64,000 nucleotides of DNA from Hyphomicrobium sp. (GTDB taxonomy: Bacteria; Pseudomonadota; Alphaproteobacteria; Rhizobiales; Hyphomicrobiaceae): contig PERI01000003.1 in NCBI GenBank assembly GCA_002928515.1, positions 186,001 through 250,000 on the forward strand, given 5' to 3'. Position 1 is the first letter of the stretch, and each line of letters starts with the position of its first letter. The translations under genes and the position numbers were made by a program. Positions 1 through 64,000 of the stretch are shown piece by piece. Under the pieces are notes generated by a model, which saw nothing but the letters and a program-made list of their open reading frames with translations, was not told where the DNA came from and did not search any database.

Positions 1-496
1 ACTCTCCGATTTGGCGCTGGCGATAGTCCGTCATCCCGACGCGATCCAAAGCGACCGCAACCTTGTTGCGATCTTCTTGTGATGCCCGTCGTAAAAAACC
101 CATATGACCATAGCGGCCCATCATCACGACATCTTCGACCAGGACTGGAAAATTCCAATCGACGTCTTCGCTTTGCGGCACATAGGCAACGAGGTTTTGC
201 TTCAACGCGCTATCGACAGTTAAGCCGCTAATCTGCACGTCGCCCTTGATCGGCTTTACAAAGCCCATGATGGCTTTGAACAACGTTGACTTGCCGCTGC
301 CGTTGATGCCCACGAGCGCGCAAATCGTGCCTGCGTGGAGATTGAAAGTTGCGTCCTTTAAAGCGGTGTGACCATTGGGATAGGTCACGGTGACATCGCG
401 AACCGCAATGGACGGTGAGTTGTTCACTTCATCGCTCGCGCTTTTCTGTAGATTTTCCTGAGTTATCGACTTGTGACTGCCGTCATGTGCATTCAC
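1..496 (-). CDS. sitB: Manganese/iron ABC transporter ATP-binding protein, SitB-like (3' end cut by window)
   Basis: ATPase subunit expected to power import of Mn(II) or Fe(II) through an inner-membrane ABC importer. The Walker A motif GINGSGKST and the Q-loop stretch [11 protein letters not shown] are visible. The frame leaves the window just before the ABC signature, so about two thirds of the protein is present. I chose the GTG at 496-494 because it overlaps the stop of the substrate-binding gene by 4 bases (GTGA), typical of translational coupling. The ATG at 492 is in another frame that closes after nine codons. The permease should lie to the left, outside the window. Mn/Fe specificity is inferred from the neighbouring SitA-like protein; zinc is less likely. 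Confidence 0.88.
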
Positions 497-1431
497 GATG
501 AGAAGCCCTCGACGACCGTTTCAACCGTTACTTTCAAAAGATCCATATACGTGGGAACAGCACCTCCAGCAGCGCTTAAGCTGTCGACATAAAGTACGCC
601 GCCATATCGCGCGCCGGTTTCCTTTGCGATTTGCTTGGCGGGTTTGTCGGAAATGGTGCTTTCACTAAATAAGACTGGTATTTTATTCGCGCGCACCAAG
701 TCGATCAATTTGCGGACTTGTTGGGGCGTGCCCTGCTGATCGGCGTTGATCGGCCAGATATAGGCCTCACGCAAATTGTAATCGCGCGCGAGATAACTAA
801 ACGCGCCTTCGCTCGTTACCAGCCAGCGTTGATCTTGAGGAATTGTTTCAAAGCGTTTACGCAGCGGTCCGTCGAGAGCTTTGATTTTGGCAGCGTAAGC
901 GGCAGCGTTCGCAGCATAAGCGTCGGCGTTCTGTGGATCGTATTTTGCAAAAGCTTTGCGAATATTTTCGATATAGATGAGCGCATTCGATGGCGACATC
1001 CACGCATGCGGATTAGGTTTGCCGTTATAGGGACCTTCTGTGATCCCCATCGGCTCGATGCCTTCGGTCACGACAGCGCTCGGTACGTCTCTGACGTTTT
1101 CGAAGAATTTCTCGAACCATAATTCCAAGTTCATACCGTTCCAAAGAACGAGGTCGGCCGATTGCGCTTTGACGATATCGCCTGGTGTCGGCTGGTAATC
1201 GTGGATCTCGGCGCCTGGCTTTGTGATCGATTCAACTACGGCAGTGGTGCCAGCGACGTTCTGAGCAATGTCTTGAATGATCGTGAATGTGGTGACGACG
1301 CGAAACGACTTACTTGGCGCAACCTGATCATCCGCATTTGCAGCGAACGAGAGCGTTGCTGCGAGCAAACTGTATATCGCCGCTGTGAGAGCCAAAAAGC
1401 TCCAACGCGATGTCGAAATGATCTTAATCAT
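493..1431 (-). CDS. sitA: Metal ABC transporter substrate-binding protein, SitA/MntC-like
   Basis: Periplasmic cluster A-I metal-binding protein that delivers Mn(II) or Fe(II) to the SitB-containing ABC importer. Expected metal ligands are visible: His in GAEIHDYQ, His in [10 protein letters not shown], Glu in VTSEGAFSY and Asp in YVDSLS. The set and the segment INADQQGTP fit SitA/MntC better than ZnuA, which has a His-rich loop that is absent here. The N-terminus is a signal peptide ending near SFAANADDQ. The frame is open up to 1488, but the ATG at 1431 has an AGG five bases upstream and gives a normal signal peptide, so I prefer it. It is the first gene of the operon. Manganese over iron is inference. 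Confidence 0.9.
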
Positions 1432-1477
1432 GGACCTGCCTGCCAATAGCTTCGCATGTTTTATAATGCTTCTTATG

Positions 1478-1509
1478 TGCAAAGTCAATCTAGTTAGGAA
1501 TGATTTGCA
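1478..1509. promoter_or_regulatory. Inverted repeat upstream of sitA, possible metal-regulator site
   Basis: TGCAAA at 1478-1483 is mirrored by TTTGCA at 1504-1509, with 20 bases between, in the AT-rich gap upstream of sitA. Alphaproteobacterial sit/mnt genes are commonly controlled by Mur (Fur family) or MntR, and the position suits an operator. The half-sites are short and the spacing is longer than a classical Mur site, so this is only a candidate. Confidence 0.3.
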
Positions 1510-1545
1510 TCTAGGATTTGCTTTAGTCTGGTGGGGATTCTTATC

Positions 1546-2502
1546 TCAGCGCTTTGTGAGCCGCATTATAGCTTGCCTCATCGCGTCCATCACGCCGGCT
1601 TCCGTCATCGCATGCCCTACGCCCTCGACGATCTGCAAATCGCAGTTGCCCCACCGTTGCGACAGATCGTATGCGGCTTTTGGAGGACACAATAAATCGT
1701 AGCGACCTTGAATGATCGCGCCAGAAATGCCGCGCAATCGCTGTGCGCCGTCGAGAAGTTGGTTCGGTCTTAGAAAAAAATCATGAGCGATGTAGTGCGC
1801 TTCGACGATGGGTGTCGGCGGCATCGGGTTGTCTTGAGAATAGTCTGCGCTGATCTCGACCTTACTCGGAACAAGTTCCGATAACGCCCGCTCGTAGGCG
1901 TGCCAGATTTGAGCGGCGGGTCGATGGATGGCTGGATCCGCATGCGTGAGGCGTCGCACATAAGCACCGAGAACATCTCCCCGTTCTGCCTCATCGATAT
2001 AATCCGCAAACGCGCGATAGAGTTCCGGCCAGAAGATCTGAGGGCCGGTGACAAATGCCCATTCTATTTCCGCGCGAGATGCCAAAAAGACCGCGCGCAA
2101 TACGAGGCCGCTCACGCGTTCCGGATGCTGTTGCGCATAGGCGATCGCCAATGTCGATCCCCACGAGCCGCCAACCACCAGCCATTGATCGATCGCAAAA
2201 TGTTGGCGAATTTTCTCAATGTCGGCGATCAGGTGATCCGTCGTATTCGCTGCGAGGGAAAGATAGGGGTGGCTTCGTCCCGCACCGCGCTGATCGTAGA
2301 GGATGACGTAGTGCTGCTCCGGATTGAACAGCCGCCGATGCATATGTTGCGCGCCACTGCCTGGACCACCGTGAAGAAAAATGCATGGTACGCCATCTCG
2401 GCGACCGACTTCTTCGACATACAGCCAATGTCCGTCGCCAACGTCGAGCATGCGCGCATCGAAGGGTCGTAACGGCACTTCGATGGATGTCGTCTCACTC
2501 AT
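1546..2502 (-). CDS. pip: Prolyl aminopeptidase (proline iminopeptidase), peptidase family S33
   Basis: Cytoplasmic alpha/beta-hydrolase that removes N-terminal proline from peptides. The 318 residues match the usual length. Family marks are the oxyanion motif HGGPGSG near residue 45, the nucleophile elbow GGSWGST near 112, the Asp region GRYDLLCPPKAAY near 268 and the catalytic His in VEGVGHAM near 296. No signal peptide is seen. It is a single gene, divergent from the copper block that starts at 2732; the 229-base gap between them must hold both promoters. The ATG at 2502 is the only sensible start. The family assignment is firm; the natural substrate is not shown. Confidence 0.93.
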   Translation of the reverse strand: MSETTSIEVPLRPFDARMLDVGDGHWLYVEEVGRRDGVPCIFLHGGPGSGAQHMHRRLFNPEQHYVILYDQRGAGRSHPYLSLAANTTDHLIADIEKIRQHFAIDQWLVVGGSWGSTLAIAYAQQHPERVSGLVLRAVFLASRAEIEWAFVTGPQIFWPELYRAFADYIDEAERGDVLGAYVRRLTHADPAIHRPAAQIWHAYERALSELVPSKVEISADYSQDNPMPPTPIVEAHYIAHDFFLRPNQLLDGAQRLRGISGAIIQGRYDLLCPPKAAYDLSQRWGNCDLQIVEGVGHAMTEAGVMDAMRQAIMRLTKR

Positions 2503-2731
2503 GAATATGGGCGAACTCCCTGGCTATGACGCCAACCTAAGCCTTATCGGCCTCCAAGTCCGGGGAAAATATCTCGGTTAAAATGATGAAGCGATGTTCG
2601 GCGTGTATTGCGCTGCGCTGTTGTTGCACGTTTGCTGCGCGACAATTCGGCAAATGCTCGCAAGTGTGTCTGCCAATTGCTTCGCCTTCGCAGCTATGCT
2701 TGTTTATGACCATATCTCGGGGATTTTAATG

Positions 2732-3169
2732 TCTCGTGCCCGTCGCCGTATAGTCAGTTTGGTCGCGCTTTTGAGCGTGATACTGCATGCCTACGCACTG
2801 GTGGGACACAACGCGATGATGGTGCAGGCTTCCTTGTCGCTGCCCACAACGTCATCCGCACAGTCTTCGATTCTCGCACAAATCGACTCTTTATCTATTA
2901 TTTGTCGCGCATACCCTGGTACCGATGTCGATGCCGCTCAATCAGCGTCAATGCATCAGAAAAACCCGGGCCAAAATCACAATAATGCGTCGTCATCGTG
3001 CCCGGTCTGTTCGGGCATAGCCATCGGTCATGCCGTCATTCCGCCGCCTCTTGTTGTCGTGCAACTTCTGCGCGGCTATTCGGTGATCGAACCCAGCGCA
3101 CACGTCGCCATCACGCATTTGGCTCGTGCCGCCTTGCCGCCTGCACGCGGCCCCCCAGCCCAGGTCTGA
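2732..3169 (+). CDS. DUF2946 family protein, first gene of copper block
   Basis: Small exported or membrane-anchored protein of the DUF2946 type. It starts with a basic stretch and a hydrophobic segment (LVALLSVILHAYALVG). The centre has the family pattern of His and Cys residues: HQKNPGQNHNN, then SSCPVCSGIAIGH. That pattern would suit metal handling. The open frame begins at 2594, but the ATG at 2732 has a good ribosome site (TCGGGGA) and a typical N-terminus, so it is preferred. DUF2946 genes often sit beside TonB-dependent copper receptors, as here: the receptor starts 86 bases downstream. A role in copper uptake is inferred from this neighbourhood; the biochemical function of the family is not known to me. 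Confidence 0.75.
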   Translation, partial: SRARRRIVSLVALLSVILHAYALVGHNAMMVQASLSLPTTSSAQSSILAQIDSLSIICRAYPGTDVDAAQSASMHQKNPGQNHNNASSSCPVCSGIAIGHAVIPPPLVVVQLLRGYSVIEPSAHVAITHLARAALPPARGPPAQV

Positions 3170-3255
3170 GATCATACTTTTTAGTCGTGCCGTAGCGCGT
3201 TTCGCATCGTCGAAACACGCCGTCCGCGCTCTCATCTCCTATCTGGATCACTGCC

Positions 3256-5565
3256 ATGAACCGTTCACTTACGGCCGTATTGCTCGGCACAACCGCACTT
3301 GTATGGACCAATGTATCTGCATTTTCTCAAGACGCTCAACCGGCATCATCGTTGCCTGATGTGGTTGTCGAACAACCCAGCGCCAAGCCAAAAGTGGCTG
3401 CGAAAGCCAAGCCAAAAAAAGCCAAGTCTGCTCCTGCCCAAACCCAAAGTGCGCCAGCCAATACAGGTGCATCGCCTCCTTCAGGCGAAAGCTATGAACC
3501 CGTCACAGCCTCAGGTCTTGGCGCGTCTGGCGGGACTTCAGGACCTATCGCTACGGGCACGCGCTCAGGCAGCCTCACAGTGCCAACAACCGCAGAAGCC
3601 AAAGCCGACATAGAAACTACGCCTGGCGGCGTTGATTTGGTGCCGAGCGATGAATACGCCAAAAGCACACCTGCCGTAACGCTCAAGGACGCACTCGATT
3701 ATGTGCCGGGCGTTTTCGTGCAGCCCAAGTGGGGCGAGGACTCGCGCTTATCCATTCGTGGTTCAGGTTTATCTCGCAACTTTCACGGTCGCGGGGTCAC
3801 GCTTTTAATGGACGGCGTGATCCCGATTACAACGGCTGATGGCGGCAGTGATTTTCAAGAAATCGATCCGTCCGCCTATCGCTTTATCGAAGTTTATAAG
3901 GGCGGTAACGCCCTGCGTTACGGCGCGAATTCTTTAGGTGGTGCGATCAATTTCGTGATCCCGACCGGCTATGACGCGGATTTGTTCGGCGCACGGCTCG
4001 ATGTCGGCTCGTTTGGCTTTCACAAACTTGCCGTCTCGTCTGGCGCTGTATCGGGTGCTGCAGATTATTTCATCACTGGCTCGTGGCAAGAACAGGATGG
4101 ATTCCGCGATCATTCCAGCGGAGAAAGCACCAGGGCGTCGGCTAACATCGGCTATCGACTTAGTGAGAACGTCGAGACGCGCTTTTACGTCAATGCAAAT
4201 CAAATCCGGCAAAAAATTCCGGGAGCCTTAACGCGTACCGAAGCGCTCACCGACCCCAAGAAGCCCAATCCGACAAACATTACGCTCGACTATGAACGCA
4301 ACCTCGATACTTTGCGCGTTGCCAACAAAACTGCGGTGCGCATTGCACCCGGTACTCTCGTGGAGCTTGGCGGCTTCTACATGGACCGCCACCTCGATCA
4401 CCCGATTTTCCAGGTTCTCGACAACCAGCATGATGAGTACGGCGGGTTCGCCCGCGTCGTGACTGACACCGAAATTGCCGGTTATCGCAATCGTCTGACT
4501 GCCGGTGTCAACATTCACAACGGCGAAATTCATGCCCGTAATTTCACGAGCGTATTTGGTGATCGCGGCGCGCTGGTCAATGACCAGATTCAGGATTCCC
4601 GCAATACCGTTCTGTATGCTGAAAATGCTTTCTACGCGACGTCTGCGCTAGCATTGATCGCGGGCGTTCAATGGTCGGATATCGAGCGAAGGCTCGATGA
4701 TCGCCTGATCTCACTTGTGAACGGTAATCCTGTAGACGAGTCCCGTCAGGGCGACTTCACGTCATGGAATCCTAAGGGCGGATTCACGTATGACTTCGCT
4801 CCTGGCATTCAGCTTTTCGGCAACGTTTCGAAAAGTTCGGAAGCCCCCACGTTCGGGGAAATTCGCTTCCCCGGTCAGATTGTCAGCGGTCAAGACCTCG
4901 GCACTCTGGATCAGCAGGAAGCGGTTACATATGAAATCGGAACGCGCGGAGCGCTGCCAGGAATTATTTGGGATCTGGCTCTCTATCGTTCGAACCTCGA
5001 CGGTGAATTCCAATGCCAGGTTGCCCGCAATATGGCTGGCGAAATTATACCAGGAAGCTGCAACCAGATTAATCTCGACAAGACCATTCATCAGGGCGTC
5101 GAGGTGGGTGTAGCTCTTCGCTTGATTGATGGCGTCTTTGCAAAGCATAACGGCGGTGACGAAGTTTGGCTGAACTCGGCCTACACCTTCAGTGACTTCC
5201 GCTTCGATGGCGATGCCGAATTCGGGGACAACGAACTTCCGGGTGCGCCGCGTCACTTCCTGCGCGCCGAGTTGCTCTATAAGCATCCGAGCGGAATCTA
5301 TTTTGGCCCGAACGTCGAATGGGTACCTGAAGCGTTCTACGTCGATAGTGCGAACACGCTTGAGACTGAAGAGTATGCGCTCCTTGGTGCCAAGCTTGGC
5401 TTCGATGACGGTGGCCCGATTTCAGCCTACATCGAGGGGCGCAACCTAACAGACGAAGCCTATATCGCCAGCGCTAGCATAGCCACGCGTGCAGTTGCTA
5501 CCGATCGCATCTTCGAACCGGGCAACGGACGGGCCGTTTACGGCGGCGTTCGCGTCAAGTGGTGA
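3256..5565 (+). CDS. TonB-dependent outer-membrane receptor, probably for copper
   Basis: Outer-membrane active transporter driven by TonB. Signal peptide residues 1-25. Then comes an unusual Ala/Lys/Pro/Ser-rich, low-complexity stretch (about residues 35-120). The plug domain follows (about 125-245) with TLKDALDYVPGVFVQ, SRLSIRGSGLSRNFHGRG and GANSLGGAINFV. The rest is a beta-barrel ending in aromatic-terminated GGVRVKW, as expected for outer-membrane insertion. The 769 residues are normal for the family. Substrate cannot be read from the barrel; copper is inferred from the DUF2946, DUF1775 and PCuAC genes on both sides. No heme- or siderophore-specific motif was recognised. Confidence 0.9.
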   Translation: MNRSLTAVLLGTTALVWTNVSAFSQDAQPASSLPDVVVEQPSAKPKVAAKAKPKKAKSAPAQTQSAPANTGASPPSGESYEPVTASGLGASGGTSGPIATGTRSGSLTVPTTAEAKADIETTPGGVDLVPSDEYAKSTPAVTLKDALDYVPGVFVQPKWGEDSRLSIRGSGLSRNFHGRGVTLLMDGVIPITTADGGSDFQEIDPSAYRFIEVYKGGNALRYGANSLGGAINFVIPTGYDADLFGARLDVGSFGFHKLAVSSGAVSGAADYFITGSWQEQDGFRDHSSGESTRASANIGYRLSENVETRFYVNANQIRQKIPGALTRTEALTDPKKPNPTNITLDYERNLDTLRVANKTAVRIAPGTLVELGGFYMDRHLDHPIFQVLDNQHDEYGGFARVVTDTEIAGYRNRLTAGVNIHNGEIHARNFTSVFGDRGALVNDQIQDSRNTVLYAENAFYATSALALIAGVQWSDIERRLDDRLISLVNGNPVDESRQGDFTSWNPKGGFTYDFAPGIQLFGNVSKSSEAPTFGEIRFPGQIVSGQDLGTLDQQEAVTYEIGTRGALPGIIWDLALYRSNLDGEFQCQVARNMAGEIIPGSCNQINLDKTIHQGVEVGVALRLIDGVFAKHNGGDEVWLNSAYTFSDFRFDGDAEFGDNELPGAPRHFLRAELLYKHPSGIYFGPNVEWVPEAFYVDSANTLETEEYALLGAKLGFDDGGPISAYIEGRNLTDEAYIASASIATRAVATDRIFEPGNGRAVYGGVRVKW

Positions 5566-5569
5566 TCGC

Positions 5570-6076
5570 ATGAGTTCTCGCGGCCACCTCCCAAATCTCC
5601 CGTTCCCAGTGGCCGCGATCCTTGCGGCCAGGACAACACTTTTCAGCGTTGTTCTGGCCGCCCTTTGCTTTTCTTCAGTTCCAGCCCGTGCCGATGATGC
5701 ATCTGATATCCGGCGTCTCATCGGTAAAACATGGGACAAACCTAATTCTAAAGTCGTCACAGATCCTATCGTTATCGTAGATAATTATGCGATTGCCAGT
5801 TGGACCCAAGGTGCACACGGTGGCCGTGCGTTGTTAAATCGCGATGGCGGACATTGGCGGGTCGTGCTGTGCAGCGGCGATCCTCTCAAGGAGGCCGTCT
5901 CGATTGCATCGGTCGGTGTTCCAGCAGACGTTGCTCAACGGCTTGCAAGCGAGCTTGCCGCGCAGGAGGCGACCGCGTCGGCTGAGCGTCGCGCATTGTT
6001 TTCAACATTCGATGGCATCGTTCTCATGGACGAGCCGTCGCATCAGCAATCCAAGCAGAAGGGCCATGCGCCATGA
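5570..6076 (+). CDS. Small exported protein of the copper-uptake-system-associated type
   Basis: Secreted protein of 168 residues with a signal peptide ending near SVPARADDAS. The mature part (about 125 residues) contains WDKPNSKVV, IASWTQGAHGGRALL and a single Cys in VVLCSGDPLK. It resembles proteins annotated as copper uptake system-associated, which sit between a TonB receptor and PCuAC-type genes in alphaproteobacteria; the resemblance is from memory. The ATG at 5570 lies five bases after the receptor stop. The longer open frame from 5489 lies inside the receptor gene and is unlikely. Its stop overlaps the next start (ATGA), so the three genes are almost certainly one operon. Molecular function unknown. 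Confidence 0.7.
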   Translation: MSSRGHLPNLPFPVAAILAARTTLFSVVLAALCFSSVPARADDASDIRRLIGKTWDKPNSKVVTDPIVIVDNYAIASWTQGAHGGRALLNRDGGHWRVVLCSGDPLKEAVSIASVGVPADVAQRLASELAAQEATASAERRALFSTFDGIVLMDEPSHQQSKQKGHAP

Positions 6077-7059
6077 AGATTTCTAACTTCGCGTGCAGCG
6101 CGACATTTACCGCAGTCTTGATGTGCTTTTCGACGGCAGCATTTGCACATGTGTCTATCGACAACGCCGAAACAAAGGGCGGAACGTTTAAGGCGCGTTT
6201 CAATGTACCTCACGGCTGTGAGGGGTCAGCGACCACCACTGTAAAAATTACCATTCCAGAAGGCATCATCGGCGTGAAACCGATGCCTAAGCCAGGTTGG
6301 ACCTTGGCCACGACAAAGGCAGCCTACGCCAAAACATACGATTACTTTCACGGCATGAAAGTTTCGGAAGGCGTGAAAACGGTCTCTTGGAGCGGCGGCA
6401 CACTTCTCAATGAGCACATCGACGAATTCACACTCAGTATGTTTGTCACCAAATCATTCACTCCCGGCACAAAGGTTTATTTTCCGGTTGAGCAACTTTG
6501 TGAGAAAGGTTCGCATGCGTGGATTGAAATCCCTACTGAGGGACAAGACGCTCACGATTTGAAATCGCCAGCCCCAGCCATCAAAATTGTTGCTCAAGTT
6601 TCCAACTCTGCATCTGCACAGACCCCATCCAATGATCGAACGTTCCAAGTTGGCAGTCTGAAAATTACCAACCCTTGGACGCGCGCCACGCCGGGTGGAG
6701 CAACCGTTGCCGCTGGCTACGTCGCCATTACAAATACCGGCACCGACACCGATCGCCTGATCGGCGGAAGCTTTCCTGCATCAGCGCGCGTTGAAGTTCA
6801 CGACATGACGATGACCGATGGTGTCATGAAAATGCGCGAGCTTGCCGATGGCATCGAAATCAAGCCAGGCGCAACGGTGACGCTTGCTCCCGGAGGGTTG
6901 CATTTGATGATGATGGACCTCAAGCAGCCTGTCGAAGTGGGTGCGCCGATCAAAGGACAACTCAAATTCGAGAAAGCCGGGACTGTGGATGTGGAATTTT
7001 CAGTTTCAGCTATTGGAAGCCAATCTTCTCAGCCATCCGATAAGCACGACCATCATTAA
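6073..7059 (+). CDS. DUF1775 (YcnI)-PCuAC fusion, periplasmic copper-binding protein
   Basis: Periplasmic protein with two copper-related domains. Residues 1-23 are a signal peptide ending AFA, leaving an N-terminal His (HVSIDNAE). This N-terminal His is the hallmark of the YcnI/DUF1775 copper-binding fold (about 24-175). Residues 220-320 are a PCuAC (DUF461) domain with the Met/His site split between VHDMTMTDGVMKM and GGLHLMMMDL. PCuAC chaperones pass copper to cytochrome oxidase assembly. The C-terminus is also His-rich (KHDHH). Here the two functions form one 328-residue polypeptide. It overlaps the preceding stop by 4 bases. Acquiring copper through the upstream receptor and holding it in the periplasm is the inferred role. 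Confidence 0.9.
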   Translation: MKISNFACSATFTAVLMCFSTAAFAHVSIDNAETKGGTFKARFNVPHGCEGSATTTVKITIPEGIIGVKPMPKPGWTLATTKAAYAKTYDYFHGMKVSEGVKTVSWSGGTLLNEHIDEFTLSMFVTKSFTPGTKVYFPVEQLCEKGSHAWIEIPTEGQDAHDLKSPAPAIKIVAQVSNSASAQTPSNDRTFQVGSLKITNPWTRATPGGATVAAGYVAITNTGTDTDRLIGGSFPASARVEVHDMTMTDGVMKMRELADGIEIKPGATVTLAPGGLHLMMMDLKQPVEVGAPIKGQLKFEKAGTVDVEFSVSAIGSQSSQPSDKHDHH

Positions 7060-7263
7060 ATTGTGGTCCAACAATTTTATAAGCCACTGTTAAATATACT
7101 TTATTGTGGAATTTGGCATACTCGGAGTCGAGCAATCTTCGATTTTGGGAAAAAATCTGCTATTGAGCGTAACGCTGAGGTGTCGGTAGGCGAAGATGAT
7201 CTAAGCCGCAAAATAGAGTGCCGTTCAGCGGTCGATAAACTGGCCAAGTCTATGGAGAGAACG

Positions 7264-8094
7264 ATGACGTCGCTCAACCTAAAATCGACCGCACTTGCAG
7301 CGCTCACGTTTATGGCTGGAGCTCTGGGTGCTTGGAGCACCGCAGTCCAGGCTGAAGAACCAGTCATCAGCGCGGAATGGCAGTCTATTCACAAGGATTT
7401 CTTCGGTTCGCGTGACATCGTCGATGCGACCGACAAGATCACGCTCGATACGCCGATCCGCGCGGAAGATGCAGCGATTGTTCCCATTACTATTAAAATG
7501 CCCGCAGAGTTTGCCAGCGGCGTAAAAAAGCTCACACTCGTCATCGACAAAAACCCTTCACCGATCGTCGGCGCGTTCACTTATGGCGCGGCGGCAGGTA
7601 AGGGCGATCGCATGCTCTCGACGCGGGTTCGCGTCGATCAATATTCTGACGTTCGCGCGATTGCAGAAACCGATGATGGCAAGTTGTACATGGTTTCGCG
7701 CTTTGTCAAAGCTTCAGGTGGATGTTCGGCTCCGGCCAGCAAAGATCTCGCCGAAGCTATGAAAGAAATTGGCAAGATGCGCATCAAGACTGCGATTGGA
7801 AAAACCAAAAGCGGTCTTTCGAATGAAGCGCAGGTCGCCATCAAACATCCCAATGTATCTGGTTTGATGATGGACCAGATTTCTCGCGCCTATCCCCCTG
7901 CCCATTTCATTACCAAAGTTGAAGTTAAGACGGGCGGTGAGTTGGTGTTCGCCATGGAGGGCGGTATCTCGATCAGTGAAGATCCAAGTCTGCGCTTCAG
8001 CTATGACGGCAACCCTGCCGATGTCATGGAGGTGAAGGCAGAGGATTCAGAAGGTGCTCATTTCGCGAGCAGTGCTGGTTCCAATCAGTCATAA
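7264..8094 (+). CDS. Fused SoxYZ-like sulfur carrier protein
   Basis: Exported protein of 276 residues with SoxY-like and SoxZ-like halves in one chain, as in the quinoprotein dehydrogenase-associated SoxYZ-like family. The signal peptide ends near TAVQAEE. The SoxY-like half ends with RFVKASGGCSAPAS, whose Cys would be the substrate-carrying residue, equivalent to the SoxY C-terminal GGCGG. The second half (from about 170) resembles SoxZ (ISRAYPPAHFITKVEVK). I chose the ATG at 7264, preceded by GGAGAG; the open frame to 7063 has no ribosome site and would bury the signal peptide. It stands 204 bases after the copper operon and 114 before soxC. The carried sulfur compound is unknown. Confidence 0.8.
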   Translation: MTSLNLKSTALAALTFMAGALGAWSTAVQAEEPVISAEWQSIHKDFFGSRDIVDATDKITLDTPIRAEDAAIVPITIKMPAEFASGVKKLTLVIDKNPSPIVGAFTYGAAAGKGDRMLSTRVRVDQYSDVRAIAETDDGKLYMVSRFVKASGGCSAPASKDLAEAMKEIGKMRIKTAIGKTKSGLSNEAQVAIKHPNVSGLMMDQISRAYPPAHFITKVEVKTGGELVFAMEGGISISEDPSLRFSYDGNPADVMEVKAEDSEGAHFASSAGSNQS

Positions 8095-8147
8095 GCACTC
8101 GCCGACAAACTCTCTACTGAGTTTTGTGCTGTCGCAAGAGCGAGACT

Positions 8148-8206
8148 CGGTATGACACTCACGATTCAATGCGCTCAGTTCTGCATTTAGTTTGGGTGTC
8201 ATACCG
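8148..8206. promoter_or_regulatory. 11-bp perfect inverted repeat just before soxC
   Basis: CGGTATGACAC at 8148-8158 and GTGTCATACCG at 8196-8206 are exact inverted copies separated by 37 bases. The second arm ends two bases before the soxC ATG. It could be an operator, or in mRNA a stem that hides the soxC ribosome site. No factor is known for it. Confidence 0.4.
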
Positions 8207-8208
8207 CC

Positions 8209-9510
8209 ATGACCACAAAGTTGTCGCCAGATGATCTCGTCGGGGCAGCTGGTGGTGGCTTGTTACATCGGCGCGTTCTGCTCAAAAGTGGTCTTGCTTT
8301 AGCAAGTGCCGGATTTGTGTCTGTGGGTCATGCTACAGACACTGATCCTGCAAAAGCGCCCGCGATAGAAAACCCGGCTTCGCCATCCTGGATGCACCAA
8401 CCCGGCAGTCCTTTTTCTGGCTACGGTGTGCCATCGAAATTTGAAAATCGCATCGTCCGGAGCATCGGTTCCAACCGAGATTTACCAGGCAATGGCGTGT
8501 CCTGGACACCGCTGGAATCGATTGAAGGCATCATTACACCAAGCAGCTTGCACTTTGAGCGTCATCATAACGGTGTGCCTGATATCGACCCCGCACAGCA
8601 TCGGCTGGTCATTCACGGATTGGTGCGAGCCCCGTTGTCTTTCACGATCGACGACTTATTGCGCTACCCGATGCAGTCTCAGATGTTGTTCGTCGAATGT
8701 GGTGGCAACAGCAATGCTGGTTGGCACGAAGAACCGATCCAACGCAGTGTCGGCTCATTCCACGGCCTCGTCTCATGCAGCGAGTGGGCCGGGGTTCCTC
8801 TTGCCATCTTGCTTGACCAAGTGGGCATCGATCCCAAGGCCGCTTGGGTGATCGCAGAAGGTGCGGACGCTGCCGTGATGAATGTCAGTCTGCCGGTTTC
8901 CAAATTGATGGATGACGCCATCGTTGCCCTCTACCAGAACGGCGAACGCATCCGCCCTGAGAACGGTTATCCGCTGCGCCTCATCGTTCCGGGCTGGGAA
9001 GGCGTGGTCAATGTGAAATGGCTGCGTCGTCTGCACATCACTGATCAACCCGTGATGGCGCGCAATGAGACCGCGAAATACACTGAACTTCTGCCATCCG
9101 GCAAAGCGCGTATGTTTACATTCGTGATGGAGGCCAAATCCCTCATTACATCGCCATCTTCGGGGCAAAAAATGCGTGGGCCCGATGTTTATGAAATTAA
9201 AGGTCTGGCTTGGAGTGGGCGCGGCAAAATTAAAAAAGTCGAAGTTTCAGCCGATGGCGGCACATCGTGGATGGAAGCTGCACTGCAAGAGCCGGTGCTT
9301 TCGCGATGCTTCACGCGCTTCCGTGCTGCCTGGAAATGGAACGGCGAGCCTGCCGTACTGAAAAGCCGCGCAACGGACGAGACAGGTTATGTGCAGCCAG
9401 AGCGCGATGTGTTGGTCGCGGAACGCGGACGCGACGGTTACTTCCATTACAATGCGATCGTCGCTTGGGAAATCGACGAAGACGGAGCCATACGCCATGT
9501 CTATGCGTAG
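8209..9510 (+). CDS. soxC: Sulfite dehydrogenase / sulfane dehydrogenase molybdopterin subunit SoxC
   Basis: Periplasmic molybdenum-cofactor enzyme of the sulfite oxidase family, partner of cytochrome SoxD. In known Sox systems SoxCD oxidises the sulfane sulfur bound to SoxYZ. The N-terminus has a twin-arginine-like signal (HRRVLLKSG then a hydrophobic stretch). The Mo-ligand Cys is in FVECGGNSNAGW (about residue 164). Further marks are HGLVRAPLSFTIDDL, NGYPLRLIVPGWEGVVNVKWL and a C-terminal dimerisation domain. The 433 residues are the normal length. Its 3' end overlaps soxD by 14 bases. Sulfite dehydrogenase activity alone is an alternative, because no soxAX or soxB is in the window. Confidence 0.9.
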   Translation: MTTKLSPDDLVGAAGGGLLHRRVLLKSGLALASAGFVSVGHATDTDPAKAPAIENPASPSWMHQPGSPFSGYGVPSKFENRIVRSIGSNRDLPGNGVSWTPLESIEGIITPSSLHFERHHNGVPDIDPAQHRLVIHGLVRAPLSFTIDDLLRYPMQSQMLFVECGGNSNAGWHEEPIQRSVGSFHGLVSCSEWAGVPLAILLDQVGIDPKAAWVIAEGADAAVMNVSLPVSKLMDDAIVALYQNGERIRPENGYPLRLIVPGWEGVVNVKWLRRLHITDQPVMARNETAKYTELLPSGKARMFTFVMEAKSLITSPSSGQKMRGPDVYEIKGLAWSGRGKIKKVEVSADGGTSWMEAALQEPVLSRCFTRFRAAWKWNGEPAVLKSRATDETGYVQPERDVLVAERGRDGYFHYNAIVAWEIDEDGAIRHVYA

Positions 9511-10036
9511 TGCCGCCCGGTTATTTATGTCTGGTGCATCATTATTGGTTTCATTTCCGAGCCATGCCGACCCAGCCTCATCTGCCCCGTATTTGGGCAA
9601 GCCTTTATCTGCGGCTGAGATCACGCAGTGGGATATCAGCGTTTTCCCTGACGGTCGCGGATTACCGGCCGGTCGGGGAACGGCCAAAGACGGCAAAGCG
9701 CTGTTTGCCACTCATTGCGAACAGTGCCATGGCCCAGCCGGTCGAGGGGCAACGGCTGAAGAGCTTGTCGGTGAGCCGACACCGCCGACTGCCGAAAATC
9801 CCAATAAATCCATCGGTCCGTATTGGCCTCACGCAACGACAATTTTTGACTTTCTGAGACGGAGCAAGCCGCCCGAAAAGCCCGGTTCACTGACTGCGGA
9901 TCAGATCTACGCGCTGACAGCCTATTTGCTCGCAGCCAATAAAGTTATCGACGAAACGGCGGAAATGAACGCGCAATCGTTGGCAAAGGTCAAAATGCCC
10001 AATCGCGATGGCTTTATACGCATCGATGCGCCCTAG
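9497..10036 (+). CDS. soxD: c-type cytochrome SoxD, electron-accepting partner of SoxC
   Basis: Periplasmic mono-heme cytochrome c of 179 residues. The signal peptide ends near FPSHADP. One heme site CEQCHG is seen near residue 75, and a candidate distal Met ligand in KVKMPNRDGF near the C-terminus. SPITE of being shorter than two-domain SoxD proteins, one-heme SoxD forms are known. The start ATG at 9497 lies inside the end of soxC and has GGAG nine bases upstream; a second ATG at 9503 is possible. Electrons taken from SoxC would go on to the respiratory chain. Maturation depends on a Ccm system, whose ccmIEFH genes lie in this window. Confidence 0.88.
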   Translation: MSMRSAARLFMSGASLLVSFPSHADPASSAPYLGKPLSAAEITQWDISVFPDGRGLPAGRGTAKDGKALFATHCEQCHGPAGRGATAEELVGEPTPPTAENPNKSIGPYWPHATTIFDFLRRSKPPEKPGSLTADQIYALTAYLLAANKVIDETAEMNAQSLAKVKMPNRDGFIRIDAP

Positions 10037-10240
10037 TAAGCCAGGTCTCAAAGCTACTTGATGCTTTTGTGACGAGATACAGCGCGCGCTGTTCTGGCGG
10101 CAAAAGCGCCGCTTTCCCGCGCGCCTGCGAATGATGTTGAAATCCCTCCCCGCGTGCCCTATTTCCCCCGCTCGGAACTCGATGCGGTTCCGTCAGGATT
10201 TCCGGCGCTATTGACCGGAGAAAGTTATCGGGAGCGGCCT

Positions 10241-11455
10241 TTGGATAACGTTTTGATTATTGGTGCAGGTGCTGCTGGCTCTGTGGTTGCCAAGAAGTGC
10301 GCCATGAACCGCGACGTGTTCAAAACCATCACATTGGCTTCGCGTCGCATCGAAAGTTGTCAGAAGGTGCAAGCCGCCTGCGTGTCGCCAATCGACATTG
10401 CTCAGGTCGATGCCGACAACGTCGCCGAGACGGTCGCGCTGCTGCACAAGGTCAAACCCGACCTCGTCATTAACATGGCGCTGCCCTATCAAGATTTGCC
10501 GATCATGGACGCGTGTCTGGAAGCAGGCGTTCACTACATGGATACGGCGAATTATGAGCCGCGCGAAGAAGCGAAGTTCACCTATAAATATCAGTGGCCC
10601 TATCACGAGCGCTATAAAGCCAAAGGCTTAATGGCGGTTCTCGGTTGTGGCTTCGATCCCGGCGTCACGAATATTTTCTCGGCTTACGCGCAAGAGAAAC
10701 TGTTCGACGAAATTCACCTGATCGACATTATCGATTGCAACGCCGGTAACCACGGCAAAGCGTTCGCGACCAATTTCAATCCCGAAATCAACCTGCGCGA
10801 AGTCACCCAGCGCGGCAAATATTGGAAAGACGGTCAATGGATCGAAATCGATCCGCTGACCATCTCAGCCATGATCGATTATCCGGAAGTCGGGCCCGTA
10901 AAATCCTACCTCATCTATCATGAGGAAGAGGAAAGCTTGGTCGAGAACATCAAAGGCCTGCGCCAAATCCGCTTCTGGATGACGTTCTCCGATAATTACA
11001 TCAAGCATCTGGAAGTTTTGTCGAACGTTGGCATGACGCGCATCGACCCCGTCATGTACAAGGGCAATCCCGTTATCCCGATGGAATTCTTGAAGTGCCT
11101 GCTGCCTGAGCCGTCGTCTTTGGCCGAAGGTTATACTGGAAAGACCTCTATCGGTTGCATCATTAGCGGTATCAAGGACGGCAAGCCCAAACGCACGATC
11201 ATCTGGAACGTGTGCGATCACGCGCAGACCAATCGCGAAGTTGGTGCGCAAGCTGTCTCTTACACAACCGGCGTGCCGCCCGTCGTTGGCGCCATGATGA
11301 TGTTCCAAGGACATTGGACCGGCCAGGGCGTGTTCAACGTCGAGCAGTTGCCACCGGTGCCGTTCCTCACCGAACTCAGCCAGCAAGGTTTGCCTTGGCA
11401 GGTGCGCGATCTGGCAGCGGACGAGCAAGCCGACCTTCTCGCCGTCAAGACCTGA
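10241..11455 (+). CDS. Carboxynorspermidine/carboxyspermidine dehydrogenase (saccharopine dehydrogenase family)
   Basis: Condenses aspartate semialdehyde with putrescine or 1,3-diaminopropane and reduces the product with NAD(P)H, giving carboxyspermidine or carboxynorspermidine. Evidence is the N-terminal Rossmann motif VLIIGAGAAGSVVA, the family segment DTANYEPREEAK, GCGFDPGVTN, and the adjacent decarboxylase gene. The open frame starts at 10154, but the TTG at 10241 is preceded six bases upstream by GGGAG and puts the Rossmann fold at the very N-terminus, as in the family. This gives 404 residues. It overlaps the decarboxylase start by one base. Which diamine is used cannot be told from sequence; spermidine synthesis from putrescine is the likelier role in alphaproteobacteria. 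Confidence 0.9.
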   Translation: MDNVLIIGAGAAGSVVAKKCAMNRDVFKTITLASRRIESCQKVQAACVSPIDIAQVDADNVAETVALLHKVKPDLVINMALPYQDLPIMDACLEAGVHYMDTANYEPREEAKFTYKYQWPYHERYKAKGLMAVLGCGFDPGVTNIFSAYAQEKLFDEIHLIDIIDCNAGNHGKAFATNFNPEINLREVTQRGKYWKDGQWIEIDPLTISAMIDYPEVGPVKSYLIYHEEEESLVENIKGLRQIRFWMTFSDNYIKHLEVLSNVGMTRIDPVMYKGNPVIPMEFLKCLLPEPSSLAEGYTGKTSIGCIISGIKDGKPKRTIIWNVCDHAQTNREVGAQAVSYTTGVPPVVGAMMMFQGHWTGQGVFNVEQLPPVPFLTELSQQGLPWQVRDLAADEQADLLAVKT

Positions 11456-12597
11456 TGACCGTGACACTTCCCGATACCATTGCCACGCCAGCCTATGTTC
11501 TGGATGAGGCCGCGCTGAAACGCAATCTTGCCACCGCCGCGCGCATCAAGCGTGAGACGGGCTGCAAAATCTTGCTTGCGACCAAGGCGTTTGCATTTCC
11601 CGCCGCCTTCCCGCTGATGCGCGAAACTCTCGACGGCACAACGGCAAGCGGCGAATACGAAGCGCGGCTGGGCTTTGAAGAATTCGGCAAAGAAGTCCAC
11701 GTCTATTCGCCAGCTTACACGGAAGCGGAAATCGAAAGCCTCGTTGGCTTGGCGCAGCACATCTACTTCAACTCACCCGAGCAAATCCGCCGCTACTTAC
11801 CGATCGTTCGGTCAAAACGCGGCATTAAGATCGGCCTGCGCATCAATCCGGGTTATTCGAACGCCACGCTTGGTGGACCGCTGTATGATCCGTGCGCGCC
11901 TTACTCACGTTTCGGCGCAACCCGTGACACGTTGGATGATGTGCCGTGGGACGAAGTCGAGATACTTCATACGCACGCCTTATGTGAAGCACGCGATGTC
12001 GGCTCCGTTGGCCTCATCACGCACGTCGCGCAGAATTTTGCGCCTTACATTCATAAGGTCAAAGCGGTCAATTTCGGCGGTGGGCATTTCATCAATAAGC
12101 CCGGCTATAACGTCGATAAATTGATTGCGGCGATCAACGACTTCCGTGCGCAGTTCGGCGTCGAGGTCGTTCTCGAACCCGGTGCGGGCTTGGTTGTCGA
12201 TACGGGTTACCTGATCTCCAGCGTTCTGGATTTGCACCATAACGAAAAAGACATCGCCATCCTAGATGCGTCCGCTTCGACCCATATGCCGGATGTACTC
12301 GAAGTGCCCTACACACCCAGCGTCGTAGGCGCAGCCGAACCTGGCGTGCTGGCACACTCCTACATTCTTGGCGGCAAAACGTGCATGACGGGCGATATCA
12401 TCGGCGAATATTCGTTCGCGCAGCCCTTACGCCCCGGCGACCGCATCGTCTTTACGGATATGATGCAATACTCGTTCGTCAAGAATAATACTTTTAACGG
12501 CGTGCCATTGCCGAGCATGGTCGTATTGCGCGAAGATGGATCGCATCACGTCGTGCAATCATTTGGCTATCAGGATTTCCGCCGCCGTCTTGGCTGA
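11455..12597 (+). CDS. nspC: Carboxynorspermidine/carboxyspermidine decarboxylase
   Basis: Cytoplasmic PLP-dependent fold III decarboxylase that releases CO2 from carboxy(nor)spermidine, the last step of this spermidine route. The PLP Lys is in LLATKAFAF (about residue 40). The phosphate-binding glycine loop is VNFGGGHFI and the EPGAGLVVDTGYL segment follows. The catalytic Cys region is ILGGKTCMTGDIIGEY. The ATG at 11455 shares its first base with the dehydrogenase stop (TGATG), which shows translational coupling; the upstream part of the open frame lies inside that gene and is discarded. 380 residues is normal. Together with the preceding gene it replaces the SAM-dependent spermidine synthase route. 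Confidence 0.93.
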   Translation: MTVTLPDTIATPAYVLDEAALKRNLATAARIKRETGCKILLATKAFAFPAAFPLMRETLDGTTASGEYEARLGFEEFGKEVHVYSPAYTEAEIESLVGLAQHIYFNSPEQIRRYLPIVRSKRGIKIGLRINPGYSNATLGGPLYDPCAPYSRFGATRDTLDDVPWDEVEILHTHALCEARDVGSVGLITHVAQNFAPYIHKVKAVNFGGGHFINKPGYNVDKLIAAINDFRAQFGVEVVLEPGAGLVVDTGYLISSVLDLHHNEKDIAILDASASTHMPDVLEVPYTPSVVGAAEPGVLAHSYILGGKTCMTGDIIGEYSFAQPLRPGDRIVFTDMMQYSFVKNNTFNGVPLPSMVVLREDGSHHVVQSFGYQDFRRRLG

Positions 12598-12661
12598 TCC
12601 AAGTTCGCGCAATGACCTTATTCCCAGTCGTCCACGTCTCATCAAAAGGCCGCGACGTGTC

Positions 12662-15328
12662 ATGAAAACCGATATGCCGAAGACGATCCGCTTATCCGAT
12701 TACAAGCCTTCGGATTTTGTCATCGATCGCGTCGATCTTGATATTTCACTCCATCCGTCGCGCACGATGGTCAAGGCCAAGCTGGCCATCCGTCGCAATC
12801 CGAAAGTAAAGTCCCATACTCGGCAATTGATTTTGGATGGCGAGCATCTGGAGCTCAAGCATATCTCGATCGACAACAAACGCCTTAAGCCCGGTGATTA
12901 CGCCATCAGCGACACAAGTTTGCGTTTGAAAGTCACGCCATCTGGACCTTTCACGCTTGAACTCACCACCGTCGTCAATCCCGAAGCCAATACAGCACTG
13001 CAGGGCATTTACCTTTCGCGTGGCACATATTGCTCGCAATGCGAAGCGCAGGGCTTTCGACGCATCACCTACTTTCTCGACCGACCTGACGTGCTATCCG
13101 TTTATACCGTCCGCCTCGAAGCGGATGTCGCTGCGGCACCACTCCTGCTGAGCAACGGCAACCCCAAAGATCATGGCACGATGGATGGCGGCCGCCACTT
13201 TGCCGTCTGGCACGATCCGTTTCCGAAGCCCTGCTATTTGTTTGCCATCGTGGGCGGCGACCTCGCCCCGGTTCATTCTGACTTCACCACCGCCTCTGGA
13301 CGCCACGTCGATCTCAACATCTATGTCGAGCACGGCAAGCAAGAACGCGCATACTGGGCGATGGATGCTTTGAAACGGTCGATGATCTGGGACGAAGCGC
13401 GATTTGGCCGCGAATACGATCTCGATGTGTTCAACATCGTCGCCGTGTCGGATTTCAACATGGGTGCGATGGAGAACAAAGGTCTCAACATTTTTAACGA
13501 CCGGTTGATCCTCGCCTCATCCGATACCGCGACGGATGCCAACTATGAGGCCATCGAAAGCGTCGTCGCACACGAATACTTTCACAACTGGACCGGCAAC
13601 CGCATCACCTGCCGCGACTGGTTTCAACTGTGCTTGAAAGAAGGATTGACTGTCTATCGCGATCAGGAATTTTCCGGTGATGAGCGCAGCCGCACCGTGC
13701 AGCGCATTTCCGACGTGCGGCAATTGAAGGCACTGCAATTTCCCGAAGACCAAGGGCCATTGGCGCATCCCGTGCGACCCGAGAGCTATATCGAGATCAA
13801 CAATTTCTACACGCCGACGGTCTATGAAAAAGGCGCCGAACTGGTGCGCATGATCGAAACCATTCTTGGCCCGGAGAAATTCCGCGCCGGTATGGATCTT
13901 TATTTTGATCGCCACGATGGTGATGCGGCGACGATTGAGGATTTTATCGCCTGCTTCGAAGCCGCGAGTGGCTATGATCTGGAGCACTTCAAACTATGGT
14001 ATGCGCAGGCCGGCACACCTGAACTCGTGTGCGATTTTCGCTACGATAAAGCAACAAGCACCGCTGAACTTACCGTCCATCAAAGTTTGCGCGCGACGCC
14101 GGGTCAGCCGAAGAAATCTCCGTTGTATATTCCGCTTGCGCTCGCATTGCTCGGGCCTAAGGGCCGCGAACTGCCACTGAACTTGGAGCGCGGTAAAGCG
14201 ATTCGCAACGGCGTTCTGGCCGTCACGCGCGCAAAACAGACTTTCCGTTTTACAGGCCTCAAGTCACGGCCGGTTCCCTCGCTGCTGCGGGGCTTTTCGG
14301 CACCCGTCAACATTACGATGGATTTGAGCGATGCTGATCTTGCGTTCCTGATGGCGCACGACGGCGATCTGTTCAATCGCTGGCAATCCGCGAATCGGTA
14401 TGCAACGCGCGCCATACTCAGCCGCATACCAAGCGCAGGAAAATCAGCCACTCCAAACGCCGCTCATCACAAAATATCTAGCGCGAAATATGCGGCCGCC
14501 ATCGCTCTTGCGTTGCAAGACCCCGAACTCGAAGATGCCTACAAAGCGGAACTTCTCAAACTACCCACCCAATCCGACCTCGCCCGCGAACAGGCCCGTC
14601 ATGTCGATCCCGATATCATCCACACGGCCCATCGATCATTCAGCCATGACCTCGGGACGACACTGGGCGATTTGCTACAAGAGACCTACAAAGCCAAGTC
14701 CAAACGTGGCGCATTTTCTCCGGATGCTGCGAGTGCTGGCCGACGCGCCTTGCGCAACGCCTGTCTAACATTGCTCACGGCGCGCGGGCAAACGGTGGAC
14801 CTCACGCGGCTTGCTGCCCACTATAACAACGCCACCAATATGACCGATGCCGCGCAGGCGCTATCTTTGCTGGCACATCACAACATCCCTGCCCGCGATA
14901 AGGCGTTCGCTCATTTCTTCGAGCGCTGGCAGCACGATCACCTCGTCATTGACATGTGGTTTGCCGTTCAAGCTCAATCGTCACTTCCAGATACGCTCGA
15001 GCGCGTTGAGGCATTGTGCACGCATCCCCTTTTTAAAATGACGACGCCCAACAAGGTGCGAGCCTTACTCGGCACCTTTGCCATGTCTAATCCGGTTCAA
15101 TTCAATCGTGCGGACGGTGCTGGATATAAATTTATTGCCGACAAAGTCTTAGAAGTCGATCGCGTTAACCCGCAGGTTGCCGCGCGTTTGCTCAGCGCCT
15201 TCCGAAGTTACAGCACCCTTGAGCCGCGTCGGCGGGTACTTGCCAAGTCTGAACTTAAAAAAGTTGCCGATGCGAAAGGACTTTCTCGCGATAGCGGAGA
15301 GATCGTGGCGCGCATGTTAGAAGGTTGA
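12662..15328 (+). CDS. pepN: Aminopeptidase N (M1 family)
   Basis: Zinc metallo-aminopeptidase that degrades peptides in the cytoplasm. The exopeptidase motif GAMENKGLNIF (about residue 262) and the zinc site HEYFHNW followed 18 residues later by LKEGLTVY (about 300-325) are intact. The rest is the Ig-like and helical C-terminal domains of the bacterial PepN type (DUF3458 region). The length of 888 residues is typical of gammaproteobacterial-type PepN. The start at 12662 is the first ATG that gives a standard N-terminus; no strong ribosome site is seen and 12674 is an alternative. It follows nspC by 64 bases. No link to polyamine metabolism is implied. Confidence 0.93.
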   Translation: MKTDMPKTIRLSDYKPSDFVIDRVDLDISLHPSRTMVKAKLAIRRNPKVKSHTRQLILDGEHLELKHISIDNKRLKPGDYAISDTSLRLKVTPSGPFTLELTTVVNPEANTALQGIYLSRGTYCSQCEAQGFRRITYFLDRPDVLSVYTVRLEADVAAAPLLLSNGNPKDHGTMDGGRHFAVWHDPFPKPCYLFAIVGGDLAPVHSDFTTASGRHVDLNIYVEHGKQERAYWAMDALKRSMIWDEARFGREYDLDVFNIVAVSDFNMGAMENKGLNIFNDRLILASSDTATDANYEAIESVVAHEYFHNWTGNRITCRDWFQLCLKEGLTVYRDQEFSGDERSRTVQRISDVRQLKALQFPEDQGPLAHPVRPESYIEINNFYTPTVYEKGAELVRMIETILGPEKFRAGMDLYFDRHDGDAATIEDFIACFEAASGYDLEHFKLWYAQAGTPELVCDFRYDKATSTAELTVHQSLRATPGQPKKSPLYIPLALALLGPKGRELPLNLERGKAIRNGVLAVTRAKQTFRFTGLKSRPVPSLLRGFSAPVNITMDLSDADLAFLMAHDGDLFNRWQSANRYATRAILSRIPSAGKSATPNAAHHKISSAKYAAAIALALQDPELEDAYKAELLKLPTQSDLAREQARHVDPDIIHTAHRSFSHDLGTTLGDLLQETYKAKSKRGAFSPDAASAGRRALRNACLTLLTARGQTVDLTRLAAHYNNATNMTDAAQALSLLAHHNIPARDKAFAHFFERWQHDHLVIDMWFAVQAQSSLPDTLERVEALCTHPLFKMTTPNKVRALLGTFAMSNPVQFNRADGAGYKFIADKVLEVDRVNPQVAARLLSAFRSYSTLEPRRRVLAKSELKKVADAKGLSRDSGEIVARMLEG

Positions 15329-15558
15329 GCGGGCACCACAAACCCCTCTGAGAATTCAACGATAAGAACAAAATAGGCTTGGCGCATCGCGCTTGTGCGC
15401 GAATGCCTCAATTCGAACGAATTGTTTTCAGGACGGATTTAATCTCCCTCGACACCTGAGTCGCAAATCAGTGAAAGTGATTCTGCAAGCTGGGGCATGT
15501 CGGGACGCAGACAGTTTGCGGGGGACTTCACGGTACAGTTTTGGGAAGGAAGATGGGG

Positions 15559-16656
15559 ATGGCGTGGACTTGGTCCGCTCCTCAAAGGGGGAACTTTGCC
15601 AATGCTTCGGCTTTATCTGCTGAAGCTTGGACATCGAGTACGGCTTTGGCATCGCAGTCGCTATGTTACCTCGGTAAAGGCGATCTAACGCGCGGCGTCT
15701 GTGTCGGTGTCGCGAGTATCCTCACGATTGCCGGTGTTGCAGCGCCTTTTCTGCAACCTGAAACCCTGACCGCTTTTCTTTTCGTCATTGCTGCCATTTC
15801 CGCACTTCTGGTCGTTGTCAGATCGGCCGATCAATCTGAAGTCATCCCAGACGAGCGTTTTGAATTCAGAAGCGACGCAATTGCGCGCAACACAGCCACA
15901 TCATTTTACGCGACACCGCGAACTTTCGAGGAGCTCTTGCCACGCTCCAGCACGACGTCTCTTCCCACCCCCTCGATCGATCGCGTTGCATGGGCGCGCC
16001 TGACGGCCCACATGAGCCATGAACTCAGAACGCCGCTCAATGCTGTTCTGGGGTTTTCTGAACTCATGAGTAACGAGGTGTTTGGTCCGATTGGTGCCAG
16101 TTGTTACAGTGACTATGCTCGTAATATCCACGCCAGCGGTCGGATGCTTCTTAAATCTGCCGAAGATGCGCTCGCCATTACAGCCTTGCTGACGTCACCT
16201 GACAATCTCGGTGCACCTGTAACAACCTGCCTTGCAAGCGCAGTCCAAGAAGCCCTCGCGTTTCATGAACATGACTTTGCCGCCCGGCGCATTTCCATTG
16301 CCAGCGAGCTATCGACTGACGCTCTGGCCCTTGCCGATCCGCAGACGGTGCGCCAAATGCTGATCAACTTACTCGCTGATTGCGCGCACCAGAGTCACAG
16401 CGATATGACGATCAAAATTTCCATCCGTGCCCATGTCGAGCGTATCGACGTGATGATATCGGGCGAGTTGCCTGTCGCGATAGACTCGCCCCAAAGTCGC
16501 GAGCCATCGAACGAATCTTTTGCTTTGCTGTTAGCGCGCACTTTGGCTGAACTCTCCGGCGCGCATCTCCCGCCGCCCGTGAGAGCAAACGGCTCTGTGA
16601 CCCAGGTGGCGCACTTTACGCCTGCCACTCAGCGTGATTTCTTTTCACTGCAATAA
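15559..16656 (+). CDS. Histidine-kinase-like membrane protein with degenerate ATPase domain
   Basis: Protein with two hydrophobic segments (about residues 45-90: ASILTIAGVAAPFL and LTAFLFVIAAISALLVVV). A clear HisKA dimerisation/phosphotransfer helix follows, with HMSHELRTPLNAVLGFSE, putting the phospho-acceptor His at residue 154. In the region where HATPase_c should be, I find a weak N-box-like segment (MLINLLADCAHQS) with the usual Asn replaced, and no DxGxG or GxGLGL box. It may not bind ATP, and may act as a phosphotransfer or scaffold protein, as DivL- or ChpT-like proteins do. AGGA lies eight bases before the ATG at 15559; the ATG at 15553 and TTG at 15541 are alternatives. No response regulator is adjacent. 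Confidence 0.7.
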   Translation: MAWTWSAPQRGNFANASALSAEAWTSSTALASQSLCYLGKGDLTRGVCVGVASILTIAGVAAPFLQPETLTAFLFVIAAISALLVVVRSADQSEVIPDERFEFRSDAIARNTATSFYATPRTFEELLPRSSTTSLPTPSIDRVAWARLTAHMSHELRTPLNAVLGFSELMSNEVFGPIGASCYSDYARNIHASGRMLLKSAEDALAITALLTSPDNLGAPVTTCLASAVQEALAFHEHDFAARRISIASELSTDALALADPQTVRQMLINLLADCAHQSHSDMTIKISIRAHVERIDVMISGELPVAIDSPQSREPSNESFALLLARTLAELSGAHLPPPVRANGSVTQVAHFTPATQRDFFSLQ

Positions 16657-16671
16657 TGGGTGGTGGCTCAC

Positions 16672-17163
16672 TTAGTGTTTCTTGCGCGGCTTGCGCATTT
16701 CACGCCACTCACTCAGCATCTGACGCTCATCTGGCGTCAGTTGTGCAGCCATACTCGAAAGAATGTCGCCAATCGCCATTTTGAGTTTGGTCTCTGCTTC
16801 CGTCATACGCGCAAACGCGGCCTTGACCTTTTCCTGATCGAACGGCTCTTCCGACAATACTTTGTTGCCCGCCAGCCATGCTTCACTGGAGGCTTCGCGC
16901 AGAGGTTTTAAATTTTCGCGTGCCGTTTTCACTTGCTCGCGAATGGCTGGTTGCTTGTCTTTAGGTAGCTTGCGCACGAACCCAAGCAGGCCGGCATCTT
17001 CACCGCCGCGCATGGACATGCCATGCGGCTTGCCATGGCGCTGGTGCAGAAACGCCCCGCCTAGACTGCCAACAAACAGCAGGTTGACCGCCAAGGATGC
17101 GATCAAACCGGCATATAACCAACGCGGCATCCGCGCGCCACCATTCGGCGCTTCGCTTGTCAT
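16672..17163 (-). CDS. Periplasmic heavy-metal sensor-like protein (CpxP/CnrX-type)
   Basis: Membrane-anchored periplasmic helical protein of the Metal_resist / LTXXQ superfamily. An N-terminal transmembrane anchor (about residues 15-38) is followed by a short His/Met-rich stretch (HQRHGKPHGMSMRGG) that could bind metal. Then come long amphipathic helices ending MAAQLTPDERQMLSEW, the family's C-terminal mark. It is the last gene of an operon with an ECF sigma factor and a membrane protein; its ATG overlaps the stop of the preceding gene by 4 bases. By analogy with CnrYXH-type systems it could sense metals or envelope stress for the sigma factor. That role is inference. Confidence 0.75.
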   Translation of the reverse strand: MTSEAPNGGARMPRWLYAGLIASLAVNLLFVGSLGGAFLHQRHGKPHGMSMRGGEDAGLLGFVRKLPKDKQPAIREQVKTARENLKPLREASSEAWLAGNKVLSEEPFDQEKVKAAFARMTEAETKLKMAIGDILSSMAAQLTPDERQMLSEWREMRKPRKKH

Positions 17164-17684
17164 AGCAAGTCCTCGTCCAATAGGCCTTCGGCTTCGTCAA
17201 CATTCGCCAGCAAAGGAGCCGTCGATGAATCGAACGCAGTGTTCGATTGGCCAATCAAAAGCTCCGCGGCTGGATTGAGCGCTGGCGTTTGGCCGACCAT
17301 AATTCCTAACACAAGAGACGCTGCCAATGCGGCGGCTGCCATACCGTGCTGACGCCCGCCAAAGACAAAACCGCGTTGTGTGCCAGGTTGCGAGTTGGTC
17401 GCTGCACCTGTGTTACTGACAAGGCGCGGCTGGCGCACTGCGTCGGATTCAATGCGCCCTGCAAGCCGCGTCAAGGCATCAGGGCTCAAGCAGGGTGCCT
17501 GATCGAGAATTTTATCGAACGCTTCAGCTTCACGCACCATCCGTTGCGCTTCCACATTGCTGGATATCAAGCTCGATAGTGCCAAGCGGACAGGTGCTGG
17601 CCAGCGCGTCCGATCGGCGCCAAACGTATCAAGCGCGGATTCCAAATCCTGCAAGCTCGATGCTGTCCTATCTCTGTTCGTCAT
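17160..17684 (-). CDS. Putative anti-sigma-factor-like membrane protein
   Basis: A 174-residue protein between an ECF sigma gene and a metal-sensor-like gene. The cytoplasmic N-terminal half (LESALDTFGADRTRWPAPVR) is helical. A transmembrane segment follows near residues 113-130 (MAAAALAASLVLGIMVG) and a short acidic periplasmic tail (DEAEGLLDEDLL). This topology and the gene order fit an anti-sigma factor, but I see no zinc-binding HxxxCxxC motif of the ZAS class. It starts 40 bases after the sigma stop. Alphaproteobacteria often carry such a protein of unknown biochemical role in this operon. Anti-sigma function is inferred from position only. Confidence 0.6.
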   Translation of the reverse strand: MTNRDRTASSLQDLESALDTFGADRTRWPAPVRLALSSLISSNVEAQRMVREAEAFDKILDQAPCLSPDALTRLAGRIESDAVRQPRLVSNTGAATNSQPGTQRGFVFGGRQHGMAAAALAASLVLGIMVGQTPALNPAAELLIGQSNTAFDSSTAPLLANVDEAEGLLDEDLL

Positions 17685-17724
17685 GGTCTTTACGTCTCCG
17701 CAGTCTTTAGTGCCGTCTTCGATT

Positions 17725-18384
17725 TTATTTCGAACTCGTTGTGAGCAGTCCGCGCCACTCGTTTCGTAAATCGACTTTCAATTGGCGTCGCGCACGCCCG
17801 AGCAAACTTTCCACCGCTTCATCTGTAATACCCATCACAGCACCAACCTCGATCTGGCTCATGCCTTCATAGTGAAACAAGGTGAGCGCGAGTCGCTGCC
17901 GTTCGGGAAGTCGCTTCAAGGCAACATCAACCCGCTGGCGCACTTCCTCGCTCTCCAAAATCGCCAATTGCCGCGGTTCTTCGGGAACCTCCGGCAACTC
18001 ATCCACCGGCGTCAATCGCGTTCGACCTCGCACCCGGTCGATGCATAAATTAGACACCACGCGTCGCAACCATGGACGCACCCCAGCCGGGCCCAATTCT
18101 AACGTCGCACCTGACCGCCATAGTCTCAGAAACGTCTCCTGCGCCACATCTTCCGCCTCGGCATCGTCGCGCAGCATGCGGCGCGCGATCGCCACGACCG
18201 TTTTCAAATGACGATCCGTCAGCACTCGAAACGCCGAGCCGTCACCTTTGGCCACTTGCGCCACAAGCACCGCTTCTCCAGCGCCGAGATCGGGTGCCAG
18301 CGCCGCACTGCTCGCGACGGTGTTGTCAAACGGTGTTGCTGCCACCAAAGCCCTCGACATTTCGGTCGCCGACGTCCTTTTCAT
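17725..18384 (-). CDS. ECF-family RNA polymerase sigma factor
   Basis: Alternative sigma factor of 219 residues. Region 2 spans about residues 45-115 (DGSAFRVLTDRHLKTVV, then AEDVAQETFLRLWR, the conserved core-binding and -10 segment). Region 4 spans about 150-205 (LPERQRLALTLFHYEGMSQ and the helix-turn-helix VGAVMGITDEAVESLLGRAR). No region 1 or 3 is present, which defines the ECF group. It is the first gene of a three-gene operon with a membrane protein and a metal-sensor-like protein. Autoregulation is usual for such operons; I could not identify its promoter motif with confidence in the 126-base upstream gap, which holds two tandem copies of CATTTGTTGG-like sequence near 18442-18463. Confidence 0.9.
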   Translation of the reverse strand: MKRTSATEMSRALVAATPFDNTVASSAALAPDLGAGEAVLVAQVAKGDGSAFRVLTDRHLKTVVAIARRMLRDDAEAEDVAQETFLRLWRSGATLELGPAGVRPWLRRVVSNLCIDRVRGRTRLTPVDELPEVPEEPRQLAILESEEVRQRVDVALKRLPERQRLALTLFHYEGMSQIEVGAVMGITDEAVESLLGRARRQLKVDLRNEWRGLLTTSSK

Positions 18385-18510
18385 GGACCCGCAACGCTGC
18401 TTTTAGCCCACATCGGACCACTTGAGCGGTACGGGTTCAACCCATTTGTTGGCCATTTGTTGGAAAGAACGCGAGCGGATATAGAAATCCGTCGCAATCG
18501 CCTGAAAAAC

Positions 18511-21468
18511 TTAGACGATAAGCTTATCGAAGTGCTCGTGGACGGCGCTAAGAGCCTGTTTCAGGCTGGTTTCCAAGGCTTCGAAGCTGTCAGCATTTCC
18601 AGCGCGCGCCAGCAGGGCTTTGAGGCCCTCAGGCGCGGTGGCCGCCTCGAAGCCATGATCCAGGCTCAAGCGCAGGATTTGAGTCAAATTGTGCAATAGC
18701 TGCCCGGCTCTATTCAATGCCGCGACATCGCCTTCACCCATAATATTGGCTTTGGCCATGGCATCTAGCGCGATTAACGTTGTTTGATTGAGAATTTCTG
18801 GGTGCTCGTGGGCTGCCACAAGTTGCAGGTGCTGGGCGATGAACTCTAGATCCACAAGTCCGCCGCGCACTTGCTTCAAATCCCACGGATCGGTGGTGCC
18901 TTTCTCGGCAGCAATACGCTGGCGCATGTCGCGCACATCTGCTGCTATTTTTGCGCGATCCCGCGATTTGACGAGAACATCTGTAATGGCGGCTTCCACT
19001 TTGGCCGCGAGTTTCGGCGATCCCGCGATGACCCGAGCCCGCGTCAGTGCCATGTGCTCCCAGGTCCAGGCTTCGGTCACGTAGTAAGAGATGAAACTCG
19101 ACAGTCGCGTTGCGACAGGCCCCTTCTGCCCAGACGGCCGCAGACGCATATCGACTTCATACAGCGTGCCCTCGGCGGTCGGTGCCGAAATGGCATTGAT
19201 GAGGCGCTGCGTTAGTCGCGTGTAATAGTGGCTGGGTGCCAATGGTTTTGTGCCGTCTGATTTTTCCGCCGCGCTGTCGAAATCATAAATCACGATGAGA
19301 TCGAGATCGGACGACGCCGTCATCTCGCGTCCGCCGAGTTTACCCATAGCGACGACAACGGCTTCGCCGCCTGCTATTTGGCCATGCTCGACTTCAATCT
19401 GGCGCTTCATTTCGACGAGCAATTGCGCCACTAGGCCTTCGGCAAGCGTTGCGTACGCAGCACCGGCGTCGGTTGCCGAAATCGTCCCTGACAACAATCG
19501 CACGCCGACGAGGAACGCCTGCTCGCTGCCGATCACGCGCGCTGCATCGAGGATATCCTGTACCGGATCATCGCCCACACTGTTGGCGCGCGCCGCCTCG
19601 AGGGTCGTTTTGATCACCTCATTGACGGCCGCCGCAGAGATATCCGAACTCAGGGCTTGTGGATCGAGCACGGCGTCCAGCAATCGCCGCCGTCGAGATA
19701 GGATGCGCGCCAAGCGCGGGGCCGAACCCATGATATCGGCAATCAAACGCATTAACGCGGGATTGGCTTTCAGCAGCGAGAAGAGCTGAACGCCGGCTGG
19801 CAATTGCGCTAAAAATCGGTCGAAACTGGCAATCGCGGCATCCGGATCGACCGTGTCGGCGAGCGCTGCAATCAAAAGCGGTTGTACTTCGGTCAGCAAT
19901 TCGCGCGCTTTGGGCGAGCGCACCGACGGCGTGCGCCCGTGATGCCAGCCGCGCACAATCGCGAGAACTTGCGCTGGCTGTGAGTATCCAAGTCTCGCCA
20001 ATTCTTCGAGCGTTTTGGGATCATCGTTCGCGCCGGCAAACACCATATTTGCACCCGCGCGAGCCAACTCCGGCGCGTTTTCAAACAGTCCCGCATAATG
20101 CCGCTCAACCGTTTCGAGCACGCGCGTCAAGGCCGTGGCCAATGCGGGTCCGTCATCATAACCTGAAAAGCGCGCGACACGAGACAGTCCCAAGTCGTCG
20201 TCTGGCATGTCGTGCGTTTGCTCGTCGGCAATCATTTGCAGGCGGTGTTCTAGGCGACGCAGAAATTGGTAGGCTTCATCAAGTTCAGCTCGAACGTCTT
20301 CGCGTACCCAGCCGCGTCGATGCAATGCTTGCAATGCATCCAACGTCGCGCGCACGCGCAAATCAGGTTGACGGCCGCCAGCAATCAACTGTTGGGTTTG
20401 CGCAAAAAATTCGATCTCGCGAATGCCACCGCGACCCAGCTTCACGTTTTGGCCCAGCACGCAAATTCCGCCTATGCCGCGATGGGCATGAATTTGTCGC
20501 TTCATCGCGTGCACATCGGCAATGGCCGCGAAATCCAAATAGCGCCGCCATATGAAAGGGGCTAGTTCGTCGAGAAACGTGTTGCCCGCCTCGATGTCGC
20601 CCGCACATACGCGGGCTTTGATCATTGCTGCGCGTTCCCAGTTCTGACCCACCGTCTCGTAATAGCCATGCGCTGCGGCCGTCGAGAGTGCGACCTGCGT
20701 TGCGCCCGCATCGGGTCGCAAGCGCAGATCGGTTCGGAACACATAGCCATCGGGCGTGCGCTCTTCCAGCAGCAGCACGAGATCGCGCGTCATGCGCACA
20801 AAGAACGATTGCAAGTCATCGCTGCCAACCAACCGGGAACGGTCACGGTCGAAAAACACGATCAGGTCGATATCGCTGGAGTAATTCAGCTCGAATGCGC
20901 CATGCTTACCCATCGCCAGGACAAAGTAGCCCGATCCGCGTTCTGGAGCTGACGCATCATCGGCCAGCCATTTGCCATTTTCGACGGCTAAGCGAAATAA
21001 GAACCGCACGCTTTCCGACACCGCTGCGTCAGCTGTTTCAGACAAAATCCGCGTGACAGTCATCACAGGCCACGCGCCCGCTAAATCGGCCAATGCTGTG
21101 AGCAGAGCAACTGTCGTTTTGTAGCGCCGCAAGGCTGCCTTTGCTTCTGTCATCGACGCTGACGCGCGCATCTCGTGTGAGAGCTTCTCGGTGAGCGTCA
21201 AAAATAAGGCTTCAGGCTCACTATTGAGAATCTGCGCCAATTGCTGCGGATGACGCAGCGCCAGCGCAGTGAGATATGGCGATCCCTCGAATGTACCGCG
21301 CAAAAGTTTTATAACTGCTGGATCATCCAGCGTTGGTTCCAAGTCCGGTGCACTGGACCGTGCAACACCTTTCAGTGTCGCCAGGGCGGCTTCACCCGGC
21401 CCGTTGCTAGAACTCACAGGCGCTGCAACGATGCGCGCGCGAAAATTTAGGGTAGCTTGATCCATCAT
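18511..21468 (-). CDS. glnE: Bifunctional glutamine synthetase adenylyltransferase / adenylyl-removing enzyme
   Basis: Controls glutamine synthetase by attaching AMP to it or removing it, in response to PII protein and glutamine. It is built of two nucleotidyltransferase domains: the N-terminal removase half with NYSSDIDLIVFFD (about residue 195) and the C-terminal transferase half with ASSDLDLIVIYDFDS (about 720), each followed by a helical domain. Length of 985 residues is right for the family. The ATG at 21468 lies four bases after the stop of the upstream kinase gene; 21465 is equally possible. The open frame to 21528 would overlap the kinase and is unlikely. It is the last gene of the degP-regulator-kinase-glnE series. 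Confidence 0.96.
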   Translation of the reverse strand: MMDQATLNFRARIVAAPVSSSNGPGEAALATLKGVARSSAPDLEPTLDDPAVIKLLRGTFEGSPYLTALALRHPQQLAQILNSEPEALFLTLTEKLSHEMRASASMTEAKAALRRYKTTVALLTALADLAGAWPVMTVTRILSETADAAVSESVRFLFRLAVENGKWLADDASAPERGSGYFVLAMGKHGAFELNYSSDIDLIVFFDRDRSRLVGSDDLQSFFVRMTRDLVLLLEERTPDGYVFRTDLRLRPDAGATQVALSTAAAHGYYETVGQNWERAAMIKARVCAGDIEAGNTFLDELAPFIWRRYLDFAAIADVHAMKRQIHAHRGIGGICVLGQNVKLGRGGIREIEFFAQTQQLIAGGRQPDLRVRATLDALQALHRRGWVREDVRAELDEAYQFLRRLEHRLQMIADEQTHDMPDDDLGLSRVARFSGYDDGPALATALTRVLETVERHYAGLFENAPELARAGANMVFAGANDDPKTLEELARLGYSQPAQVLAIVRGWHHGRTPSVRSPKARELLTEVQPLLIAALADTVDPDAAIASFDRFLAQLPAGVQLFSLLKANPALMRLIADIMGSAPRLARILSRRRRLLDAVLDPQALSSDISAAAVNEVIKTTLEAARANSVGDDPVQDILDAARVIGSEQAFLVGVRLLSGTISATDAGAAYATLAEGLVAQLLVEMKRQIEVEHGQIAGGEAVVVAMGKLGGREMTASSDLDLIVIYDFDSAAEKSDGTKPLAPSHYYTRLTQRLINAISAPTAEGTLYEVDMRLRPSGQKGPVATRLSSFISYYVTEAWTWEHMALTRARVIAGSPKLAAKVEAAITDVLVKSRDRAKIAADVRDMRQRIAAEKGTTDPWDLKQVRGGLVDLEFIAQHLQLVAAHEHPEILNQTTLIALDAMAKANIMGEGDVAALNRAGQLLHNLTQILRLSLDHGFEAATAPEGLKALLARAGNADSFEALETSLKQALSAVHEHFDKLIV

Positions 21469-21472
21469 CGGG

Positions 21473-22930
21473 CTAACTTGCCGCGATTGCGGCCATGTCG
21501 TCACGCGTTTTTGTGGGCGCGCGCACAATGACCCGCTCCGACAATTCCAGCACCACCCTCAATCCAGGCTCGTTATCTTCGAGCCGTACCGAACCATGAT
21601 GCAAGCGCGCCACCGCTGCAACCAAACTCAAACCCAGTCCAGTGCCAGGCTGTGTGCGACTTTCCTCCAAGCGGACAAAGCGCTTCAAGACGCGCGCCCG
21701 GTCGGCTGCAGAAATTCCAGGCCCGCGATCCGAGACAGAAATCTCAGCGCCGCTCTCGGCAGGACCTGCTCGCACGGTGATCGCGCTACCCGGCTGGCCA
21801 CCACGGGCATACTTGATGGCGTTGTCGATCAAATTCGCCGTTGCTTGGCCGATCAACTGCCGATTTGCGCGAACCACAACGCCGGTGACGGTTTCGATGG
21901 TCAAGATAAATCCTGCTTCTTCGGCAGCGGGCATGTAGAGGTCAGCGACGTCGGCCACAAAACTTCCCAGATCGAATTCTTCCAAGCTGTCTTCCAAGGG
22001 ACCCGCTTCAAGACGCGCTATCAGCAGCAGCGCATTGAACGTCTTGATGAGTTCGTCCGATTTTTCAATCGTGCGCTCTAGGCCTTCCCGATACGCGTCT
22101 TTGCCGCGAGGATCGCGGAGCGCTGCTTCAGCGGAATTGCGCAAGCGATTGAGAGGGGTTTTCAGATCGTGCGCGATATTATCGGAGACTTCGCGCAAGC
22201 CGTTCATCAGGCCTTCGATACGATCCAGCATATCGTTGAGATTTTGCGCAAGGTTATCGAGTTCCCCGCCACTGCCATCGATCGGAACGCGACGCGTCAA
22301 ATCACCAGCCATGATCGAACGGCTGGTCGAAGTGATGGCATCCATGCGCGTGAGAAATAAGCGACTGACAGCCAAGCCAACCATCAGGCCCAGCAATGAT
22401 AGCAATCCAAAACCGATCAAGAACGTGCGTTTGATTTTATCGGCATAAAGCCTCTGATCCTCGATGTCGCGTCCGACCCATAGATATACGCCATCGCCGA
22501 CATCAACGGGAATGGCTACAGCGAGCCGACCGCTGTCCTTTGCTGTGGGCGTGCCGGGTTCGCCGCGCACGCGAAAAACGCCACCCGTTGGACTGTTTGC
22601 CAATTCAGGTGGGACGCGATCGAGATTGCCTGCGAGTTTGACGCCGCCAGGGCTGACCAGAAAGTACAGGCCGCGACTATCTGGACGCGCCAATTCCTTG
22701 ATGGATTCAGCCAGCGCCACAGGGCCATTGTCGACCGCTTGCTTTTTGAGAAGCACCGCTTCGCCACGCAGCGTCGATAACACTTGTTCTGTCAAAACGC
22801 TGTTGGTCTGCCAAAACAGTAAAGCGCCAATGACGCCCGCTGCGAGCACAAAAGCGGTCACCGCGACCGCGCTCAGCCGGAACGCGGTGGTGGCAGCCGC
22901 TTTCCTCAAGCGCTCAAACAGGGCCGTCAC
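21473..22930 (-). CDS. Membrane sensor histidine kinase (OmpR-partner type)
   Basis: Inner-membrane sensor kinase. Transmembrane helix 1 is at about residues 15-40, a periplasmic domain of about 125 residues follows, and transmembrane helix 2 is near 168-190. Next are a HAMP domain (LFLTRMDAITSTSRSIMAGD), the HisKA motif NIAHDLKTPLNRLRN and an intact HATPase_c with NLIDNAIKYARGG, SDRGPGIS and GTGLGLSLVAA. It starts with GTG at 22930 and overlaps the preceding response-regulator gene by 17 bases, so they form a two-component pair. The stimulus is unknown; co-location with degP suggests envelope stress. It is not the FeuQ protein, which is encoded at 30431-31822. Confidence 0.92.
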   Translation of the reverse strand: MTALFERLRKAAATTAFRLSAVAVTAFVLAAGVIGALLFWQTNSVLTEQVLSTLRGEAVLLKKQAVDNGPVALAESIKELARPDSRGLYFLVSPGGVKLAGNLDRVPPELANSPTGGVFRVRGEPGTPTAKDSGRLAVAIPVDVGDGVYLWVGRDIEDQRLYADKIKRTFLIGFGLLSLLGLMVGLAVSRLFLTRMDAITSTSRSIMAGDLTRRVPIDGSGGELDNLAQNLNDMLDRIEGLMNGLREVSDNIAHDLKTPLNRLRNSAEAALRDPRGKDAYREGLERTIEKSDELIKTFNALLLIARLEAGPLEDSLEEFDLGSFVADVADLYMPAAEEAGFILTIETVTGVVVRANRQLIGQATANLIDNAIKYARGGQPGSAITVRAGPAESGAEISVSDRGPGISAADRARVLKRFVRLEESRTQPGTGLGLSLVAAVARLHHGSVRLEDNEPGLRVVLELSERVIVRAPTKTRDDMAAIAAS

Positions 22931-23615
22931 GGATGGTGTATCCTGCGCCTCTTACCGTATGCAGCAGCGGTTTATCGAACGTCTTGTCGATCTTTGCGCG
23001 AAGACGTGAAATATGCACGTCGATGACGTTGGTTTGTGGATCGAAGTGATAATCCCAAACGTGCTCCAAGAGCATAGTGCGGGTTACGACTTGTCCGGCG
23101 TGCTGCATGAGATATTCGAGCAGTCGATATTCGCGCGGTTGCAACAGAATGCTTTCGCCGCCGCGCGTGACGCGATGCGACAGCCGGTCGAGCACCAAGT
23201 CACCGACCGAATACCGCGTCTGCTGTTCTTCCGGAACTGTCCGGCGGCCCAACGCTTCGACACGCGCCAGAAATTCCGAATACGCATAAGGCTTCGTCAA
23301 ATAGTCATCGCCGCCAGCGCGCAAACCTTTAACGCGGTCATCGACTTCACCCAGCGCCGAGAGAATAAGCACAGGTGTGCGATTGCCCGCCGAACGCAAC
23401 GTTTTGATCACCGACAAGCCATCGAGCTTTGGCAGCATACGATCGACCACGAGGACGTCGTATGGCCCTTCGCTCGCAAGCGCCAACCCTGCTTCGCCAT
23501 CGCCCGCGAGATCCGCCGTATGGCCATTTTCCTTCAATGACTTTTGCAGAAACTGCGCGGTTTCCCGATCGTCTTCGATCACCAGCACCCGCATATCGCT
23601 CAATCCATCTTGCAT
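22914..23615 (-). CDS. OmpR/PhoB-family response regulator
   Basis: Transcription factor of 233 residues. The receiver domain (about 8-120) has the acidic pocket IEDD, the phospho-acceptor Asp in VLVVDRMLPKLDG and the conserved Lys in YLTKPYAYSEF. The winged-helix DNA-binding domain (about 138-230) has LQPREYRLLEYLMQH and NVIDVHISRLRAKID. It is 98 bases downstream of degP and overlaps its kinase gene. The ATG at 23615 is taken; an in-frame ATG at 23594 (MRVLVIEDD) would also give a complete receiver. Targets are unknown; the family acts on promoters in response to its kinase. Confidence 0.93.
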   Translation of the reverse strand: MQDGLSDMRVLVIEDDRETAQFLQKSLKENGHTADLAGDGEAGLALASEGPYDVLVVDRMLPKLDGLSVIKTLRSAGNRTPVLILSALGEVDDRVKGLRAGGDDYLTKPYAYSEFLARVEALGRRTVPEEQQTRYSVGDLVLDRLSHRVTRGGESILLQPREYRLLEYLMQHAGQVVTRTMLLEHVWDYHFDPQTNVIDVHISRLRAKIDKTFDKPLLHTVRGAGYTIRDGPV

Positions 23616-23656
23616 CGCACCGCAACCTCTTTACCCGGCTGGCGCCTCAACGTCGA

Positions 23657-23688
23657 GGCGGCCCCTTCCGTATCCGAAAGAGGCCGCC
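23657..23688 (-). terminator. GC-rich hairpin after degP, weak terminator candidate
   Basis: On the minus strand GGCGGCCTCTTTC can pair with GGAAGGGGCCGCC around a short loop, with two G-T pairs. It lies just after the degP stop. There is no T tract, so it may act as an mRNA-stabilising stem or processing site and not as an intrinsic terminator. Confidence 0.35.
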
Positions 23689-23713
23689 CCAATTCTCAAA
23701 CAGGCTTAATGCC

Positions 23714-25309
23714 TCAACCCTTTTTCTCGCGCAATTGCACAGCAACGAAGCGCTTCTGATCGGCTGACTTGATGTGCAGCAGCACTGCCGACCGTTTCAA
23801 GTCCTGCGCCTTCTTCACGCCGGTGACGACGTCATCTGGTACTTTGACCGATTCGCCCGAGACCGCGAGGATGATGTCGCCCGCCTTCAAGCCCTTTTGG
23901 GCTGCGTCTGACTGTGGATCGATTTCTGCAATCACGACGCCATCTTCGACACCTGCCGTTCGAGCGGGCAATAACGTGATGCCAAGTTGGCTCAATTCCA
24001 GCGACGACGGCTTGACCGGAGACGAACCTTTATCATCGCCGCCCTTCATGGCCGCCTCTGGATTGTTCGGGAACAGGCCGAGCTTCACTTTGATGCTCTG
24101 CTCGGAATTGTTGCGCCAAACTTTCACGTCCACGTTTGTATCTGGTGCAAACTCGGCAATCTTGCGGGCCAGATCGCGGCTGTCGGCAATCTTGTCAGCA
24201 TTGACCTGGAGGATGGCATCTTGCGTTTTGAGGCCAGCGGCTGCCGCTGGACCATTGGCTGTCACTTCCGAGATCAACGCGCCTTTGGCTTCTTTGAGAC
24301 CAAGACTTGCAGCTGTATCTTCATCGACGTTCTGGATTTTCACGCCGAGCCAGCCACGGTTGACCGTGCCGCCTGACTTCAATTGATCGACGACGTCTTG
24401 CACGGTCTTAGCAGGCACCGCGAACGCGATGCCGACGTTGCCCCCCGATGGTGAGAAGATCGCGGTGTTCACGCCAACGACGTCACCTTCGAGATTGAAT
24501 GTAGGGCCACCTGAGTTGCCACGGTTTACAGCCGCGTCGATTTGCAAATAATCATACGGGCCTGAGCCAATGTCACGCGCCAGTGCCGAAACGATACCGG
24601 CCGTTACCGTGCCGCCCAATCCGAACGGATTGCCAACGGCCAGCGCCCAGTCACCTACCCGCGGATCTTTGGTGGAAAATTTTACCGCTGGGAATGTCTT
24701 GCCGCCTTCAATCTTGAGCAAGGCGATATCGGTGCGTTGATCGGTGCCGATCAACTTCGCGATGTGCTTCGAGCTATCGTCGAACGTCACTTCGATTTTG
24801 GTCGCGCCATCGATGACGTGATTGTTGGTCACAACATAACCATCCGACGAAATGACAAAGCCAGAACCTTGACCCTGGACCGCTTTGGGGCGACCGCCAT
24901 CAGGCTGCTGTTGGCCAAATTCTTTCGGAAGATTTTTGAAGAAATCATGCAGCGGGTGGTCTTGAGGGAGATCCGGCATTGGCATGGGGCCGCGACCCTG
25001 CCCTGGGTTAGCGTTCGGCCCACCTTCCGCCATCTTGGCTGCGCCACCGTCGTTGACGACCGACACGGACACGACGGATGGTTTCACACGCTCGATCAAG
25101 TCGGCGAATGACAATGGCGCGCGACCGAACGGCGTTTCAACGGTAGCACCCGCCGTCTGCTCGGCGCGCAGGGGTGTGTTGAACGCTTGGAAACCCAATC
25201 CCAACGTCGCCACGGCTGCTAAAGCAGCAATTGCTGGCGCGGCTTTCACACTGCGCGAAATAGACTTATCAACTTTAGAAGCAACTGCTGCTTCGTGGGA
25301 AGAATGCAT
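23714..25309 (-). CDS. degP: Periplasmic serine protease/chaperone DegP (Do family)
   Basis: Degrades or refolds damaged envelope proteins. An uncleaved anchor or signal segment is near residues 22-45 (AAPAIAALAAVATLGLGF). The trypsin-like domain carries the triad His in VTNNHVIDGATK, Asp in QRTDIALLKI and Ser in RGNSGGPTF. Two PDZ domains follow (about 300-390 and 425-525). Length of 531 residues is normal. GGAG is eight bases before the ATG at 25309. It sits 139 bases downstream of ccmH and upstream of a two-component system, the classical rhizobial order. No frameshift or missing catalytic residue is seen. It may be expressed from its own promoter in the gap after ccmH. Confidence 0.95.
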   Translation of the reverse strand: MHSSHEAAVASKVDKSISRSVKAAPAIAALAAVATLGLGFQAFNTPLRAEQTAGATVETPFGRAPLSFADLIERVKPSVVSVSVVNDGGAAKMAEGGPNANPGQGRGPMPMPDLPQDHPLHDFFKNLPKEFGQQQPDGGRPKAVQGQGSGFVISSDGYVVTNNHVIDGATKIEVTFDDSSKHIAKLIGTDQRTDIALLKIEGGKTFPAVKFSTKDPRVGDWALAVGNPFGLGGTVTAGIVSALARDIGSGPYDYLQIDAAVNRGNSGGPTFNLEGDVVGVNTAIFSPSGGNVGIAFAVPAKTVQDVVDQLKSGGTVNRGWLGVKIQNVDEDTAASLGLKEAKGALISEVTANGPAAAAGLKTQDAILQVNADKIADSRDLARKIAEFAPDTNVDVKVWRNNSEQSIKVKLGLFPNNPEAAMKGGDDKGSSPVKPSSLELSQLGITLLPARTAGVEDGVVIAEIDPQSDAAQKGLKAGDIILAVSGESVKVPDDVVTGVKKAQDLKRSAVLLHIKSADQKRFVAVQLREKKG

Positions 25310-25448
25310 CCCGTAATCTCCAATCTGAAATGAGGTCGAACGAACCTTCTCTCAGATGGGTAGCGTAGGTCGGATTACCGCATCATTTCGGCTGACTTAA
25401 CAGTTTGTAATGTCGCAACCGGTGTTGAGCTGCCAAGGCGTAAAAAAT

Positions 25449-25913
25449 TCAGGTATCTTTGCGCAGCAACTGATCGAGTTTGTCGCGTTCGGCTTGCGTT
25501 AACTGTGTATCAGCTTCAGCCGCATTTTTCGGACGGCCCACGCTGCGGGCCAACCAAATTCCGAGTGCCAAAAGCAGCAATGGCGACAGCCAAAGCGCCA
25601 GCGTCGAAACATTGAACGGCGGCTTCAATAAAACGAAATCTCCGTAGCGCGCGACGACATAGTCCATCACAGCCGTATCGCTGTCACCGGCCGAAATGCG
25701 CTCGCGCACCAAAACACGCAGGTCGCGCGCCAAAGGGGCGTCACTGTCATCAATAGATTGGTTTTGACAGACCAGACATCGCAACTGGGCTGACAATGCT
25801 CGCGCACGTTCTTCTTTGTTGGCGTCGGGTAGTATTTCACTTGGGTGTACCGCCAGCGCGCATGTGGCCCATGACAGCGCACATCCGATCAAAACTATCC
25901 TTAGTATGCGCAT
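25449..25913 (-). CDS. ccmH: Cytochrome c maturation protein CcmH (CycL)
   Basis: Membrane-anchored thiol-oxidoreductase that reduces the CXXC of apocytochrome c for heme ligation. The signal peptide ends near CALAVHPSE; the active-site motif is LRCLVCQNQ (about residue 46). One transmembrane helix lies near 105-122 (LALWLSPLLLLALGIWLA). The 154 residues fit the short, single-domain CcmH/CycL form; the TPR part is a separate gene (ccmI). It starts nine bases after the ccmF stop. It works with CcmF and CcmI in the periplasmic heme lyase complex, which would mature SoxD among others. Confidence 0.96.
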   Translation of the reverse strand: MRILRIVLIGCALSWATCALAVHPSEILPDANKEERARALSAQLRCLVCQNQSIDDSDAPLARDLRVLVRERISAGDSDTAVMDYVVARYGDFVLLKPPFNVSTLALWLSPLLLLALGIWLARSVGRPKNAAEADTQLTQAERDKLDQLLRKDT

Positions 25914-25922
25914 GTGGCCTGC

Positions 25923-27902
25923 TTACTCCGCAGCGATCGGATGAGCGCGTCGGCTTTTCATAGGCGCTCCGATCCGCAAGCGGCGATCCGATAGCGAAAT
26001 GCCGCCGCCGAAAAACATAATCAATGTGCCCAGCCAAATAAAGCGCACGAGGGGATTGAAATAAGCGCGCACGGCATAGCCATCGCCTTGCTGCTCGTCG
26101 CCCATCACGACATACAAATCGCCGGCCCAAGACGCATAAATGCCAGCCTCCGTCGTGGGCTGTGGCGGCGCATCGTACAGCCGCTTGGATGGCTCCAGCG
26201 TCGTCACTGGTGCACCCCCTCGCGTCACGTCAAATCGCGCGATGTCCTCGCGATAGTTCGGTCCGCGATTGGGCGCGGCACCTTTGAAGACCAAATCGTA
26301 GCCTGCAATCGAGACTGTGTCGCCGGGCTTCATCACGAGGATGCGCTCGGACTGATAGGCGCTTGTGCCGACGATACCGACCACCATGAGCCCGACACCG
26401 AAATGCGCCAGCAGGGTGCCGTAGCTTGAACGCGGCAGATTGACGGCACGGCGCACAACCTCTTCACGCGAGGCCGATCCGAGTTTTATGCGCGAGGCCC
26501 ATTCGGTGATGGCACCGGCCATCACGAACACGCCGAGGGCGATGCCGAACGGCGCCATCCACGGACCCCGATGATCCACCGCATAGATCACGACCACGAC
26601 GAAGAGGGCTGCAACGGCTGCAAACATCAAGCGTTGGCCGACAGCTAGCAGATCGCCACGCTTCCAGGCCAGCAAAGGTCCAAATGGCAAGGCCAGCAGC
26701 AGCGGCAGCATCAACGGCCCGAACGTCATATTAAAGAATGGCGGCCCGACAGAAATTTTATCGCCTGTGACACCTTCGAGGATCAAAGGATAGAGCGTGC
26801 CGATCAAAACCGTGGCCGTCGCCGTCACAAGCAACAGGTTATTCAACACCAAACTGCCTTCGCGGCTAATCGGTGCGAACAATCCGCCGATCCGCATGTC
26901 TTTGGCGCGCAGTGCAAACAAAGCCAAGCCACCGCCGGTGAACAGCACCATAATGGCGAGGATGAAAACGCCGCGTTCGGGATCGACGGCGAACGAATGC
27001 ACCGACGTCAAAACGCCTGAGCGGACGATGAACGCACCCATCAGCGATAATGAGAATGTAAGAATGGCCAGAAGAATGGTCCAGACTTTGAGTGCCTCGC
27101 GCTTTTCCATCACAAGGGCTGAATGCAGCAGAGCCGTTCCCGCCAACCACGGCATGAACGAAGCGTTCTCGACCGGGTCCCAGAACCACCAACCGCCCCA
27201 GCCCAATTCGTAATAAGCCCACCACGATCCCATGGCGATACCGATGGTCAAAAACATCCATGCCGCCAGCGTCCACGGACGCACCCAGCGCGCCCACGCC
27301 GCATCGATGCGGCCTTCGATCAGAGCTGCAATTGCAAACGAAAAGGCAATCGAGAAGCCCACGTAGCCGGTGTAAAGAAACGGCGGATGAAACGACAACG
27401 CCGGATCTTGCAAGATCGGGTTCAACCCTTGGCCATCGGCAGGTGCCGGGATCATGCGCACAAATGGATCAGAGGTCAGCAAAATGAACAGCAAAAATGC
27501 CCACGCGATGGACGCCTGTACGGCCAAGACATTGGCCTTCAACGTGCTCGGCAAATTATTGCCGAACACCGCCACAGCCGCACCAAACAGCGCGAGGATC
27601 AAAACCCACAGCAACATCGAGCCTTCGTGGTTGCCCCACACGCCTGACATTTTGTAGATCAGCGGTTTTGTCGAATGTGAATTGATCGCGACGTTGGCCA
27701 CCGAAAAATCTGATGTCACGTACGCGTGCATCAGCGCAAAGAATGCGATCAGCAGCAAAAAGAACTGCGATACAGCGGCGGGTTCGGCTACTGCCATCAA
27801 TCGCGCGTCGCGTACGCGCGCGCCCCACGCTGGCACAACGGTTTGGAATGCCGCGACCAACAAAGCCAAGATTAAAGCGAAATGTCCAAATTCGATAATC
27901 AC
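25923..27902 (-). CDS. ccmF: Heme lyase subunit CcmF (CycK)
   Basis: Polytopic inner-membrane protein that attaches heme to apocytochrome c. The tryptophan-rich motif WGGWWFWDPVENASFMPW is present near residue 230, together with conserved His-containing loops (WGNHEGSMLLW near 88). About 14 or 15 hydrophobic segments can be counted. The 659 residues are normal. Start is GTG at 27902; no better ATG lies nearby. It follows ccmE by 75 bases and precedes ccmH by nine. The order ccmI-ccmE-ccmF-ccmH equals rhizobial cycHJKL. Confidence 0.96.
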   Translation of the reverse strand: MIIEFGHFALILALLVAAFQTVVPAWGARVRDARLMAVAEPAAVSQFFLLLIAFFALMHAYVTSDFSVANVAINSHSTKPLIYKMSGVWGNHEGSMLLWVLILALFGAAVAVFGNNLPSTLKANVLAVQASIAWAFLLFILLTSDPFVRMIPAPADGQGLNPILQDPALSFHPPFLYTGYVGFSIAFSFAIAALIEGRIDAAWARWVRPWTLAAWMFLTIGIAMGSWWAYYELGWGGWWFWDPVENASFMPWLAGTALLHSALVMEKREALKVWTILLAILTFSLSLMGAFIVRSGVLTSVHSFAVDPERGVFILAIMVLFTGGGLALFALRAKDMRIGGLFAPISREGSLVLNNLLLVTATATVLIGTLYPLILEGVTGDKISVGPPFFNMTFGPLMLPLLLALPFGPLLAWKRGDLLAVGQRLMFAAVAALFVVVVIYAVDHRGPWMAPFGIALGVFVMAGAITEWASRIKLGSASREEVVRRAVNLPRSSYGTLLAHFGVGLMVVGIVGTSAYQSERILVMKPGDTVSIAGYDLVFKGAAPNRGPNYREDIARFDVTRGGAPVTTLEPSKRLYDAPPQPTTEAGIYASWAGDLYVVMGDEQQGDGYAVRAYFNPLVRFIWLGTLIMFFGGGISLSDRRLRIGAPMKSRRAHPIAAE

Positions 27903-27977
27903 GCGCTTTGGCCTTTGCTAAAATATTCTAAGCCGATCCTTGCCAGCACAGCTTACCACGATCCACCGCTCTAGAGG

Positions 27978-28439
27978 CTAATTCGCTTTGTCCTCGGGAT
28001 GCGCGCTGCCGCCGAGTTTCACGCCGCGCGCTTCTAGCGATTTGGCGACTTCGGGCGGCATGTAGTTTTCATCGTGCTTGGCAAGCACGGTATCGGCAGA
28101 AAATACGCCTGCTGCATCGAGTTTACCTTCCGTGACCACGCCTTGGCCTTCGCGAAACAAATCCGGCAAAACGCCCGTGAATGTGACGGGAATGTCTTTC
28201 AAGGTGTCGGTCACTTTGAACGATACCGTCGTGCCTTCTCCGCGCACCACTGATCCTTTGGCCACCAATCCACCTAAGCGAATGCGCTCGCCAGCGGGTA
28301 CAGCCTTTTCAATAATATCGCTGGGCGTGTGAAAAAAGACGACGCTATCTTTCAGCGCGAACAGAACCATGATTGCAGCCACCGTCAGCGTTGCAACGCC
28401 GCTGCCGATCAGTACTCCGCGCTTTTGCTTGCGTGTCAT
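27978..28439 (-). CDS. ccmE: Heme chaperone CcmE (CycJ)
   Basis: Periplasmic heme shuttle that binds heme covalently through a His and hands it to CcmF. An N-terminal membrane anchor lies at residues 9-28. The OB-fold domain follows, with the heme-binding motif VLAKHDENYMPPEV near residue 122. Length of 153 residues and the charged, disordered tail are typical. The ATG at 28439 is 22 bases after the ccmI stop. It is not accompanied by ccmABCD in this window, which is usual in rhizobia where those genes lie elsewhere. Confidence 0.96.
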   Translation of the reverse strand: MTRKQKRGVLIGSGVATLTVAAIMVLFALKDSVVFFHTPSDIIEKAVPAGERIRLGGLVAKGSVVRGEGTTVSFKVTDTLKDIPVTFTGVLPDLFREGQGVVTEGKLDAAGVFSADTVLAKHDENYMPPEVAKSLEARGVKLGGSAHPEDKAN

Positions 28440-28461
28440 GTGATGTCCATCGTCTTGTCAA

Positions 28462-29622
28462 TTATCCGGCAAGGCCAAGTTGCTTCACCCATTCATCGAG
28501 CTGCCGCAAACTCGCGTCATCGCCTGCAAGGCCAGCACGCGCATCGCTTACCGCCTTCAATGCCTCGTCCTTCCGGCCTAATGCCTGGTACGCTCTTATA
28601 AGCCGTTGCCAGCCTGTTAGATCTTTCGCATCGGTTTTCAAACGTGCGGCCAAGCCATCAACCATTTCATTGATTTTTGCTTCGCGCTGTTGCGGCGTCA
28701 TCGCCATCATATCGGCTTCGCTCGGCGCATTCGCAGAAGGAATTTTTTCAGGTCCGGTATTCGGCTGCGGCGCGCTTGCGCCCGTGACCAGCGCCAGCCG
28801 CTGTTCGACCGCGGTGCGCCAAGGTGCATCGGCGGGCGCGTCGGCTAACAACGCGCGATAGTCTGCGGCCGCGCCTGCGCGATCTCCATCTTGCTCTTTT
28901 GCCAATGCCAGCCACATGCGTGGTTCGCGACGTGATGGGTCGGCAATACGTAACTTCTCTAAAGCCGCACGCACATCGTCAGGTATCAAGCCGTTCTCAG
29001 CGCGAATGCGCGCATCGACAAAGCCTTGCAGACGTGTGGGGTTTTCGCCGAGCAGATTTATCGCCTTTGCATACGCAGTTGCGGCGTCCTGAAAGCGGCC
29101 CTGCTTCATATATACCGGGGCGATCACATCCCAGCCTTTGCCGTCGTCTGGTCTGTCGCGCAATGCCGCCTCAACCTTGGCGACGAGGTCATTGGTCTTT
29201 GTGGCGTCAACAGGAGCATCAATGCGCGCGCTCAAAGGTTGGCCGGGCTGCCCCGGCTGACCGAACGCCAAATACAAACCGAGACTGGCAACCGGCAGAA
29301 ATACGGATGCCAATGAGAAGGCCCACTTCGATAAGGCTCCGACTTGCGCACTCGAACCCTTCTCGTCAACAGAGCCGCTCTCAGATCGGCGAATGAGTCG
29401 TCGAGCCACTTCATTTCGCGCGGCTTGTGCCTCTGTGGCCGACAACGCTCCGCGCGCTAGATCGGATTCGATTTCTTGGAGTTGATCTTTGTAAACTGCA
29501 AGATCGGCCGCGATCGAATCGTCGGCGCCTGGTTGTCCTTCGCGCGATGGCATCATCAAGGGTCGCGTGACAGCGTAGGTAACTGCCGCCGCCAACATTG
29601 CCACTGCCAACCAAAATACCAT
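28462..29622 (-). CDS. ccmI: Cytochrome c biogenesis protein CcmI (CycH), TPR
   Basis: Chaperone that presents apocytochrome c to the CcmF/H lyase. Two transmembrane helices are seen: one at the N-terminus (MVFWLAVAMLAAAVTYAV) and one near residue 100 (WAFSLASVFLPVASLGLYLAFG). A leucine-zipper-like cytoplasmic loop lies between them and a periplasmic tetratricopeptide domain follows (YMKQGRFQDAATAYAKAI, then LIRAYQALGRKDEALKAV). The frame is open to 29643 with a TTG, but the ATG at 29622 gives the family's usual short N-terminus. It is the first gene of the ccmIEFH operon. Length of about 386 residues is normal. Confidence 0.92.
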   Translation of the reverse strand: MVFWLAVAMLAAAVTYAVTRPLMMPSREGQPGADDSIAADLAVYKDQLQEIESDLARGALSATEAQAARNEVARRLIRRSESGSVDEKGSSAQVGALSKWAFSLASVFLPVASLGLYLAFGQPGQPGQPLSARIDAPVDATKTNDLVAKVEAALRDRPDDGKGWDVIAPVYMKQGRFQDAATAYAKAINLLGENPTRLQGFVDARIRAENGLIPDDVRAALEKLRIADPSRREPRMWLALAKEQDGDRAGAAADYRALLADAPADAPWRTAVEQRLALVTGASAPQPNTGPEKIPSANAPSEADMMAMTPQQREAKINEMVDGLAARLKTDAKDLTGWQRLIRAYQALGRKDEALKAVSDARAGLAGDDASLRQLDEWVKQLGLAG

Positions 29623-29769
29623 TTTGCGCGCAACCCATCGCAATCGCGTTGATCTCAGCGATGGGAATAGGGTTGTGTGCGGGCGTGCGCAAGGCAGCCA
29701 TGCGAAAAAACGCGCAAGTGTCGCGGAATTAACCTCGCGCGTTCTCGCTCAGAATTTTTGTAGTATTAT

Positions 29770-30258
29770 TTACCCAACGTTCTGCCATGACCCATCTGGG
29801 TTCCGGCATGCCGTTCCGCGCATCTGCTGCGGACGCCCGTCGATGTACACCGTGTGGGTAAAATCGCGGCAATCGTTGGAGCCACGTTTATACGGCTTAC
29901 TCGGCACGATCTCGCCGTATCGGCCATTGTCTGGATTGCGCCATTGGCGCGACACGCCGGACTGTCCGCGTTCGAGAGCATCAAACTCTGCTTCTTGCGC
30001 CAACTGACGATCACGCTCGTCCATGCTGCGGCCGATTTCCGAACCGATGATGCCGCCGACCACTGCGCCAGCAACAGTCGCCAACACGTTGCCGCGACCT
30101 TTGCCAATCTGATTGCCGACCACGCCGCCTGCGATGCCGCCGAGGACGAGACCTGTATCTGACTTATTCGGTCCGCTACCGTCGGCGCTACATGCCGCCA
30201 AGCCCGTCACGATGGCACCGATAACCGGCACGACAACCCATATCCGCGCGACGCGCAT
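29770..30258 (-). CDS. Glycine-zipper lipoprotein (17 kDa surface antigen type)
   Basis: Small outer-membrane lipoprotein. The signal ends in a lipobox (GLAAC, Cys at about residue 23). A glycine-zipper 2TM segment follows (GLVLGGIAGGVVGNQIG, then GAVVGGIIGSEIGRSM), and then a C-terminal domain of about 80 residues with two Cys (NDCRDFTHTV and GTACRNPDG) typical of the rickettsial 17 kDa antigen family. Length 162. GAGG lies six bases before the ATG at 30258. It is a single gene between feuQ and ccmI. A structural or envelope-stability role is usual for the family but is not demonstrated here. Confidence 0.88.
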   Translation of the reverse strand: MRVARIWVVVPVIGAIVTGLAACSADGSGPNKSDTGLVLGGIAGGVVGNQIGKGRGNVLATVAGAVVGGIIGSEIGRSMDERDRQLAQEAEFDALERGQSGVSRQWRNPDNGRYGEIVPSKPYKRGSNDCRDFTHTVYIDGRPQQMRGTACRNPDGSWQNVG

Positions 30259-30430
30259 GAAAAACCTCGTTGATCAGAACATCCCGCCCACCGAACTCGT
30301 CATTCGGCATCTTCTGCGACCCTGGCTAGCCCTACGCGACTGCCACGGCAACCCTCTCATCCACTGCGATTCTGGCGACAGTGGGACTTTTTCTACCTGT
30401 TGCCGTCATACCGCAGTGCGGTGAGCCCTA

Positions 30431-31822
30431 TTACGCCGCAGGCAGATCTATCCGCGCGCCTAAACCGCCGTAGGGCGAGGCTTCTAGCGTTAAGGCACCG
30501 CGATAGGAGGCCGCCAAGTCATTGACGATCGACACGCCAAGCCCGGAGCCTGGCTTGGTCTCATCCAGCCGCAATCCACGTTTACCGATTTTAGCTCGCT
30601 GCTCGGCCGTCAATCCTGGGCCGTCATCATCGACGGAAATTTTCAAACGCTTGTTGCGCGCTTTTGCTTCCGACGGCTCGACCGTCACCGTCAGATACAC
30701 ATTCTTGCGGCCCCACTTGCAGGCGTTGTCAAGCAAGTTGCCGAGCATCTCTTCGAGATCTTGTTTCTCGCCTTGAAATTTAGCGCCGTTGGAAATTTTC
30801 ATGGTGATTTCGATACCGCGCTCGCGGTGGATGCGTTCGAGGGTTCGCACCAGTGGCTCAACGGTGGCTTCGACTTCCGTTACCCGCCCGATGACACCGG
30901 CTCGTGCTGCGATCCTGGCGCGATCCAAATAATGTGTGACCTGATCGCGCATGATTTGCGCTTGCTCGGCCACCTTAGACCCGAACGCGGTTTTGTCGTC
31001 ACGTGCCTCATTGGTGATGACGGCCAGTGGCGTTTTCAGCGCGTGCGCTAAGTTGCCGACATGCGTGCGCGCGCGATCGATGATGTCCTGATTGGAATTG
31101 ATCAACGCATTGAGTTCATTTTGCAGCGGTTCGATCTCAACCGGCAATTGTTCATCGAGGGCGGTGGCTTTCCCAGAGCGGATGCTCGCCAAGCCTTTTT
31201 CGATGCGTCGCAAAGGTAGCAAACCGAACCGCACCTGGAACAGCGTCACAGTCACGAGCCCGAGCCCCGCCAGCGACAACGCGATGGTCAAGCGATTGCG
31301 AAATTTCGCAATCGAGTCTTCCAGCCAATCGAGTGGACCGGCCACAATGACGGAATACTTGGTATTGGTCGGATCATGCCCCGGCGTGTCGATGACTTCT
31401 AGAATTCGGATCGGCTCGCCCCTGGGACCCGGCACGTTCATCCAGCGCGTGCCGGTTGTATCGGTGGGAAATTTCTTGTCGTAAGGGGATTGCAGCACGC
31501 CACTGACCAGTGACGGCGAGACCAATGTGCGACCCTCGGCGCCATCGATGGGCCGGATCTGCCAATACCAGCCCGAGTGCGTTACCTCGAACAGCGGTTC
31601 GTAGAGATTTTGCGGCGTGATCGGCTCTTCGCCGACGGTGTTCATGCTATCGACTGCAATGGCCGTCAGTAGTTTTTTGAGCTGGGAATCAAAGCCAAGC
31701 TGCACATCTTCACGATACAAAGAATAAATCAAATATCCAGCTAACGGCAGCACCAGCAGCGTCCAGGCTGCCGATGTTGCAAACAATCGGAACGCGAGCG
31801 AGTTAAACCTCATCGATCCCAT
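30431..31822 (-). CDS. feuQ: Sensor histidine kinase, FeuQ-like
   Basis: Inner-membrane kinase, partner of the FeuP-like regulator. Transmembrane helices lie near residues 12-32 and 165-190, around a periplasmic domain of about 130 residues. The HisKA motif is HVGNLAHALKTPLAV; HATPase_c has NLLDNACKWGRKN, VDDDGPGL and GSGLGVSIVNDL, all intact. It overlaps feuP by 20 bases. In rhizobia feuPQ lies beside cycHJKL, as here, which supports the name; the pair has been tied to iron uptake and to osmoadaptation and cyclic glucan export. What it senses in this organism is unknown. PhoQ-like kinase would be the conservative name. Confidence 0.85.
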   Translation of the reverse strand: MGSMRFNSLAFRLFATSAAWTLLVLPLAGYLIYSLYREDVQLGFDSQLKKLLTAIAVDSMNTVGEEPITPQNLYEPLFEVTHSGWYWQIRPIDGAEGRTLVSPSLVSGVLQSPYDKKFPTDTTGTRWMNVPGPRGEPIRILEVIDTPGHDPTNTKYSVIVAGPLDWLEDSIAKFRNRLTIALSLAGLGLVTVTLFQVRFGLLPLRRIEKGLASIRSGKATALDEQLPVEIEPLQNELNALINSNQDIIDRARTHVGNLAHALKTPLAVITNEARDDKTAFGSKVAEQAQIMRDQVTHYLDRARIAARAGVIGRVTEVEATVEPLVRTLERIHRERGIEITMKISNGAKFQGEKQDLEEMLGNLLDNACKWGRKNVYLTVTVEPSEAKARNKRLKISVDDDGPGLTAEQRAKIGKRGLRLDETKPGSGLGVSIVNDLAASYRGALTLEASPYGGLGARIDLPAA

Positions 31823-32474
31823 TGCTCATGCGATAGCCGAGGCCACGCACCGTTTGAATGATGTCGCCTGGAATTTTTTTTCGCAACCGACCGATGAACA
31901 CTTCGATGGTGTTGGAATCGCGGTCGAAGTCTTGGTCGTAGAGATGTTCGACCAATTCAGTGCGCGAGACGACGCGACCGTTGTGATGCATCAGATACGC
32001 CAGCAGGCGGAACTCATGCGAGGTCAATTTGATTTGCTGGCCATCGCACGTCACACGCGCCGACTTGGTATCGAGCCGCACCGGTCCACATTCGATCTCG
32101 GCTTTGGCATGTCCGGAGGCGCGACGCACTTGCGCCCGCACGCGCGCCAATAATTCTTCCATATGGAATGGCTTGGCGAGATAATCGTCGGCACCGGCGT
32201 CCATGCCTGTGACCTTATCGCTCCAGCGGTCGCGCGCGGTTAAAATGATGACCGGCATCTTGCGCTCGGCGCGGCGCCATTGCTCAAGGATCGAGATGCC
32301 GTCCATCTTGGGCAAGCCGATATCCAAAATCACCACATCATAGGGTTCGGTATCGCCGAGAAAATACCCTTCCTCGCCATCGAACGCCGTATCGACCGCG
32401 AAGCCTGCATCGCCGAGTGCGGCAACCAGTTGGCGATTGAGATCCTTATCGTCTTCCACAACAAGCGCGCGCAC
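31803..32474 (-). CDS. feuP: OmpR-family response regulator, FeuP-like
   Basis: Transcription factor of 223 residues. The receiver domain has VVEDD, phospho-acceptor Asp in VVILDIGLPKMDG and Lys in YLAKPFHMEEL. The winged helix has LTSHEFRLLAYLMHH and DSNTIEVFIGRLRKKI, very close to what I know of rhizobial FeuP and of PhoP. The start is GTG at 32474, with GGGGC a few bases upstream; an ATG at 32485 is out of frame. A PepSY-like exported protein is encoded 71 bases upstream in the same direction, possibly in the same transcript. Symbol from synteny with cycHJKL and motif similarity. Confidence 0.87.
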   Translation of the reverse strand: MRALVVEDDKDLNRQLVAALGDAGFAVDTAFDGEEGYFLGDTEPYDVVILDIGLPKMDGISILEQWRRAERKMPVIILTARDRWSDKVTGMDAGADDYLAKPFHMEELLARVRAQVRRASGHAKAEIECGPVRLDTKSARVTCDGQQIKLTSHEFRLLAYLMHHNGRVVSRTELVEHLYDQDFDRDSNTIEVFIGRLRKKIPGDIIQTVRGLGYRMSNGIDEV

Positions 32475-32545
32475 GTTGCCCCATGAAGTTGGCTGACCAA
32501 AGCTTGTCTTATAACGTTGCTTTGGTCACAAGGGCTAGCGCGCTG

Positions 32546-32866
32546 TTACGGCTTTTCGGGGGCTTTGGCGCGCAGCATCAAAGTTTTGAGTTGGCCGAAC
32601 GGCGTGCGGATCACCAGTCGATAGACATAGTCATCGTCTTGTTTGCACAACGTCGTTTTCAGAATATCGCCGCCAACACTGCCTGCCGGATCGGCCCTTA
32701 ATTGCTCGACCGTGCGCAGTTTTTCGCGACGCACGATTTCGCCCGCTTGTCCCCAATCGGCAAAACATTCACCAGCATCGACGGGCATAGCCGCGCCGAT
32801 CAAAAGGGGGATTAAAAGCACAGTTCGGCGTAAGGGCCGGACGGCTACGACTAAAAAGTTCGTCAT
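32546..32866 (-). CDS. PepSY-like exported small protein, possible FeuN counterpart
   Basis: Exported protein of 106 residues. The signal segment LLIPLLIGAAMPVDAGE is followed by a single compact domain with the PepSY-like pattern: an initial ADWGQAGEIVRREKL helix, GGDILKTTLCKQ, then a beta hairpin YVYRLVIRTPFGQLKTLML. Two Cys (near residues 30 and 68) could form a disulfide. The frame extends to a GTG at 32881; the ATG at 32866 is preferred, although neither has a clear ribosome site. It lies directly upstream of feuP. In Sinorhizobium, FeuN is a small periplasmic inhibitor encoded with feuPQ, so a similar role is suggested by position and export, not by proven homology. Confidence 0.7.
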   Translation of the reverse strand: MTNFLVVAVRPLRRTVLLIPLLIGAAMPVDAGECFADWGQAGEIVRREKLRTVEQLRADPAGSVGGDILKTTLCKQDDDYVYRLVIRTPFGQLKTLMLRAKAPEKP

Positions 32867-32958
32867 GATGACAGCGGCCACACAACAGATATCAGAATGG
32901 GCTCATGGTTAATACAGCCTGCCTGAACCCACTATGAATGCAAGCGAGATCGCATCTC

Positions 32959-33243
32959 CTATAATTTTACGCTTAAAGCTCGACGGGCCAACGGCGTTGT
33001 GGCTTTCAAGCGGCCGTAAATCGTCAACAGCGTGCCGATCAAACCAACAACGGCCTGTACCGCTGTCACGGTTTGCTCGCCTGCATCTTTGACGACCTCG
33101 CCGGGAAGATCGACACCGATGACCGGTCCGAGTAGCGGCGCGACGGTCGCCACTGCGGTGATGATCGCGCCCCAAATGGTTTTCGATTGGGCCCACCATT
33201 TTGCACCTTCGGCGGTTCCGATAGCGCCTGTGTCATTCGCCAT
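32959..33243 (-). CDS. Holin-like protein from an internal in-frame start
   Basis: Inside the lysis gene, an ATG at 33243-33241 is preceded seven bases upstream by a near-perfect ribosome site, AAGGAGA (33251-33257). Translation from it would give a free 94-residue protein, MANDTGAIGTAEGAK onward, with two or three hydrophobic helices and a basic C-terminus, as phage holins of the 3TM type have. No stop codon separates it from the muramidase part. The strong ribosome site argues that the holin is made by itself, whether or not the fusion protein is also made. The site looks like the relic of two adjacent genes whose intervening stop was lost. Confidence 0.65.
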   Translation of the reverse strand: MANDTGAIGTAEGAKWWAQSKTIWGAIITAVATVAPLLGPVIGVDLPGEVVKDAGEQTVTAVQAVVGLIGTLLTIYGRLKATTPLARRALSVKL

Positions 33244-34299
33244 GCGGCTGTCTCCTTCTGAGTTTGATGTTGAAGTTGTTGTCTTGGGAGTAGGGCCCTC
33301 GTTCATGGCCCAAGCTTTTGCCAGCGCTTCCGTGGCATCGACACGACGCAGCCAGCCGCGACCAAAGCGCCAGAAATGCGGAAGCGCGCGATATCGGGCT
33401 CGTCTGATTTCGGCATAGCGTGCAACACTCGTCGTCGATGGCATCGCCGCGATCGCGGCCAGCGTCTGCGGACCGATCTCGCCATCGCTTGTTGTGCCGA
33501 CGGCTGACTGCAACATGCGGATCGCACCGCCCACACCGTGGTTCACGCTGGCATCGAAATGCATCAGCGCGAGCGGTTCGGGCAGCAGTCCTGCCGATGA
33601 CGGCTGCCAATAGCGCTGATTATATATGCGCTGCACCGTCTCATCGGGTATGCGCTTCAAAGCGTCGATCAACCGCGCGCGCGAAGCTGCATCAACGGTC
33701 TCACCATGCCACTTGGCAAACACAGCAAGCGTGACGCCGCGATTGGTCGGCCCACCCGGATCGTAGGGATCGTCCGAATAGCCGCCTTCCATTTTCTGAA
33801 CGTGGGTGAGCGCGCGTGCGAACACATCGCTCCTCTGGATATCGGCGACTTTCGACGCATCGGCTGGACTTTTCTGCGGCGCAGGCCAGCGATATCCAAG
33901 AAGTCGCTCGCGTGCGAACGCTGCGACTGACACAGCATCGCCCTGATTACCACCGAGCAAATAGATATTGTCATTCGTTGAACCGAGATAAAACCCGACA
34001 TGGCCTGCACCGAGATCGCTGCCACGCGTGAGCACAGCAATGGCACCCAGCTTCGGCTCGTCGAGCGCCACGCCCCATTTCAAATAAGATCGCGCGAGCA
34101 ACGATCCTGAGCCTTCAATTTCGGCCCGTTTGAGCATTGCGCCGACGAATGCCGCACACCACGGCGTCTCGTCATTCGTGATTTGCGCGTGGCCCGCGTC
34201 GCGAAAATATTTGACGACGCGCACTGCATCACCGCTGCCCACGACTTCGCGCACGCCGAACTCTGCCCATGCAGCCGTCAGCCATGCCGGTTGCTGCAT
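32959..34299 (-). CDS. GTA-linked lysis protein: TIGR02594-like + GH108 muramidase + holin-like domain
   Basis: One 446-residue frame with three parts. Residues 1-140 resemble TIGR02594/CHAP-like cysteine peptidases (TPWCAAFVGAMLKRAEIEG, then GHVGFYLGS). Residues 155-340 are a GH108 N-acetylmuramidase with the active-site Glu in VQKMEGGYSDDPYDPGG, followed by a peptidoglycan-binding_3 domain (HFDASVNHGVGGAIRMLQ to KAWAMNEG). After a Thr/Ser-rich linker, residues 353-446 resemble a small holin (KTIWGAIITAVATVAPLLG; VVGLIGTLLTIYGRL). In RcGTA, endolysin and holin are separate genes away from the head-tail cluster. Here they are joined and follow g15 by 42 bases. Likely role: cell lysis to release GTA particles. 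CGAGG precedes the ATG at 34299. Confidence 0.85.
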   Translation of the reverse strand: MQQPAWLTAAWAEFGVREVVGSGDAVRVVKYFRDAGHAQITNDETPWCAAFVGAMLKRAEIEGSGSLLARSYLKWGVALDEPKLGAIAVLTRGSDLGAGHVGFYLGSTNDNIYLLGGNQGDAVSVAAFARERLLGYRWPAPQKSPADASKVADIQRSDVFARALTHVQKMEGGYSDDPYDPGGPTNRGVTLAVFAKWHGETVDAASRARLIDALKRIPDETVQRIYNQRYWQPSSAGLLPEPLALMHFDASVNHGVGGAIRMLQSAVGTTSDGEIGPQTLAAIAAMPSTTSVARYAEIRRARYRALPHFWRFGRGWLRRVDATEALAKAWAMNEGPTPKTTTSTSNSEGDSRMANDTGAIGTAEGAKWWAQSKTIWGAIITAVATVAPLLGPVIGVDLPGEVVKDAGEQTVTAVQAVVGLIGTLLTIYGRLKATTPLARRALSVKL

Positions 34300-34341
34300 C
34301 GCGACCTCGCTCGAATTTTTATATTGAAATTGTTTGTGTGC

Positions 34342-37300
34342 TTAAACCGTTGCCGCACGCCCCGTGCCGCGTCCGCCGAGCGCGCTCATCTGATAAACTT
34401 CAAGCGCGATGCTCGATTGCACAGCCCCGAAGTCAGCGGTCTGCTGTGCGGCCGTGTACCCGACCGTTGGCGTCGTTGCGGTCAGCGTGCGCTTCACGCT
34501 CGCGCCATCGAGAATATCGATCTCATAGCGCTCGCTGTCTTCGCTCAGTGGAACTTCGGCCAACTCCCAACTGTCGCCGCCCACGCGCGTGCGGCGCGTC
34601 CATTTCACGGTCACGTCGTCGGCACCGCTTCTCACGCCGCGCACATGCACCGGCGACAACGGACGCAAGCCCGCGCCGGTAAATCGAAACGGAACTGTCT
34701 CATAAGATGCATCGCCAATATCGCGATTGCCCGGCCCGCTGCGCCAGTTCAATTCCAAACCGAGCTCACTGACACTCAAAGGAATGGGCGTCACTGCCGC
34801 ATCGAGCACGATGAACGTCGCGCCCGCCGCGACGACGTCAGCCATGTCTTGCTCGGTACCAAACTGGCCGCGCAATAGACCGCTCAATTCATAGGTTTGC
34901 GCCGCGATCAGCGCGGCAGATTGGAATTGAAAAATTTCCCAGCCCCCACTGGCATTTCGCACAGCCGCCAAGTTTGCGCCACCTAACAACGCGACGTCAT
35001 CGACGGACGTCAGCGCCCCTTGCGTCAAACGCACTTGCAACCGGCTCGCTCGATCAATCCGCCCTTCCGGACCTGGCGATAAATCTGTCAGCGTTTCACC
35101 CAGGGTCGCCGAAGCTGGCACGAGTGCGCGCAACTGATAGCCACTGGCCTGCGCCGAAGAATAGACCGCCACACTGCCCGGCCATGGCTGCTGTAACGCT
35201 GCCACATAGCCCGACGTCGCGTCCGCACCTTCGCTCCACGTCGGCACATCTAGGTAGGCCACCTCAGGCGCACCGATTTGCACGGGCTGCGATGGCGCAA
35301 CGGTGCGGCTCGGCAATCCTGTCCGCTCATAGACATCGACATCGATGCTGCGTGCTTCGATCTCGCGCGCACCATGTTCGGAAATCTCCGTTACGCGCAC
35401 TGTGTATTCACGCCCACCGACATCAAGTGTTACGACGTCACCCGGCTCTATCGCGAGCGCTGTCGGCGGTAGCGCAAATGTCGACCGCTCGCGCGCCGCC
35501 CATGTTTCGAACAGCCAGCTCTCCGCAATGGCACCCGCCAGACCATCATCAAGCACGATGGCGATATCCGCCTGCGCCACGCGACCGCTTGCTCCCGTTA
35601 ATCGCCGAGCTTCCGCAACCGCCTGGCTGTAGTCGTCATCGCCAGAAATGAATCTGATTTTGGCCGACGCCGGTAGCTCCGTCTCCTGGCCACGCGTTAA
35701 ACTATACAACGCTGCGTTTGCACTGCTTTCAACGACATCCGCTTCGGTAACGGTTTCAGGCCACGCGCTTTGTCCGCGATGACGAAAGACAATTTGCCCT
35801 TCGCTCTCGATGCTGTCGAAAAAGTACGCGAGTTCCAACGGCTGCAACGCATCGCGTGCGGACATCACGCGATCGATGACGTAGCCCGGCACCGTGCCGT
35901 TTAACGCGCCTTGTGAAAAATCCTCAAAGTCGTAATCGCGCAAAATCTGCCGCACGAGATCGTCGAGCCCGCTGCTGTCCAATCGCCCGTTGATCCAGTG
36001 GCCGAGCGGCCAATTCGTGCCGTCGCTCCAATAGGTGATCTCGTTGGGAAACGCCGGATACGGTCGCGCATCCCAACAATAAACAAAAATATGATCGCGA
36101 CTGACCATTCGTGAGCCGGTCAGCGTCGAGATCGGATTCAATCCTTCGACATATCCTTCCGACTCCCAGTCGAACGCCTCGCTAAATGCACGCAGAAAGC
36201 GGGCCTGCATCAGATCATCGCGCTGTCCCCTGGAATAATACGGCAGCGCGTTCTCACTACTTTTCGGATCAACAAATACATTCGGCTGGTTTGCGCCTTT
36301 ATCGACCGCCGGGCAGCCGATCTCCATCAACCAGAACGGTTTGGACTGCGGTACCCATGCCGTCGGCGTCGCGCTCTCAACGCCGCCCGGCCGATTGTAA
36401 TGTGGGTTCAGCCACCACGACTTGATATCCTTGAAGCGATAGATCCAAGGCTTACCCGCGCCATCCGTAATCGGCGTCCGCACTTGTGCATCACGATCGG
36501 CTTGGCTTGCGTAATACCAATCGAAGCCCTCGCCGCCGTGCAGATTTCCTTTCAGATAATCGAGATCGTAGATCGACGATGCGCCCGCCTGATAATCGAG
36601 ATGGCTGCGTCCGTCGCGCCAGTCAGACAACGGCCAGTACACGTCCATGCCGATGGCATCGATATTTGGCGATGCCCACAACGGATCGAGGTGAAAATAG
36701 ACGTCGCCTGAACCATCGCTCGGTTGATGACCGAAATATTCCGACCAATCCGCGCCATAGAGAATTTTTGTCTCGGGGCCCAGAATGGTTCGCACATCGT
36801 CAGCAATTGAGATCAACGCGGCGACGAACGGATAGGCATCGGCTCCACTGCGCACCTGTGTCAGCCCGCGCAATTCAGTGCCGATCTGAAACGCTTCGAC
36901 GCCGCCAGCCACTTTCGCCAAATACGCTTGATGGAGCACCATGCGCCGATACGACCATTCGTTCGGCCCTGAATAAACAACGCTGTCGCCAGAAATCGAA
37001 AAATGCGCGGGCGACACGGTGCCGACGAAGGCTGCAATCTGAGACGCCGCGGCAGTGGTTTTATCAACGGTCCCCGGCTGACCGCTCGCTGGATGACAGG
37101 TGATCCGCCCGCGCCACGGATAGGGCGGCTGACTTGCCCCGCCGTAAGGATTGGCCAGAGAATTCTCCTCCGCCACATCCATCAGTATAAACGGCGTCAA
37201 CGTCACGCCGAGGCCGCGCGCATTCAAATCCCTGATTGCCGCAATCACCGTTTGATCGGATGGCGTACCTCCGTAAGCCGCACGACCTTCGCGCTGGCTC

Positions 37301-38298
37301 ACGACATACGCGTTTGATCGCGAAACACCTGCAACACGCCAGGATATTGGCTTGGTAGTTTTCGTATCTGTCTCAACGCCGGGATGTAACTCGCACGCGC
37401 CCGCGCGCAAATCCGTTCCGAACCAACTGACGATTAATGACACCGACGTCGCACTGGGAAGCGACGATTGCAGTTGATCGGCTGCCACTTCCCAATCGGT
37501 CGCCCCCAGCAACGTATGCACGTTTTCCGACGACGACACGCCCGGCAAAATCGATCGATGCACCGGCTCGGTCGCATAGACGAATTCACCCGAACCCGGA
37601 ATCATCACGACAGCGCGGATGCCGCCATCTTCGACTTCCGTGCTGCGATAAACTTCAAACGACAATTGCGGCACGCGATTGCCGTACTCGGCGAGCGCCA
37701 AGCGTTCGAACACTATATACGCCACACCGCGATAGGCTGGCACATTGTCCGCGCCGTCACGCGCGACGATCAAACTGTCCGGTTCTTGCGTTTGCGTGCC
37801 CGTGTAGAGCCGCCAAACCAAGCGCGATAATTCAATTTCGCGGCCATCTGCCCACACGCGACCGATGCGCGTGATTGGGCCTTCGCACAAAGCTACTGCG
37901 AAGTTCGCGTAGTAGCGATATTCCGTTGTGCGCGCTCCGCCGCCACCCAGGGCACCGCCTTTGCCAGCGCCTGACGCTTGTGACGACCGGATGACCTCTT
38001 CATCGAACTCCGTTGCCCAGATCACCTGACCGCCAACGCGAGCGCGACCATAGAGGCGCGGGATCGGCGCGCCTTCCGTCGAACCCGTCACCTGCAAATC
38101 GGACAGGCGCGGCCCTTCGACAGCACGATTTTGCCCCGATGCGCCAAACAGCGCGTTATCGACCACAGACCCGGCCAACGCTCCGAGCTGGCCGCCAAGT
38201 GTCGCGCCTGAAATCGTGGCTCCGAGAATCCCAAGGCCAGCCGGAAAGATGCTGCCGCCCACAGCCGCTCCAACCGCTGCCAGCGCCAGCGTTGCCAT
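34342..38298 (-). CDS. GTA g15: tail-tip megatron protein with TIM-barrel domain
   Basis: Largest protein of the cluster (1318 residues), the baseplate/tail-tip host-specificity protein of the GTA particle. A Gly/Ala-rich hydrophobic N-terminus (residues 1-50) starts the protein, then a tail-hub-like region. The GTA TIM-barrel-like domain lies at about 430-740 (GADWSEYFGHQPSDGSGDVYFHL; FWLMEIGCPAVDKGANQP). A phage tail protein domain follows near 800-950, and an RcGTA g15-type C-terminal region (SVSELGLELNWRSG; SPVHVRGVRSG). It ends 42 bases before the lysis gene and starts three bases after the g14 stop. The barrel may act on cell-wall or surface glycans during DNA delivery; this is inferred from the family. 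Confidence 0.93.
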   Translation of the reverse strand: MATLALAAVGAAVGGSIFPAGLGILGATISGATLGGQLGALAGSVVDNALFGASGQNRAVEGPRLSDLQVTGSTEGAPIPRLYGRARVGGQVIWATEFDEEVIRSSQASGAGKGGALGGGGARTTEYRYYANFAVALCEGPITRIGRVWADGREIELSRLVWRLYTGTQTQEPDSLIVARDGADNVPAYRGVAYIVFERLALAEYGNRVPQLSFEVYRSTEVEDGGIRAVVMIPGSGEFVYATEPVHRSILPGVSSSENVHTLLGATDWEVAADQLQSSLPSATSVSLIVSWFGTDLRAGACELHPGVETDTKTTKPISWRVAGVSRSNAYVVSQREGRAAYGGTPSDQTVIAAIRDLNARGLGVTLTPFILMDVAEENSLANPYGGASQPPYPWRGRITCHPASGQPGTVDKTTAAASQIAAFVGTVSPAHFSISGDSVVYSGPNEWSYRRMVLHQAYLAKVAGGVEAFQIGTELRGLTQVRSGADAYPFVAALISIADDVRTILGPETKILYGADWSEYFGHQPSDGSGDVYFHLDPLWASPNIDAIGMDVYWPLSDWRDGRSHLDYQAGASSIYDLDYLKGNLHGGEGFDWYYASQADRDAQVRTPITDGAGKPWIYRFKDIKSWWLNPHYNRPGGVESATPTAWVPQSKPFWLMEIGCPAVDKGANQPNVFVDPKSSENALPYYSRGQRDDLMQARFLRAFSEAFDWESEGYVEGLNPISTLTGSRMVSRDHIFVYCWDARPYPAFPNEITYWSDGTNWPLGHWINGRLDSSGLDDLVRQILRDYDFEDFSQGALNGTVPGYVIDRVMSARDALQPLELAYFFDSIESEGQIVFRHRGQSAWPETVTEADVVESSANAALYSLTRGQETELPASAKIRFISGDDDYSQAVAEARRLTGASGRVAQADIAIVLDDGLAGAIAESWLFETWAARERSTFALPPTALAIEPGDVVTLDVGGREYTVRVTEISEHGAREIEARSIDVDVYERTGLPSRTVAPSQPVQIGAPEVAYLDVPTWSEGADATSGYVAALQQPWPGSVAVYSSAQASGYQLRALVPASATLGETLTDLSPGPEGRIDRASRLQVRLTQGALTSVDDVALLGGANLAAVRNASGGWEIFQFQSAALIAAQTYELSGLLRGQFGTEQDMADVVAAGATFIVLDAAVTPIPLSVSELGLELNWRSGPGNRDIGDASYETVPFRFTGAGLRPLSPVHVRGVRSGADDVTVKWTRRTRVGGDSWELAEVPLSEDSERYEIDILDGASVKRTLTATTPTVGYTAAQQTADFGAVQSSIALEVYQMSALGGRGTGRAATV

Positions 38299-38301
38299 GT
38301 C

Positions 38302-38769
38302 CTACACTCCACGATGCACATTTGTGCACTCACGATTTGGAAATCTAAATTGTCCGGCGATACGTCGCCGCCACCACGACGACAGCGCGACTTCCGACAC
38401 CGGCCCGCCTTCCATCGCGTGAATCATCGTCGTGTCTCTGGCGATGATGGCTGCATGTTTGGCAACCGTGTGCGCTCGCAAGCGAAACACGACGACATCG
38501 CCTGGCGAAACCTCAGCTTGCGAAATCGCTGTCATGTGTCGGCTCGCGCCGTCGAGCATCGTCTCGATACCGCTCGCTTCTGCCCAATCGCGGCTATAAT
38601 GCATCGCGATATTCGGCTCGCCTCCGTACACGTCGCGCCAGACGCCGCGCACAAGGCCAAGACAATCGCAACCCACGCCGCGCACACTCGCCTGATGATG
38701 ATAGGGCGTGCCCAGCCACGACCGCGCCATCGCAACGATCGCATCGCGAGATACAACGGGGTGTTTCAT
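38302..38769 (-). CDS. GTA g14: NlpC/P60 cell-wall peptidase of the tail
   Basis: Tail-associated cysteine peptidase that cuts peptidoglycan during DNA entry. Catalytic Cys is in GVGCDCLGLVRGVW (about residue 31) and His in VAKHAAIIARDTTMIHAM (about 103). At 155 residues it is typical of the phage cell wall peptidase family next to g13 and g15. The frame opens at 38862, but the ATG at 38769 shares a base with the stop of g13 (TGATG) and removes an implausible N-terminus. Translational coupling with g13 is therefore likely. Confidence 0.93.
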   Translation of the reverse strand: MKHPVVSRDAIVAMARSWLGTPYHHQASVRGVGCDCLGLVRGVWRDVYGGEPNIAMHYSRDWAEASGIETMLDGASRHMTAISQAEVSPGDVVVFRLRAHTVAKHAAIIARDTTMIHAMEGGPVSEVALSSWWRRRIAGQFRFPNRECTNVHRGV

Positions 38770-39629
38770 CACGACCTGCGCGCAACTTTGGTCAGGTAAG
38801 GATTGCCGGGCATCGCCGGAAAGGCGCGAAAATTCACACCGTTTGAAAATTGCGATTTGCACGTCTCGAAGCGTTTATCGCATCCAGCGGTCACCGTGAT
38901 TGTCGTGCCCGCCTCTGGTGGCGCATCGAGCGCTGTCCAGAGATCCAGTGTCACCACGCCGGCAATTTTCGTATGCGCTTTAATCTCGATAGCGCGCGCC
39001 GTTGCCTCGCCGGATGTGAACCGCACTAGGCCACGCGTGAAATGATCGTGGGCAAACGCATCCAAGCCGCTGACGATCAACCGGCGCGCACTCAATGCTT
39101 CAACCACCACGCCAAAGCCGCGCCAAGCCGCGTTTTCTAAATCGATCCCACAGCGCGCATCGCCGAGATCAGCATCGCACGTCAGTTGATAAAGCCGCCC
39201 TTTGGGCTGCTGCAAATAGTGTGCGAGGCCGCGTACCTCTGCGGTAAACGCTGTGCCCGTGCGGCGGACTTCTCCGATACTGCCTGACCGCATCAACACG
39301 CGCTGCTCGGGTGCCTGCCAATTCACGCGATAAATCGAAATCGCCGCATCGTCATAGAGACCGGCTGCTAAATCATTTTCGTTCAACGCCGCCGATGACA
39401 ATGCGCCGCTGACTTCGAGATTATCGACCGATAGACCAACGCCATCTTTGATATCGCTGGCGGTAAAGCCTGCTGCGGCCTCAAATGCCACGCCATCGAA
39501 TTCCACATTGCGATCGTGATCGGTAAAGCCCTGCACGACGCCATCAGCGCGCACCAGTTTCCAGCACCAACACAGCGTCGTGGTACCGCTGTCGAGATGC
39601 GCTTGAAGGTCCGCGCCGAGCTGTTTCAT
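38769..39629 (-). CDS. GTA g13: DUF2163 / BR0599-like tail-hub protein
   Basis: Structural protein of the distal tail, 286 residues. N-terminal DUF2163 domain (LCWCWKLVRADGVVQGFTDHDRNVEF) and C-terminal phage_BR0599 domain with the Cys-containing end CDKRFETCKSQFSNGVNF then FPAMPGNPYL, which is diagnostic. The cysteines near residues 140-160 and at the C-terminus match the iron-sulfur-type ligands proposed for this family in RcGTA. ATG overlaps the g12 stop (ATGA). Operon position between g12 and g14 confirms the call. Confidence 0.94.
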   Translation of the reverse strand: MKQLGADLQAHLDSGTTTLCWCWKLVRADGVVQGFTDHDRNVEFDGVAFEAAAGFTASDIKDGVGLSVDNLEVSGALSSAALNENDLAAGLYDDAAISIYRVNWQAPEQRVLMRSGSIGEVRRTGTAFTAEVRGLAHYLQQPKGRLYQLTCDADLGDARCGIDLENAAWRGFGVVVEALSARRLIVSGLDAFAHDHFTRGLVRFTSGEATARAIEIKAHTKIAGVVTLDLWTALDAPPEAGTTITVTAGCDKRFETCKSQFSNGVNFRAFPAMPGNPYLTKVARRS

Positions 39630-40264
39630 AGCCGGATCTCTACGACGGGAATATTCGGGATCGCGCCATGCTGGAAGCCCGACATATTGACTTCAAGTTT
39701 GTCACTGTCGAAGCGCACAGGCACATCGAACTCAAATCCTGCGCTCACGATTTGCCCCGCGCCGGGCACATGTCCCGGTAGAAATGTCACTTCACCCGTT
39801 GTCGGAGCTACGCTGAAATGCAGTCCCGACGTTTGCACAACGCCCGCCACCGCGACCTTCACGGTGCCCGCCAACGGCTTTCTGATCGTGCGCGTCCACG
39901 GCGCGTGAGCGCTGCCGTAAACTTTCTGCAATTGAAAAGTCGTTTGCGTTCCAGTGCCGGTGCCGATCACTTGATCCATCGCCGACGTCACGCCGCTTGG
40001 CGGACACGATTTCCAATCGGCGTGATCGCGCCAGCGAAACCCATATAGTCGCCCGCGCCGCTCCTCGAAAATAGCAATGACGGCATTCAACGCATCGAGT
40101 GACTTCACACCGTATCCTGCGTTGTAGCTTCGGCGGCTATCGGCCCATCGGCTGTTGCGTTCTTCAAAGCCTGATCCCAGGACGACGACATCTGTGCGTC
40201 GTTCAGGACCACCTTGCGCGCCGCGCGAAATTTCGCTCGGAAATCGAATGTCATGAAAACTCAT
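39626..40264 (-). CDS. GTA g12: DUF2460 distal tail protein
   Basis: Distal tail protein, 212 residues, of the DUF2460/TIGR02217 family. Visible marks are FHDIRFPSEISRGAQGGPERRT at the start of the protein (with FHDIRFP and GGPERRTDV as the conserved core), YNAGYGVKSLDALNAVIA and a GFRWRDHADWKS segment. It forms the ring joining tail tube and hub in RcGTA. ATG at 40264 lies 29 bases after the g11 stop. No anomalies. Confidence 0.94.
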   Translation of the reverse strand: MSFHDIRFPSEISRGAQGGPERRTDVVVLGSGFEERNSRWADSRRSYNAGYGVKSLDALNAVIAIFEERRGRLYGFRWRDHADWKSCPPSGVTSAMDQVIGTGTGTQTTFQLQKVYGSAHAPWTRTIRKPLAGTVKVAVAGVVQTSGLHFSVAPTTGEVTFLPGHVPGAGQIVSAGFEFDVPVRFDSDKLEVNMSGFQHGAIPNIPVVEIRL

Positions 40265-40293
40265 GTTGGATGCTTTCGCTCACCGAGACCGAC

Positions 40294-40902
40294 TTACAAA
40301 TTGCGCTGACCGAGTGCCGTCGCGCGCGCAATCATCGCGGCGACTTGCGTTTCAGAACGCCTGAAACTTTCCGCGTCCGGCGTGGAAATATTGATCGTGA
40401 TCATGGCGCCACCGCTGCCGGTTGCCGCCACTCCCAACCGTCCATCGGGTCCGCGAGCCAATGGCATGATTGCTTCCGCGCCGCGCTCGCCAGCGATGCC
40501 CTTCAATCCGCCCGCTAAGGGAAACGCAATCGGGCTCGCAATGACGCCACCTTTTGCGAACGGCACCGGCGCGCCTCGCTTCAACACGCCGCCATTCGCG
40601 AAAGCCAATCCGCCAGAGAAGGCACCTTGCAGCAAGCTGCTGAAACCTTGCTCCAGTGGTTTGAATGCGGCCTTCAATACGATCTGCGATAAACTCACAG
40701 CCAACGACTTGAACACATCGCCGAGCGACCGTCCTTTGATGGCAACGCCCTCGAATGCATTGATCAGCGCGTTGGAAAACTGCGCACCCGCTCGGCTCGT
40801 TGAGCGCAGTTTTTCTTCAAAGCCAGTGGTATCGGCGCGGATCACGACATCCCAGGTCTCGAACGGTGCCGCCGATGACGGCGTCGAGGGAAAGTCGGTC
40901 AT
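40294..40902 (-). CDS. GTA g11: short tape-measure protein
   Basis: Sets tail length. At 202 residues it is short, which fits the short GTA tail. The N-terminal part is helical (ADTTGFEEKLRSTSRAGAQF). A membrane-active Gly/Ala/Phe-rich segment follows (SLLQGAFSGGLAFANGGVLKRG), then GGVIASPIAFPLAGGLKGIAGERGAEAIMPLARGPDG with the family core GIAGERGAEAIMPL. It overlaps the g10.1 stop by 4 bases (ATGA). Length and motifs agree with RcGTA g11. Confidence 0.92.
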   Translation of the reverse strand: MTDFPSTPSSAAPFETWDVVIRADTTGFEEKLRSTSRAGAQFSNALINAFEGVAIKGRSLGDVFKSLAVSLSQIVLKAAFKPLEQGFSSLLQGAFSGGLAFANGGVLKRGAPVPFAKGGVIASPIAFPLAGGLKGIAGERGAEAIMPLARGPDGRLGVAATGSGGAMITINISTPDAESFRRSETQVAAMIARATALGQRNL

Positions 40903-41081
40903 AGTGCGTGCCTCTCATCAGGATATTGCTGCATCAATTCGGCGAGATCCGTTTTTGTCGGTGCGTCGCTGTATCCGCTGAGACCCAATCGTCCACGTAT
41001 GGCTGCATCAAACTCACGCGGCGTCATTTGCCAGAATACGAGCGGAGCGAACCCCAACACGCCTAGCCCGATGGCCATCAC
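40899..41081 (-). CDS. GTA g10.1: small tail assembly chaperone (rcc01693 type)
   Basis: A 60-residue protein equal to the phage tail assembly chaperone family found between g10 and g11 in alphaproteobacterial GTAs. Core motif: LGFAPLVFWQMTPREFDAAI. It starts with GTG at 41081, overlapping the stop of g10 (GTGA); an ATG at 41078 is in the same frame. The protein is short enough to be missed by annotation. Such pairs of chaperones are often made as a frameshifted product in phages; here they are separate, coupled genes. Confidence 0.88.
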   Translation of the reverse strand: MMAIGLGVLGFAPLVFWQMTPREFDAAIRGRLGLSGYSDAPTKTDLAELMQQYPDERHAL

Positions 41082-41536
41082 GTCGTTCCAGGGAAAGGGG
41101 CGCGCGCTGCCGCGCCACCTCCGATGCTCGATGTGGAACTCGTATGACCCGTCACGTCAGGGTCGAGATCACGCGCAGCGCTTCCGCCCCCAAATCCTTC
41201 AACGGGCTCCGCCTGTTCATGCGCACTCGCGCCTCCGAAGGTCGCCGTCAGCAAGCGCGATACGACCTCAACGAAGCCTGCGGCAGCGCCATCGGCTTGC
41301 ATGTGCGAGACGTCGGCGTCCGTCACCGCGTGGCCGGCCCCGCGCAATCCCGCGCCAATTATCTTGACGCAGTCGCGCGCAGATAAGCGGCCTTTTTCAA
41401 AACGTGCCGTCAGCGCCAGCATGTCTTCGTCACCGAATGCATGTTCCAATTCTGCGAGCGCACCCAGCGTCAGCACCAGGCGATGTCGAACGCCATCGAA
41501 GTGCGCTTCGATCTCGCCGCGATGTACGTTAGCCAT
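41078..41536 (-). CDS. GTA g10: tail assembly chaperone
   Basis: Gene transfer agent family protein (GTA_TAC type), 152 residues. Core: MANVHRGEIEAHFDG, then LVLTLGALAELEHAFGDEDM and LSARDCVKIIGAGLRGAG. The first 95 residues are the usual family domain; the C-terminal 50 residues are a low-complexity Gly/Ala/Ser tail absent from short homologues. The frame opens at 41587, but the ATG at 41536 has GGAG six bases upstream and starts exactly where the family does. The start lies 48 bases after the g9 stop. Confidence 0.9.
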   Translation of the reverse strand: MANVHRGEIEAHFDGVRHRLVLTLGALAELEHAFGDEDMLALTARFEKGRLSARDCVKIIGAGLRGAGHAVTDADVSHMQADGAAAGFVEVVSRLLTATFGGASAHEQAEPVEGFGGGSAARDLDPDVTGHTSSTSSIGGGAAARAPFPGTT

Positions 41537-41583
41537 TTTAAACTCCGCTTTTCGTTTCGATACTGAGGTGGTTCGCGTGGACC

Positions 41584-41997
41584 TCAAGCAGCGGTAAAGC
41601 TCAATTCGCCCGCACTCTCCAACGACAACTCGAATGCGACTTCACCATCGTGTCGCCCGCTGAATTCCAGCGACGAAATCTGAAACGGACCTTCGATGGT
41701 GCCGAAGTCCGGAACGATGACCTGCCATGGGCGTATCGTGCTGTTGAATGCGTAATCGCGCACGGTGGCGTCGGATGCTGCATCCTTGAAGACGCCGCTT
41801 CCTGTCACGCGCGCTGACTTTGCCCCAGCGCCCGATAACAATTCACGCCATTGTCCGGCGCTCTCGGTGTGCGTCACATCCACGGTCTCGGCGTTCACCG
41901 CAAACGTGCGTGAGCGCAGGCCTGCGATTGTCGTGAATGCGCCTGCGCCCGTCGTATCGACCTTCAACAGAAGGTCTTTGCCCTTTTGTGCTGCCAT
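41584..41997 (-). CDS. GTA g9: major tail tube protein
   Basis: Tail tube protein of 137 residues, TP901-1-like phage major tail family. Motifs: AAQKGKDLLLKVDTTG at the start, TVDVTHTESAGQWRELLSGAG and FQISSLEFSGRHDGEVAFELSLESAG, which give the beta-rich tube fold. It lies 91 bases downstream of g8; the gap carries a fragment of the GTC(A)TCCCGG repeat family. No anomaly in length. Confidence 0.93.
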   Translation of the reverse strand: MAAQKGKDLLLKVDTTGAGAFTTIAGLRSRTFAVNAETVDVTHTESAGQWRELLSGAGAKSARVTGSGVFKDAASDATVRDYAFNSTIRPWQVIVPDFGTIEGPFQISSLEFSGRHDGEVAFELSLESAGELSFTAA

Positions 41998-42031
41998 GTT
42001 TTGAAATCCTCAGTTGTCGTCTTTTTACTGT

Positions 42032-42072
42032 GGCTCCCGGATGACGTTGCGCGGCAACGTCTCCGTGGTGAC
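42032..42072. repeat. Partial copy of the CCCGGATGAC repeat in the g8-g9 gap
   Basis: The stretch from GGCTCCCGGATGACG to GTGAC resembles the right half of the repeat at 43706-43830 (both have CCCGGATGACGT, then GGCAACG and CTCCG/GTCCGG). It contains a small stem, GACGTTGCGCGGCAACGTC. It appears truncated. See the findings for the family. Confidence 0.6.
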
Positions 42073-42088
42073 AGCCTCAATGCAAAAA

Positions 42089-42496
42089 TCACATAGGTTC
42101 CGTCACCGCGCGATAGCGCGTGATGCCGTGATATGTTTCACCATCGGGATCGCGTCGGGCATCTGAAAACTCATGTCGTAAATTCACCAGCCGATGCCCG
42201 TCGAGGGCCAATGCCTGATCGTGTAGGGCCGCCTGCGTTGCGGCCATGATTGCATCGGTTTCCTTGCGCCCCAAGGCGCGCGACCAAACATGCAACGTCA
42301 CAAGGTGCTCGTGCCCCACATCCGTTGCCGTTGACCAATCGCGCTCCGAGGTCTGTGCAAATACCAAATATGGAAACTCGGCGCGCGTCGGCACATCATC
42401 GTAAATGCGCGCGCCTCCTAAGGCCGCCGTTACGGCCACGTCGTTGGCAAGCGCGGACACTATTGCCGTTCGCACGGCGGTGCTGGCACTCATCAT
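42089..42496 (-). CDS. GTA g8: DUF3168 tail terminator/completion protein
   Basis: A 135-residue protein of the DUF3168 family, which closes the head-proximal end of the tail. Motifs: VRTAIVSALANDVAVTAALGG, IYDDVPTRAEFPYLVFAQ and LVTLHVWSRALGRKE are characteristic. Two adjacent ATG codons (42496 and 42493) are possible starts. It follows a small ORF (42517-42693) that lies between g7 and g8 here. Confidence 0.92.
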   Translation of the reverse strand: MMSASTAVRTAIVSALANDVAVTAALGGARIYDDVPTRAEFPYLVFAQTSERDWSTATDVGHEHLVTLHVWSRALGRKETDAIMAATQAALHDQALALDGHRLVNLRHEFSDARRDPDGETYHGITRYRAVTEPM

Positions 42497-42516
42497 GTTA
42501 TGAGCTTCCTCACTAT

Positions 42517-42693
42517 TTATCGCGCAGGGTCATCATCTTGACTGACGCGTGCGACGGCACTGTCGCGGTCGAGCTGGTCGCGGCGATGTCGTCTCTCGGC
42601 TTCGCGACGACGCACGGCATCGGACGCGAGTTTCGCCGAGCGCGCTGCCGTGCGCCCGCTACCAATGCCTGAAACGTTGATTTGCAATTTCAT
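42517..42693 (-). CDS. Small basic protein encoded between GTA g7 and g8
   Basis: A 58-residue, strongly charged protein: MKLQINVSGIGSGRTAARSA, then an Arg/Glu/Asp-rich helical stretch (RRREAERRHRRDQLDRD). Its ATG at 42693 overlaps the g7 stop by 4 bases (ATGA), as most adjacent GTA genes here do, and its stop lies 20 bases before g8. This coupling argues that it is translated. I recognise no family. It may be a remnant of an HK97 gp10-like protein, whose start is similar in style, or a GTA accessory protein specific to this group. Confidence 0.5.
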   Translation of the reverse strand: MKLQINVSGIGSGRTAARSAKLASDAVRRREAERRHRRDQLDRDSAVARVSQDDDPAR

Positions 42694-43022
42694 AGATCGC
42701 GCTCTTCGACCGGGCAACGCAGCCAACGTCCGCGATCATCCGGGTCAATCGCGCCGCGTATGTCGAACACGCGTGTTCCAAAAGTGATGCGCATGTCCGG
42801 TGTCACGTCGGCGCGAAAGCGCATCCACACATCGTGCGTTGCGCGACCGGCGACCCGATCTAGCGCAAAGCCTTCGTCGCTGCCGCGCGTCCAGATCGCG
42901 GCGTACACGTCGGCGACGGGCTGCCATATGCTTGTCGCGCCACCGGCGCCATCATCTGTGCGCACCGCGCGTTCGATGACCACGCGATGACGCAAATCAC
43001 CAATCGTAATCGGCAATGTCAT
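42690..43022 (-). CDS. GTA g7: head closure (head-tail adaptor) protein
   Basis: Phage head closure protein of the SPP1 gp16-like family, 110 residues. Motifs: GDLRHRVVIERAVRTDDGAGG at its start (core RHRVVIE), WQPVADVYAAIW, MRFRADVTPDMRITFG and FDIRGAIDPDDRGRWL. The ATG at 43022 overlaps the g6 stop by 4 bases. It seals the capsid portal after DNA filling. Confidence 0.92.
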   Translation of the reverse strand: MTLPITIGDLRHRVVIERAVRTDDGAGGATSIWQPVADVYAAIWTRGSDEGFALDRVAGRATHDVWMRFRADVTPDMRITFGTRVFDIRGAIDPDDRGRWLRCPVEERDL

Positions 43023-43594
43023 AGGCGGATTTTCCGAAAGGGCTGGATCAAATCAGAGACAGCGTCGGGTATGCGCGCGGACACCGAGCCTATCTCGACC
43101 GGATCGCGGTGCTCGTACCAATGTGCCGTCAGCATGAGTATGGCGTGCTTCAAAGGCGCTGGCACACTTGCAGCCGTTGCACCGAAGCCTGCAAGAATAT
43201 CGATCTCGATACCGTTGATTGCAACGCCTGGATCGGGTCGCACGCCGCCGCCCCACACCAGACGCGGCGGCTTTGAGGCCAGATCAACGAGATAATTGGT
43301 CGGCGACATCGCAACCGGTGCGCCGAGTGTGTTTTTCACTCTGACTGCGCTGACCGCCTGTAGCGGGCTCAATGGAATGTCCACGGCATCGCCTTTCGGC
43401 CATCGGTCGAGCAACAGTGTCCATGACTGCGCAATCAACGCGATGGAGAGCGACGCCTCCACATGCAGGCGCGATGTGAGCACGAGGCTTGCTATCAGAA
43501 CATCTTCCGACGTTTCCGTGATGCGCAAATGCGCTTTCGCTTCCTCCACCGTTACCGGTTCAACCGCCGGACCGCCCGTCAGCATCAATGCCAT
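43019..43594 (-). CDS. GTA g6: head-tail connector protein
   Basis: Adaptor protein of the phage gp6-like / phiE125 gp8-like connector family, 191 residues. Motifs: GGPAVEPVTVEEAKAHLRI, SWTLLLDRWPKGDAVDIPLSPLQ (core DIPLSPLQAVSAV), and ILMLTAHWYEHRDPVEIG. It is the first gene after a strong terminator that separates it from the capsid gene, so its expression level is probably lower than that of capsid. No start alternatives of note. Confidence 0.92.
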   Translation of the reverse strand: MALMLTGGPAVEPVTVEEAKAHLRITETSEDVLIASLVLTSRLHVEASLSIALIAQSWTLLLDRWPKGDAVDIPLSPLQAVSAVRVKNTLGAPVAMSPTNYLVDLASKPPRLVWGGGVRPDPGVAINGIEIDILAGFGATAASVPAPLKHAILMLTAHWYEHRDPVEIGSVSARIPDAVSDLIQPFRKIRL

Positions 43595-43619
43595 CAGTGT
43601 CGTCCTTTATGTTGTCCCG

Positions 43620-43660
43620 AAAAAAAAATGCGGGGCCATCACAAGGGATGACCCCGCATT
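43620..43660 (-). terminator. Strong intrinsic terminator between capsid (g5) and g6
   Basis: On the minus strand AATGCGGGGTCATC pairs with GATGGCCCCGCATT around a loop of about six bases, giving a 14-pair stem with one G-T type mismatch. It is followed at once by nine T (43620-43628 as A on the plus strand). It lies 181 bases after the capsid stop and 26 bases before the g6 ATG, inside the GTA operon. Partial read-through would yield more capsid than connector and tail proteins. Confidence 0.85.
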
Positions 43661-43705
43661 CGATCCGCACAGGCGGGAGGGGAACCTGCGCTGGAATTCA
43701 TTTCT

Positions 43706-43830
43706 CATTGTCATCCCGGCCGAGCCGTCATTCACGGCGAGAGCCGGGACCCAGACTTTAGATGCACGATGCGTGTGGTGACCCTGGGTCCCGGATGACG
43801 TCGCACGGCAACGCGTCCGGGATGACAATG
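43706..43830. repeat. Inverted-repeat element between g5 and g6
   Basis: A 125-bp element bounded by exact 14-base inverted ends, CATTGTCATCCCGG (43706-43719) and CCGGGATGACAATG (43817-43830). Inside are a second pair, GCCGGGACCCAG and CTGGGTCCCGG-like arms. It lies in the gap between the capsid stop and the terminator. It resembles small palindromic chromosomal repeats common in Hyphomicrobiales. Confidence 0.8.
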
Positions 43831-43840
43831 GGTGCTAGAA

Positions 43841-45085
43841 TTAGCTCGCGCTGAACTTCAACAGCTTGATCGCGTCGAAGTCTTGCACGCCGCCACCGAC
43901 GCGCTTGGTCGTGTAGAACAGGACATACGGCTTGGCGCTGTAAGGATCGCGCAACACACGAATGCCAGCCCGATCGACGATCAGATAGCCACGCTGGAAA
44001 TCACCGAACGCGATCGACAAGCTATCGGTGGCAATGTTGGGCATGTCTTCACATTCTGCGACCGGATATCCGAGCAGCGTCGGCTGCTCTCCCGGACCAT
44101 TCGATGGCTGCCAGAGATAATTACCCTGTCCATCCTTCAATTTGCGCACCGCTGACTGTGTGGAGCGGTTCATGACGAACGTGCCATTCGCACGATACGC
44201 CGCCTTCGCGGCATAGACGAGATCGAGCAGCTTGTCGCCGGGATGGGTCGCTGCAAAGCCACCGGCCACACCCGTCGCGATGAAGCCGAGATTGCCCCAG
44301 CTCCAGCTCGCATTCGCGACCGTCGGATAGGTGATGAAGCCCTTCGGCTTGTTCACGCCATCGCCGGTGACGAAGGCTGTGCCTTCCTGTTCGGCAAATG
44401 CAATGCGCACTTCTTCCGCCAGCCATTCGTCGATGTTGACGATGGCATCGTCGAGGATCGCCGATGACGCGGCGGGCATGGCGTACAGTTCCATGGTCGG
44501 GAACTGCAATTCTTCCAGCACCGGCGTTGCCGTTTGTGGACGCGCCGCCGTTTCACCGGCCCATCCTGTCACTGCGCCGCTGGTTGCGAACGGCCGCTTA
44601 TAAACACTGCCCGACACCTGGCGCACACCGGCAATCGCGCGAATGGGCGAGATCGCTTTCAGCGCGCGGTTGACGGCCGCCTCAGTTTCAGCGGGGACGA
44701 GATAACCGCCATCGGGACCCGATCCGACCGACAGTGCTTTTTCTTCTAGCCGGGTCATACGACCCGTGTCGCCCTTGCGCACATAAGTCTCAAACGCTGA
44801 TTTATGTGCGAGCGACATAGCCGGATCGCTGCCGCCTTGCGCCAAGTGTGGACGCCCCGCTTTCAGCGCGAGTTGGTCCGACACCCGCTTGGTTGCATCC
44901 AATGTTTCCTCGATGCGCGACAGCTTTTCCGCTGTCACGGCATCTTCCGCGCCGCGCCGTTCGATTTGCGAAAGGCGTTGATCGTTGGTTTCTTTGAACG
45001 CTTCGAAGGCATCCATAAAATCTTCGAACGCGCGCGCCGTCTCGCCACCGCCCGACTTCGTTTCGAGGTGTATTAGCTCAGTCAT
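43841..45085 (-). CDS. GTA g5: major capsid protein (HK97 fold)
   Basis: Capsid subunit of 414 residues. The N-terminal 100 residues are a coiled-coil-rich scaffold (delta) domain (FEDFMDAFEAFKETNDQRLSQIERRG; core SQIERRG), normally removed by the g4 protease. The mature HK97-fold part follows from about SVGSGPDGGYLVPAETE. Other marks: WLAEEVRIAFAEQEGTAFVTGDG and LGYPVAECEDMPN. The frame opens at 45130, but the ATG at 45085 has AAGGAG five bases upstream. A short inverted-repeat element lies on each side of the gene. Confidence 0.95.
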   Translation of the reverse strand: MTELIHLETKSGGGETARAFEDFMDAFEAFKETNDQRLSQIERRGAEDAVTAEKLSRIEETLDATKRVSDQLALKAGRPHLAQGGSDPAMSLAHKSAFETYVRKGDTGRMTRLEEKALSVGSGPDGGYLVPAETEAAVNRALKAISPIRAIAGVRQVSGSVYKRPFATSGAVTGWAGETAARPQTATPVLEELQFPTMELYAMPAASSAILDDAIVNIDEWLAEEVRIAFAEQEGTAFVTGDGVNKPKGFITYPTVANASWSWGNLGFIATGVAGGFAATHPGDKLLDLVYAAKAAYRANGTFVMNRSTQSAVRKLKDGQGNYLWQPSNGPGEQPTLLGYPVAECEDMPNIATDSLSIAFGDFQRGYLIVDRAGIRVLRDPYSAKPYVLFYTTKRVGGGVQDFDAIKLLKFSAS

Positions 45086-45134
45086 ACGTGCTCCTTTGTC
45101 TATCCTTGCTGTCTCAAGTGATTTCTCCACACAC

Positions 45135-45270
45135 CGTCATCCCGGCGAAGGCCGGGACCCACGGCTAGTTTCAGAACTTGTGCTGCTCGTTGGTCGCGAC
45201 GAGTTCGCGCTTCACTCAAATTCTGTGTAACGGACCCTTGTCGTGGGTCCCGGCCTTCGCCGGGATGACG
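45135..45270. repeat. MITE-like element with 29-bp perfect inverted ends, between g4 and g5
   Basis: Positions 45135-45163 and 45242-45270 are exact inverted copies over 29 bases (CGTCATCCCGGCGAAGGCCG and following, mirrored by CGTGGGTCCCGGCCTTCGCC and following). The 78 bases between them hold a further small stem, CTCGTTGGTCGCGACGAG. The element is 136 bp. It lies just upstream of the capsid ribosome site. Perfect arms suggest recent spread or strong selection. Confidence 0.85.
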
Positions 45271-45292
45271 AGATTGAGGCAATGGTCGTGAA

Positions 45293-46015
45293 CTAAACTC
45301 TCGGTGCTGTGACTTTCATCATCCGCTGTGCTGCGCGTCTCATACGAGCTGCCAACACCGCGTCGTCATCGAGGCCAAGGCGCGCATCCCGCAGCGCCTT
45401 CAGACCTTGGAAGCCACCGCGCAAAACAGCGCGCGCTTCCATGCGCGTCAGCCCAGCGTCCCGCGTGAGCCAGCGTTCAAATTCGCGTTCACTTGTGCTG
45501 TGTCGCGCGATCGGCTGCCGCTTCACGGCTCCAACCCGCGCGCCCGGCAGCATCGGAAACGTGACGATGGAAATTTCCCAGAGATCGACTTTTTCCAGTC
45601 GCCGGATACCTGAGCGTGCATCGCGCTTGCCGCGCACTGCTTTGAAGCCAATCGACAAGCCATCGAGTGCGCCCGCGCGCATCAGCGCCAATATTTCTCT
45701 CGCGCGTGCCACCGCCGTCATCAATCGACCGCGCACATATAAACCATTGGCGTCTTCGCGGATCTCGTCCCACACGCCAATCGGTTCAGCTGGATCATGC
45801 TGAAACAGCATTTTGATGCGCTGTGTGCCGCGCGATTTCAAACTTTCGGCGAAGGCGCCCGGCATGATGACATCGCGACCCAGATCCTCGCGATTGAACA
45901 AGCTCGCGTAGCCTTCGAATACGCCGTCATCATCGACGGACTTCAAATCGAGCGGCGTCCCAAGCGAGCAGTCGCGCGCGCCCGCAGGCAGCATGATGTG
46001 TCCAGCCAGCGCCAT
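45293..46015 (-). CDS. GTA g4: prohead protease (HK97 family)
   Basis: Capsid maturation protease, 240 residues. The fold core is VFEGYASLFNREDLGRDVIMPGAF, the catalytic His lies in IKMLFQHDPAEPIGVW, and the Ser in GALDGLSIGFKAVRGK. A C-terminal extension of about 60 residues (STSEREFERWLTRDAGLTRMEARAVLRGGF; core EREFERWLTRDAG) is typical of GTA g4. I took the ATG at 46015, with GGGG five bases upstream; a GTG at 46021 is in frame. It lies 63 bases after the portal stop with no separate g3.5 gene. Confidence 0.94.
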   Translation of the reverse strand: MALAGHIMLPAGARDCSLGTPLDLKSVDDDGVFEGYASLFNREDLGRDVIMPGAFAESLKSRGTQRIKMLFQHDPAEPIGVWDEIREDANGLYVRGRLMTAVARAREILALMRAGALDGLSIGFKAVRGKRDARSGIRRLEKVDLWEISIVTFPMLPGARVGAVKRQPIARHSTSEREFERWLTRDAGLTRMEARAVLRGGFQGLKALRDARLGLDDDAVLAARMRRAAQRMMKVTAPRV

Positions 46016-46078
46016 AAGCACCCCGTTGCAAAACTCAGTTGTTGTTCGTGTTTGGCGTCGCGCTCGCGTCGCGCGCCG

Positions 46079-47341
46079 CTACGTCTTCACGCCATACCCA
46101 ACCGCCGCGCGTTTTTCGTCGTCGGTGAGGAACGACACGGCTTGCAAGCGCGTCCATAGCGCATCGCGTTCGCTGCTCAATGCTGCCACCTGATCGATGT
46201 CGGGGCGAAGCTCTAGTCGCGCATTTTTGTTTGCGCTTGGCGACTCTCCTGCGGGAAGCCGGCCGCCAATCGCGGCGTCCTGAGCACTCGGCGCGAGCCA
46301 GCCGCTCAAAGCCTTCGCCGTTCGGTTCACCAACGGCAACACCGTCTGTCGCCAGAAGCAGCGCTGCGCCTCCTGATAATTCGCATAGGTATTGTCGCCA
46401 GGAATACCGAGCAACATCGGCGGCACACCCAGCGCCAACGCGATCTCGCGCGCGGCAGAATTTTTCGCCTCGATAAAATCCATATCCTTCGGCGACAGCG
46501 ACAGCGGCTTCCAATCCAATCCGCCTTCGAGCAGAAGCGGACGCCCAGCATGACGCGCGCCTTGGAAGCTCGCTTCCAATTCTGTGCGCAAGCGCTCGAA
46601 CTGTTCTGTCGTCATCTGGCCGTTGCTTGCGCCATAGACCAAAGCCCCGCTCGGCCGCGCCGAATTATCCAGCAGCGCCTTGTTCCAGTTCGACGCCGTG
46701 TTGTGAATATCAATCGCCGATGCCGCCGCCTCGATTGGGCTCATGCCATAATGATCGTTGGCGGGATGAAACAATTTCACATGCAAAATGGGCCGCACGC
46801 CGGGTGCGACGTCTTCGACGAAACGCACCGACTGTCCGCCCGCGGTATATTCATAGCCTTCCGGCCATCCGTCCGCGCCGGGGATGACCTTCATGCGATC
46901 CGGCCGCAGCGCGTGCAATTCGCGCACGCGCCCATCGAGCGTCACGGCTTCGAGATACGCGTTGCCCGCAACCAGCAGAAATCCGTACCAGGCTTCCAGC
47001 AGATCGGTGCCTGTTTGATCGTGACTGGGCTGGCGCAAGACATCGAGCAGCGGATGCTCGTCGATCTCTTGCGTGCCATCGTAGAGCAAAAGTGGGATCG
47101 ACGCTGCCGCCTCCGCGATCATGCGCACGCTGCGATAGACAATCGCGTTCTGCATAAATCCTTCGCGAGCGAACGCACTGTAATCGCGCGGGCTCCATAC
47201 CGGCTGGCCCAAATGTTCGACCGCGATCAGCGCGCCCGTGCGGCTGGCTTTTGCATCATCCGGTCGTGTCATGGCATCGCGTATATGATCGTTGCCATTG
47301 CCGCGCCGAAATGACTGCCACACGCTTGCGATCCGCGACAT
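46079..47341 (-). CDS. GTA g3: portal protein
   Basis: Forms the DNA entry ring of the GTA head; HK97-type portal, 420 residues. Motifs: SVWQSFRRG, NAIVYRSVRMIAEAAASIPLLLYD, GNAYLEAVTLDGRVRELHALRPDRM (core LHALRPDRM), PANDHYGMSPIEAAASAIDIH and LALGVPPMLLGIPGDNTYANY. The start at 47341 has AAAGGA seven bases upstream; longer in-frame starts (to 47437) would run into the repeat at 47388-47534. Near residue 358 an extra peptide, GGRLPAGESPSANKN, is encoded by a palindromic element also found in g2. Confidence 0.94.
   Translation of the reverse strand: MSRIASVWQSFRRGNGNDHIRDAMTRPDDAKASRTGALIAVEHLGQPVWSPRDYSAFAREGFMQNAIVYRSVRMIAEAAASIPLLLYDGTQEIDEHPLLDVLRQPSHDQTGTDLLEAWYGFLLVAGNAYLEAVTLDGRVRELHALRPDRMKVIPGADGWPEGYEYTAGGQSVRFVEDVAPGVRPILHVKLFHPANDHYGMSPIEAAASAIDIHNTASNWNKALLDNSARPSGALVYGASNGQMTTEQFERLRTELEASFQGARHAGRPLLLEGGLDWKPLSLSPKDMDFIEAKNSAAREIALALGVPPMLLGIPGDNTYANYQEAQRCFWRQTVLPLVNRTAKALSGWLAPSAQDAAIGGRLPAGESPSANKNARLELRPDIDQVAALSSERDALWTRLQAVSFLTDDEKRAAVGYGVKT
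46224..46286. repeat. Palindromic element inserted in frame in g3
   Basis: About 60 bp related to a stretch in g2 (48714-48776): 31 of 39 central bases are identical. The core is an imperfect palindrome at 46235-46271 with outer arms TTGGCG (46237-46242) and CGCCAA (46264-46269). It is read through in the portal frame as GGRLPAGESPSANKN, between a region ending SAQDAAI and the conserved LELRPDIDQV. Confidence 0.75.
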
Positions 47342-47387
47342 GGGCGTGTCCTTTGCAAAACTCATAATGGAAACGTGAACCCTACTT

Positions 47388-47534
47388 GTCATCCCGGACG
47401 CGATGCACAGCAGCGCGATCCGGGACCCAGCGCACAAAGCGGCGCAGCCTCGATGTTATTTTGTGTCTTCGACGAGTCTTGCGCTGGATCCCCGACATGC
47501 GCGACGGCTTGCGCCGCGCTGTGTCGAGGATGAC
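47388..47534. repeat. Repeat element between g2 and g3
   Basis: Begins GTCATCCCGGACGCG and ends GAGGATGAC, with an inner pair GCGATCCGGGACCCAGCGC and GCGCTGGATCC. The ends match those of the repeats at 43706-43830 and 45135-45270, but the inverted arms are less perfect. It fills the whole gap between the terminase stop (47548) and the portal ribosome site. Confidence 0.65.
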
Positions 47535-47547
47535 GTTCGCTCTTGCG

Positions 47548-48951
47548 CTACAACATCCGCACCGACGGTCGCGCAGCTTCGCTCAACAGCAAATCCGTCA
47601 CCGCCCACACCAGCGCATCGACGCGGTCGGGACTTTTGCCGCCGACCAAGCCATCGCTGCCGAACGCGCACATCTGATCTTCCAACGCTTCAAACCGGCC
47701 GACATGCGCCACGCGACCTTCCGCATACAAAGCGGCGACCGGCTCGGCGCGAACCCACTTGCCGCGTGTCGCTCTGACTTTCGCCACCGGCAAATTCTCT
47801 CTGAACTGTTGCAGCACGCCGACCACGAGATCGCCGCCCTGGTTCACCTCCGCCACCATCCGGTCGGCGGCAAAATCATCGTAGGCGGCCAACGCCGCGC
47901 GTGCCCACACATCGGGCGTGCGCCCCTGCACCGTGCGATCGGCCAGCACATACGCGCGGCCATCGACGCCCAAACCGGCCACCACAATTCCGCAGGCGTC
48001 CGAGCGCGCTGTCGCCGTCACCGGCGGATCGACCGCGACCACGATGCGCCGCATCTCCGGTGCTGCCGCCACGCGCGCCTCGTCGATCCACGACCGCTGC
48101 CACAGCGCATGCCCGACATCCTCGACCAACTCGCCGAGCAATTCCTGCCGCCCCAAATGCGAACCCGAATAGCGCCGCGTCATCTCCGCCAAAAAGGTCG
48201 GCGCCAGATTGTCGGCGTTGTCCGCCGTCGATAACCGCGTCGTCACGGTCGCGGCATCGGCCATCAGCAATTTCAAAAACGCGATCGCGCGCGGTGTCGT
48301 CGTCGCCACCACGTGCGGCGTCTCGCCCAAGCGCAAGCCAAACTGCAACATGTCCCACGCACCTTGCGCGTCGCGCCACTTGGCGACCTCATCGCACCAG
48401 GCGGCATGAAACTGCGGACCGCGCAAAGCTTCCCGCTCGTCTGCGGAAAACATTTCCGCCACCGTTCCGTTCGGCCACGTCAAGCGCCGCTTCGACGGCT
48501 CGAACACCGGCCGCTCGTGCGGCGCATGAATAGCAAGCAATCCCGACGCGCCTTCGATCATCACGTTGCGCACGTCGCTCATCGTTTTGCCGACGAGCGC
48601 GATGCGCAGTACTTTTTTCTTCGATGCCAGCTTGGCACACGCCCGCGCGCGCACCCACTCGGCCCCCGCGCGCGTTTTGCCCGAGCCCCGACCGCCAAGT
48701 ATCAACCAAACTCTTTTTCTGGCGTCGGGCGACTCCCCGGTGGGGAGCCGGCCGCCCGACGCGGAGCACCGGAGCTTGTCGCAAGAGAATTCACGGGGAA
48801 ATAACTGATCTTCGCGCGCCCACATCTCCCAGTCGTATTGCATGAATTCGAGTTCGCGCTCACTCAGCGCCGCCAGCGCGTCGGCGAGGTGTCCGTTGTC
48901 GATTGAGGCGTTCAAGGCGTTCCGCAATCTCGCGGCGTAAGTCTTCCGCAT
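47548..48951 (-). CDS. GTA g2: terminase large subunit
   Basis: ATPase and nuclease that packages DNA into GTA heads. Walker A is LILGGRGSGKTRAGAEWVR (about residue 82) and Walker B lies in FHAAWCDEVAKW. The RNase-H-like nuclease shows RRIVVAVDPPVTATARSDACG (core VAVDPP) and MVAEVNQGGDLV, and DRVDALVWAVTDLL near the end. The ATG at 48951 gives a 92-base overlap with g1; a later TTG could be the true start. Just before Walker A an extra peptide GGRLPTGESPDARK comes from a palindromic element. All catalytic motifs are intact, so the insertion need not destroy function. Confidence 0.94.
   Translation of the reverse strand: MRKTYAARLRNALNASIDNGHLADALAALSERELEFMQYDWEMWAREDQLFPREFSCDKLRCSASGGRLPTGESPDARKRVWLILGGRGSGKTRAGAEWVRARACAKLASKKKVLRIALVGKTMSDVRNVMIEGASGLLAIHAPHERPVFEPSKRRLTWPNGTVAEMFSADEREALRGPQFHAAWCDEVAKWRDAQGAWDMLQFGLRLGETPHVVATTTPRAIAFLKLLMADAATVTTRLSTADNADNLAPTFLAEMTRRYSGSHLGRQELLGELVEDVGHALWQRSWIDEARVAAAPEMRRIVVAVDPPVTATARSDACGIVVAGLGVDGRAYVLADRTVQGRTPDVWARAALAAYDDFAADRMVAEVNQGGDLVVGVLQQFRENLPVAKVRATRGKWVRAEPVAALYAEGRVAHVGRFEALEDQMCAFGSDGLVGGKSPDRVDALVWAVTDLLLSEAARPSVRML
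48714..48776. repeat. Palindromic element inserted in frame in g2
   Basis: Related to the stretch at 46224-46286 in g3. Palindrome core at 48724-48760: outer arms GTCGGGCG (48724-48731) and CGCCCGAC (48753-48760), inner arms ACTCCCC and GGGGAGC around GGT. It is read as GGRLPTGESPDARK between FSCDKL and the Walker A strand VWLILGG of the terminase. Confidence 0.75.
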
Positions 48952-49522
48952 GACGCAGCGCCTCCTTGTCTTTGGCGTTCGCCCGCTTGCTCGCGCCGTT
49001 CGAAATATCGCGTTGCATGTCCACGGCCTTCTCCAAACTGTTGACCATTTGCGACAGCGCGCGCGAGGCCCGTTCCCGGTCCTGCGATGACACGCCCTTT
49101 TGCTGTTCGAGTTTCGTCAGTTCCAGATCGATGGTGTTATAGACCCGCTGCACCAGATCCTTCGGTTTAGCGGCTGTCTTCTTCTTGGCTTGCGCGGAAA
49201 CGTCAGCGACGATGGCCGACGCAGGATCCGTGACGATCTCGTCCGATGCCGGTGCAATAGATAAATCGCCATCGTCGATCGGATCGATGGCGAGATCATT
49301 TTCAGTTTCGACGATCTTTGGCGCGGCGATCTTTTTCACGCGCCGCGTCATGCGCGGCTTGGAAACTTTTGTCGTGCGCTTGTTTGCGACTTTCGTGGTT
49401 TTCTTTTTTGCGACTTTCACTTTCGCAGGTTTTGTCTTCGCTGTTGTCGTTGTGCGCTTGGCTACCGGTTCGCTGTCCTCAAGCGAGCGGACAAGCGTCA
49501 ACCGCGCCGGACCTTTCGCCAT
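48860..49522 (-). CDS. GTA g1-like (small terminase position) with histone-tail-like N-terminus
   Basis: First gene of the GTA cluster, in the small-terminase position. The C-terminal 100 residues are helical and coiled-coil-like (LVQRVYNTIDLELTKLEQQKG; ALRHAEDLRREIAERLERLN), as in RcGTA g1, which binds TerL. The N-terminal 75 residues are Lys/Thr/Ala/Val-rich (KTKPAKVKVAKKKTTKVA) like histone H1 or AlgP tails, followed by an acidic linker. I chose the ATG at 49522; the frame opens at 49594 and no ribosome site is clear. It overlaps g2 by 92 bases. Assignment rests on position and coiled coil; the basic tail is unusual. Confidence 0.7.
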   Translation of the reverse strand: MAKGPARLTLVRSLEDSEPVAKRTTTTAKTKPAKVKVAKKKTTKVANKRTTKVSKPRMTRRVKKIAAPKIVETENDLAIDPIDDGDLSIAPASDEIVTDPASAIVADVSAQAKKKTAAKPKDLVQRVYNTIDLELTKLEQQKGVSSQDRERASRALSQMVNSLEKAVDMQRDISNGASKRANAKDKEALRHAEDLRREIAERLERLNRQRTPRRRAGGAE

Positions 49523-49772
49523 GCGAAGCAACCCCGCTGATCGCGCATCAAAGACTTGAGCTGTGTTGTGAAATTCCAGCGACGACCGGCGCATTGCGCC
49601 TCGAATGGCCTTATCGGCCTAGTCTTCGCATCATATCCAAATAGTACCCGAGGAGCGCCGCGCTGTCAATAACGAATACTTGGTAAACTTGGATTTATAC
49701 AGTAAATCTAGATATTTATATTTGCTACACTGTAGAATACATCTAGTATAACCCACCCCGAAACAGCGGGGA
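49523..49772. other. AT-rich gap upstream of GTA g1, probable promoter region
   Basis: From about 49660 to 49750 the sequence is far richer in A and T than its surroundings (for example TCTAGATATTTATATTTGCT). No gene is visible. It should contain the promoter of the GTA operon. I could not place -35/-10 boxes or a TTAA-N7-TTAA CtrA site with confidence. An IS1595-type transposon is inserted at its upstream border. Confidence 0.5.
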
Positions 49773-49780
49773 TAAGTATT
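49773..49780. repeat. Left copy of 8-bp target site duplication
   Basis: TAAGTATT, identical to the copy at 51990-51997 that follows the right end of the transposon. Eight AT-rich bases are what IS1595-family elements duplicate. Confidence 0.9.
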
Positions 49781-49870
49781 GGCCTATGGCCAGTTGGCGT
49801 ATGTGCCAATCTCCGCTATTCTTGGGGCTCGTGCTATGAAGCATGAGCAACAGAGTCGGGGAATAAATAG

Positions 49871-50932
49871 ATGGACGACAGCGGGCGGAAAGCTATCGCT
49901 GCGATGTGGGTTGCCGCTGGGTTTGGCGGTATGACTCAACTTGCCAATCCAGAGTCTTGGTACTTTCAGCTTTTGTGGCTGGCAGCGTTTGCATCTATTG
50001 CCATTGGCCTGGGTACTTGGTTTTGGCCAAGTCTCAAGGAAAGCATATGGCCTGCCGTTGATATGGCGCGCGCGCAGCCAGAACCCCAGCATGAAGCTCC
50101 TGAGCGCATCAGCATTGTCGATTTAGCCGCCTTGGCTCAGCAGAGCTTCGGATGGAACCTCGACGCGTCAGGTTGGGAAGTAATCGACCTCAATACAGGT
50201 CTGAAGCACGCCGCCAACGATGGTTTCCTAAAATTTGATGGCAAGACCGGCGGAGAGCGAGCTGGCGATCCTTTTCGGCGTAGTCAGATATTGTTTCAAC
50301 CTATCGAACAAGGCGAGTGGCGACTGCATAGCTTGCAAGTCACTACACCCGGTCTGACGTACATTGGGGTTGATAACTTCGATGTGACTGCCTCCGGTTA
50401 TTCAAGAGATGCGCCTCGTTATTACGATCTTCATGTTTCGGATCGGCGAGATGCAATAGCGTGGTTAAAGCATAGGTCCGGCAAATTTCGAGGCGCGGCT
50501 AAGGCCGCTTACGACGAAGGCGAAACTCGGCGGCGTTCAATTTTTGGACCAGCCGAGTATGGCGAAGAAGATCAAAACATCGACGAGGCAACAGTCTTAG
50601 CAAGAATTCAGTCAATGATTTCACCAGAGGCTGCACAGCCGACGCTCGCGAAGCAGCGCGGCGTCTACATTAATTTCAGACCTCAAAGCGCAATGGCGCT
50701 GATCGATAGCTTCAATGTCTCTAGTTTAACGGACAGTGGAAAAAACGATTATACTATTGGCTTCGCGCGAGATTTTGAAACCGACAATATAACTTGCACC
50801 CCCATAGGAAACACACCGCGCAATTTTGAGATTCCGTGGCTAACGAAATCTGCGGCGCGGGTCGTGTTCTTCGGTGAAGACGAGCCTTCAAATATAGGCT
50901 TATGGTTTCAAGAGGTCAGACATAACGAATAA
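49871..50932 (+). CDS. Transposon passenger: membrane-anchored protein of unknown function
   Basis: A 353-residue protein with one or two N-terminal hydrophobic segments (about residues 8-20 and 30-52, FQLLWLAAFASIAIGLGTWF) and a large soluble part. Visible stretches are ALAQQSFGWNLDASGWEVID, LQVTTPGLTYIGVDNFDV and YIGVDNFDVTASGYSRDAPR. I recognise no domain. GGGGA lies upstream of the ATG. Base composition is lower in G+C than the GTA genes, in keeping with transfer. It lies wholly inside the transposon, 90 bases from the left end, so it is carried by it. A role in the host is unknown. Confidence 0.75.
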   Translation: MDDSGRKAIAAMWVAAGFGGMTQLANPESWYFQLLWLAAFASIAIGLGTWFWPSLKESIWPAVDMARAQPEPQHEAPERISIVDLAALAQQSFGWNLDASGWEVIDLNTGLKHAANDGFLKFDGKTGGERAGDPFRRSQILFQPIEQGEWRLHSLQVTTPGLTYIGVDNFDVTASGYSRDAPRYYDLHVSDRRDAIAWLKHRSGKFRGAAKAAYDEGETRRRSIFGPAEYGEEDQNIDEATVLARIQSMISPEAAQPTLAKQRGVYINFRPQSAMALIDSFNVSSLTDSGKNDYTIGFARDFETDNITCTPIGNTPRNFEIPWLTKSAARVVFFGEDEPSNIGLWFQEVRHNE

Positions 50933-50944
50933 AGGGTCTTCTCA

Positions 50945-51154
50945 ATGTCACGTGGCAAATTCCTTTCACTTGAAGAAGCCCGCGAAACCGGGGCCTTCAA
51001 GCAATTCTGCAAAGAGCATCCGAGCGAAGCGGATCGTGACCGCTTCCTCAAGCTCCTTAGCGCGATGTCGCAAGGCGTTTTAGAAGAACCGGAAACATCG
51101 CAGCCGGATCGTGCCGCAGGTTCCAGCGGAACTCGAACTCGCCGAGGTACTTAG
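50945..51154 (+). CDS. Small protein in the IS1595 transposon
   Basis: A 69-residue hydrophilic protein (MSRGKFLSLEEARETGAFKQ, then FCKEHPSEADRDRFLKLL). AAGGGT precedes the ATG and the gene lies 12 bases after the passenger gene, so they may be one transcript. Its last third is antisense to the 3' end of the transposase gene (98 bases) and reads as low-complexity SSGTRTRRGT. I recall similar small proteins next to IS1595-type transposases, which would make it an accessory gene of the element; this needs a search. Confidence 0.6.
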   Translation: MSRGKFLSLEEARETGAFKQFCKEHPSEADRDRFLKLLSAMSQGVLEEPETSQPDRAAGSSGTRTRRGT

Positions 51155-51923
51155 GCAAGTGGTTTGCTGAGACGTGAACGTGCGTGCCCTTTATCGACCG
51201 TTTGATGATCGACCAGAAACCCTCAATCGTGTTCGTGTGCGTTTCGCCGCGCACGTACTCGCCCGCCGAGTGGTTCACCGAAGCGTGCTTGTAGCCGTAC
51301 ATGGAAAGCCGCTTGTAAGAGTTCAGTTCGTCGGTTGAAATCGTGGCGCTGCGCTTAACCTTGCGGATGATATGACGCTCTAGGCTTGTGCGCTTCACGT
51401 TGGGCACCACGCGTGTGATGACATCGCCGCCACGCTCTGCCATGCCGAGCACGACCGTCTTGCCCTCAGCAGCGCGACCGCGTTTGCCGGTGCGCTTGCC
51501 GCCGATCATCGTCTCGTCGATTTCGGTATGACCGCCAAGCGACGAGTCACCGTCAACCCAAGCGAGATACTTGCGGATTTCGTGGCCCATGCGCCAAGCC
51601 GTTTTGTAGTTCACCGAAAGCTGGCGTTGCAGTTCCTTGGCAGGCACGCCGTGGCGGGTCGTGGTGAACAGATACATGGCGTAAAACCACTTCTGTAACG
51701 GCGTGTGCGACTTGTGGAATGGGGTGCCAACCATGGGGTGAACGTGGTTCCCGCACGAGCAAGTATAGGCTGGCATTTTACTTAGACGCTGCCACAAGCC
51801 CGATTTCCCGCATTTAGAGCACTCGTGAGCCTGTCCGAAACGGGCCTTGAACAGATGCTCTAAGCAGGCGTCATCTGTCGGAAAGAGCTTCATAAATTCG
51901 GTGATTGGCATTGGCTTTGACAT
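51057..51923 (-). CDS. IS1595-family transposase
   Basis: DDE-type transposase of 288 residues. The N-terminal zinc ribbon has CSKCGKSGLWQ and YTCSCG. The catalytic domain has the first Asp in HTEIDETMIGGKRTGKRG, the second in ATISTDELNSYKRL, and the third acidic region in HTNTIEGFWSIIKRSIKGTH. It is complete, with no frameshift or internal stop, so it may still be active. It begins 66 bases inside the right end of the element and points left, converging with the passenger genes. ATG at 51923 is followed by the usual N-terminus MSKPMPITEFMKLFP. Confidence 0.93.
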   Translation of the reverse strand: MSKPMPITEFMKLFPTDDACLEHLFKARFGQAHECSKCGKSGLWQRLSKMPAYTCSCGNHVHPMVGTPFHKSHTPLQKWFYAMYLFTTTRHGVPAKELQRQLSVNYKTAWRMGHEIRKYLAWVDGDSSLGGHTEIDETMIGGKRTGKRGRAAEGKTVVLGMAERGGDVITRVVPNVKRTSLERHIIRKVKRSATISTDELNSYKRLSMYGYKHASVNHSAGEYVRGETHTNTIEGFWSIIKRSIKGTHVHVSANHLPKYLGEFEFRWNLRHDPAAMFPVLLKRLATSR

Positions 51924-51989
51924 GACGGGTTTCCCTCTCTGCCATCAGATATAGCAAAGAGATTTACATACGTCAAGTGGCTAATGGCG

Positions 51990-51997
51990 TAAGTATT
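51990..51997. repeat. Right copy of 8-bp target site duplication
   Basis: TAAGTATT, the partner of 49773-49780, directly abutting the right inverted repeat of the IS1595-type element. Confidence 0.9.
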
Positions 51998-52091
51998 TTT
52001 TGCATGGGCATTTGTCGCCCTCCGCCAACCTCCAGCCGTTGATGTCGTGATAGGAAATTGCGGTTACCAATTTTGAGATCATGCTGCGCCA

Positions 52092-52781
52092 ATGAGTGAA
52101 AACCCGCGCTTAATTGTCGTCCTCGCGATTATGGGCGTGTTGTTCGCTGCCACAATCGGTGCTTGGCAGAAAATGGACGCTAACCAATCCGGAGGCGTTT
52201 ACGGAATTTTTCTCGTGTCATTTGTTGGGGGCTTAGTTTTGCTCGGCTATGCCTGTCTGATTGCTTTCGTGGGCGCCGATTGGTACCGGCAATGGTCTGG
52301 ATCGTCTCCTAACAGTAGTGGCGGTGCGCCTAATATCGAACGTCTAACTTTTGCAGACCGGCGCCAGCGCTTAGAAGCGAAGGCTGCCGGGTCAGATGGC
52401 ACGCTTGTGATCCACGAATTCAGCCAAGCTTCGATGGACTCCATTACCATTCCATATGGCGAAAGCTCCTGCGTAGTAAGAATATCCCAAGCCACGCGAG
52501 ACCGCGTCTGGATCTATGGCGATCATCCATCGATTGCGTACTATTCAATCTCGCCAATAGTCGAACGCGGCGCAATCGTAGATGTTTCGAAGCTCAGAAA
52601 AGAACGAGAGGTAATCTGTCCCACGATCAATGATCGTGTGATTATTACGGCGGCAGATGGCGCAATCATTCAGCTACTGATCACTATGATAAGGTTTCGC
52701 CAGGGCGGCGACGAGACCGACGAAGTGCGATTGCGATACAGAATCTACAAAGCTGGTGAGCACCTTGTGGCCGCGCTTTAG
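52092..52781 (+). CDS. Membrane-anchored protein of unknown function
   Basis: A 229-residue protein with two N-terminal transmembrane helices (about residues 7-25 and 38-62, VSFVGGLVLLGYACLIAFVG) and a soluble domain of 160 residues. The soluble part has alternating beta-type stretches (SDGTLVIHEF, SCVVRISQATRDRVWIYGD, VIITAADGAIIQLLITM). I recognise no family. It is just outside the transposon (95 bases from the right duplication) and is lower in G+C than the neighbouring housekeeping genes, so it may be older acquired DNA. No convincing ribosome site is seen. Confidence 0.65.
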   Translation: MSENPRLIVVLAIMGVLFAATIGAWQKMDANQSGGVYGIFLVSFVGGLVLLGYACLIAFVGADWYRQWSGSSPNSSGGAPNIERLTFADRRQRLEAKAAGSDGTLVIHEFSQASMDSITIPYGESSCVVRISQATRDRVWIYGDHPSIAYYSISPIVERGAIVDVSKLRKEREVICPTINDRVIITAADGAIIQLLITMIRFRQGGDETDEVRLRYRIYKAGEHLVAAL

Positions 52782-52889
52782 GAGGTCAAGCGCACATACC
52801 AGGGGCAAATATTTTCAGTACGGAGAAGCTCGGGAAAGGTGTATCTCAAAAAAAGTCCTGCAAATAGCGCTCAAGCCCTAGACCAACCC

Positions 52890-53345
52890 TCACTCCCCCT
52901 CAAAATCCTCAATAATATAGCGCACGTAATTTTCTTCCTTCACGCGCTTTTCGTTCATCGCGAACGAGCGCACGGAGATGCCCGCCTGATGTACCGTCTC
53001 GGGCGTGCCCGACACGAGCGGATGCCACCACGCCAAGTCGCGCCCCTCCTCGACCACGCGATAGCCGCAGGTCTGCGGCAGCCATGACAATTCCCGCACC
53101 TTCGCCACATCGATGTTGATGCAATCGGGCATCAGATCGAAACGCTCAGGATAGTTCGAGCATCGGCACGTGCGCACCGTCAGCATCGAGCACGTCAGCC
53201 GCGTCAAATGGATTTTGCCGGTGTCCTCGTCTTCGAGTTTGATCAGGCAGCAGCGCGCGCACCCGTCACACAGCGATTCCCATTCGCTGGGCGTCATCTC
53301 GTCCAGCGTTTTGGTTTTCCAAAATGGGAGTGTATCGCCGTCCAC
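52890..53345 (-). CDS. YcgN family cysteine-cluster protein (UPF0260)
   Basis: Cytoplasmic protein of 151 residues with the conserved Cys pattern of this family: [13 protein letters not shown] (about 26-38), [20 protein letters not shown] (about 51-70), MPDCINI and PQTCGYRV. These could bind a metal or iron-sulfur cluster; the molecular role of the family is not established. A typical ending [19 protein letters not shown] is present. It is divergent from the penicillin-binding protein gene at 53574. ATG at 53345. Confidence 0.9.
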
Positions 53346-53573
53346 GTCCGCCTCGATTGCGCTTCTGACCTTACGGTGCTTCCGCCATGCCTTGTATCGG
53401 CCTTATAAATGACCACAGTTCGCAATGACCATGAGAATCGTAAGATCGGCAATGTGGTGTCGTATCCGCCACGCCATTTGTTCGGTCGCTCATGTGCGCG
53501 CACCCTAGTGCGCAAGCACCCGCGCCGGTGCTATACCCTGGTTCGAGAATTTACGGTTTAGGGACGACAGGCA

Positions 53574-55964
53574 TTGGACGATTGGTTCTTCAGGCAGGGC
53601 GGCCGCGACCGGATCATCAACTGGCTCGGGATCGATTCCAAAATCAATTCCGTGCTCACCGAGACGTGGGTGCTGATTGTCGATAAGTGGAATGCTGCGG
53701 AAAGCTTTTTCGCGCGTTTTCAGCTCACCGGCTGGCGCCGCCTTGTCAACGAGCTGCTGTCCGAAACCGTCTCCATCGCGACCGCCGCGTTCGTCGTGCT
53801 CTATGCGGCCGCGTTGCCCGCACTGCTCGAATTCGACGAAAGCAAATTTCTGACCGGCAAGTTCGCCGTCAAATTTCTCGACGCCAACGGCAACGAACTC
53901 GGCAAGCGCGGCATCCTGCATAACGACGCCGTGCCGCTGAACGAAATCCCCGACCATCTCATCAAGGCGACGCTTGCCACCGAAGACCGCCGCTTCTTCG
54001 AACACTACGGCGTGGACTTCCTCGGCACCGCGCGCGCACTCGCCACCAACATCCAAGCCAACGATGTCGTGCAGGGCGGCTCGACGCTGACCCAGCAGCT
54101 CGCCAAAAACCTGTTCCTGTCGTCCGAGCGCTCCATCGAACGCAAAATCAAAGAGCTGTTCCTGTCGTTCCTGCTCGAAAGCCGATATTCGAAAGAGGAA
54201 ATTCTCAAACTGTATTTCGACCGCGCCTACATGGGCGGTGGTGCGTTCGGCGTCGAAGCCGCGTCCTTCTATTATTTCGGCAAGTCGGTGCGCGAAGTGA
54301 ACATGGCGGAAGCCGCCTTGATGGCGGGCCTATTCAAAGCGCCGACCAAGTTCGCGCCACACGTCAATCTCGCGGCCTCGCGTGCGCGCACCAACGAGGT
54401 GCTCGACAACATGGTCGAGGCCGGGTTCTACACGTCAGGCCAAGTGCATTCTGCGCGTTTGCAGCCAGCCAAGACGATCGATCATAGCACCACCGCCAGC
54501 CCCGACTGGTTCCTTGACTTCGCGTTCGATGAAATCCAGCGCCTCGCCGAAGGCAAAAACGAATACGTGCTGACCGCGCGCACCACCATCGACATGTCGT
54601 TGCAGCGCAAAGCCGACGAAGCGGTGCAAGCGACGTTGCGCAAAGAAGGCCGCGCACACGGTATCGGTTCTGCCGCCATGGTCGTGACCGAAACCGATGG
54701 TGCTGTGCGCGCCGTTGTCGGTGGCCCCGATTACGGCGACAGCCAATTCAACCGCGCCACCAAAGCCAAACGTCAGCCTGGGTCGTCGTTCAAGATTTAC
54801 GTGTACGCGGCCGCCCTCGAAAATGGCTACAAGCCCGAGACCATCGTGCGCGATGCCTCGCGCTCGTGCGGGCGCTGGTCGCCATCGAACTACGGCGGCG
54901 GCGGTGGGTCCGGCGCGCGCATGCCGTTGTGGTTGGCGCTCGCCAAATCCTACAACACGGTGGCCGCCGAATTGTCGTTTGCGGTCGGTCGCGACAAAGT
55001 CATCGAACTCACCAATCGTCTCGGCGTCGCGGGTGTGACGAAATCCTGTTCGATGGCGTTGGGCGATGGCGGCGTGACCGTCATGGATCACGTCGGCGGC
55101 GTTGCGACTTTCGCCAACGGCGGTCGCCTTGCGCGGCCGTTTGCGATCCTCGACATCACGACGTCGAAAGGCGACCTACTCTATTCGCGCGAACGCGACG
55201 AGCCACCGGCACCGCAAATCGTCAAGCGGCAAGTCGCCGAACAAATGAACCAGATGATGCAGAAGGTCGTCACCGACGGCACCGGTACGCGCGCGGCCCT
55301 CGATTTCACGCACGCCGCTGGCAAAACCGGCACATCGACCGGACCGAAGGATGCTTGGTTCGTCGGCTTCACCGGCAAATATGTTGCGGGCGTCTGGCTC
55401 GGCAACGACGATAACCGGCCGATGCGCGGCGGATCGAGCGGCGTTACCGGCGGTCAGTTTGCAGCGCCGCTCTGGCATGCCTTCATGACGGTGGCGCACA
55501 CCGACATGAACATTCCGACCATTCCCGGATTAGAACCGCACCCCGTTCAGATTGCCGAGCAACAACGCGCCGCCGAACAGAAGGCGGCCGAGATCGCTGC
55601 AGGCATCTCGCAACCCGATGTCGCGAACGCCGACGGCACGCCACAGCGCCCGCAAAGCATTCTGCCCGACCGCACGCGCGATGCACTGAAAGTCTTGAGC
55701 GCGGCTTTGCGTAAAGCGGGCACCATTGGCACGCTTCCCGTCACGCCTGCGAAAGCGACTGTGCCTGCTTCGCCTACATCATTACCCACATCACCGACGA
55801 CATCGGCGCCAGCTACGCCTGGATTGCCGCTACCGCCTGGTAACACCGCACCAGACGTTGCGCCCAACGCAGCGGATGATCGCCGGGCGACGTTAGCGCC
55901 CGTCGGCAAGCGCCGAGCCAATTCCATAGCTGACCCAAGCGAGGATCGTCTTGGCGGCAACTGA
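53574..55964 (+). CDS. Class A penicillin-binding protein (PBP1A family)
   Basis: Bifunctional peptidoglycan synthase, 796 residues. A membrane anchor lies at about residues 65-88 (VSIATAAFVVLYAAALPALL). The glycosyltransferase-51 domain follows with ATEDRRFFEHYGVDF and GGSTLTQQLAKNLFLSSER. The transpeptidase domain has the active Ser in RQPGSSFKIYVYA (SxxK), SYN in LAKSYNTVA and KTG in AGKTGTSTGPKDAWF. A Pro/Ala/Thr-rich disordered tail of about 100 residues ends the protein. The start is a TTG at 53574; no in-frame ATG precedes the membrane segment. Its end overlaps the next gene by 14 bases. Confidence 0.93.
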   Translation: MDDWFFRQGGRDRIINWLGIDSKINSVLTETWVLIVDKWNAAESFFARFQLTGWRRLVNELLSETVSIATAAFVVLYAAALPALLEFDESKFLTGKFAVKFLDANGNELGKRGILHNDAVPLNEIPDHLIKATLATEDRRFFEHYGVDFLGTARALATNIQANDVVQGGSTLTQQLAKNLFLSSERSIERKIKELFLSFLLESRYSKEEILKLYFDRAYMGGGAFGVEAASFYYFGKSVREVNMAEAALMAGLFKAPTKFAPHVNLAASRARTNEVLDNMVEAGFYTSGQVHSARLQPAKTIDHSTTASPDWFLDFAFDEIQRLAEGKNEYVLTARTTIDMSLQRKADEAVQATLRKEGRAHGIGSAAMVVTETDGAVRAVVGGPDYGDSQFNRATKAKRQPGSSFKIYVYAAALENGYKPETIVRDASRSCGRWSPSNYGGGGGSGARMPLWLALAKSYNTVAAELSFAVGRDKVIELTNRLGVAGVTKSCSMALGDGGVTVMDHVGGVATFANGGRLARPFAILDITTSKGDLLYSRERDEPPAPQIVKRQVAEQMNQMMQKVVTDGTGTRAALDFTHAAGKTGTSTGPKDAWFVGFTGKYVAGVWLGNDDNRPMRGGSSGVTGGQFAAPLWHAFMTVAHTDMNIPTIPGLEPHPVQIAEQQRAAEQKAAEIAAGISQPDVANADGTPQRPQSILPDRTRDALKVLSAALRKAGTIGTLPVTPAKATVPASPTSLPTSPTTSAPATPGLPLPPGNTAPDVAPNAADDRRATLAPVGKRRANSIADPSEDRLGGN

Positions 55965-56607
55965 CATCACACCACCGCGCAGCGGTTCGCTCGGCGATGT
56001 CGCGCGCGACATCGCGCGTTCGGTCATGCGCCTGTTCGGTCAGATCGTTGCCATCGTGTGCGCCATCATTGTCGGCGTGCTCTCCAGCCGCGCGATGATT
56101 GCCGATGGCTCGATGCTGTCGACCGACAGCTATGGTCCCTGGGTTCACTGGCATAGCATCGGTCTTGACGACGCAGATCCCTACACGCGCGCTCACATCG
56201 TCAAGTTCGGAACGTTGCGTTTGGCCGCTCACAGCGCGGGCGTCTATGAGGCTGACAGCGACACTCTTGGCGCGCGCCTGCATTCCTCGTGCGATTATGT
56301 GATTGAAGGTCCCGACACGGGTGGCTTGTGGTGGAGCTTGTCCGTATTCGACAGCACGGGCGCGCTTATTGCCAACGATGCGGAACGCTATGTGTTCACG
56401 CGCGATACCGTTGCCACTAATCCAGACGGTTCTTACATCGTCACGTTGGGTCGCGATGCGCGGCCTGGAAATTGGTTGCCGACGAGTGGGGCGGGTCGCT
56501 TGATGCTCGTGTTCACGGTGCTCGATCCCGCGACCGGACTATCGGACGAAGAGCGCGTCGAGCGCACCAAGTTGCTCCCGGACATTCGCCGTGAGGGCTG
56601 CTCATGA
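55951..56607 (+). CDS. DUF1214 domain protein
   Basis: Membrane-anchored protein of 218 residues. One transmembrane helix lies near residues 27-46 (LFGQIVAIVCAIIVGVLSSR). The DUF1214 beta domain follows with SSCDYVIEGPDTGGLWWSLS (core GPDTGGLWWSL), FDSTGALIANDAERYVF and LVFTVLDPA. It starts with TTG at 55951 (GAGGA upstream), inside the end of the PBP gene, and its stop overlaps the next start (ATGA). DUF1214 and DUF1254 proteins occur as neighbours in Hyphomicrobiales; function unknown. Confidence 0.85.
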   Translation: MAATDITPPRSGSLGDVARDIARSVMRLFGQIVAIVCAIIVGVLSSRAMIADGSMLSTDSYGPWVHWHSIGLDDADPYTRAHIVKFGTLRLAAHSAGVYEADSDTLGARLHSSCDYVIEGPDTGGLWWSLSVFDSTGALIANDAERYVFTRDTVATNPDGSYIVTLGRDARPGNWLPTSGAGRLMLVFTVLDPATGLSDEERVERTKLLPDIRREGCS

Positions 56608-57179
56608 TCGCGCGTTTGAAAAATCGCAAATGGCCGTGGCCTTGGATCGTCGGTTTGCCGTTGCTGGCAGCTATCGTGCATGTCATCGCAACGTTCATGG
56701 CGGTTGCAGACACCGGTAACTCGGCATTCGCGCAACTGTCGAATAAGCTGAAACTCAACACCATGACTGTGATCGATCCGGTAGTGCCTGGCGCACAACC
56801 GTTGCCATATCTGAATGCCGACGCGCGCTATGCGATGTGCGTATTCTCGACTGCATCGGGACCGATTGCCGTTCGCGCCGTGTTGCCCGATCTGGGATGG
56901 ACCATCGGCATTCATCGACCGGATGGATCGAGCGCGTATTTTGCGGCGGCCGCTCCCGGTCGGCAAACCAATATCTCGCTCACCATCGTGCCCAACGACG
57001 ACCGTTTTTTAGGTTTGACACCGCAAGCGCTCGGTAAGGGTGTGAATGCCAGCCCCCTGCTTGCTGTCGCCGCAAAGGAAGGGGTTATCATTGTTCGCGC
57101 ACCCGACAAAGGTGCTGGCTATCGGGCAATGGCCGAAAGCGTGCTGGCGCAATCCAACTGTTCGACGGCGACTTACTGA
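56604..57179 (+). CDS. DUF1254 domain protein
   Basis: Membrane-anchored protein of 191 residues: a transmembrane helix at about 13-34 (WIVGLPLLAAIVHVIATFMAV), then a single periplasmic domain with PLPYLNADARYAMCVFSTAS (core DARYAMCVFS), LGWTIGIHRPDGSSAYF and a terminal Cys near the end. It overlaps the DUF1214 gene by 4 bases. Together with the PBP gene the three form one translation-coupled set, suggesting an envelope role; the activity is not known. Confidence 0.83.
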   Translation: MIARLKNRKWPWPWIVGLPLLAAIVHVIATFMAVADTGNSAFAQLSNKLKLNTMTVIDPVVPGAQPLPYLNADARYAMCVFSTASGPIAVRAVLPDLGWTIGIHRPDGSSAYFAAAAPGRQTNISLTIVPNDDRFLGLTPQALGKGVNASPLLAVAAKEGVIIVRAPDKGAGYRAMAESVLAQSNCSTATY

Positions 57180-57373
57180 TCGCGCGTCGGTGAATCGCGA
57201 CGCAGCACTATGCTTGGATCGCACTCGGCTTGTGCATCCGTTTCATCGGCCCAGCGTTGGTACCTGATACCCGGAAAGATGACGATGTCAGCCGAGTTGC
57301 CTTGCGCGCGCGTAGGCTTATCAGCATGAGTCATGGCACGCGAGACTGAGCGGAATTCCAAAATACTGGCCAT
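57173..57373 (-). CDS. Small conserved-type hypothetical protein
   Basis: A 66-residue hydrophilic protein (MASILEFRSVSRAMTHADKP, then SADIVIFPGIRYQRW). The motif SADIVIFPGIRYQRW resembles short hypothetical proteins that I associate with Hyphomicrobiales. Its stop overlaps the end of the DUF1254 gene by seven bases on the opposite strand. The 136 bases upstream to the next gene hold nothing else that I can see. No function is known. Confidence 0.6.
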   Translation of the reverse strand: MASILEFRSVSRAMTHADKPTRAQGNSADIVIFPGIRYQRWADETDAQAECDPSIVLRRDSPTRDQ

Positions 57374-57509
57374 GTCGATCCTCTTGGCCTTGAATTGACC
57401 CGACGTCTTCGACCGCTGTCCTCACGCGCTACAGAATCAGCGCACGCATCATTTGAATCGCATAGATGTTAACGAGTGGTTAATCTTCGCGCGATGACGA
57501 AACGGCCAC

Positions 57510-57854
57510 TCACGCCACAAGATCGTCTCCGAGAAAATTGCGACCATCCATGTCCTCGACGTCGATCACCCAGATGTCGCTATCGAAACGTACTTCGCGC
57601 GCCATGTGCGCGTCGGCTTCTTCGGCGCTGACAGCGCGACCTGAAAAACACGCAACCCAGCGTCGGTCGAAATCAGCGTCGTCACGGCCGGCGGGTGCGG
57701 GCGCAAACAAAGTCGAAAGGCCGTCGCGGCGCATGATCTTGATGAAGATTGCGCCTGCATCATCGTCGCCGTGACGCGCGACCACGGCCATAGCCCCGTT
57801 CACGGCACAACGGCGCACATACGCTTTGACCCATATCGCTGATTTCAATCGCAT
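57510..57854 (-). CDS. DUF1491 family protein
   Basis: Small cytoplasmic protein of 114 residues. Family marks: MRLKSAIWVKAYVRRCAVNG at the start, AVVARHGDDDAGAIFIKIM and the C-terminal EVRFDSDIWVIDVEDMDGR (core FDSDIWVIDVED). The frame opens at 57890, but the ATG at 57854 is where the family usually starts; 57884 is the alternative. It is 60 bases downstream of the peptidoglycan-binding protein gene and may be co-transcribed with it. Function unknown. Confidence 0.83.
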   Translation of the reverse strand: MRLKSAIWVKAYVRRCAVNGAMAVVARHGDDDAGAIFIKIMRRDGLSTLFAPAPAGRDDADFDRRWVACFSGRAVSAEEADAHMAREVRFDSDIWVIDVEDMDGRNFLGDDLVA

Positions 57855-57913
57855 CGCCCGGCACACTGCCGCTTTCACGGCCATGGTCAAGTCTGCATCG
57901 TTGGGGATACGGC

Positions 57914-58696
57914 TCAGTTCGATTTCACCGCCCGCGCGGTCGGCGCTTTGGGCTTTTGAAGGTGCGCCTGCAAGCGTAGCAACCGTCCCATGGTCGGCCC
58001 GGATATGCGGCCGCTCTCGGGTAATTTCTGAGCGATCTCGAAGTCACGCAGTGCGCGCGAGAATTGCGGTGTGACAGCGCCGTCTGGCTTGCCAGCCGGA
58101 TAGCCCAACGCCGTGAGAACCTGCTTGGCAGAGCGTATGACCGTCTCGGCCTCGGGCGTTGCTATCGCCGGCTGGTCGCGGGCGGACGCCTGCTGCCCTG
58201 AACTTCCCAGCACGATGCGGCTCAACAGCTCCGACGACGGAGTTGCGGTGGCGGGCAAACCATAATCATGTTCGAACGCCAATATCGCTGCTCGGGTCAC
58301 CAAGCCTGTTACGCCATCCGGTGTGCCCGCCTCGAAACCACGCGCATTCAATTCGCGCTGAATACCGCGCACGATCTCCGGAGTGACCTGCGCTGGATCG
58401 ATAGAGCCTGTTGCGACCGAGTCGTTTGGATTGGATGGCGTCGAGGCAACCGGCGTTGTGACTATATGCGTGGTGGCGACGTCCGTGCTCGCGGCATCAC
58501 CAACAGTGCCGGTAGGTTGTATCGGCTTGATATTGAGAATTGCTGTTTCGCTTGCGCCCACGCGTCGTTGCGCTTGTAGAAAAAATAAATTCACACCGAA
58601 GCATACCGTCAAGGCAGCACACATCAAACCAGCCAGCTTGGACGCTGAAAACATCATCCTGCGCGATGCTCCCCCAATCGAAATCGATACCCACAT
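57914..58696 (-). CDS. Membrane-anchored protein with two peptidoglycan-binding domains
   Basis: A 260-residue protein with an N-terminal transmembrane anchor (about 18-40, KLAGLMCAALTVCFGVNLFF). A Thr/Ser/Pro-rich linker leads to two PG_binding_1 repeats: VRGIQRELNARGFEAGTPDG with TRAAILAFEHDYGLP (about 110-150), and IRSAKQVLTALGYPAGKPDG with FSRALRDFEIAQKLPESG (about 188-235). Expected location is the periplasm, bound to the cell wall. Internal ATG codons at 58657 and 58654, close to AGGA and GGGAG, are plausible starts that would shorten the cytoplasmic end. No catalytic domain is present. Confidence 0.85.
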   Translation of the reverse strand: MWVSISIGGASRRMMFSASKLAGLMCAALTVCFGVNLFFLQAQRRVGASETAILNIKPIQPTGTVGDAASTDVATTHIVTTPVASTPSNPNDSVATGSIDPAQVTPEIVRGIQRELNARGFEAGTPDGVTGLVTRAAILAFEHDYGLPATATPSSELLSRIVLGSSGQQASARDQPAIATPEAETVIRSAKQVLTALGYPAGKPDGAVTPQFSRALRDFEIAQKLPESGRISGPTMGRLLRLQAHLQKPKAPTARAVKSN

Positions 58697-58984
58697 ACGC
58701 TTTTGCGCGCCTAGCGATCGACTTCGGCAGTATCCAGATCAGCCGTTAAGGACTTCTTAACTGTGGCGGCAGGTCGCTGCTTAGAGCACGCGCGCGACAA
58801 CCATTTATTTAAAATTCAAATCTAATTTTGCGCAATTGAACGGCAAATTTGAAGAGCGTTCAAATCGGTTTGTTGAGACTCAACTGCTAGACATGATGAA
58901 GAGGTTCTATCGGCGCTTGTCGTCGTTCCATTGCGCAAGATCAATTTAAAAGCGCAATCGAGTTTTTTGAGTGAGTGATTGAGT

Positions 58985-59374
58985 ATGGGACTTTTGCGAA
59001 CAGCAGCGATCATTGCAGTCGGCGTCGCCCTTCTGCCGTCTGATCGCGAACAGCAAGAGCAGTTGTATAAGCGTGCTGCAGCCGCTGCGACGTGGGCTGT
59101 CACGTTCTGCGATCGCAATGGTCCGACGTGTGAGCAAGGCGAAAAGCTGTGGGTGCAGTTTGTCGCCAAGGCCGAGTTCGGTGCAAAGCTCGCTTACGAC
59201 ATGATCCGCTCCAGCCAAGACGGCGAAACCCAGATCGGCTCGAAAGACGAGGTTGGCTCTGAGGATCCGGCACGCGTAGCTCCAGCCTCCGTAAGGCCGC
59301 TCGATGGTACACTCACACCGCAAGACCTGAAACCGGTTTGGCGCGGTAAACCCGGCGCCAAAGGCAGCATTTAA
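58985..59374 (+). CDS. DUF5330 domain protein
   Basis: A 129-residue protein with a hydrophobic N-terminus (MGLLRTAAIIAVGVALLPSD) and a helical body (QEQLYKRAAAAATWAVTFCD; QGEKLWVQFVAKAEFGAKLA). This is the pattern of DUF5330 proteins of Hyphomicrobiales. Two Cys (TFCDRNGPTCEQG) may form a disulfide. I took the ATG at 58985; a TTG at 58979 is in frame. The 288-base gap to the left holds an AT-rich stretch and no gene that I can support. Function unknown. Confidence 0.8.
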   Translation: MGLLRTAAIIAVGVALLPSDREQQEQLYKRAAAAATWAVTFCDRNGPTCEQGEKLWVQFVAKAEFGAKLAYDMIRSSQDGETQIGSKDEVGSEDPARVAPASVRPLDGTLTPQDLKPVWRGKPGAKGSI

Positions 59375-59478
59375 GTCTGCTTCTCGAACACGCAGTGGCT
59401 GAGCCTTGCGCTTTGGTACAACAGCCACCTATGTAAATGCAGGCCCGCATGAAGTGGTCACTTTGCAATAGGTCACGT

Positions 59479-59913
59479 ATGTCACTTGCCAGTATCCAAT
59501 CCGATTTCGCACTTCTTGACGATTGGGAAGATCGTTATCGTTATGTCATCGAGTTGGGCCGCGCATTGCCTGCTCTGCCTGAAACCGTGCGCACAGATGC
59601 GAACAAAGTGCGCGGCTGCGCCAGTCAGGTTTGGCTCGCGACCGAACGTAGGAGCAAAGGCGCATCTCCCAGCGCCCAAGATACGCTGTCCATGAGCGGC
59701 ACCAGCGACGCCCATATCGTGCAAGGTCTGATCGCTATTCTATTTGCGATTTACGAAGACAAAACGCTGCGTGAAATACTCGATATCGATGCTCCAGCGA
59801 TTTTTGCTGAACTCGGCTTGAAAGATCATCTCACGCCGCAGCGCTCCAATGGATTGGCAGCGATGGTGACGCGTATCCGGTCGGACGCTCAGTCGCTCAT
59901 CGAGCACGCCTAA
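59479..59913 (+). CDS. sufE: SufE family Fe-S cluster assembly sulfur acceptor
   Basis: Accepts persulfide sulfur from the cysteine desulfurase SufS. 144 residues, the usual length. The acceptor Cys lies in VRGCASQVWLATE (about residue 52), with the SufE start MSLASIQSDFALLDDWEDRY and the ending LTPQRSNGLAAMVTRIR also typical. AGG lies six bases upstream of the ATG at 59479; the frame opens at 59437. No other suf gene is nearby, which is common. The clusters assembled could include those of respiratory enzymes. Confidence 0.94.
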   Translation: MSLASIQSDFALLDDWEDRYRYVIELGRALPALPETVRTDANKVRGCASQVWLATERRSKGASPSAQDTLSMSGTSDAHIVQGLIAILFAIYEDKTLREILDIDAPAIFAELGLKDHLTPQRSNGLAAMVTRIRSDAQSLIEHA

Positions 59914-59931
59914 ATTTTAATAGCGTAAAGC

Positions 59932-60531
59932 TCATTGGTGACTGGCTCCATCGCTGTGATCCTCATCGATGCGCGGGCGATAATTTTCTGCGCCCCAATG
60001 ATTGACGCGAACCGAGCGCTCGTCGTGGTGATCGTCATCACGCAGAAGACCGTAATGCCGCGCAAGCTGGCGTAATGCGATCTGTAAGACAATTCTGCCG
60101 GCTCGCTTAGGCAATCGCAAATTCTGTTCGCTCGCCTCGATGCCTTTCAAATGACAGCAGACGTCAATCAGCACGCCTGCCAGATCCGGTCCGACGACGC
60201 GCAACGCACGTCGCACACGCTCTTTGGCGGCATACACATGATCTTGAATGTCTGCGCCATGGTCAGGCGATCGACTGTGTCGCGTACCACCGCTGCCCAA
60301 TAGCCGCGACCAGTTGGCTGTCACGCTCGGCGTCATGTGAGCAAACCAGAAATCGGCGCGCAGACGCTCTCCCGCCTGAAACTCTTCATCGGAGATCAGC
60401 GCCTTGCCGTCTTTGTCTTTCCGCCGCGCCAGCCAGGCGAGCGGGCTTTCTGCCAGGTTTACATCCGGCACGGCGCGCGACGTCTCTTGCTCAGTCCGCG
60501 CCTGCGGACCAGCCCGATTAGATTTACGCAT
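59932..60531 (-). CDS. DUF6456 domain protein
   Basis: A 199-residue protein. The conserved part (about residues 25-160) contains ESPLAWLARRKDKDGKALIS, FQAGERLRADFWFAHMTPSV, and GPDLAGVLIDVCCHLKGIEA followed by LPKRAGRIVLQIALRQLARHYG (core RAGRIVLQIALRQLA). This is the DUF6456 pattern of Alphaproteobacteria; some members are fused to a helix-turn-helix. It lies 15 bases after the DnaA-domain-IV-like gene, so the two are probably one operon. Function unknown; regulator partner is a guess. Confidence 0.8.
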   Translation of the reverse strand: MRKSNRAGPQARTEQETSRAVPDVNLAESPLAWLARRKDKDGKALISDEEFQAGERLRADFWFAHMTPSVTANWSRLLGSGGTRHSRSPDHGADIQDHVYAAKERVRRALRVVGPDLAGVLIDVCCHLKGIEASEQNLRLPKRAGRIVLQIALRQLARHYGLLRDDDHHDERSVRVNHWGAENYRPRIDEDHSDGASHQ

Positions 60532-60546
60532 TTACTATCCCCGTGA

Positions 60547-61002
60547 TCAGTGCGTAACGCGATAGGCAGACGGCCGTTGCACCATGACTGGCACGGCCCA
60601 CGCCAACAGATCGAGCGCACGGTCGAACTGGACATGATCGCGCCGTTGTTCGATCTTTTGGCACGCATGGGCAACCGTCGTGCGATCACGTCCAAACATG
60701 CGGCCCACGTCCGTCATCGTCAGACCGCACACCACATGAGCCAGATACATCGCAACTTGACGCGCAAATGCGATGCGCCGTTGTCCTCGCTTGTCGGTCG
60801 AAAGTTCGACCTGATCGACGCCAAAGGCCTGCCCGACAGCCAGTTCAATCGCCAGACGAGCTTGCAGTTGAAAATCAGGTTCAGGCAGCTTGAAAATATT
60901 CCATAGCCGTTGTTGGCGTAGGCGATTGGAAAAATGCTTCGACTTATAGGACTTGGTAAAATTGTGCGGAGTTGGCACGCGCGATTTGGCAGCTTGCAAC
61001 AT
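60547..61002 (-). CDS. DnaA domain IV-like DNA-binding protein, possible HdaB
   Basis: A 151-residue protein whose C-terminal 90 residues match the DnaA domain IV fold (Bac_DnaA_C): QRRIAFARQVAMYLAHVVCG, then LTMTDVGRMFGRDRTTVAHA. The last part copies the DnaA-box recognition signature (GxRDxxTVxHA). There is no ATPase domain. In Caulobacter, HdaB is a short DnaA-domain IV protein that promotes replication initiation by acting on Hda; this protein has the same build. GAGGA lies eight bases before the ATG at 61002; the rest of the frame (to 61335) has no supporting feature. HdaB identity is inference; a general DNA-binding regulator is the alternative. Confidence 0.82.
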   Translation of the reverse strand: MLQAAKSRVPTPHNFTKSYKSKHFSNRLRQQRLWNIFKLPEPDFQLQARLAIELAVGQAFGVDQVELSTDKRGQRRIAFARQVAMYLAHVVCGLTMTDVGRMFGRDRTTVAHACQKIEQRRDHVQFDRALDLLAWAVPVMVQRPSAYRVTH

Positions 61003-61216
61003 CGAATTGATCCTCAAAGGACGATACAGTGTAGGTCTTTGAAGTAACGTCACCAATATTTTCGATCCTAACGCAGAATATTTGCTCCCGAAGCAAATCC
61101 TATGCTGAGCGTGAACGGCGGGGATAACTTTTTTTTCGTCCGTGCGATCAACCTTAATTGCATCTCGTCTAAAGAAGTTATCCCCGTGTTGCTGCGTGAC
61201 CGCATGCTCGCGGACC

Positions 61217-61513
61217 ATGAGCCAAAACAATCTCAAGATATCTGACGACGACTCCCGCAGCGATGCTCTCGCGCGTCTGCTACCGCTGTGGCCGAACGAA
61301 TTATCCGACACGTCGATTGCGGGCCGCCAACGCATTGTTGCTGTGATGGCGCGAGCGCTGCGAGCTGAACGGCAACGCGGACGGGCGGGACACTGGGCTT
61401 ATGATCTTGGGCGACATGCGGCGCTTGCGCGTGCGCTCACGCGTGAACGCGCGGAACTTGCCGCACTCCAACAGGCAATAGCGATGCCGAAAAGTAAACT
61501 GCCCGTCGCATGA
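61217..61513 (+). CDS. Small conserved-type hypothetical protein
   Basis: A 98-residue protein, helical and rich in Arg and Ala (WPNELSDTSIAGRQRIVAVM, then RAGHWAYDLGRHAALARAL). This arrangement is familiar from short uncharacterised Hyphomicrobiales proteins located next to DnaA-like and MucR genes. The open frame begins at 61142; the ATG at 61217 gives the natural N-terminus MSQNNLKISDDD. It is divergent from the HdaB-like gene and convergent with mucR. No domain assigned. Confidence 0.65.
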   Translation: MSQNNLKISDDDSRSDALARLLPLWPNELSDTSIAGRQRIVAVMARALRAERQRGRAGHWAYDLGRHAALARALTRERAELAALQQAIAMPKSKLPVA

Positions 61514-61554
61514 CATGTCGCTTTATAAGAACCGACATCGAGACGCGCCAAATT

Positions 61555-61956
61555 CTACTTGCGCGTGCCCAATCCCATTTTTTTAGCTAACTGGCTGCGC
61601 GCCTGGGCATAGTTTGGCGCGACCATCGGATAGTCGTGCGGTAAGCCCCACTTCTCGCGATATTCTTCGGGTGACAAATTGTAGTGCGTGCGTAAATGGC
61701 GCTTCAGAGATTTAAATTTTTTGCCGTCTTCGAGGCATATGATGAAGTCCGGCATGACCGATTTTTTGACGGCAACTTTTGGTTTGCTGTCATCGCGCTC
61801 GACGGTCACAGCGCGGCCTGCGGCTCGGCTCAATGCTGCATGCGTGTCAGCAATCAGTGCGGGAATTTCGGCTGAAGCTATCGTGTTGTTGCTGACGTAG
61901 GCTGCGACGATCGAGGCGGTGATCGCAACTAATTCCGGCGACGTTGAACTATCCAT
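61555..61956 (-). CDS. mucR: MucR/Ros family zinc-finger-type transcriptional regulator
   Basis: Global repressor and nucleoid-associated regulator of 133 residues. The N-terminal 60 residues form the oligomerisation part ([20 protein letters not shown]). The DNA-binding part contains [40 protein letters not shown] and a basic tail. In Ros the finger is CxxC...H...H; here the second Cys is Asp (CLED), as in Mesorhizobium homologues that fold without zinc. Exopolysaccharide, motility and cell-cycle genes are the usual targets, at AT-rich sites. The upstream gap is AT-rich, in keeping with autoregulation. Confidence 0.93.
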
Positions 61957-62316
61957 ACTTTGCTCTCGCTGGCTCGCGTCCTTGATTTTCGAATGGCGTC
62001 TGGGCTTCCGTCTGAAGCTATCAATCGACGCTATACATGATTACATACAGTAACCCATAATAATTATCACTATATCTGGATTTTATTCTGTCTGTAGTCT
62101 GCTTGAGGGAAGATTACGATTTAGCAAACCCTCTGCCATCATTTCATTTTTATTGTCAACGCGTACGGTATTTTTGTGCTGGCTTATCCCTACCTTTCGT
62201 GATCGGGACACCATGTTACTTGGTCACATTCATCTGCGACTTGATGAACGTTGCAGCACCTGCCACGACGGCGTCAGGAACGACCGATCCATTCTCGTCA
62301 ACTCACTTGAGACCGC
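61957..62316. other. AT-rich divergent intergenic region between mucR and opdB-like gene
   Basis: No gene is supported here; the short rightward frame 62103-62450 overlaps the peptidase and looks spurious. Around 62030-62100 A+T is high, with T-rich steps (TTATTCTGTCTGTAG; ATAATAATTATCACTATATC), the kind of site MucR/Ros proteins bind. The promoters of mucR and of the peptidase must lie here. GAGAC precedes the peptidase ATG. Confidence 0.5.
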
Positions 62317-64000
62317 ATGACCACCCAACCTGTCACATCCAACACGACGCCCTCCTTACCGACGCCACCCCTAGCCAAGCGCGTGTCACACACGACAACG
62401 CATCACGGCATTGCCCTGAGCGACGATTACGCTTGGCTGCGCGCCGATAACTGGCAGGAGGTTATGCGTCAGCCGTCGCTGCTTGATGCCGACATTCGCG
62501 ACTACCTGGAAGCAGAAAACGCGTTCACAGAGTCCACCCTCGCGCCGACACAGGCCCTGCAAGACGCTCTCTTCAAAGAAATGAAAGCGCGCCTCAAAGA
62601 AGACGACCGCCAAGTGCCGCAACCCGACGGTCAATTCGAGTATTTCCCGCGCTTTGTTAAGGGCGGGCAATACGCTCAACTGTGCCGCATACCTTTGGGT
62701 GGAGCTGCTGAAGATGCCACGGTGCTCCTCGATGGCAACCTCGAAGCCGCTGGCAAAGACTACTGGGATCTCGGCGCAACCTCGCACTCCAACAATCACC
62801 GCTATCTCGCCTACTCGACCGACGACAAAGGTTCTGAACTCTACACGATCCGGATACGCGATCTCGAAACAGGCGCGACGCTGCCAGACGAAATCCCCGA
62901 TACGCGTGGCGACATTATCTGGTCGGCCGATGGGACATCGCTGTTCTACATCAAGGTCGATGCCAACCATCGCCCGCTCTACGTCTATCGCCACACGCTC
63001 GGCACACCGACAAGCGACGACGTGCTCGTGTACGAAGAAAAGGACACCGGCTTTTACGTGGGCGTTTCGCAAACGCAGTCGCGCCGCTTCGTGCTGATCG
63101 ATATTCACGATCATGAAACCAGCGAAGTTCACCTGATAGATTGTGAGGCCGTCACAGCCGCACCGCGTCTGGTCGCACCACGACGTAAAGGCCATCAATA
63201 CAGCGTGGAGCATCACGGCGATCTCCTGATCATCATGACCAACTCCAACGACGCGGAAGATTTTCGCATCGTGACAGCGCCGATCTCAGATCCGGCGGAA
63301 GCGAATTGGCGTGAACTCCTTGCCCACAAGCCTGGCCGTTTGTTGATCGACGTGAACGTGTTTGCCAATCACATGGCGCGGCTCGAACGAGAAGACAGCC
63401 TGCCGCGCATCGTCGTCACCCGCATGAGCGACGGCGACGAGCATGCCATATCGTTCGATGAAGAGGCTTATGCGCTCGGTCTCAGCGCAGGCTACGAATT
63501 CGATACGACGCGCATTCGTTTCACGTACTCGTCGATGACGACGCCGGCTGAAACGTTCGACTACGACATGGAGACACGCCAACGCACCTTGCGCAAACGT
63601 CAGGAAGTTCCCAGCGGTCACACGCCTGCCGATTACGTGACCCGACGATTTTTCGCGCCAGCAACTGACGGTGAACTCGTGCCCGTCACGCTACTCTACA
63701 AAAAAACAACGCCGCTCGATGGCTCTGCGCCCGTCCTACTCTACGGCTACGGTGCTTACGGCATCTCCATGCCCGCTTCGTTTTCGACCGCGCGGCTGTC
63801 GCTCGTCAATCGCGGCTTTATCTATGCCGTCGCGCACATTCGTGGCGGCAAGGACAAAGGCTATCGCTGGTACACAAATGGCAAGATGGCGGCGAAGACC
63901 AACACCTTCTCCGACTTCATCGCGGCTGGCGAGCACCTCGTTGCCCAAGGCCTCACGCAGCGCGGTCGTATCGTCGCCAACGGCGGATCGGCCGGAGGTA
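62317..64000 (+). CDS. Oligopeptidase B-like S9A peptidase (3' end cut by window)
   Basis: Prolyl-oligopeptidase family enzyme, most like oligopeptidase B (PtrB), which cuts small peptides after Arg or Lys. The frame is open from the ATG at 62317 to the window edge (561 codons), so the C-terminal third is missing. N-terminal helix and beta-propeller: DYAWLRADNWQEVMRQPS, WSADGTSLFYIKVDANHRP, and RFFAPATDGELVPVTLLYKK. The hydrolase domain begins with LLYGYGAYGISMPASFS and IYAVAHIRGGKDKGYRWY; the nucleophile Ser is in the last codons (ANGGSAGG). Asp and His of the triad lie outside. It reads divergently from mucR. Confidence 0.92.
   Translation, partial: MTTQPVTSNTTPSLPTPPLAKRVSHTTTHHGIALSDDYAWLRADNWQEVMRQPSLLDADIRDYLEAENAFTESTLAPTQALQDALFKEMKARLKEDDRQVPQPDGQFEYFPRFVKGGQYAQLCRIPLGGAAEDATVLLDGNLEAAGKDYWDLGATSHSNNHRYLAYSTDDKGSELYTIRIRDLETGATLPDEIPDTRGDIIWSADGTSLFYIKVDANHRPLYVYRHTLGTPTSDDVLVYEEKDTGFYVGVSQTQSRRFVLIDIHDHETSEVHLIDCEAVTAAPRLVAPRRKGHQYSVEHHGDLLIIMTNSNDAEDFRIVTAPISDPAEANWRELLAHKPGRLLIDVNVFANHMARLEREDSLPRIVVTRMSDGDEHAISFDEEAYALGLSAGYEFDTTRIRFTYSSMTTPAETFDYDMETRQRTLRKRQEVPSGHTPADYVTRRFFAPATDGELVPVTLLYKKTTPLDGSAPVLLYGYGAYGISMPASFSTARLSLVNRGFIYAVAHIRGGKDKGYRWYTNGKMAAKTNTFSDFIAAGEHLVAQGLTQRGRIVANGGSAGG

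Follow-up and report, generated by a model that had tools for sequence, protein, structure and literature searches.

The insertions in the terminase (g2) and portal (g3) genes of the Hyphomicrobium sp. GTA belong to a palindromic repeat that is dispersed in genomes of the Hyphomicrobium lineage. The unit is a 41-nt hairpin, which an A-rich tail extends to about 50 nt, and the window, i.e. the whole stretch of 64,000 nucleotides that was analysed, holds two copies of it. It is a case of palindromes inserted in frame in bacteria other than Rickettsiales, at multiple places within a single conserved protein machine and in many species. The arms at orthologous sites have been exchanged and still pair, so that the way in which bacterial palindromes stay symmetrical can be tested.

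The two copies in the window

Both copies are within the GTA structural cluster, whose genes are putatively numbered by their order. The features are as follows.

34342..49594, minus strand: GTA structural cluster g1–g15, housing both copies (g2 and g3 by Pfam)
47548..48951, minus strand: g2, GTA large terminase (Terminase_6N/6C), 467 aa
48722..48762, minus strand: element hairpin in g2 (fold; covariance model, 68.7 bits)
48708..48721, minus strand: A-rich 3′ tail of the g2 copy, CAGAAAAAGAGTTT, of which the family consensus takes in the first 9–10 nt only
46079..47437, minus strand: g3, GTA portal (Phage_portal, HK97 type), its start probably the ATG at 47365
46233..46273, minus strand: element hairpin in g3 (pairing; covariance model, 66.7 bits)
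46219..46232, minus strand: A-rich 3′ tail of the g3 copy, AAACAAAAATGCGC, of which the family consensus takes in the first 9–10 nt

Both bit scores are from a covariance model built with the two window copies included. The hairpin has 10-bp outer arms, an asymmetric bulge (5 nt/1 nt) and a 6-bp inner stem. The g2 copy, with arms GCGTCGGGCG/CGCCCGACGC, bulge GCCGG/T, inner stem CTCCCC/GGGGAG and loop ACC, folds as drawn (z −3.9 as RNA, −3.7 as DNA). The g3 copy, with arms GCGATTGGCG/CGCCAAGCGC, is partly decayed, having 9 of 10 outer pairs and 5 of 6 inner-stem pairs, with one mismatch. Folded as a 59-nt RNA, it has a minimum-energy structure other than the hairpin (z −1.5), and as a 41-nt DNA the outer stem is retained while the inner stem re-pairs (z −2.0).

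A palindrome was originally predicted here and its position and arms were right, though the hairpin is longer than first claimed. The likeness between the copies is exactly as had been claimed, 31 of 39 in the best 39-base stretch in the core register, and the encoded peptides are indeed of one kind (SASGGRLPTGESPDAR in g2, AIGGRLPAGESPSANK in g3). The two double changes between the arms CGGGCG/CGCCCG (g2) and TTGGCG/CGCCAA (g3) were likewise confirmed. A 29-base consensus is present at 2 places in the window, the g2 and g3 ORFs, with 0 expected (100 shuffles).

The g2 peptide (approximately residues 63–78) precedes strand 81–86 and the Walker A loop, as the original prediction had it. It is modelled as a disordered loop and is the sole internal stretch with pLDDT <50. 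The g3 insert is between helix 327–362 and strand 384–388 (428-aa numbering), and in structure models both inserts are low-confidence loops.

A dispersed family

The family consensus is C-GCGCNNNNCG-GCCGG-CTCNNN-NNN-NNNGAG-T-CGNNNNGCGC-AAnCAAAA, and conservation begins 1–2 nt ahead of the 41-nt hairpin and ends about 10 nt past it in a set of 152 copies (from 60 fetched regions chosen largely around copies, 87 of the copies being from GTA-gene regions). The genome of origin has 11 core matches, and 16 matches to the covariance model at E ≤0.1. The search of relatives that had been suggested found the core in 21 of 22 genus genomes, at 7–60 copies in each carrier, with 0 control matches in all 22. 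(A looser motif search gave 15 places, yet 4 control matches too.) In the wider family the core is present in 7 of 14 other genomes; beyond it there are single matches only, nearly all chance-like. Because one genus genome, G004, has 25 copies without a g2 match, the repeat is independent of the GTA. Rfam gave no family match for 7 copy-bearing loci at E up to 1, only one sub-threshold miRNA match away from the copies.

The covariance model was built on a seed alignment of 25 copies, and favours paired copies. Since 24 of the 25 rows came from a scan that required pairing at six or more of 8 arm positions (five scan rows and the decayed L009 copy were left out), a covariation test on that alignment is largely circular.

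Inserted and empty sites

The claim that the element was inserted, and is not ancestral to GTAs, is supported by the model finding copies in just 4 of 80 g2-bearing loci, the best of 134 relatives, some of which (L031 for example) stop short of the site. The four (L023, L024, L025 and L030) are taken as the same loci as L270, L269, L267 and L276, and were counted once in the tallies over 15 genomes. The site is empty in eight aligned g2 rows, including three from Hyphomicrobium sp. and one from Filomicrobium, and insertion-free orthologues, whose existence was to be checked, were found for both g2 and g3 (the L033 row of one alignment appears out of frame at its end). Comparison of filled and empty sites by eye revealed no clean target-site duplication, the homologues being too far apart.

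The same peptide in most g2 and g3 proteins had been named as what would make it ancestral sequence. This does not hold for GTAs generally, but does in part within the genus. There, 19 other genomes have a g2 match, and with G013, G015, G016 and G019 left out as partial or split (the G016 match has two in-frame TGA codons), a same-orientation copy is found just before Walker A in 14 of the remaining 15. The g2 insertion is therefore old in the clade, and not recent. In all 15 fetched regions g2 is uninterrupted, in a single frame from query residues 1–3 to 462–467; for g3, 6 of the 15 regions have HSPs in different frames. Ka/Ks is 0.06–0.22 across 17 gene pairs, showing the GTA to be under purifying selection. 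The in-frame insertions are themselves evidence that selection still acts on the GTA of the genus.

Terminase and portal loops accommodate additions of about 16 up to about 80 residues, so that nature has in effect performed insertion scanning on the two proteins. Among 126 matches placed relative to GTA genes, 30 are outside all stop-to-stop spans and three are in two overlapping spans, and the g1, g4, g6, g9 and g10 spans may contain leader DNA before the true start; only 42 copies in g2 and 12 in the g3 C-terminal loop are surely intragenic.

Pairing and arm exchange

It had been proposed from two paired changes that the hairpin itself is maintained. The 152 copies were chosen by core sequence with no choice on arms, leaving them free of pairing selection, and Watson-Crick pairing holds at the seven free arm pairs in 89–96% of them, as against 38–59% if the arms were independent. 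There is no mispair in 111 of the 152 and one in 27. Covariation is also evident among 15 copies at the orthologous g2 site, where 44 double-change cells compare with 13.6 ± 2.8 in shuffles (0 of 500 as extreme), though two of the five measures did not stand out, shuffles reaching the number of double-changed pairs in 59 of 500 cases and the pair types in 74 of 500. Both tests bear the proposal out.

Mutual information is 0.70–1.22 bits for the seven free arm pairs, and at most 0.05 bit between arm positions and one inner-stem position. In one g2 copy, L267, the 5′ and 3′ arms come from two different common types. At the same site the arms of related genomes differ wholesale, as between G003 and G007 (Ks 0.49 in g2). 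Arms at the orthologous g2 site resemble each other only slightly more than arms of randomly drawn copies do (identical in 6.7% versus 1.4%), and for inner stems the figures are 4.8% versus 10.3%. The 41-nt hairpin is open in all six frames in 133 of 152 copies, compared with 82 of 303 flanking stretches.

Placement and strand

On four one-contig chromosomes the density of copies in the GTA, within bounds set by the analyst for density and strand counts alike, is 31–72 times that elsewhere. Among 85 copies sampled outside it, 77 fall between genes, as judged by a home-made codon score in regions chosen around known copies. (Neither the hotspot nor the mostly intergenic placement of the other sampled copies was visible from the window alone.) Of 54 classified copies, 23 are in convergent spacers, which account for 7.8 kb of the 66.6 kb of spacer in all; 42 of the 54 are downstream of a co-oriented gene, 19 of these 42 at most 20 nt from the stop codon. 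One copy, at L277, is near the end of a uvrA.

On the same four chromosomes 135 of 154 copies outside the GTA are on the strand opposite dnaA, in both contig halves, and in a fifth genome, G005, 47 of 60 are so placed with the GTA included. Among GTA copies the figure is 19 of 31. Replichore polarity is rejected as the cause since both halves of the four chromosomes agree, and the rule seems to be neither leading/lagging nor replichore. Several drafts lack an overall bias (G007 6/6, G008 7/8, G014 4/3 and G019 7/8 among them), presumably owing to arbitrary contig orientation. In G020 and G006, the two sampled, compositional skew has an absolute part of matching sign. An rRNA search (RF00177) matched none of 5 genomes, which probably reflects the search itself or missing stretches of sequence, and was not used for replication direction. 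The one-strand polarity, if it stands, weighs against the account favoured below. It is conceivable, though improbable, that the hairpins are deposited or retained by a process able to distinguish the two strands of the whole circle, and that GTA copies, set by open-frame selection, escape it; candidates would be whole-chromosome transfer in which one strand passes as single-stranded DNA, or replication that is strongly one-sided in this budding bacterium.

Origin and maintenance

The repeat is probably a dispersed REP/RPE-like element copied by a process that acts on the hairpin, with GTA loops tolerating in-frame insertions. It behaves as a non-autonomous element, found mostly right after genes and occasionally within one. 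New copies and arm sequences may be laid down by template switching or gene conversion between copies, possibly aided by a mobilising enzyme, acting on the folded hairpin; such a process would give joint change of both arms and independent assortment of arms and inner stem. (No mobilising enzyme was found in the one class searched, Y1, PF01797.) Because GTA proteins are still selected, the intragenic survivors would be only in-frame insertions in surface loops, of which GTA loops appear to tolerate many.

Arm covariation could also come from selection on an RNA or DNA hairpin. Such selection might keep the hairpin as a functional element, an mRNA 3′-end protector or a protein-binding site, by successive compensatory mutations, the GTA copies being translated regulatory hairpins. 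This alternative is possible but the less probable account. The copies after stops of co-oriented genes and in convergent spacers fit it, as does the core CGGCCGGCT...GAGTCG, fixed in the 25 seed copies, though most of these were found by that motif and the observation is partly circular. However, arms at one site in related genomes (G003/G007) differ wholesale and not by single pairs, and GTA copies are in either orientation to the gene, which argues that no single RNA hairpin is kept. An intrinsic terminator was rejected from the sequence: the tail is A-rich, not T-rich, in the element's sense, and the T-run of the other strand is before the hairpin.

That the peptide was co-opted in the GTA packaging motor, as a loop extension tuning TerL or the portal and selected as protein, is unlikely. 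Retention of the pre-Walker A copy in the same orientation and frame in the genome of origin and 14 of 15 others, with Ka/Ks of g2 remaining low, would suit co-option. Against it, the 12 copies in the g3 C-terminal loop (7 in one orientation, 5 in the other) encode unlike peptides, G021 has only opposite-orientation copies at its pre-Walker A site, no insert occupies the post-Walker A site in the genome of origin, G007, G010, G014 and G017, and both inserts are modelled as low-confidence loops. As one loop accepts copies either way round and the reading frame varies between sites, the encoded peptide is probably without function of its own. Ancestral protein sequence or chance likeness, with no element at all, accords with the nearly always filled g2 site within the genus, but is refuted by the dispersed family in 21 of 22 genus genomes, the 76 of 80 g2 loci free of copies and the chance expectation of none in the window, and has virtually no probability left.

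Comparison with known systems

Integron attC sites are single-strand hairpins kept by structure over sequence, with an asymmetric bulge; what the Hyphomicrobium repeat appears to share with them is a resemblance only. Like MITEs it is non-autonomous, dispersed and palindromic, but it is shorter (MITEs are described as 70–300 bp with 15–30 bp TIRs; PMC3733652).

REPs of the GTAG/CGTC super-families are described as short, mostly intergenic palindromes in convergent and unidirectional spacers, often <20 bp from an ORF 3′ end, with some inside ORFs, uvrA among them, and RAYT often adjoining GTAG REPs (Di Nocera et al. 2013, PMC3733652). In the broad sense the Hyphomicrobium repeat is REP-like, being short, multi-copy and mainly intergenic near 3′ ends, with the GTA copies as the exception. 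Membership of those super-families was considered and rejected, as the tags are absent from the 152 copies (best fixed position 2–6 of 152, for each tag and its complement); unlike in them, arm sequence is free while pairing is kept. RAYT/IS200-type mobilisation is not supported, with the Y1 transposase missing in 21 of 22 genus genomes and present in one (5 of 14 in the control rings).

The likeness to Rickettsia palindromic elements (RPEs) noted in the original prediction is one of working alike and not of membership. RPEs are described as palindromic repeats in frame within ORFs likely encoding functional proteins (PMC3733652), with orthologues having the insert at the same place (PMC3767692). 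The Hyphomicrobium repeat too is palindromic and in frame in ORFs (for g2 in 15 of 15 regions). It differs, by those descriptions, in length (about 50 nt versus 100–150 bp; PMC3767692), in its bacterial order, in having no CGTC end tag such as that described for R. conorii RPEs (PMC3733652), and in being mostly intergenic in the samples while its intragenic copies crowd into the GTA. The best reading is that it is a new REP/RPE-like family of a known general kind.

Two copies in a gene transfer agent cluster

The alphaproteobacterial gene transfer agent (GTA) cluster lies on the minus strand of the window. Pfam identifies the g2 product as a terminase, and both Pfam and NCBIfam identify that of g3 as an HK97-type portal; among the matches listed, Hyphomicrobium records are nearest by g2 comparison. 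The 29-base consensus of the hairpin element copies in these genes is matched in the window at two sites only, with none expected:

48728-48756, within the minus-strand cluster, copy in g2
46239-46267, within the minus-strand cluster, copy in g3

Just past the g1 end of the cluster, at 51057-51923, is a transposase-like ORF, presumably of ISXO2/IS1595 type. In their best stretch the two copies share 31 of 39 bases, the same count as in the original prediction of their likeness, and R1, a covariance model built from an alignment of 25 copies, finds two clear copies in the window.

In the AlphaFold model of the g2 product (mean pLDDT 85.4, 37 sequences), residues 58–75 are the only internal segment below 50 pLDDT, and they adjoin strand 81–86 and the P-loop. 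The g3 model is weaker (mean pLDDT 70.6, 21 sequences). Its insert lies within a link joining helix 327–362 to strand 384–388, with blocks averaging 53 and 50, in a model that has low confidence in other stretches as well. Both inserts are low-confidence loops in the models.

Orthologues that lack the insert do exist. It is missing from g2 in eight regions of relatives (L026–L029, L032, L033, L047 and L060), genome G009 and L027 have nothing inserted in the C-terminal loop of g3, and R1 finds copies in four of 80 g2-bearing loci (the best 80 of 134 relatives). Within the genus, 20 of 22 genomes, the present one included, have a g2 match, and the g2 regions of 15 of the other 19 were compared. 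Their g2 genes hold 42 copies, 30 before Walker A, divided equally between gene-sense and antisense (15 each), the other 12 occupying the loop that follows the Walker A helix; in G009 the block preceding the pre-Walker A copies was unrecognised by the search pattern used. In g3 the C-terminal loop has 12 copies in 11 genomes, the region near the N terminus 12 in 10 genomes, and one copy is elsewhere. At least three kinds of peptide are encoded: GRLxxxES, PRxAAGSRNASRxAP and, read off the opposite strand, GDSxxxSRPPG. In L275 (genome G011) the g2 loop after Walker A also carries, in frame beside the hairpin element, another repeat-looking peptide of unlike sequence, SPSPLGERVGVRG...PPSPQGEKE.

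g2 is in a single frame in all 15 regions; g3 HSPs are spread over more than one frame in six of the 15. As Ka/Ks is 0.06–0.22 in 17 pairs, the GTA genes are under purifying selection despite the inserts. The g2 match in genome G016 (G016:C2:276324-277331) has two in-frame TGA codons, and so, judging from sequence, the terminase there may be broken.

Maintenance of the hairpin

Two paired arm changes between the g2 and g3 copies had been taken to suggest that the hairpin itself is kept, and this generalises. Among 152 copies selected solely for their core, Watson-Crick bases at arm pairs 3 to 9 occur in 89–96%, versus 38–59% expected from column composition, and 82–96% have paired bases at the variable inner positions, versus 39–55%. 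For arm pair 10 it is 77% versus 71%, and from pair 11 onward pairing is at chance level. The seven free arm pairs are free of mispairs in 111 of the 152. At one orthologous g2 site, before Walker A, the 15 copies have 95.8% of cells paired and double changes in 44 cells, where shuffles give 13.6 +/- 2.8 and slid registers no more than 9. Neither the count of pairs with a double change (59 of 500 shuffles) nor the number of pair types (74 of 500) is extreme in these orthologous copies. The covariation means, therefore, that one gene position holds differing arms, GCGTCGGGCG, GGCGCTTCCG, GCACCCGGCG or GCGCCTTGCG in different genomes, with the matching partner nearly always present. The worn g3 copy of the window counts against hairpin upkeep.

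A dispersed family

In its own genome seven places match the 29-base consensus with at most three mismatches (no control hits), a looser motif matches 15, some overlapping (four control hits), and R1 finds 16 copies at E 0.1 or better. The search for the core in relatives, which the original prediction had called for, revealed a dispersed family. Of the 22 genus genomes 21 contain the core-only pattern CGGCCGGCTN10GAGTCG, each of them with 7 to 60 copies, and there are no control hits. The pattern matches 28 of 397 genomes sampled from the order: all seven sampled from the genus, seven of 14 from other genera of the family (69, 36, 17, 7, 2, 1 and 1 copies), and 14 from other families with one hit each. 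In those other families a reversed control pattern likewise matches scattered genomes, and only the single hit in G060 looks like a true copy. In genome G004, which lacks a g2 match, there are 25 copies, so the element is independent of the GTA.

Outside the GTA, in sampled regions with genes called by codon score, 77 of 85 copies are intergenic, three are within genes, three near gene ends and two at edges; genes that carry a copy internally or at their end include those for MazG (in two genomes) and for a DUF2793 protein, and a uvrA, at its end. In the MazG genes (L208:1-573 and L256:6555-7439) the element is antisense, in the similar context ELEEAL. Of 61 copies in G020 and G006 samples 54 could be classified: convergent spacers hold 23, and 42 come after a co-oriented gene. 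Dense, largely intergenic clusters occur in L277 (G001:C1:2244001-2260000, near uvrA), L279 (genome G002) and L280 (genome G003), with 9, 6 and 7 model hits.

On four one-contig chromosomes the 14–16 kb GTA carries 10, 8, 3 and 10 core copies, a density 31 to 72 times that elsewhere. We think that loop tolerance and an old common insertion underlie this excess, though they would account for its size only in part.

Strand polarity

On the same chromosomes 135 of 154 copies outside the GTA are on the strand opposite dnaA (34/45 in G001, 23/27 in G002, 47/50 in G006, 31/32 in G020), with the same preference in both halves of each and no switch; inside the GTA it is 19 of 31. T-A skew, in samples many of which were placed on copies of the element, is positive in 18 of 20 from G020 (L200–L219) and negative in 15 of 20 from G006 (L244–L263), the sign expected since that contig is flipped. 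In both it holds a single sign around most of the chromosome, a sign that tracks element orientation, while GC skew shifts along the chromosome. On a control 2.55-Mb contig from another genus of the family 7 of 13 samples are positive. Strong overall strand bias is absent from several draft genomes of the genus and from other genera rich in copies (31 and 38; 23 and 13 by strand), where contigs may be arbitrarily oriented. An SSU rRNA family search matched none of five genomes (G001, G002, G005, G006, G020), probably through a limit of the search or of the sequence it covered. Among the loose ends, this polarity of the whole chromosome is the boldest.

Relation to known palindromic repeats

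In titles and abstract openings of the open-access papers listed on Hyphomicrobium repeats or GTAs, and on the palindromes, terminase and portal of GTAs, the element is undescribed. REPs within genes, and REP placement, are set out in passages of PMC3733652 that make no mention of Hyphomicrobium, and RPEs at conserved sites in the abstract and passages of PMC3767692. Set beside REPs and RPEs by these descriptions, the hairpin element is a real, new family of their general kind. Two features are unusual: at fixed positions one sequence replaces another while the hairpin persists, and within genes the element has its hotspot in the GTA.
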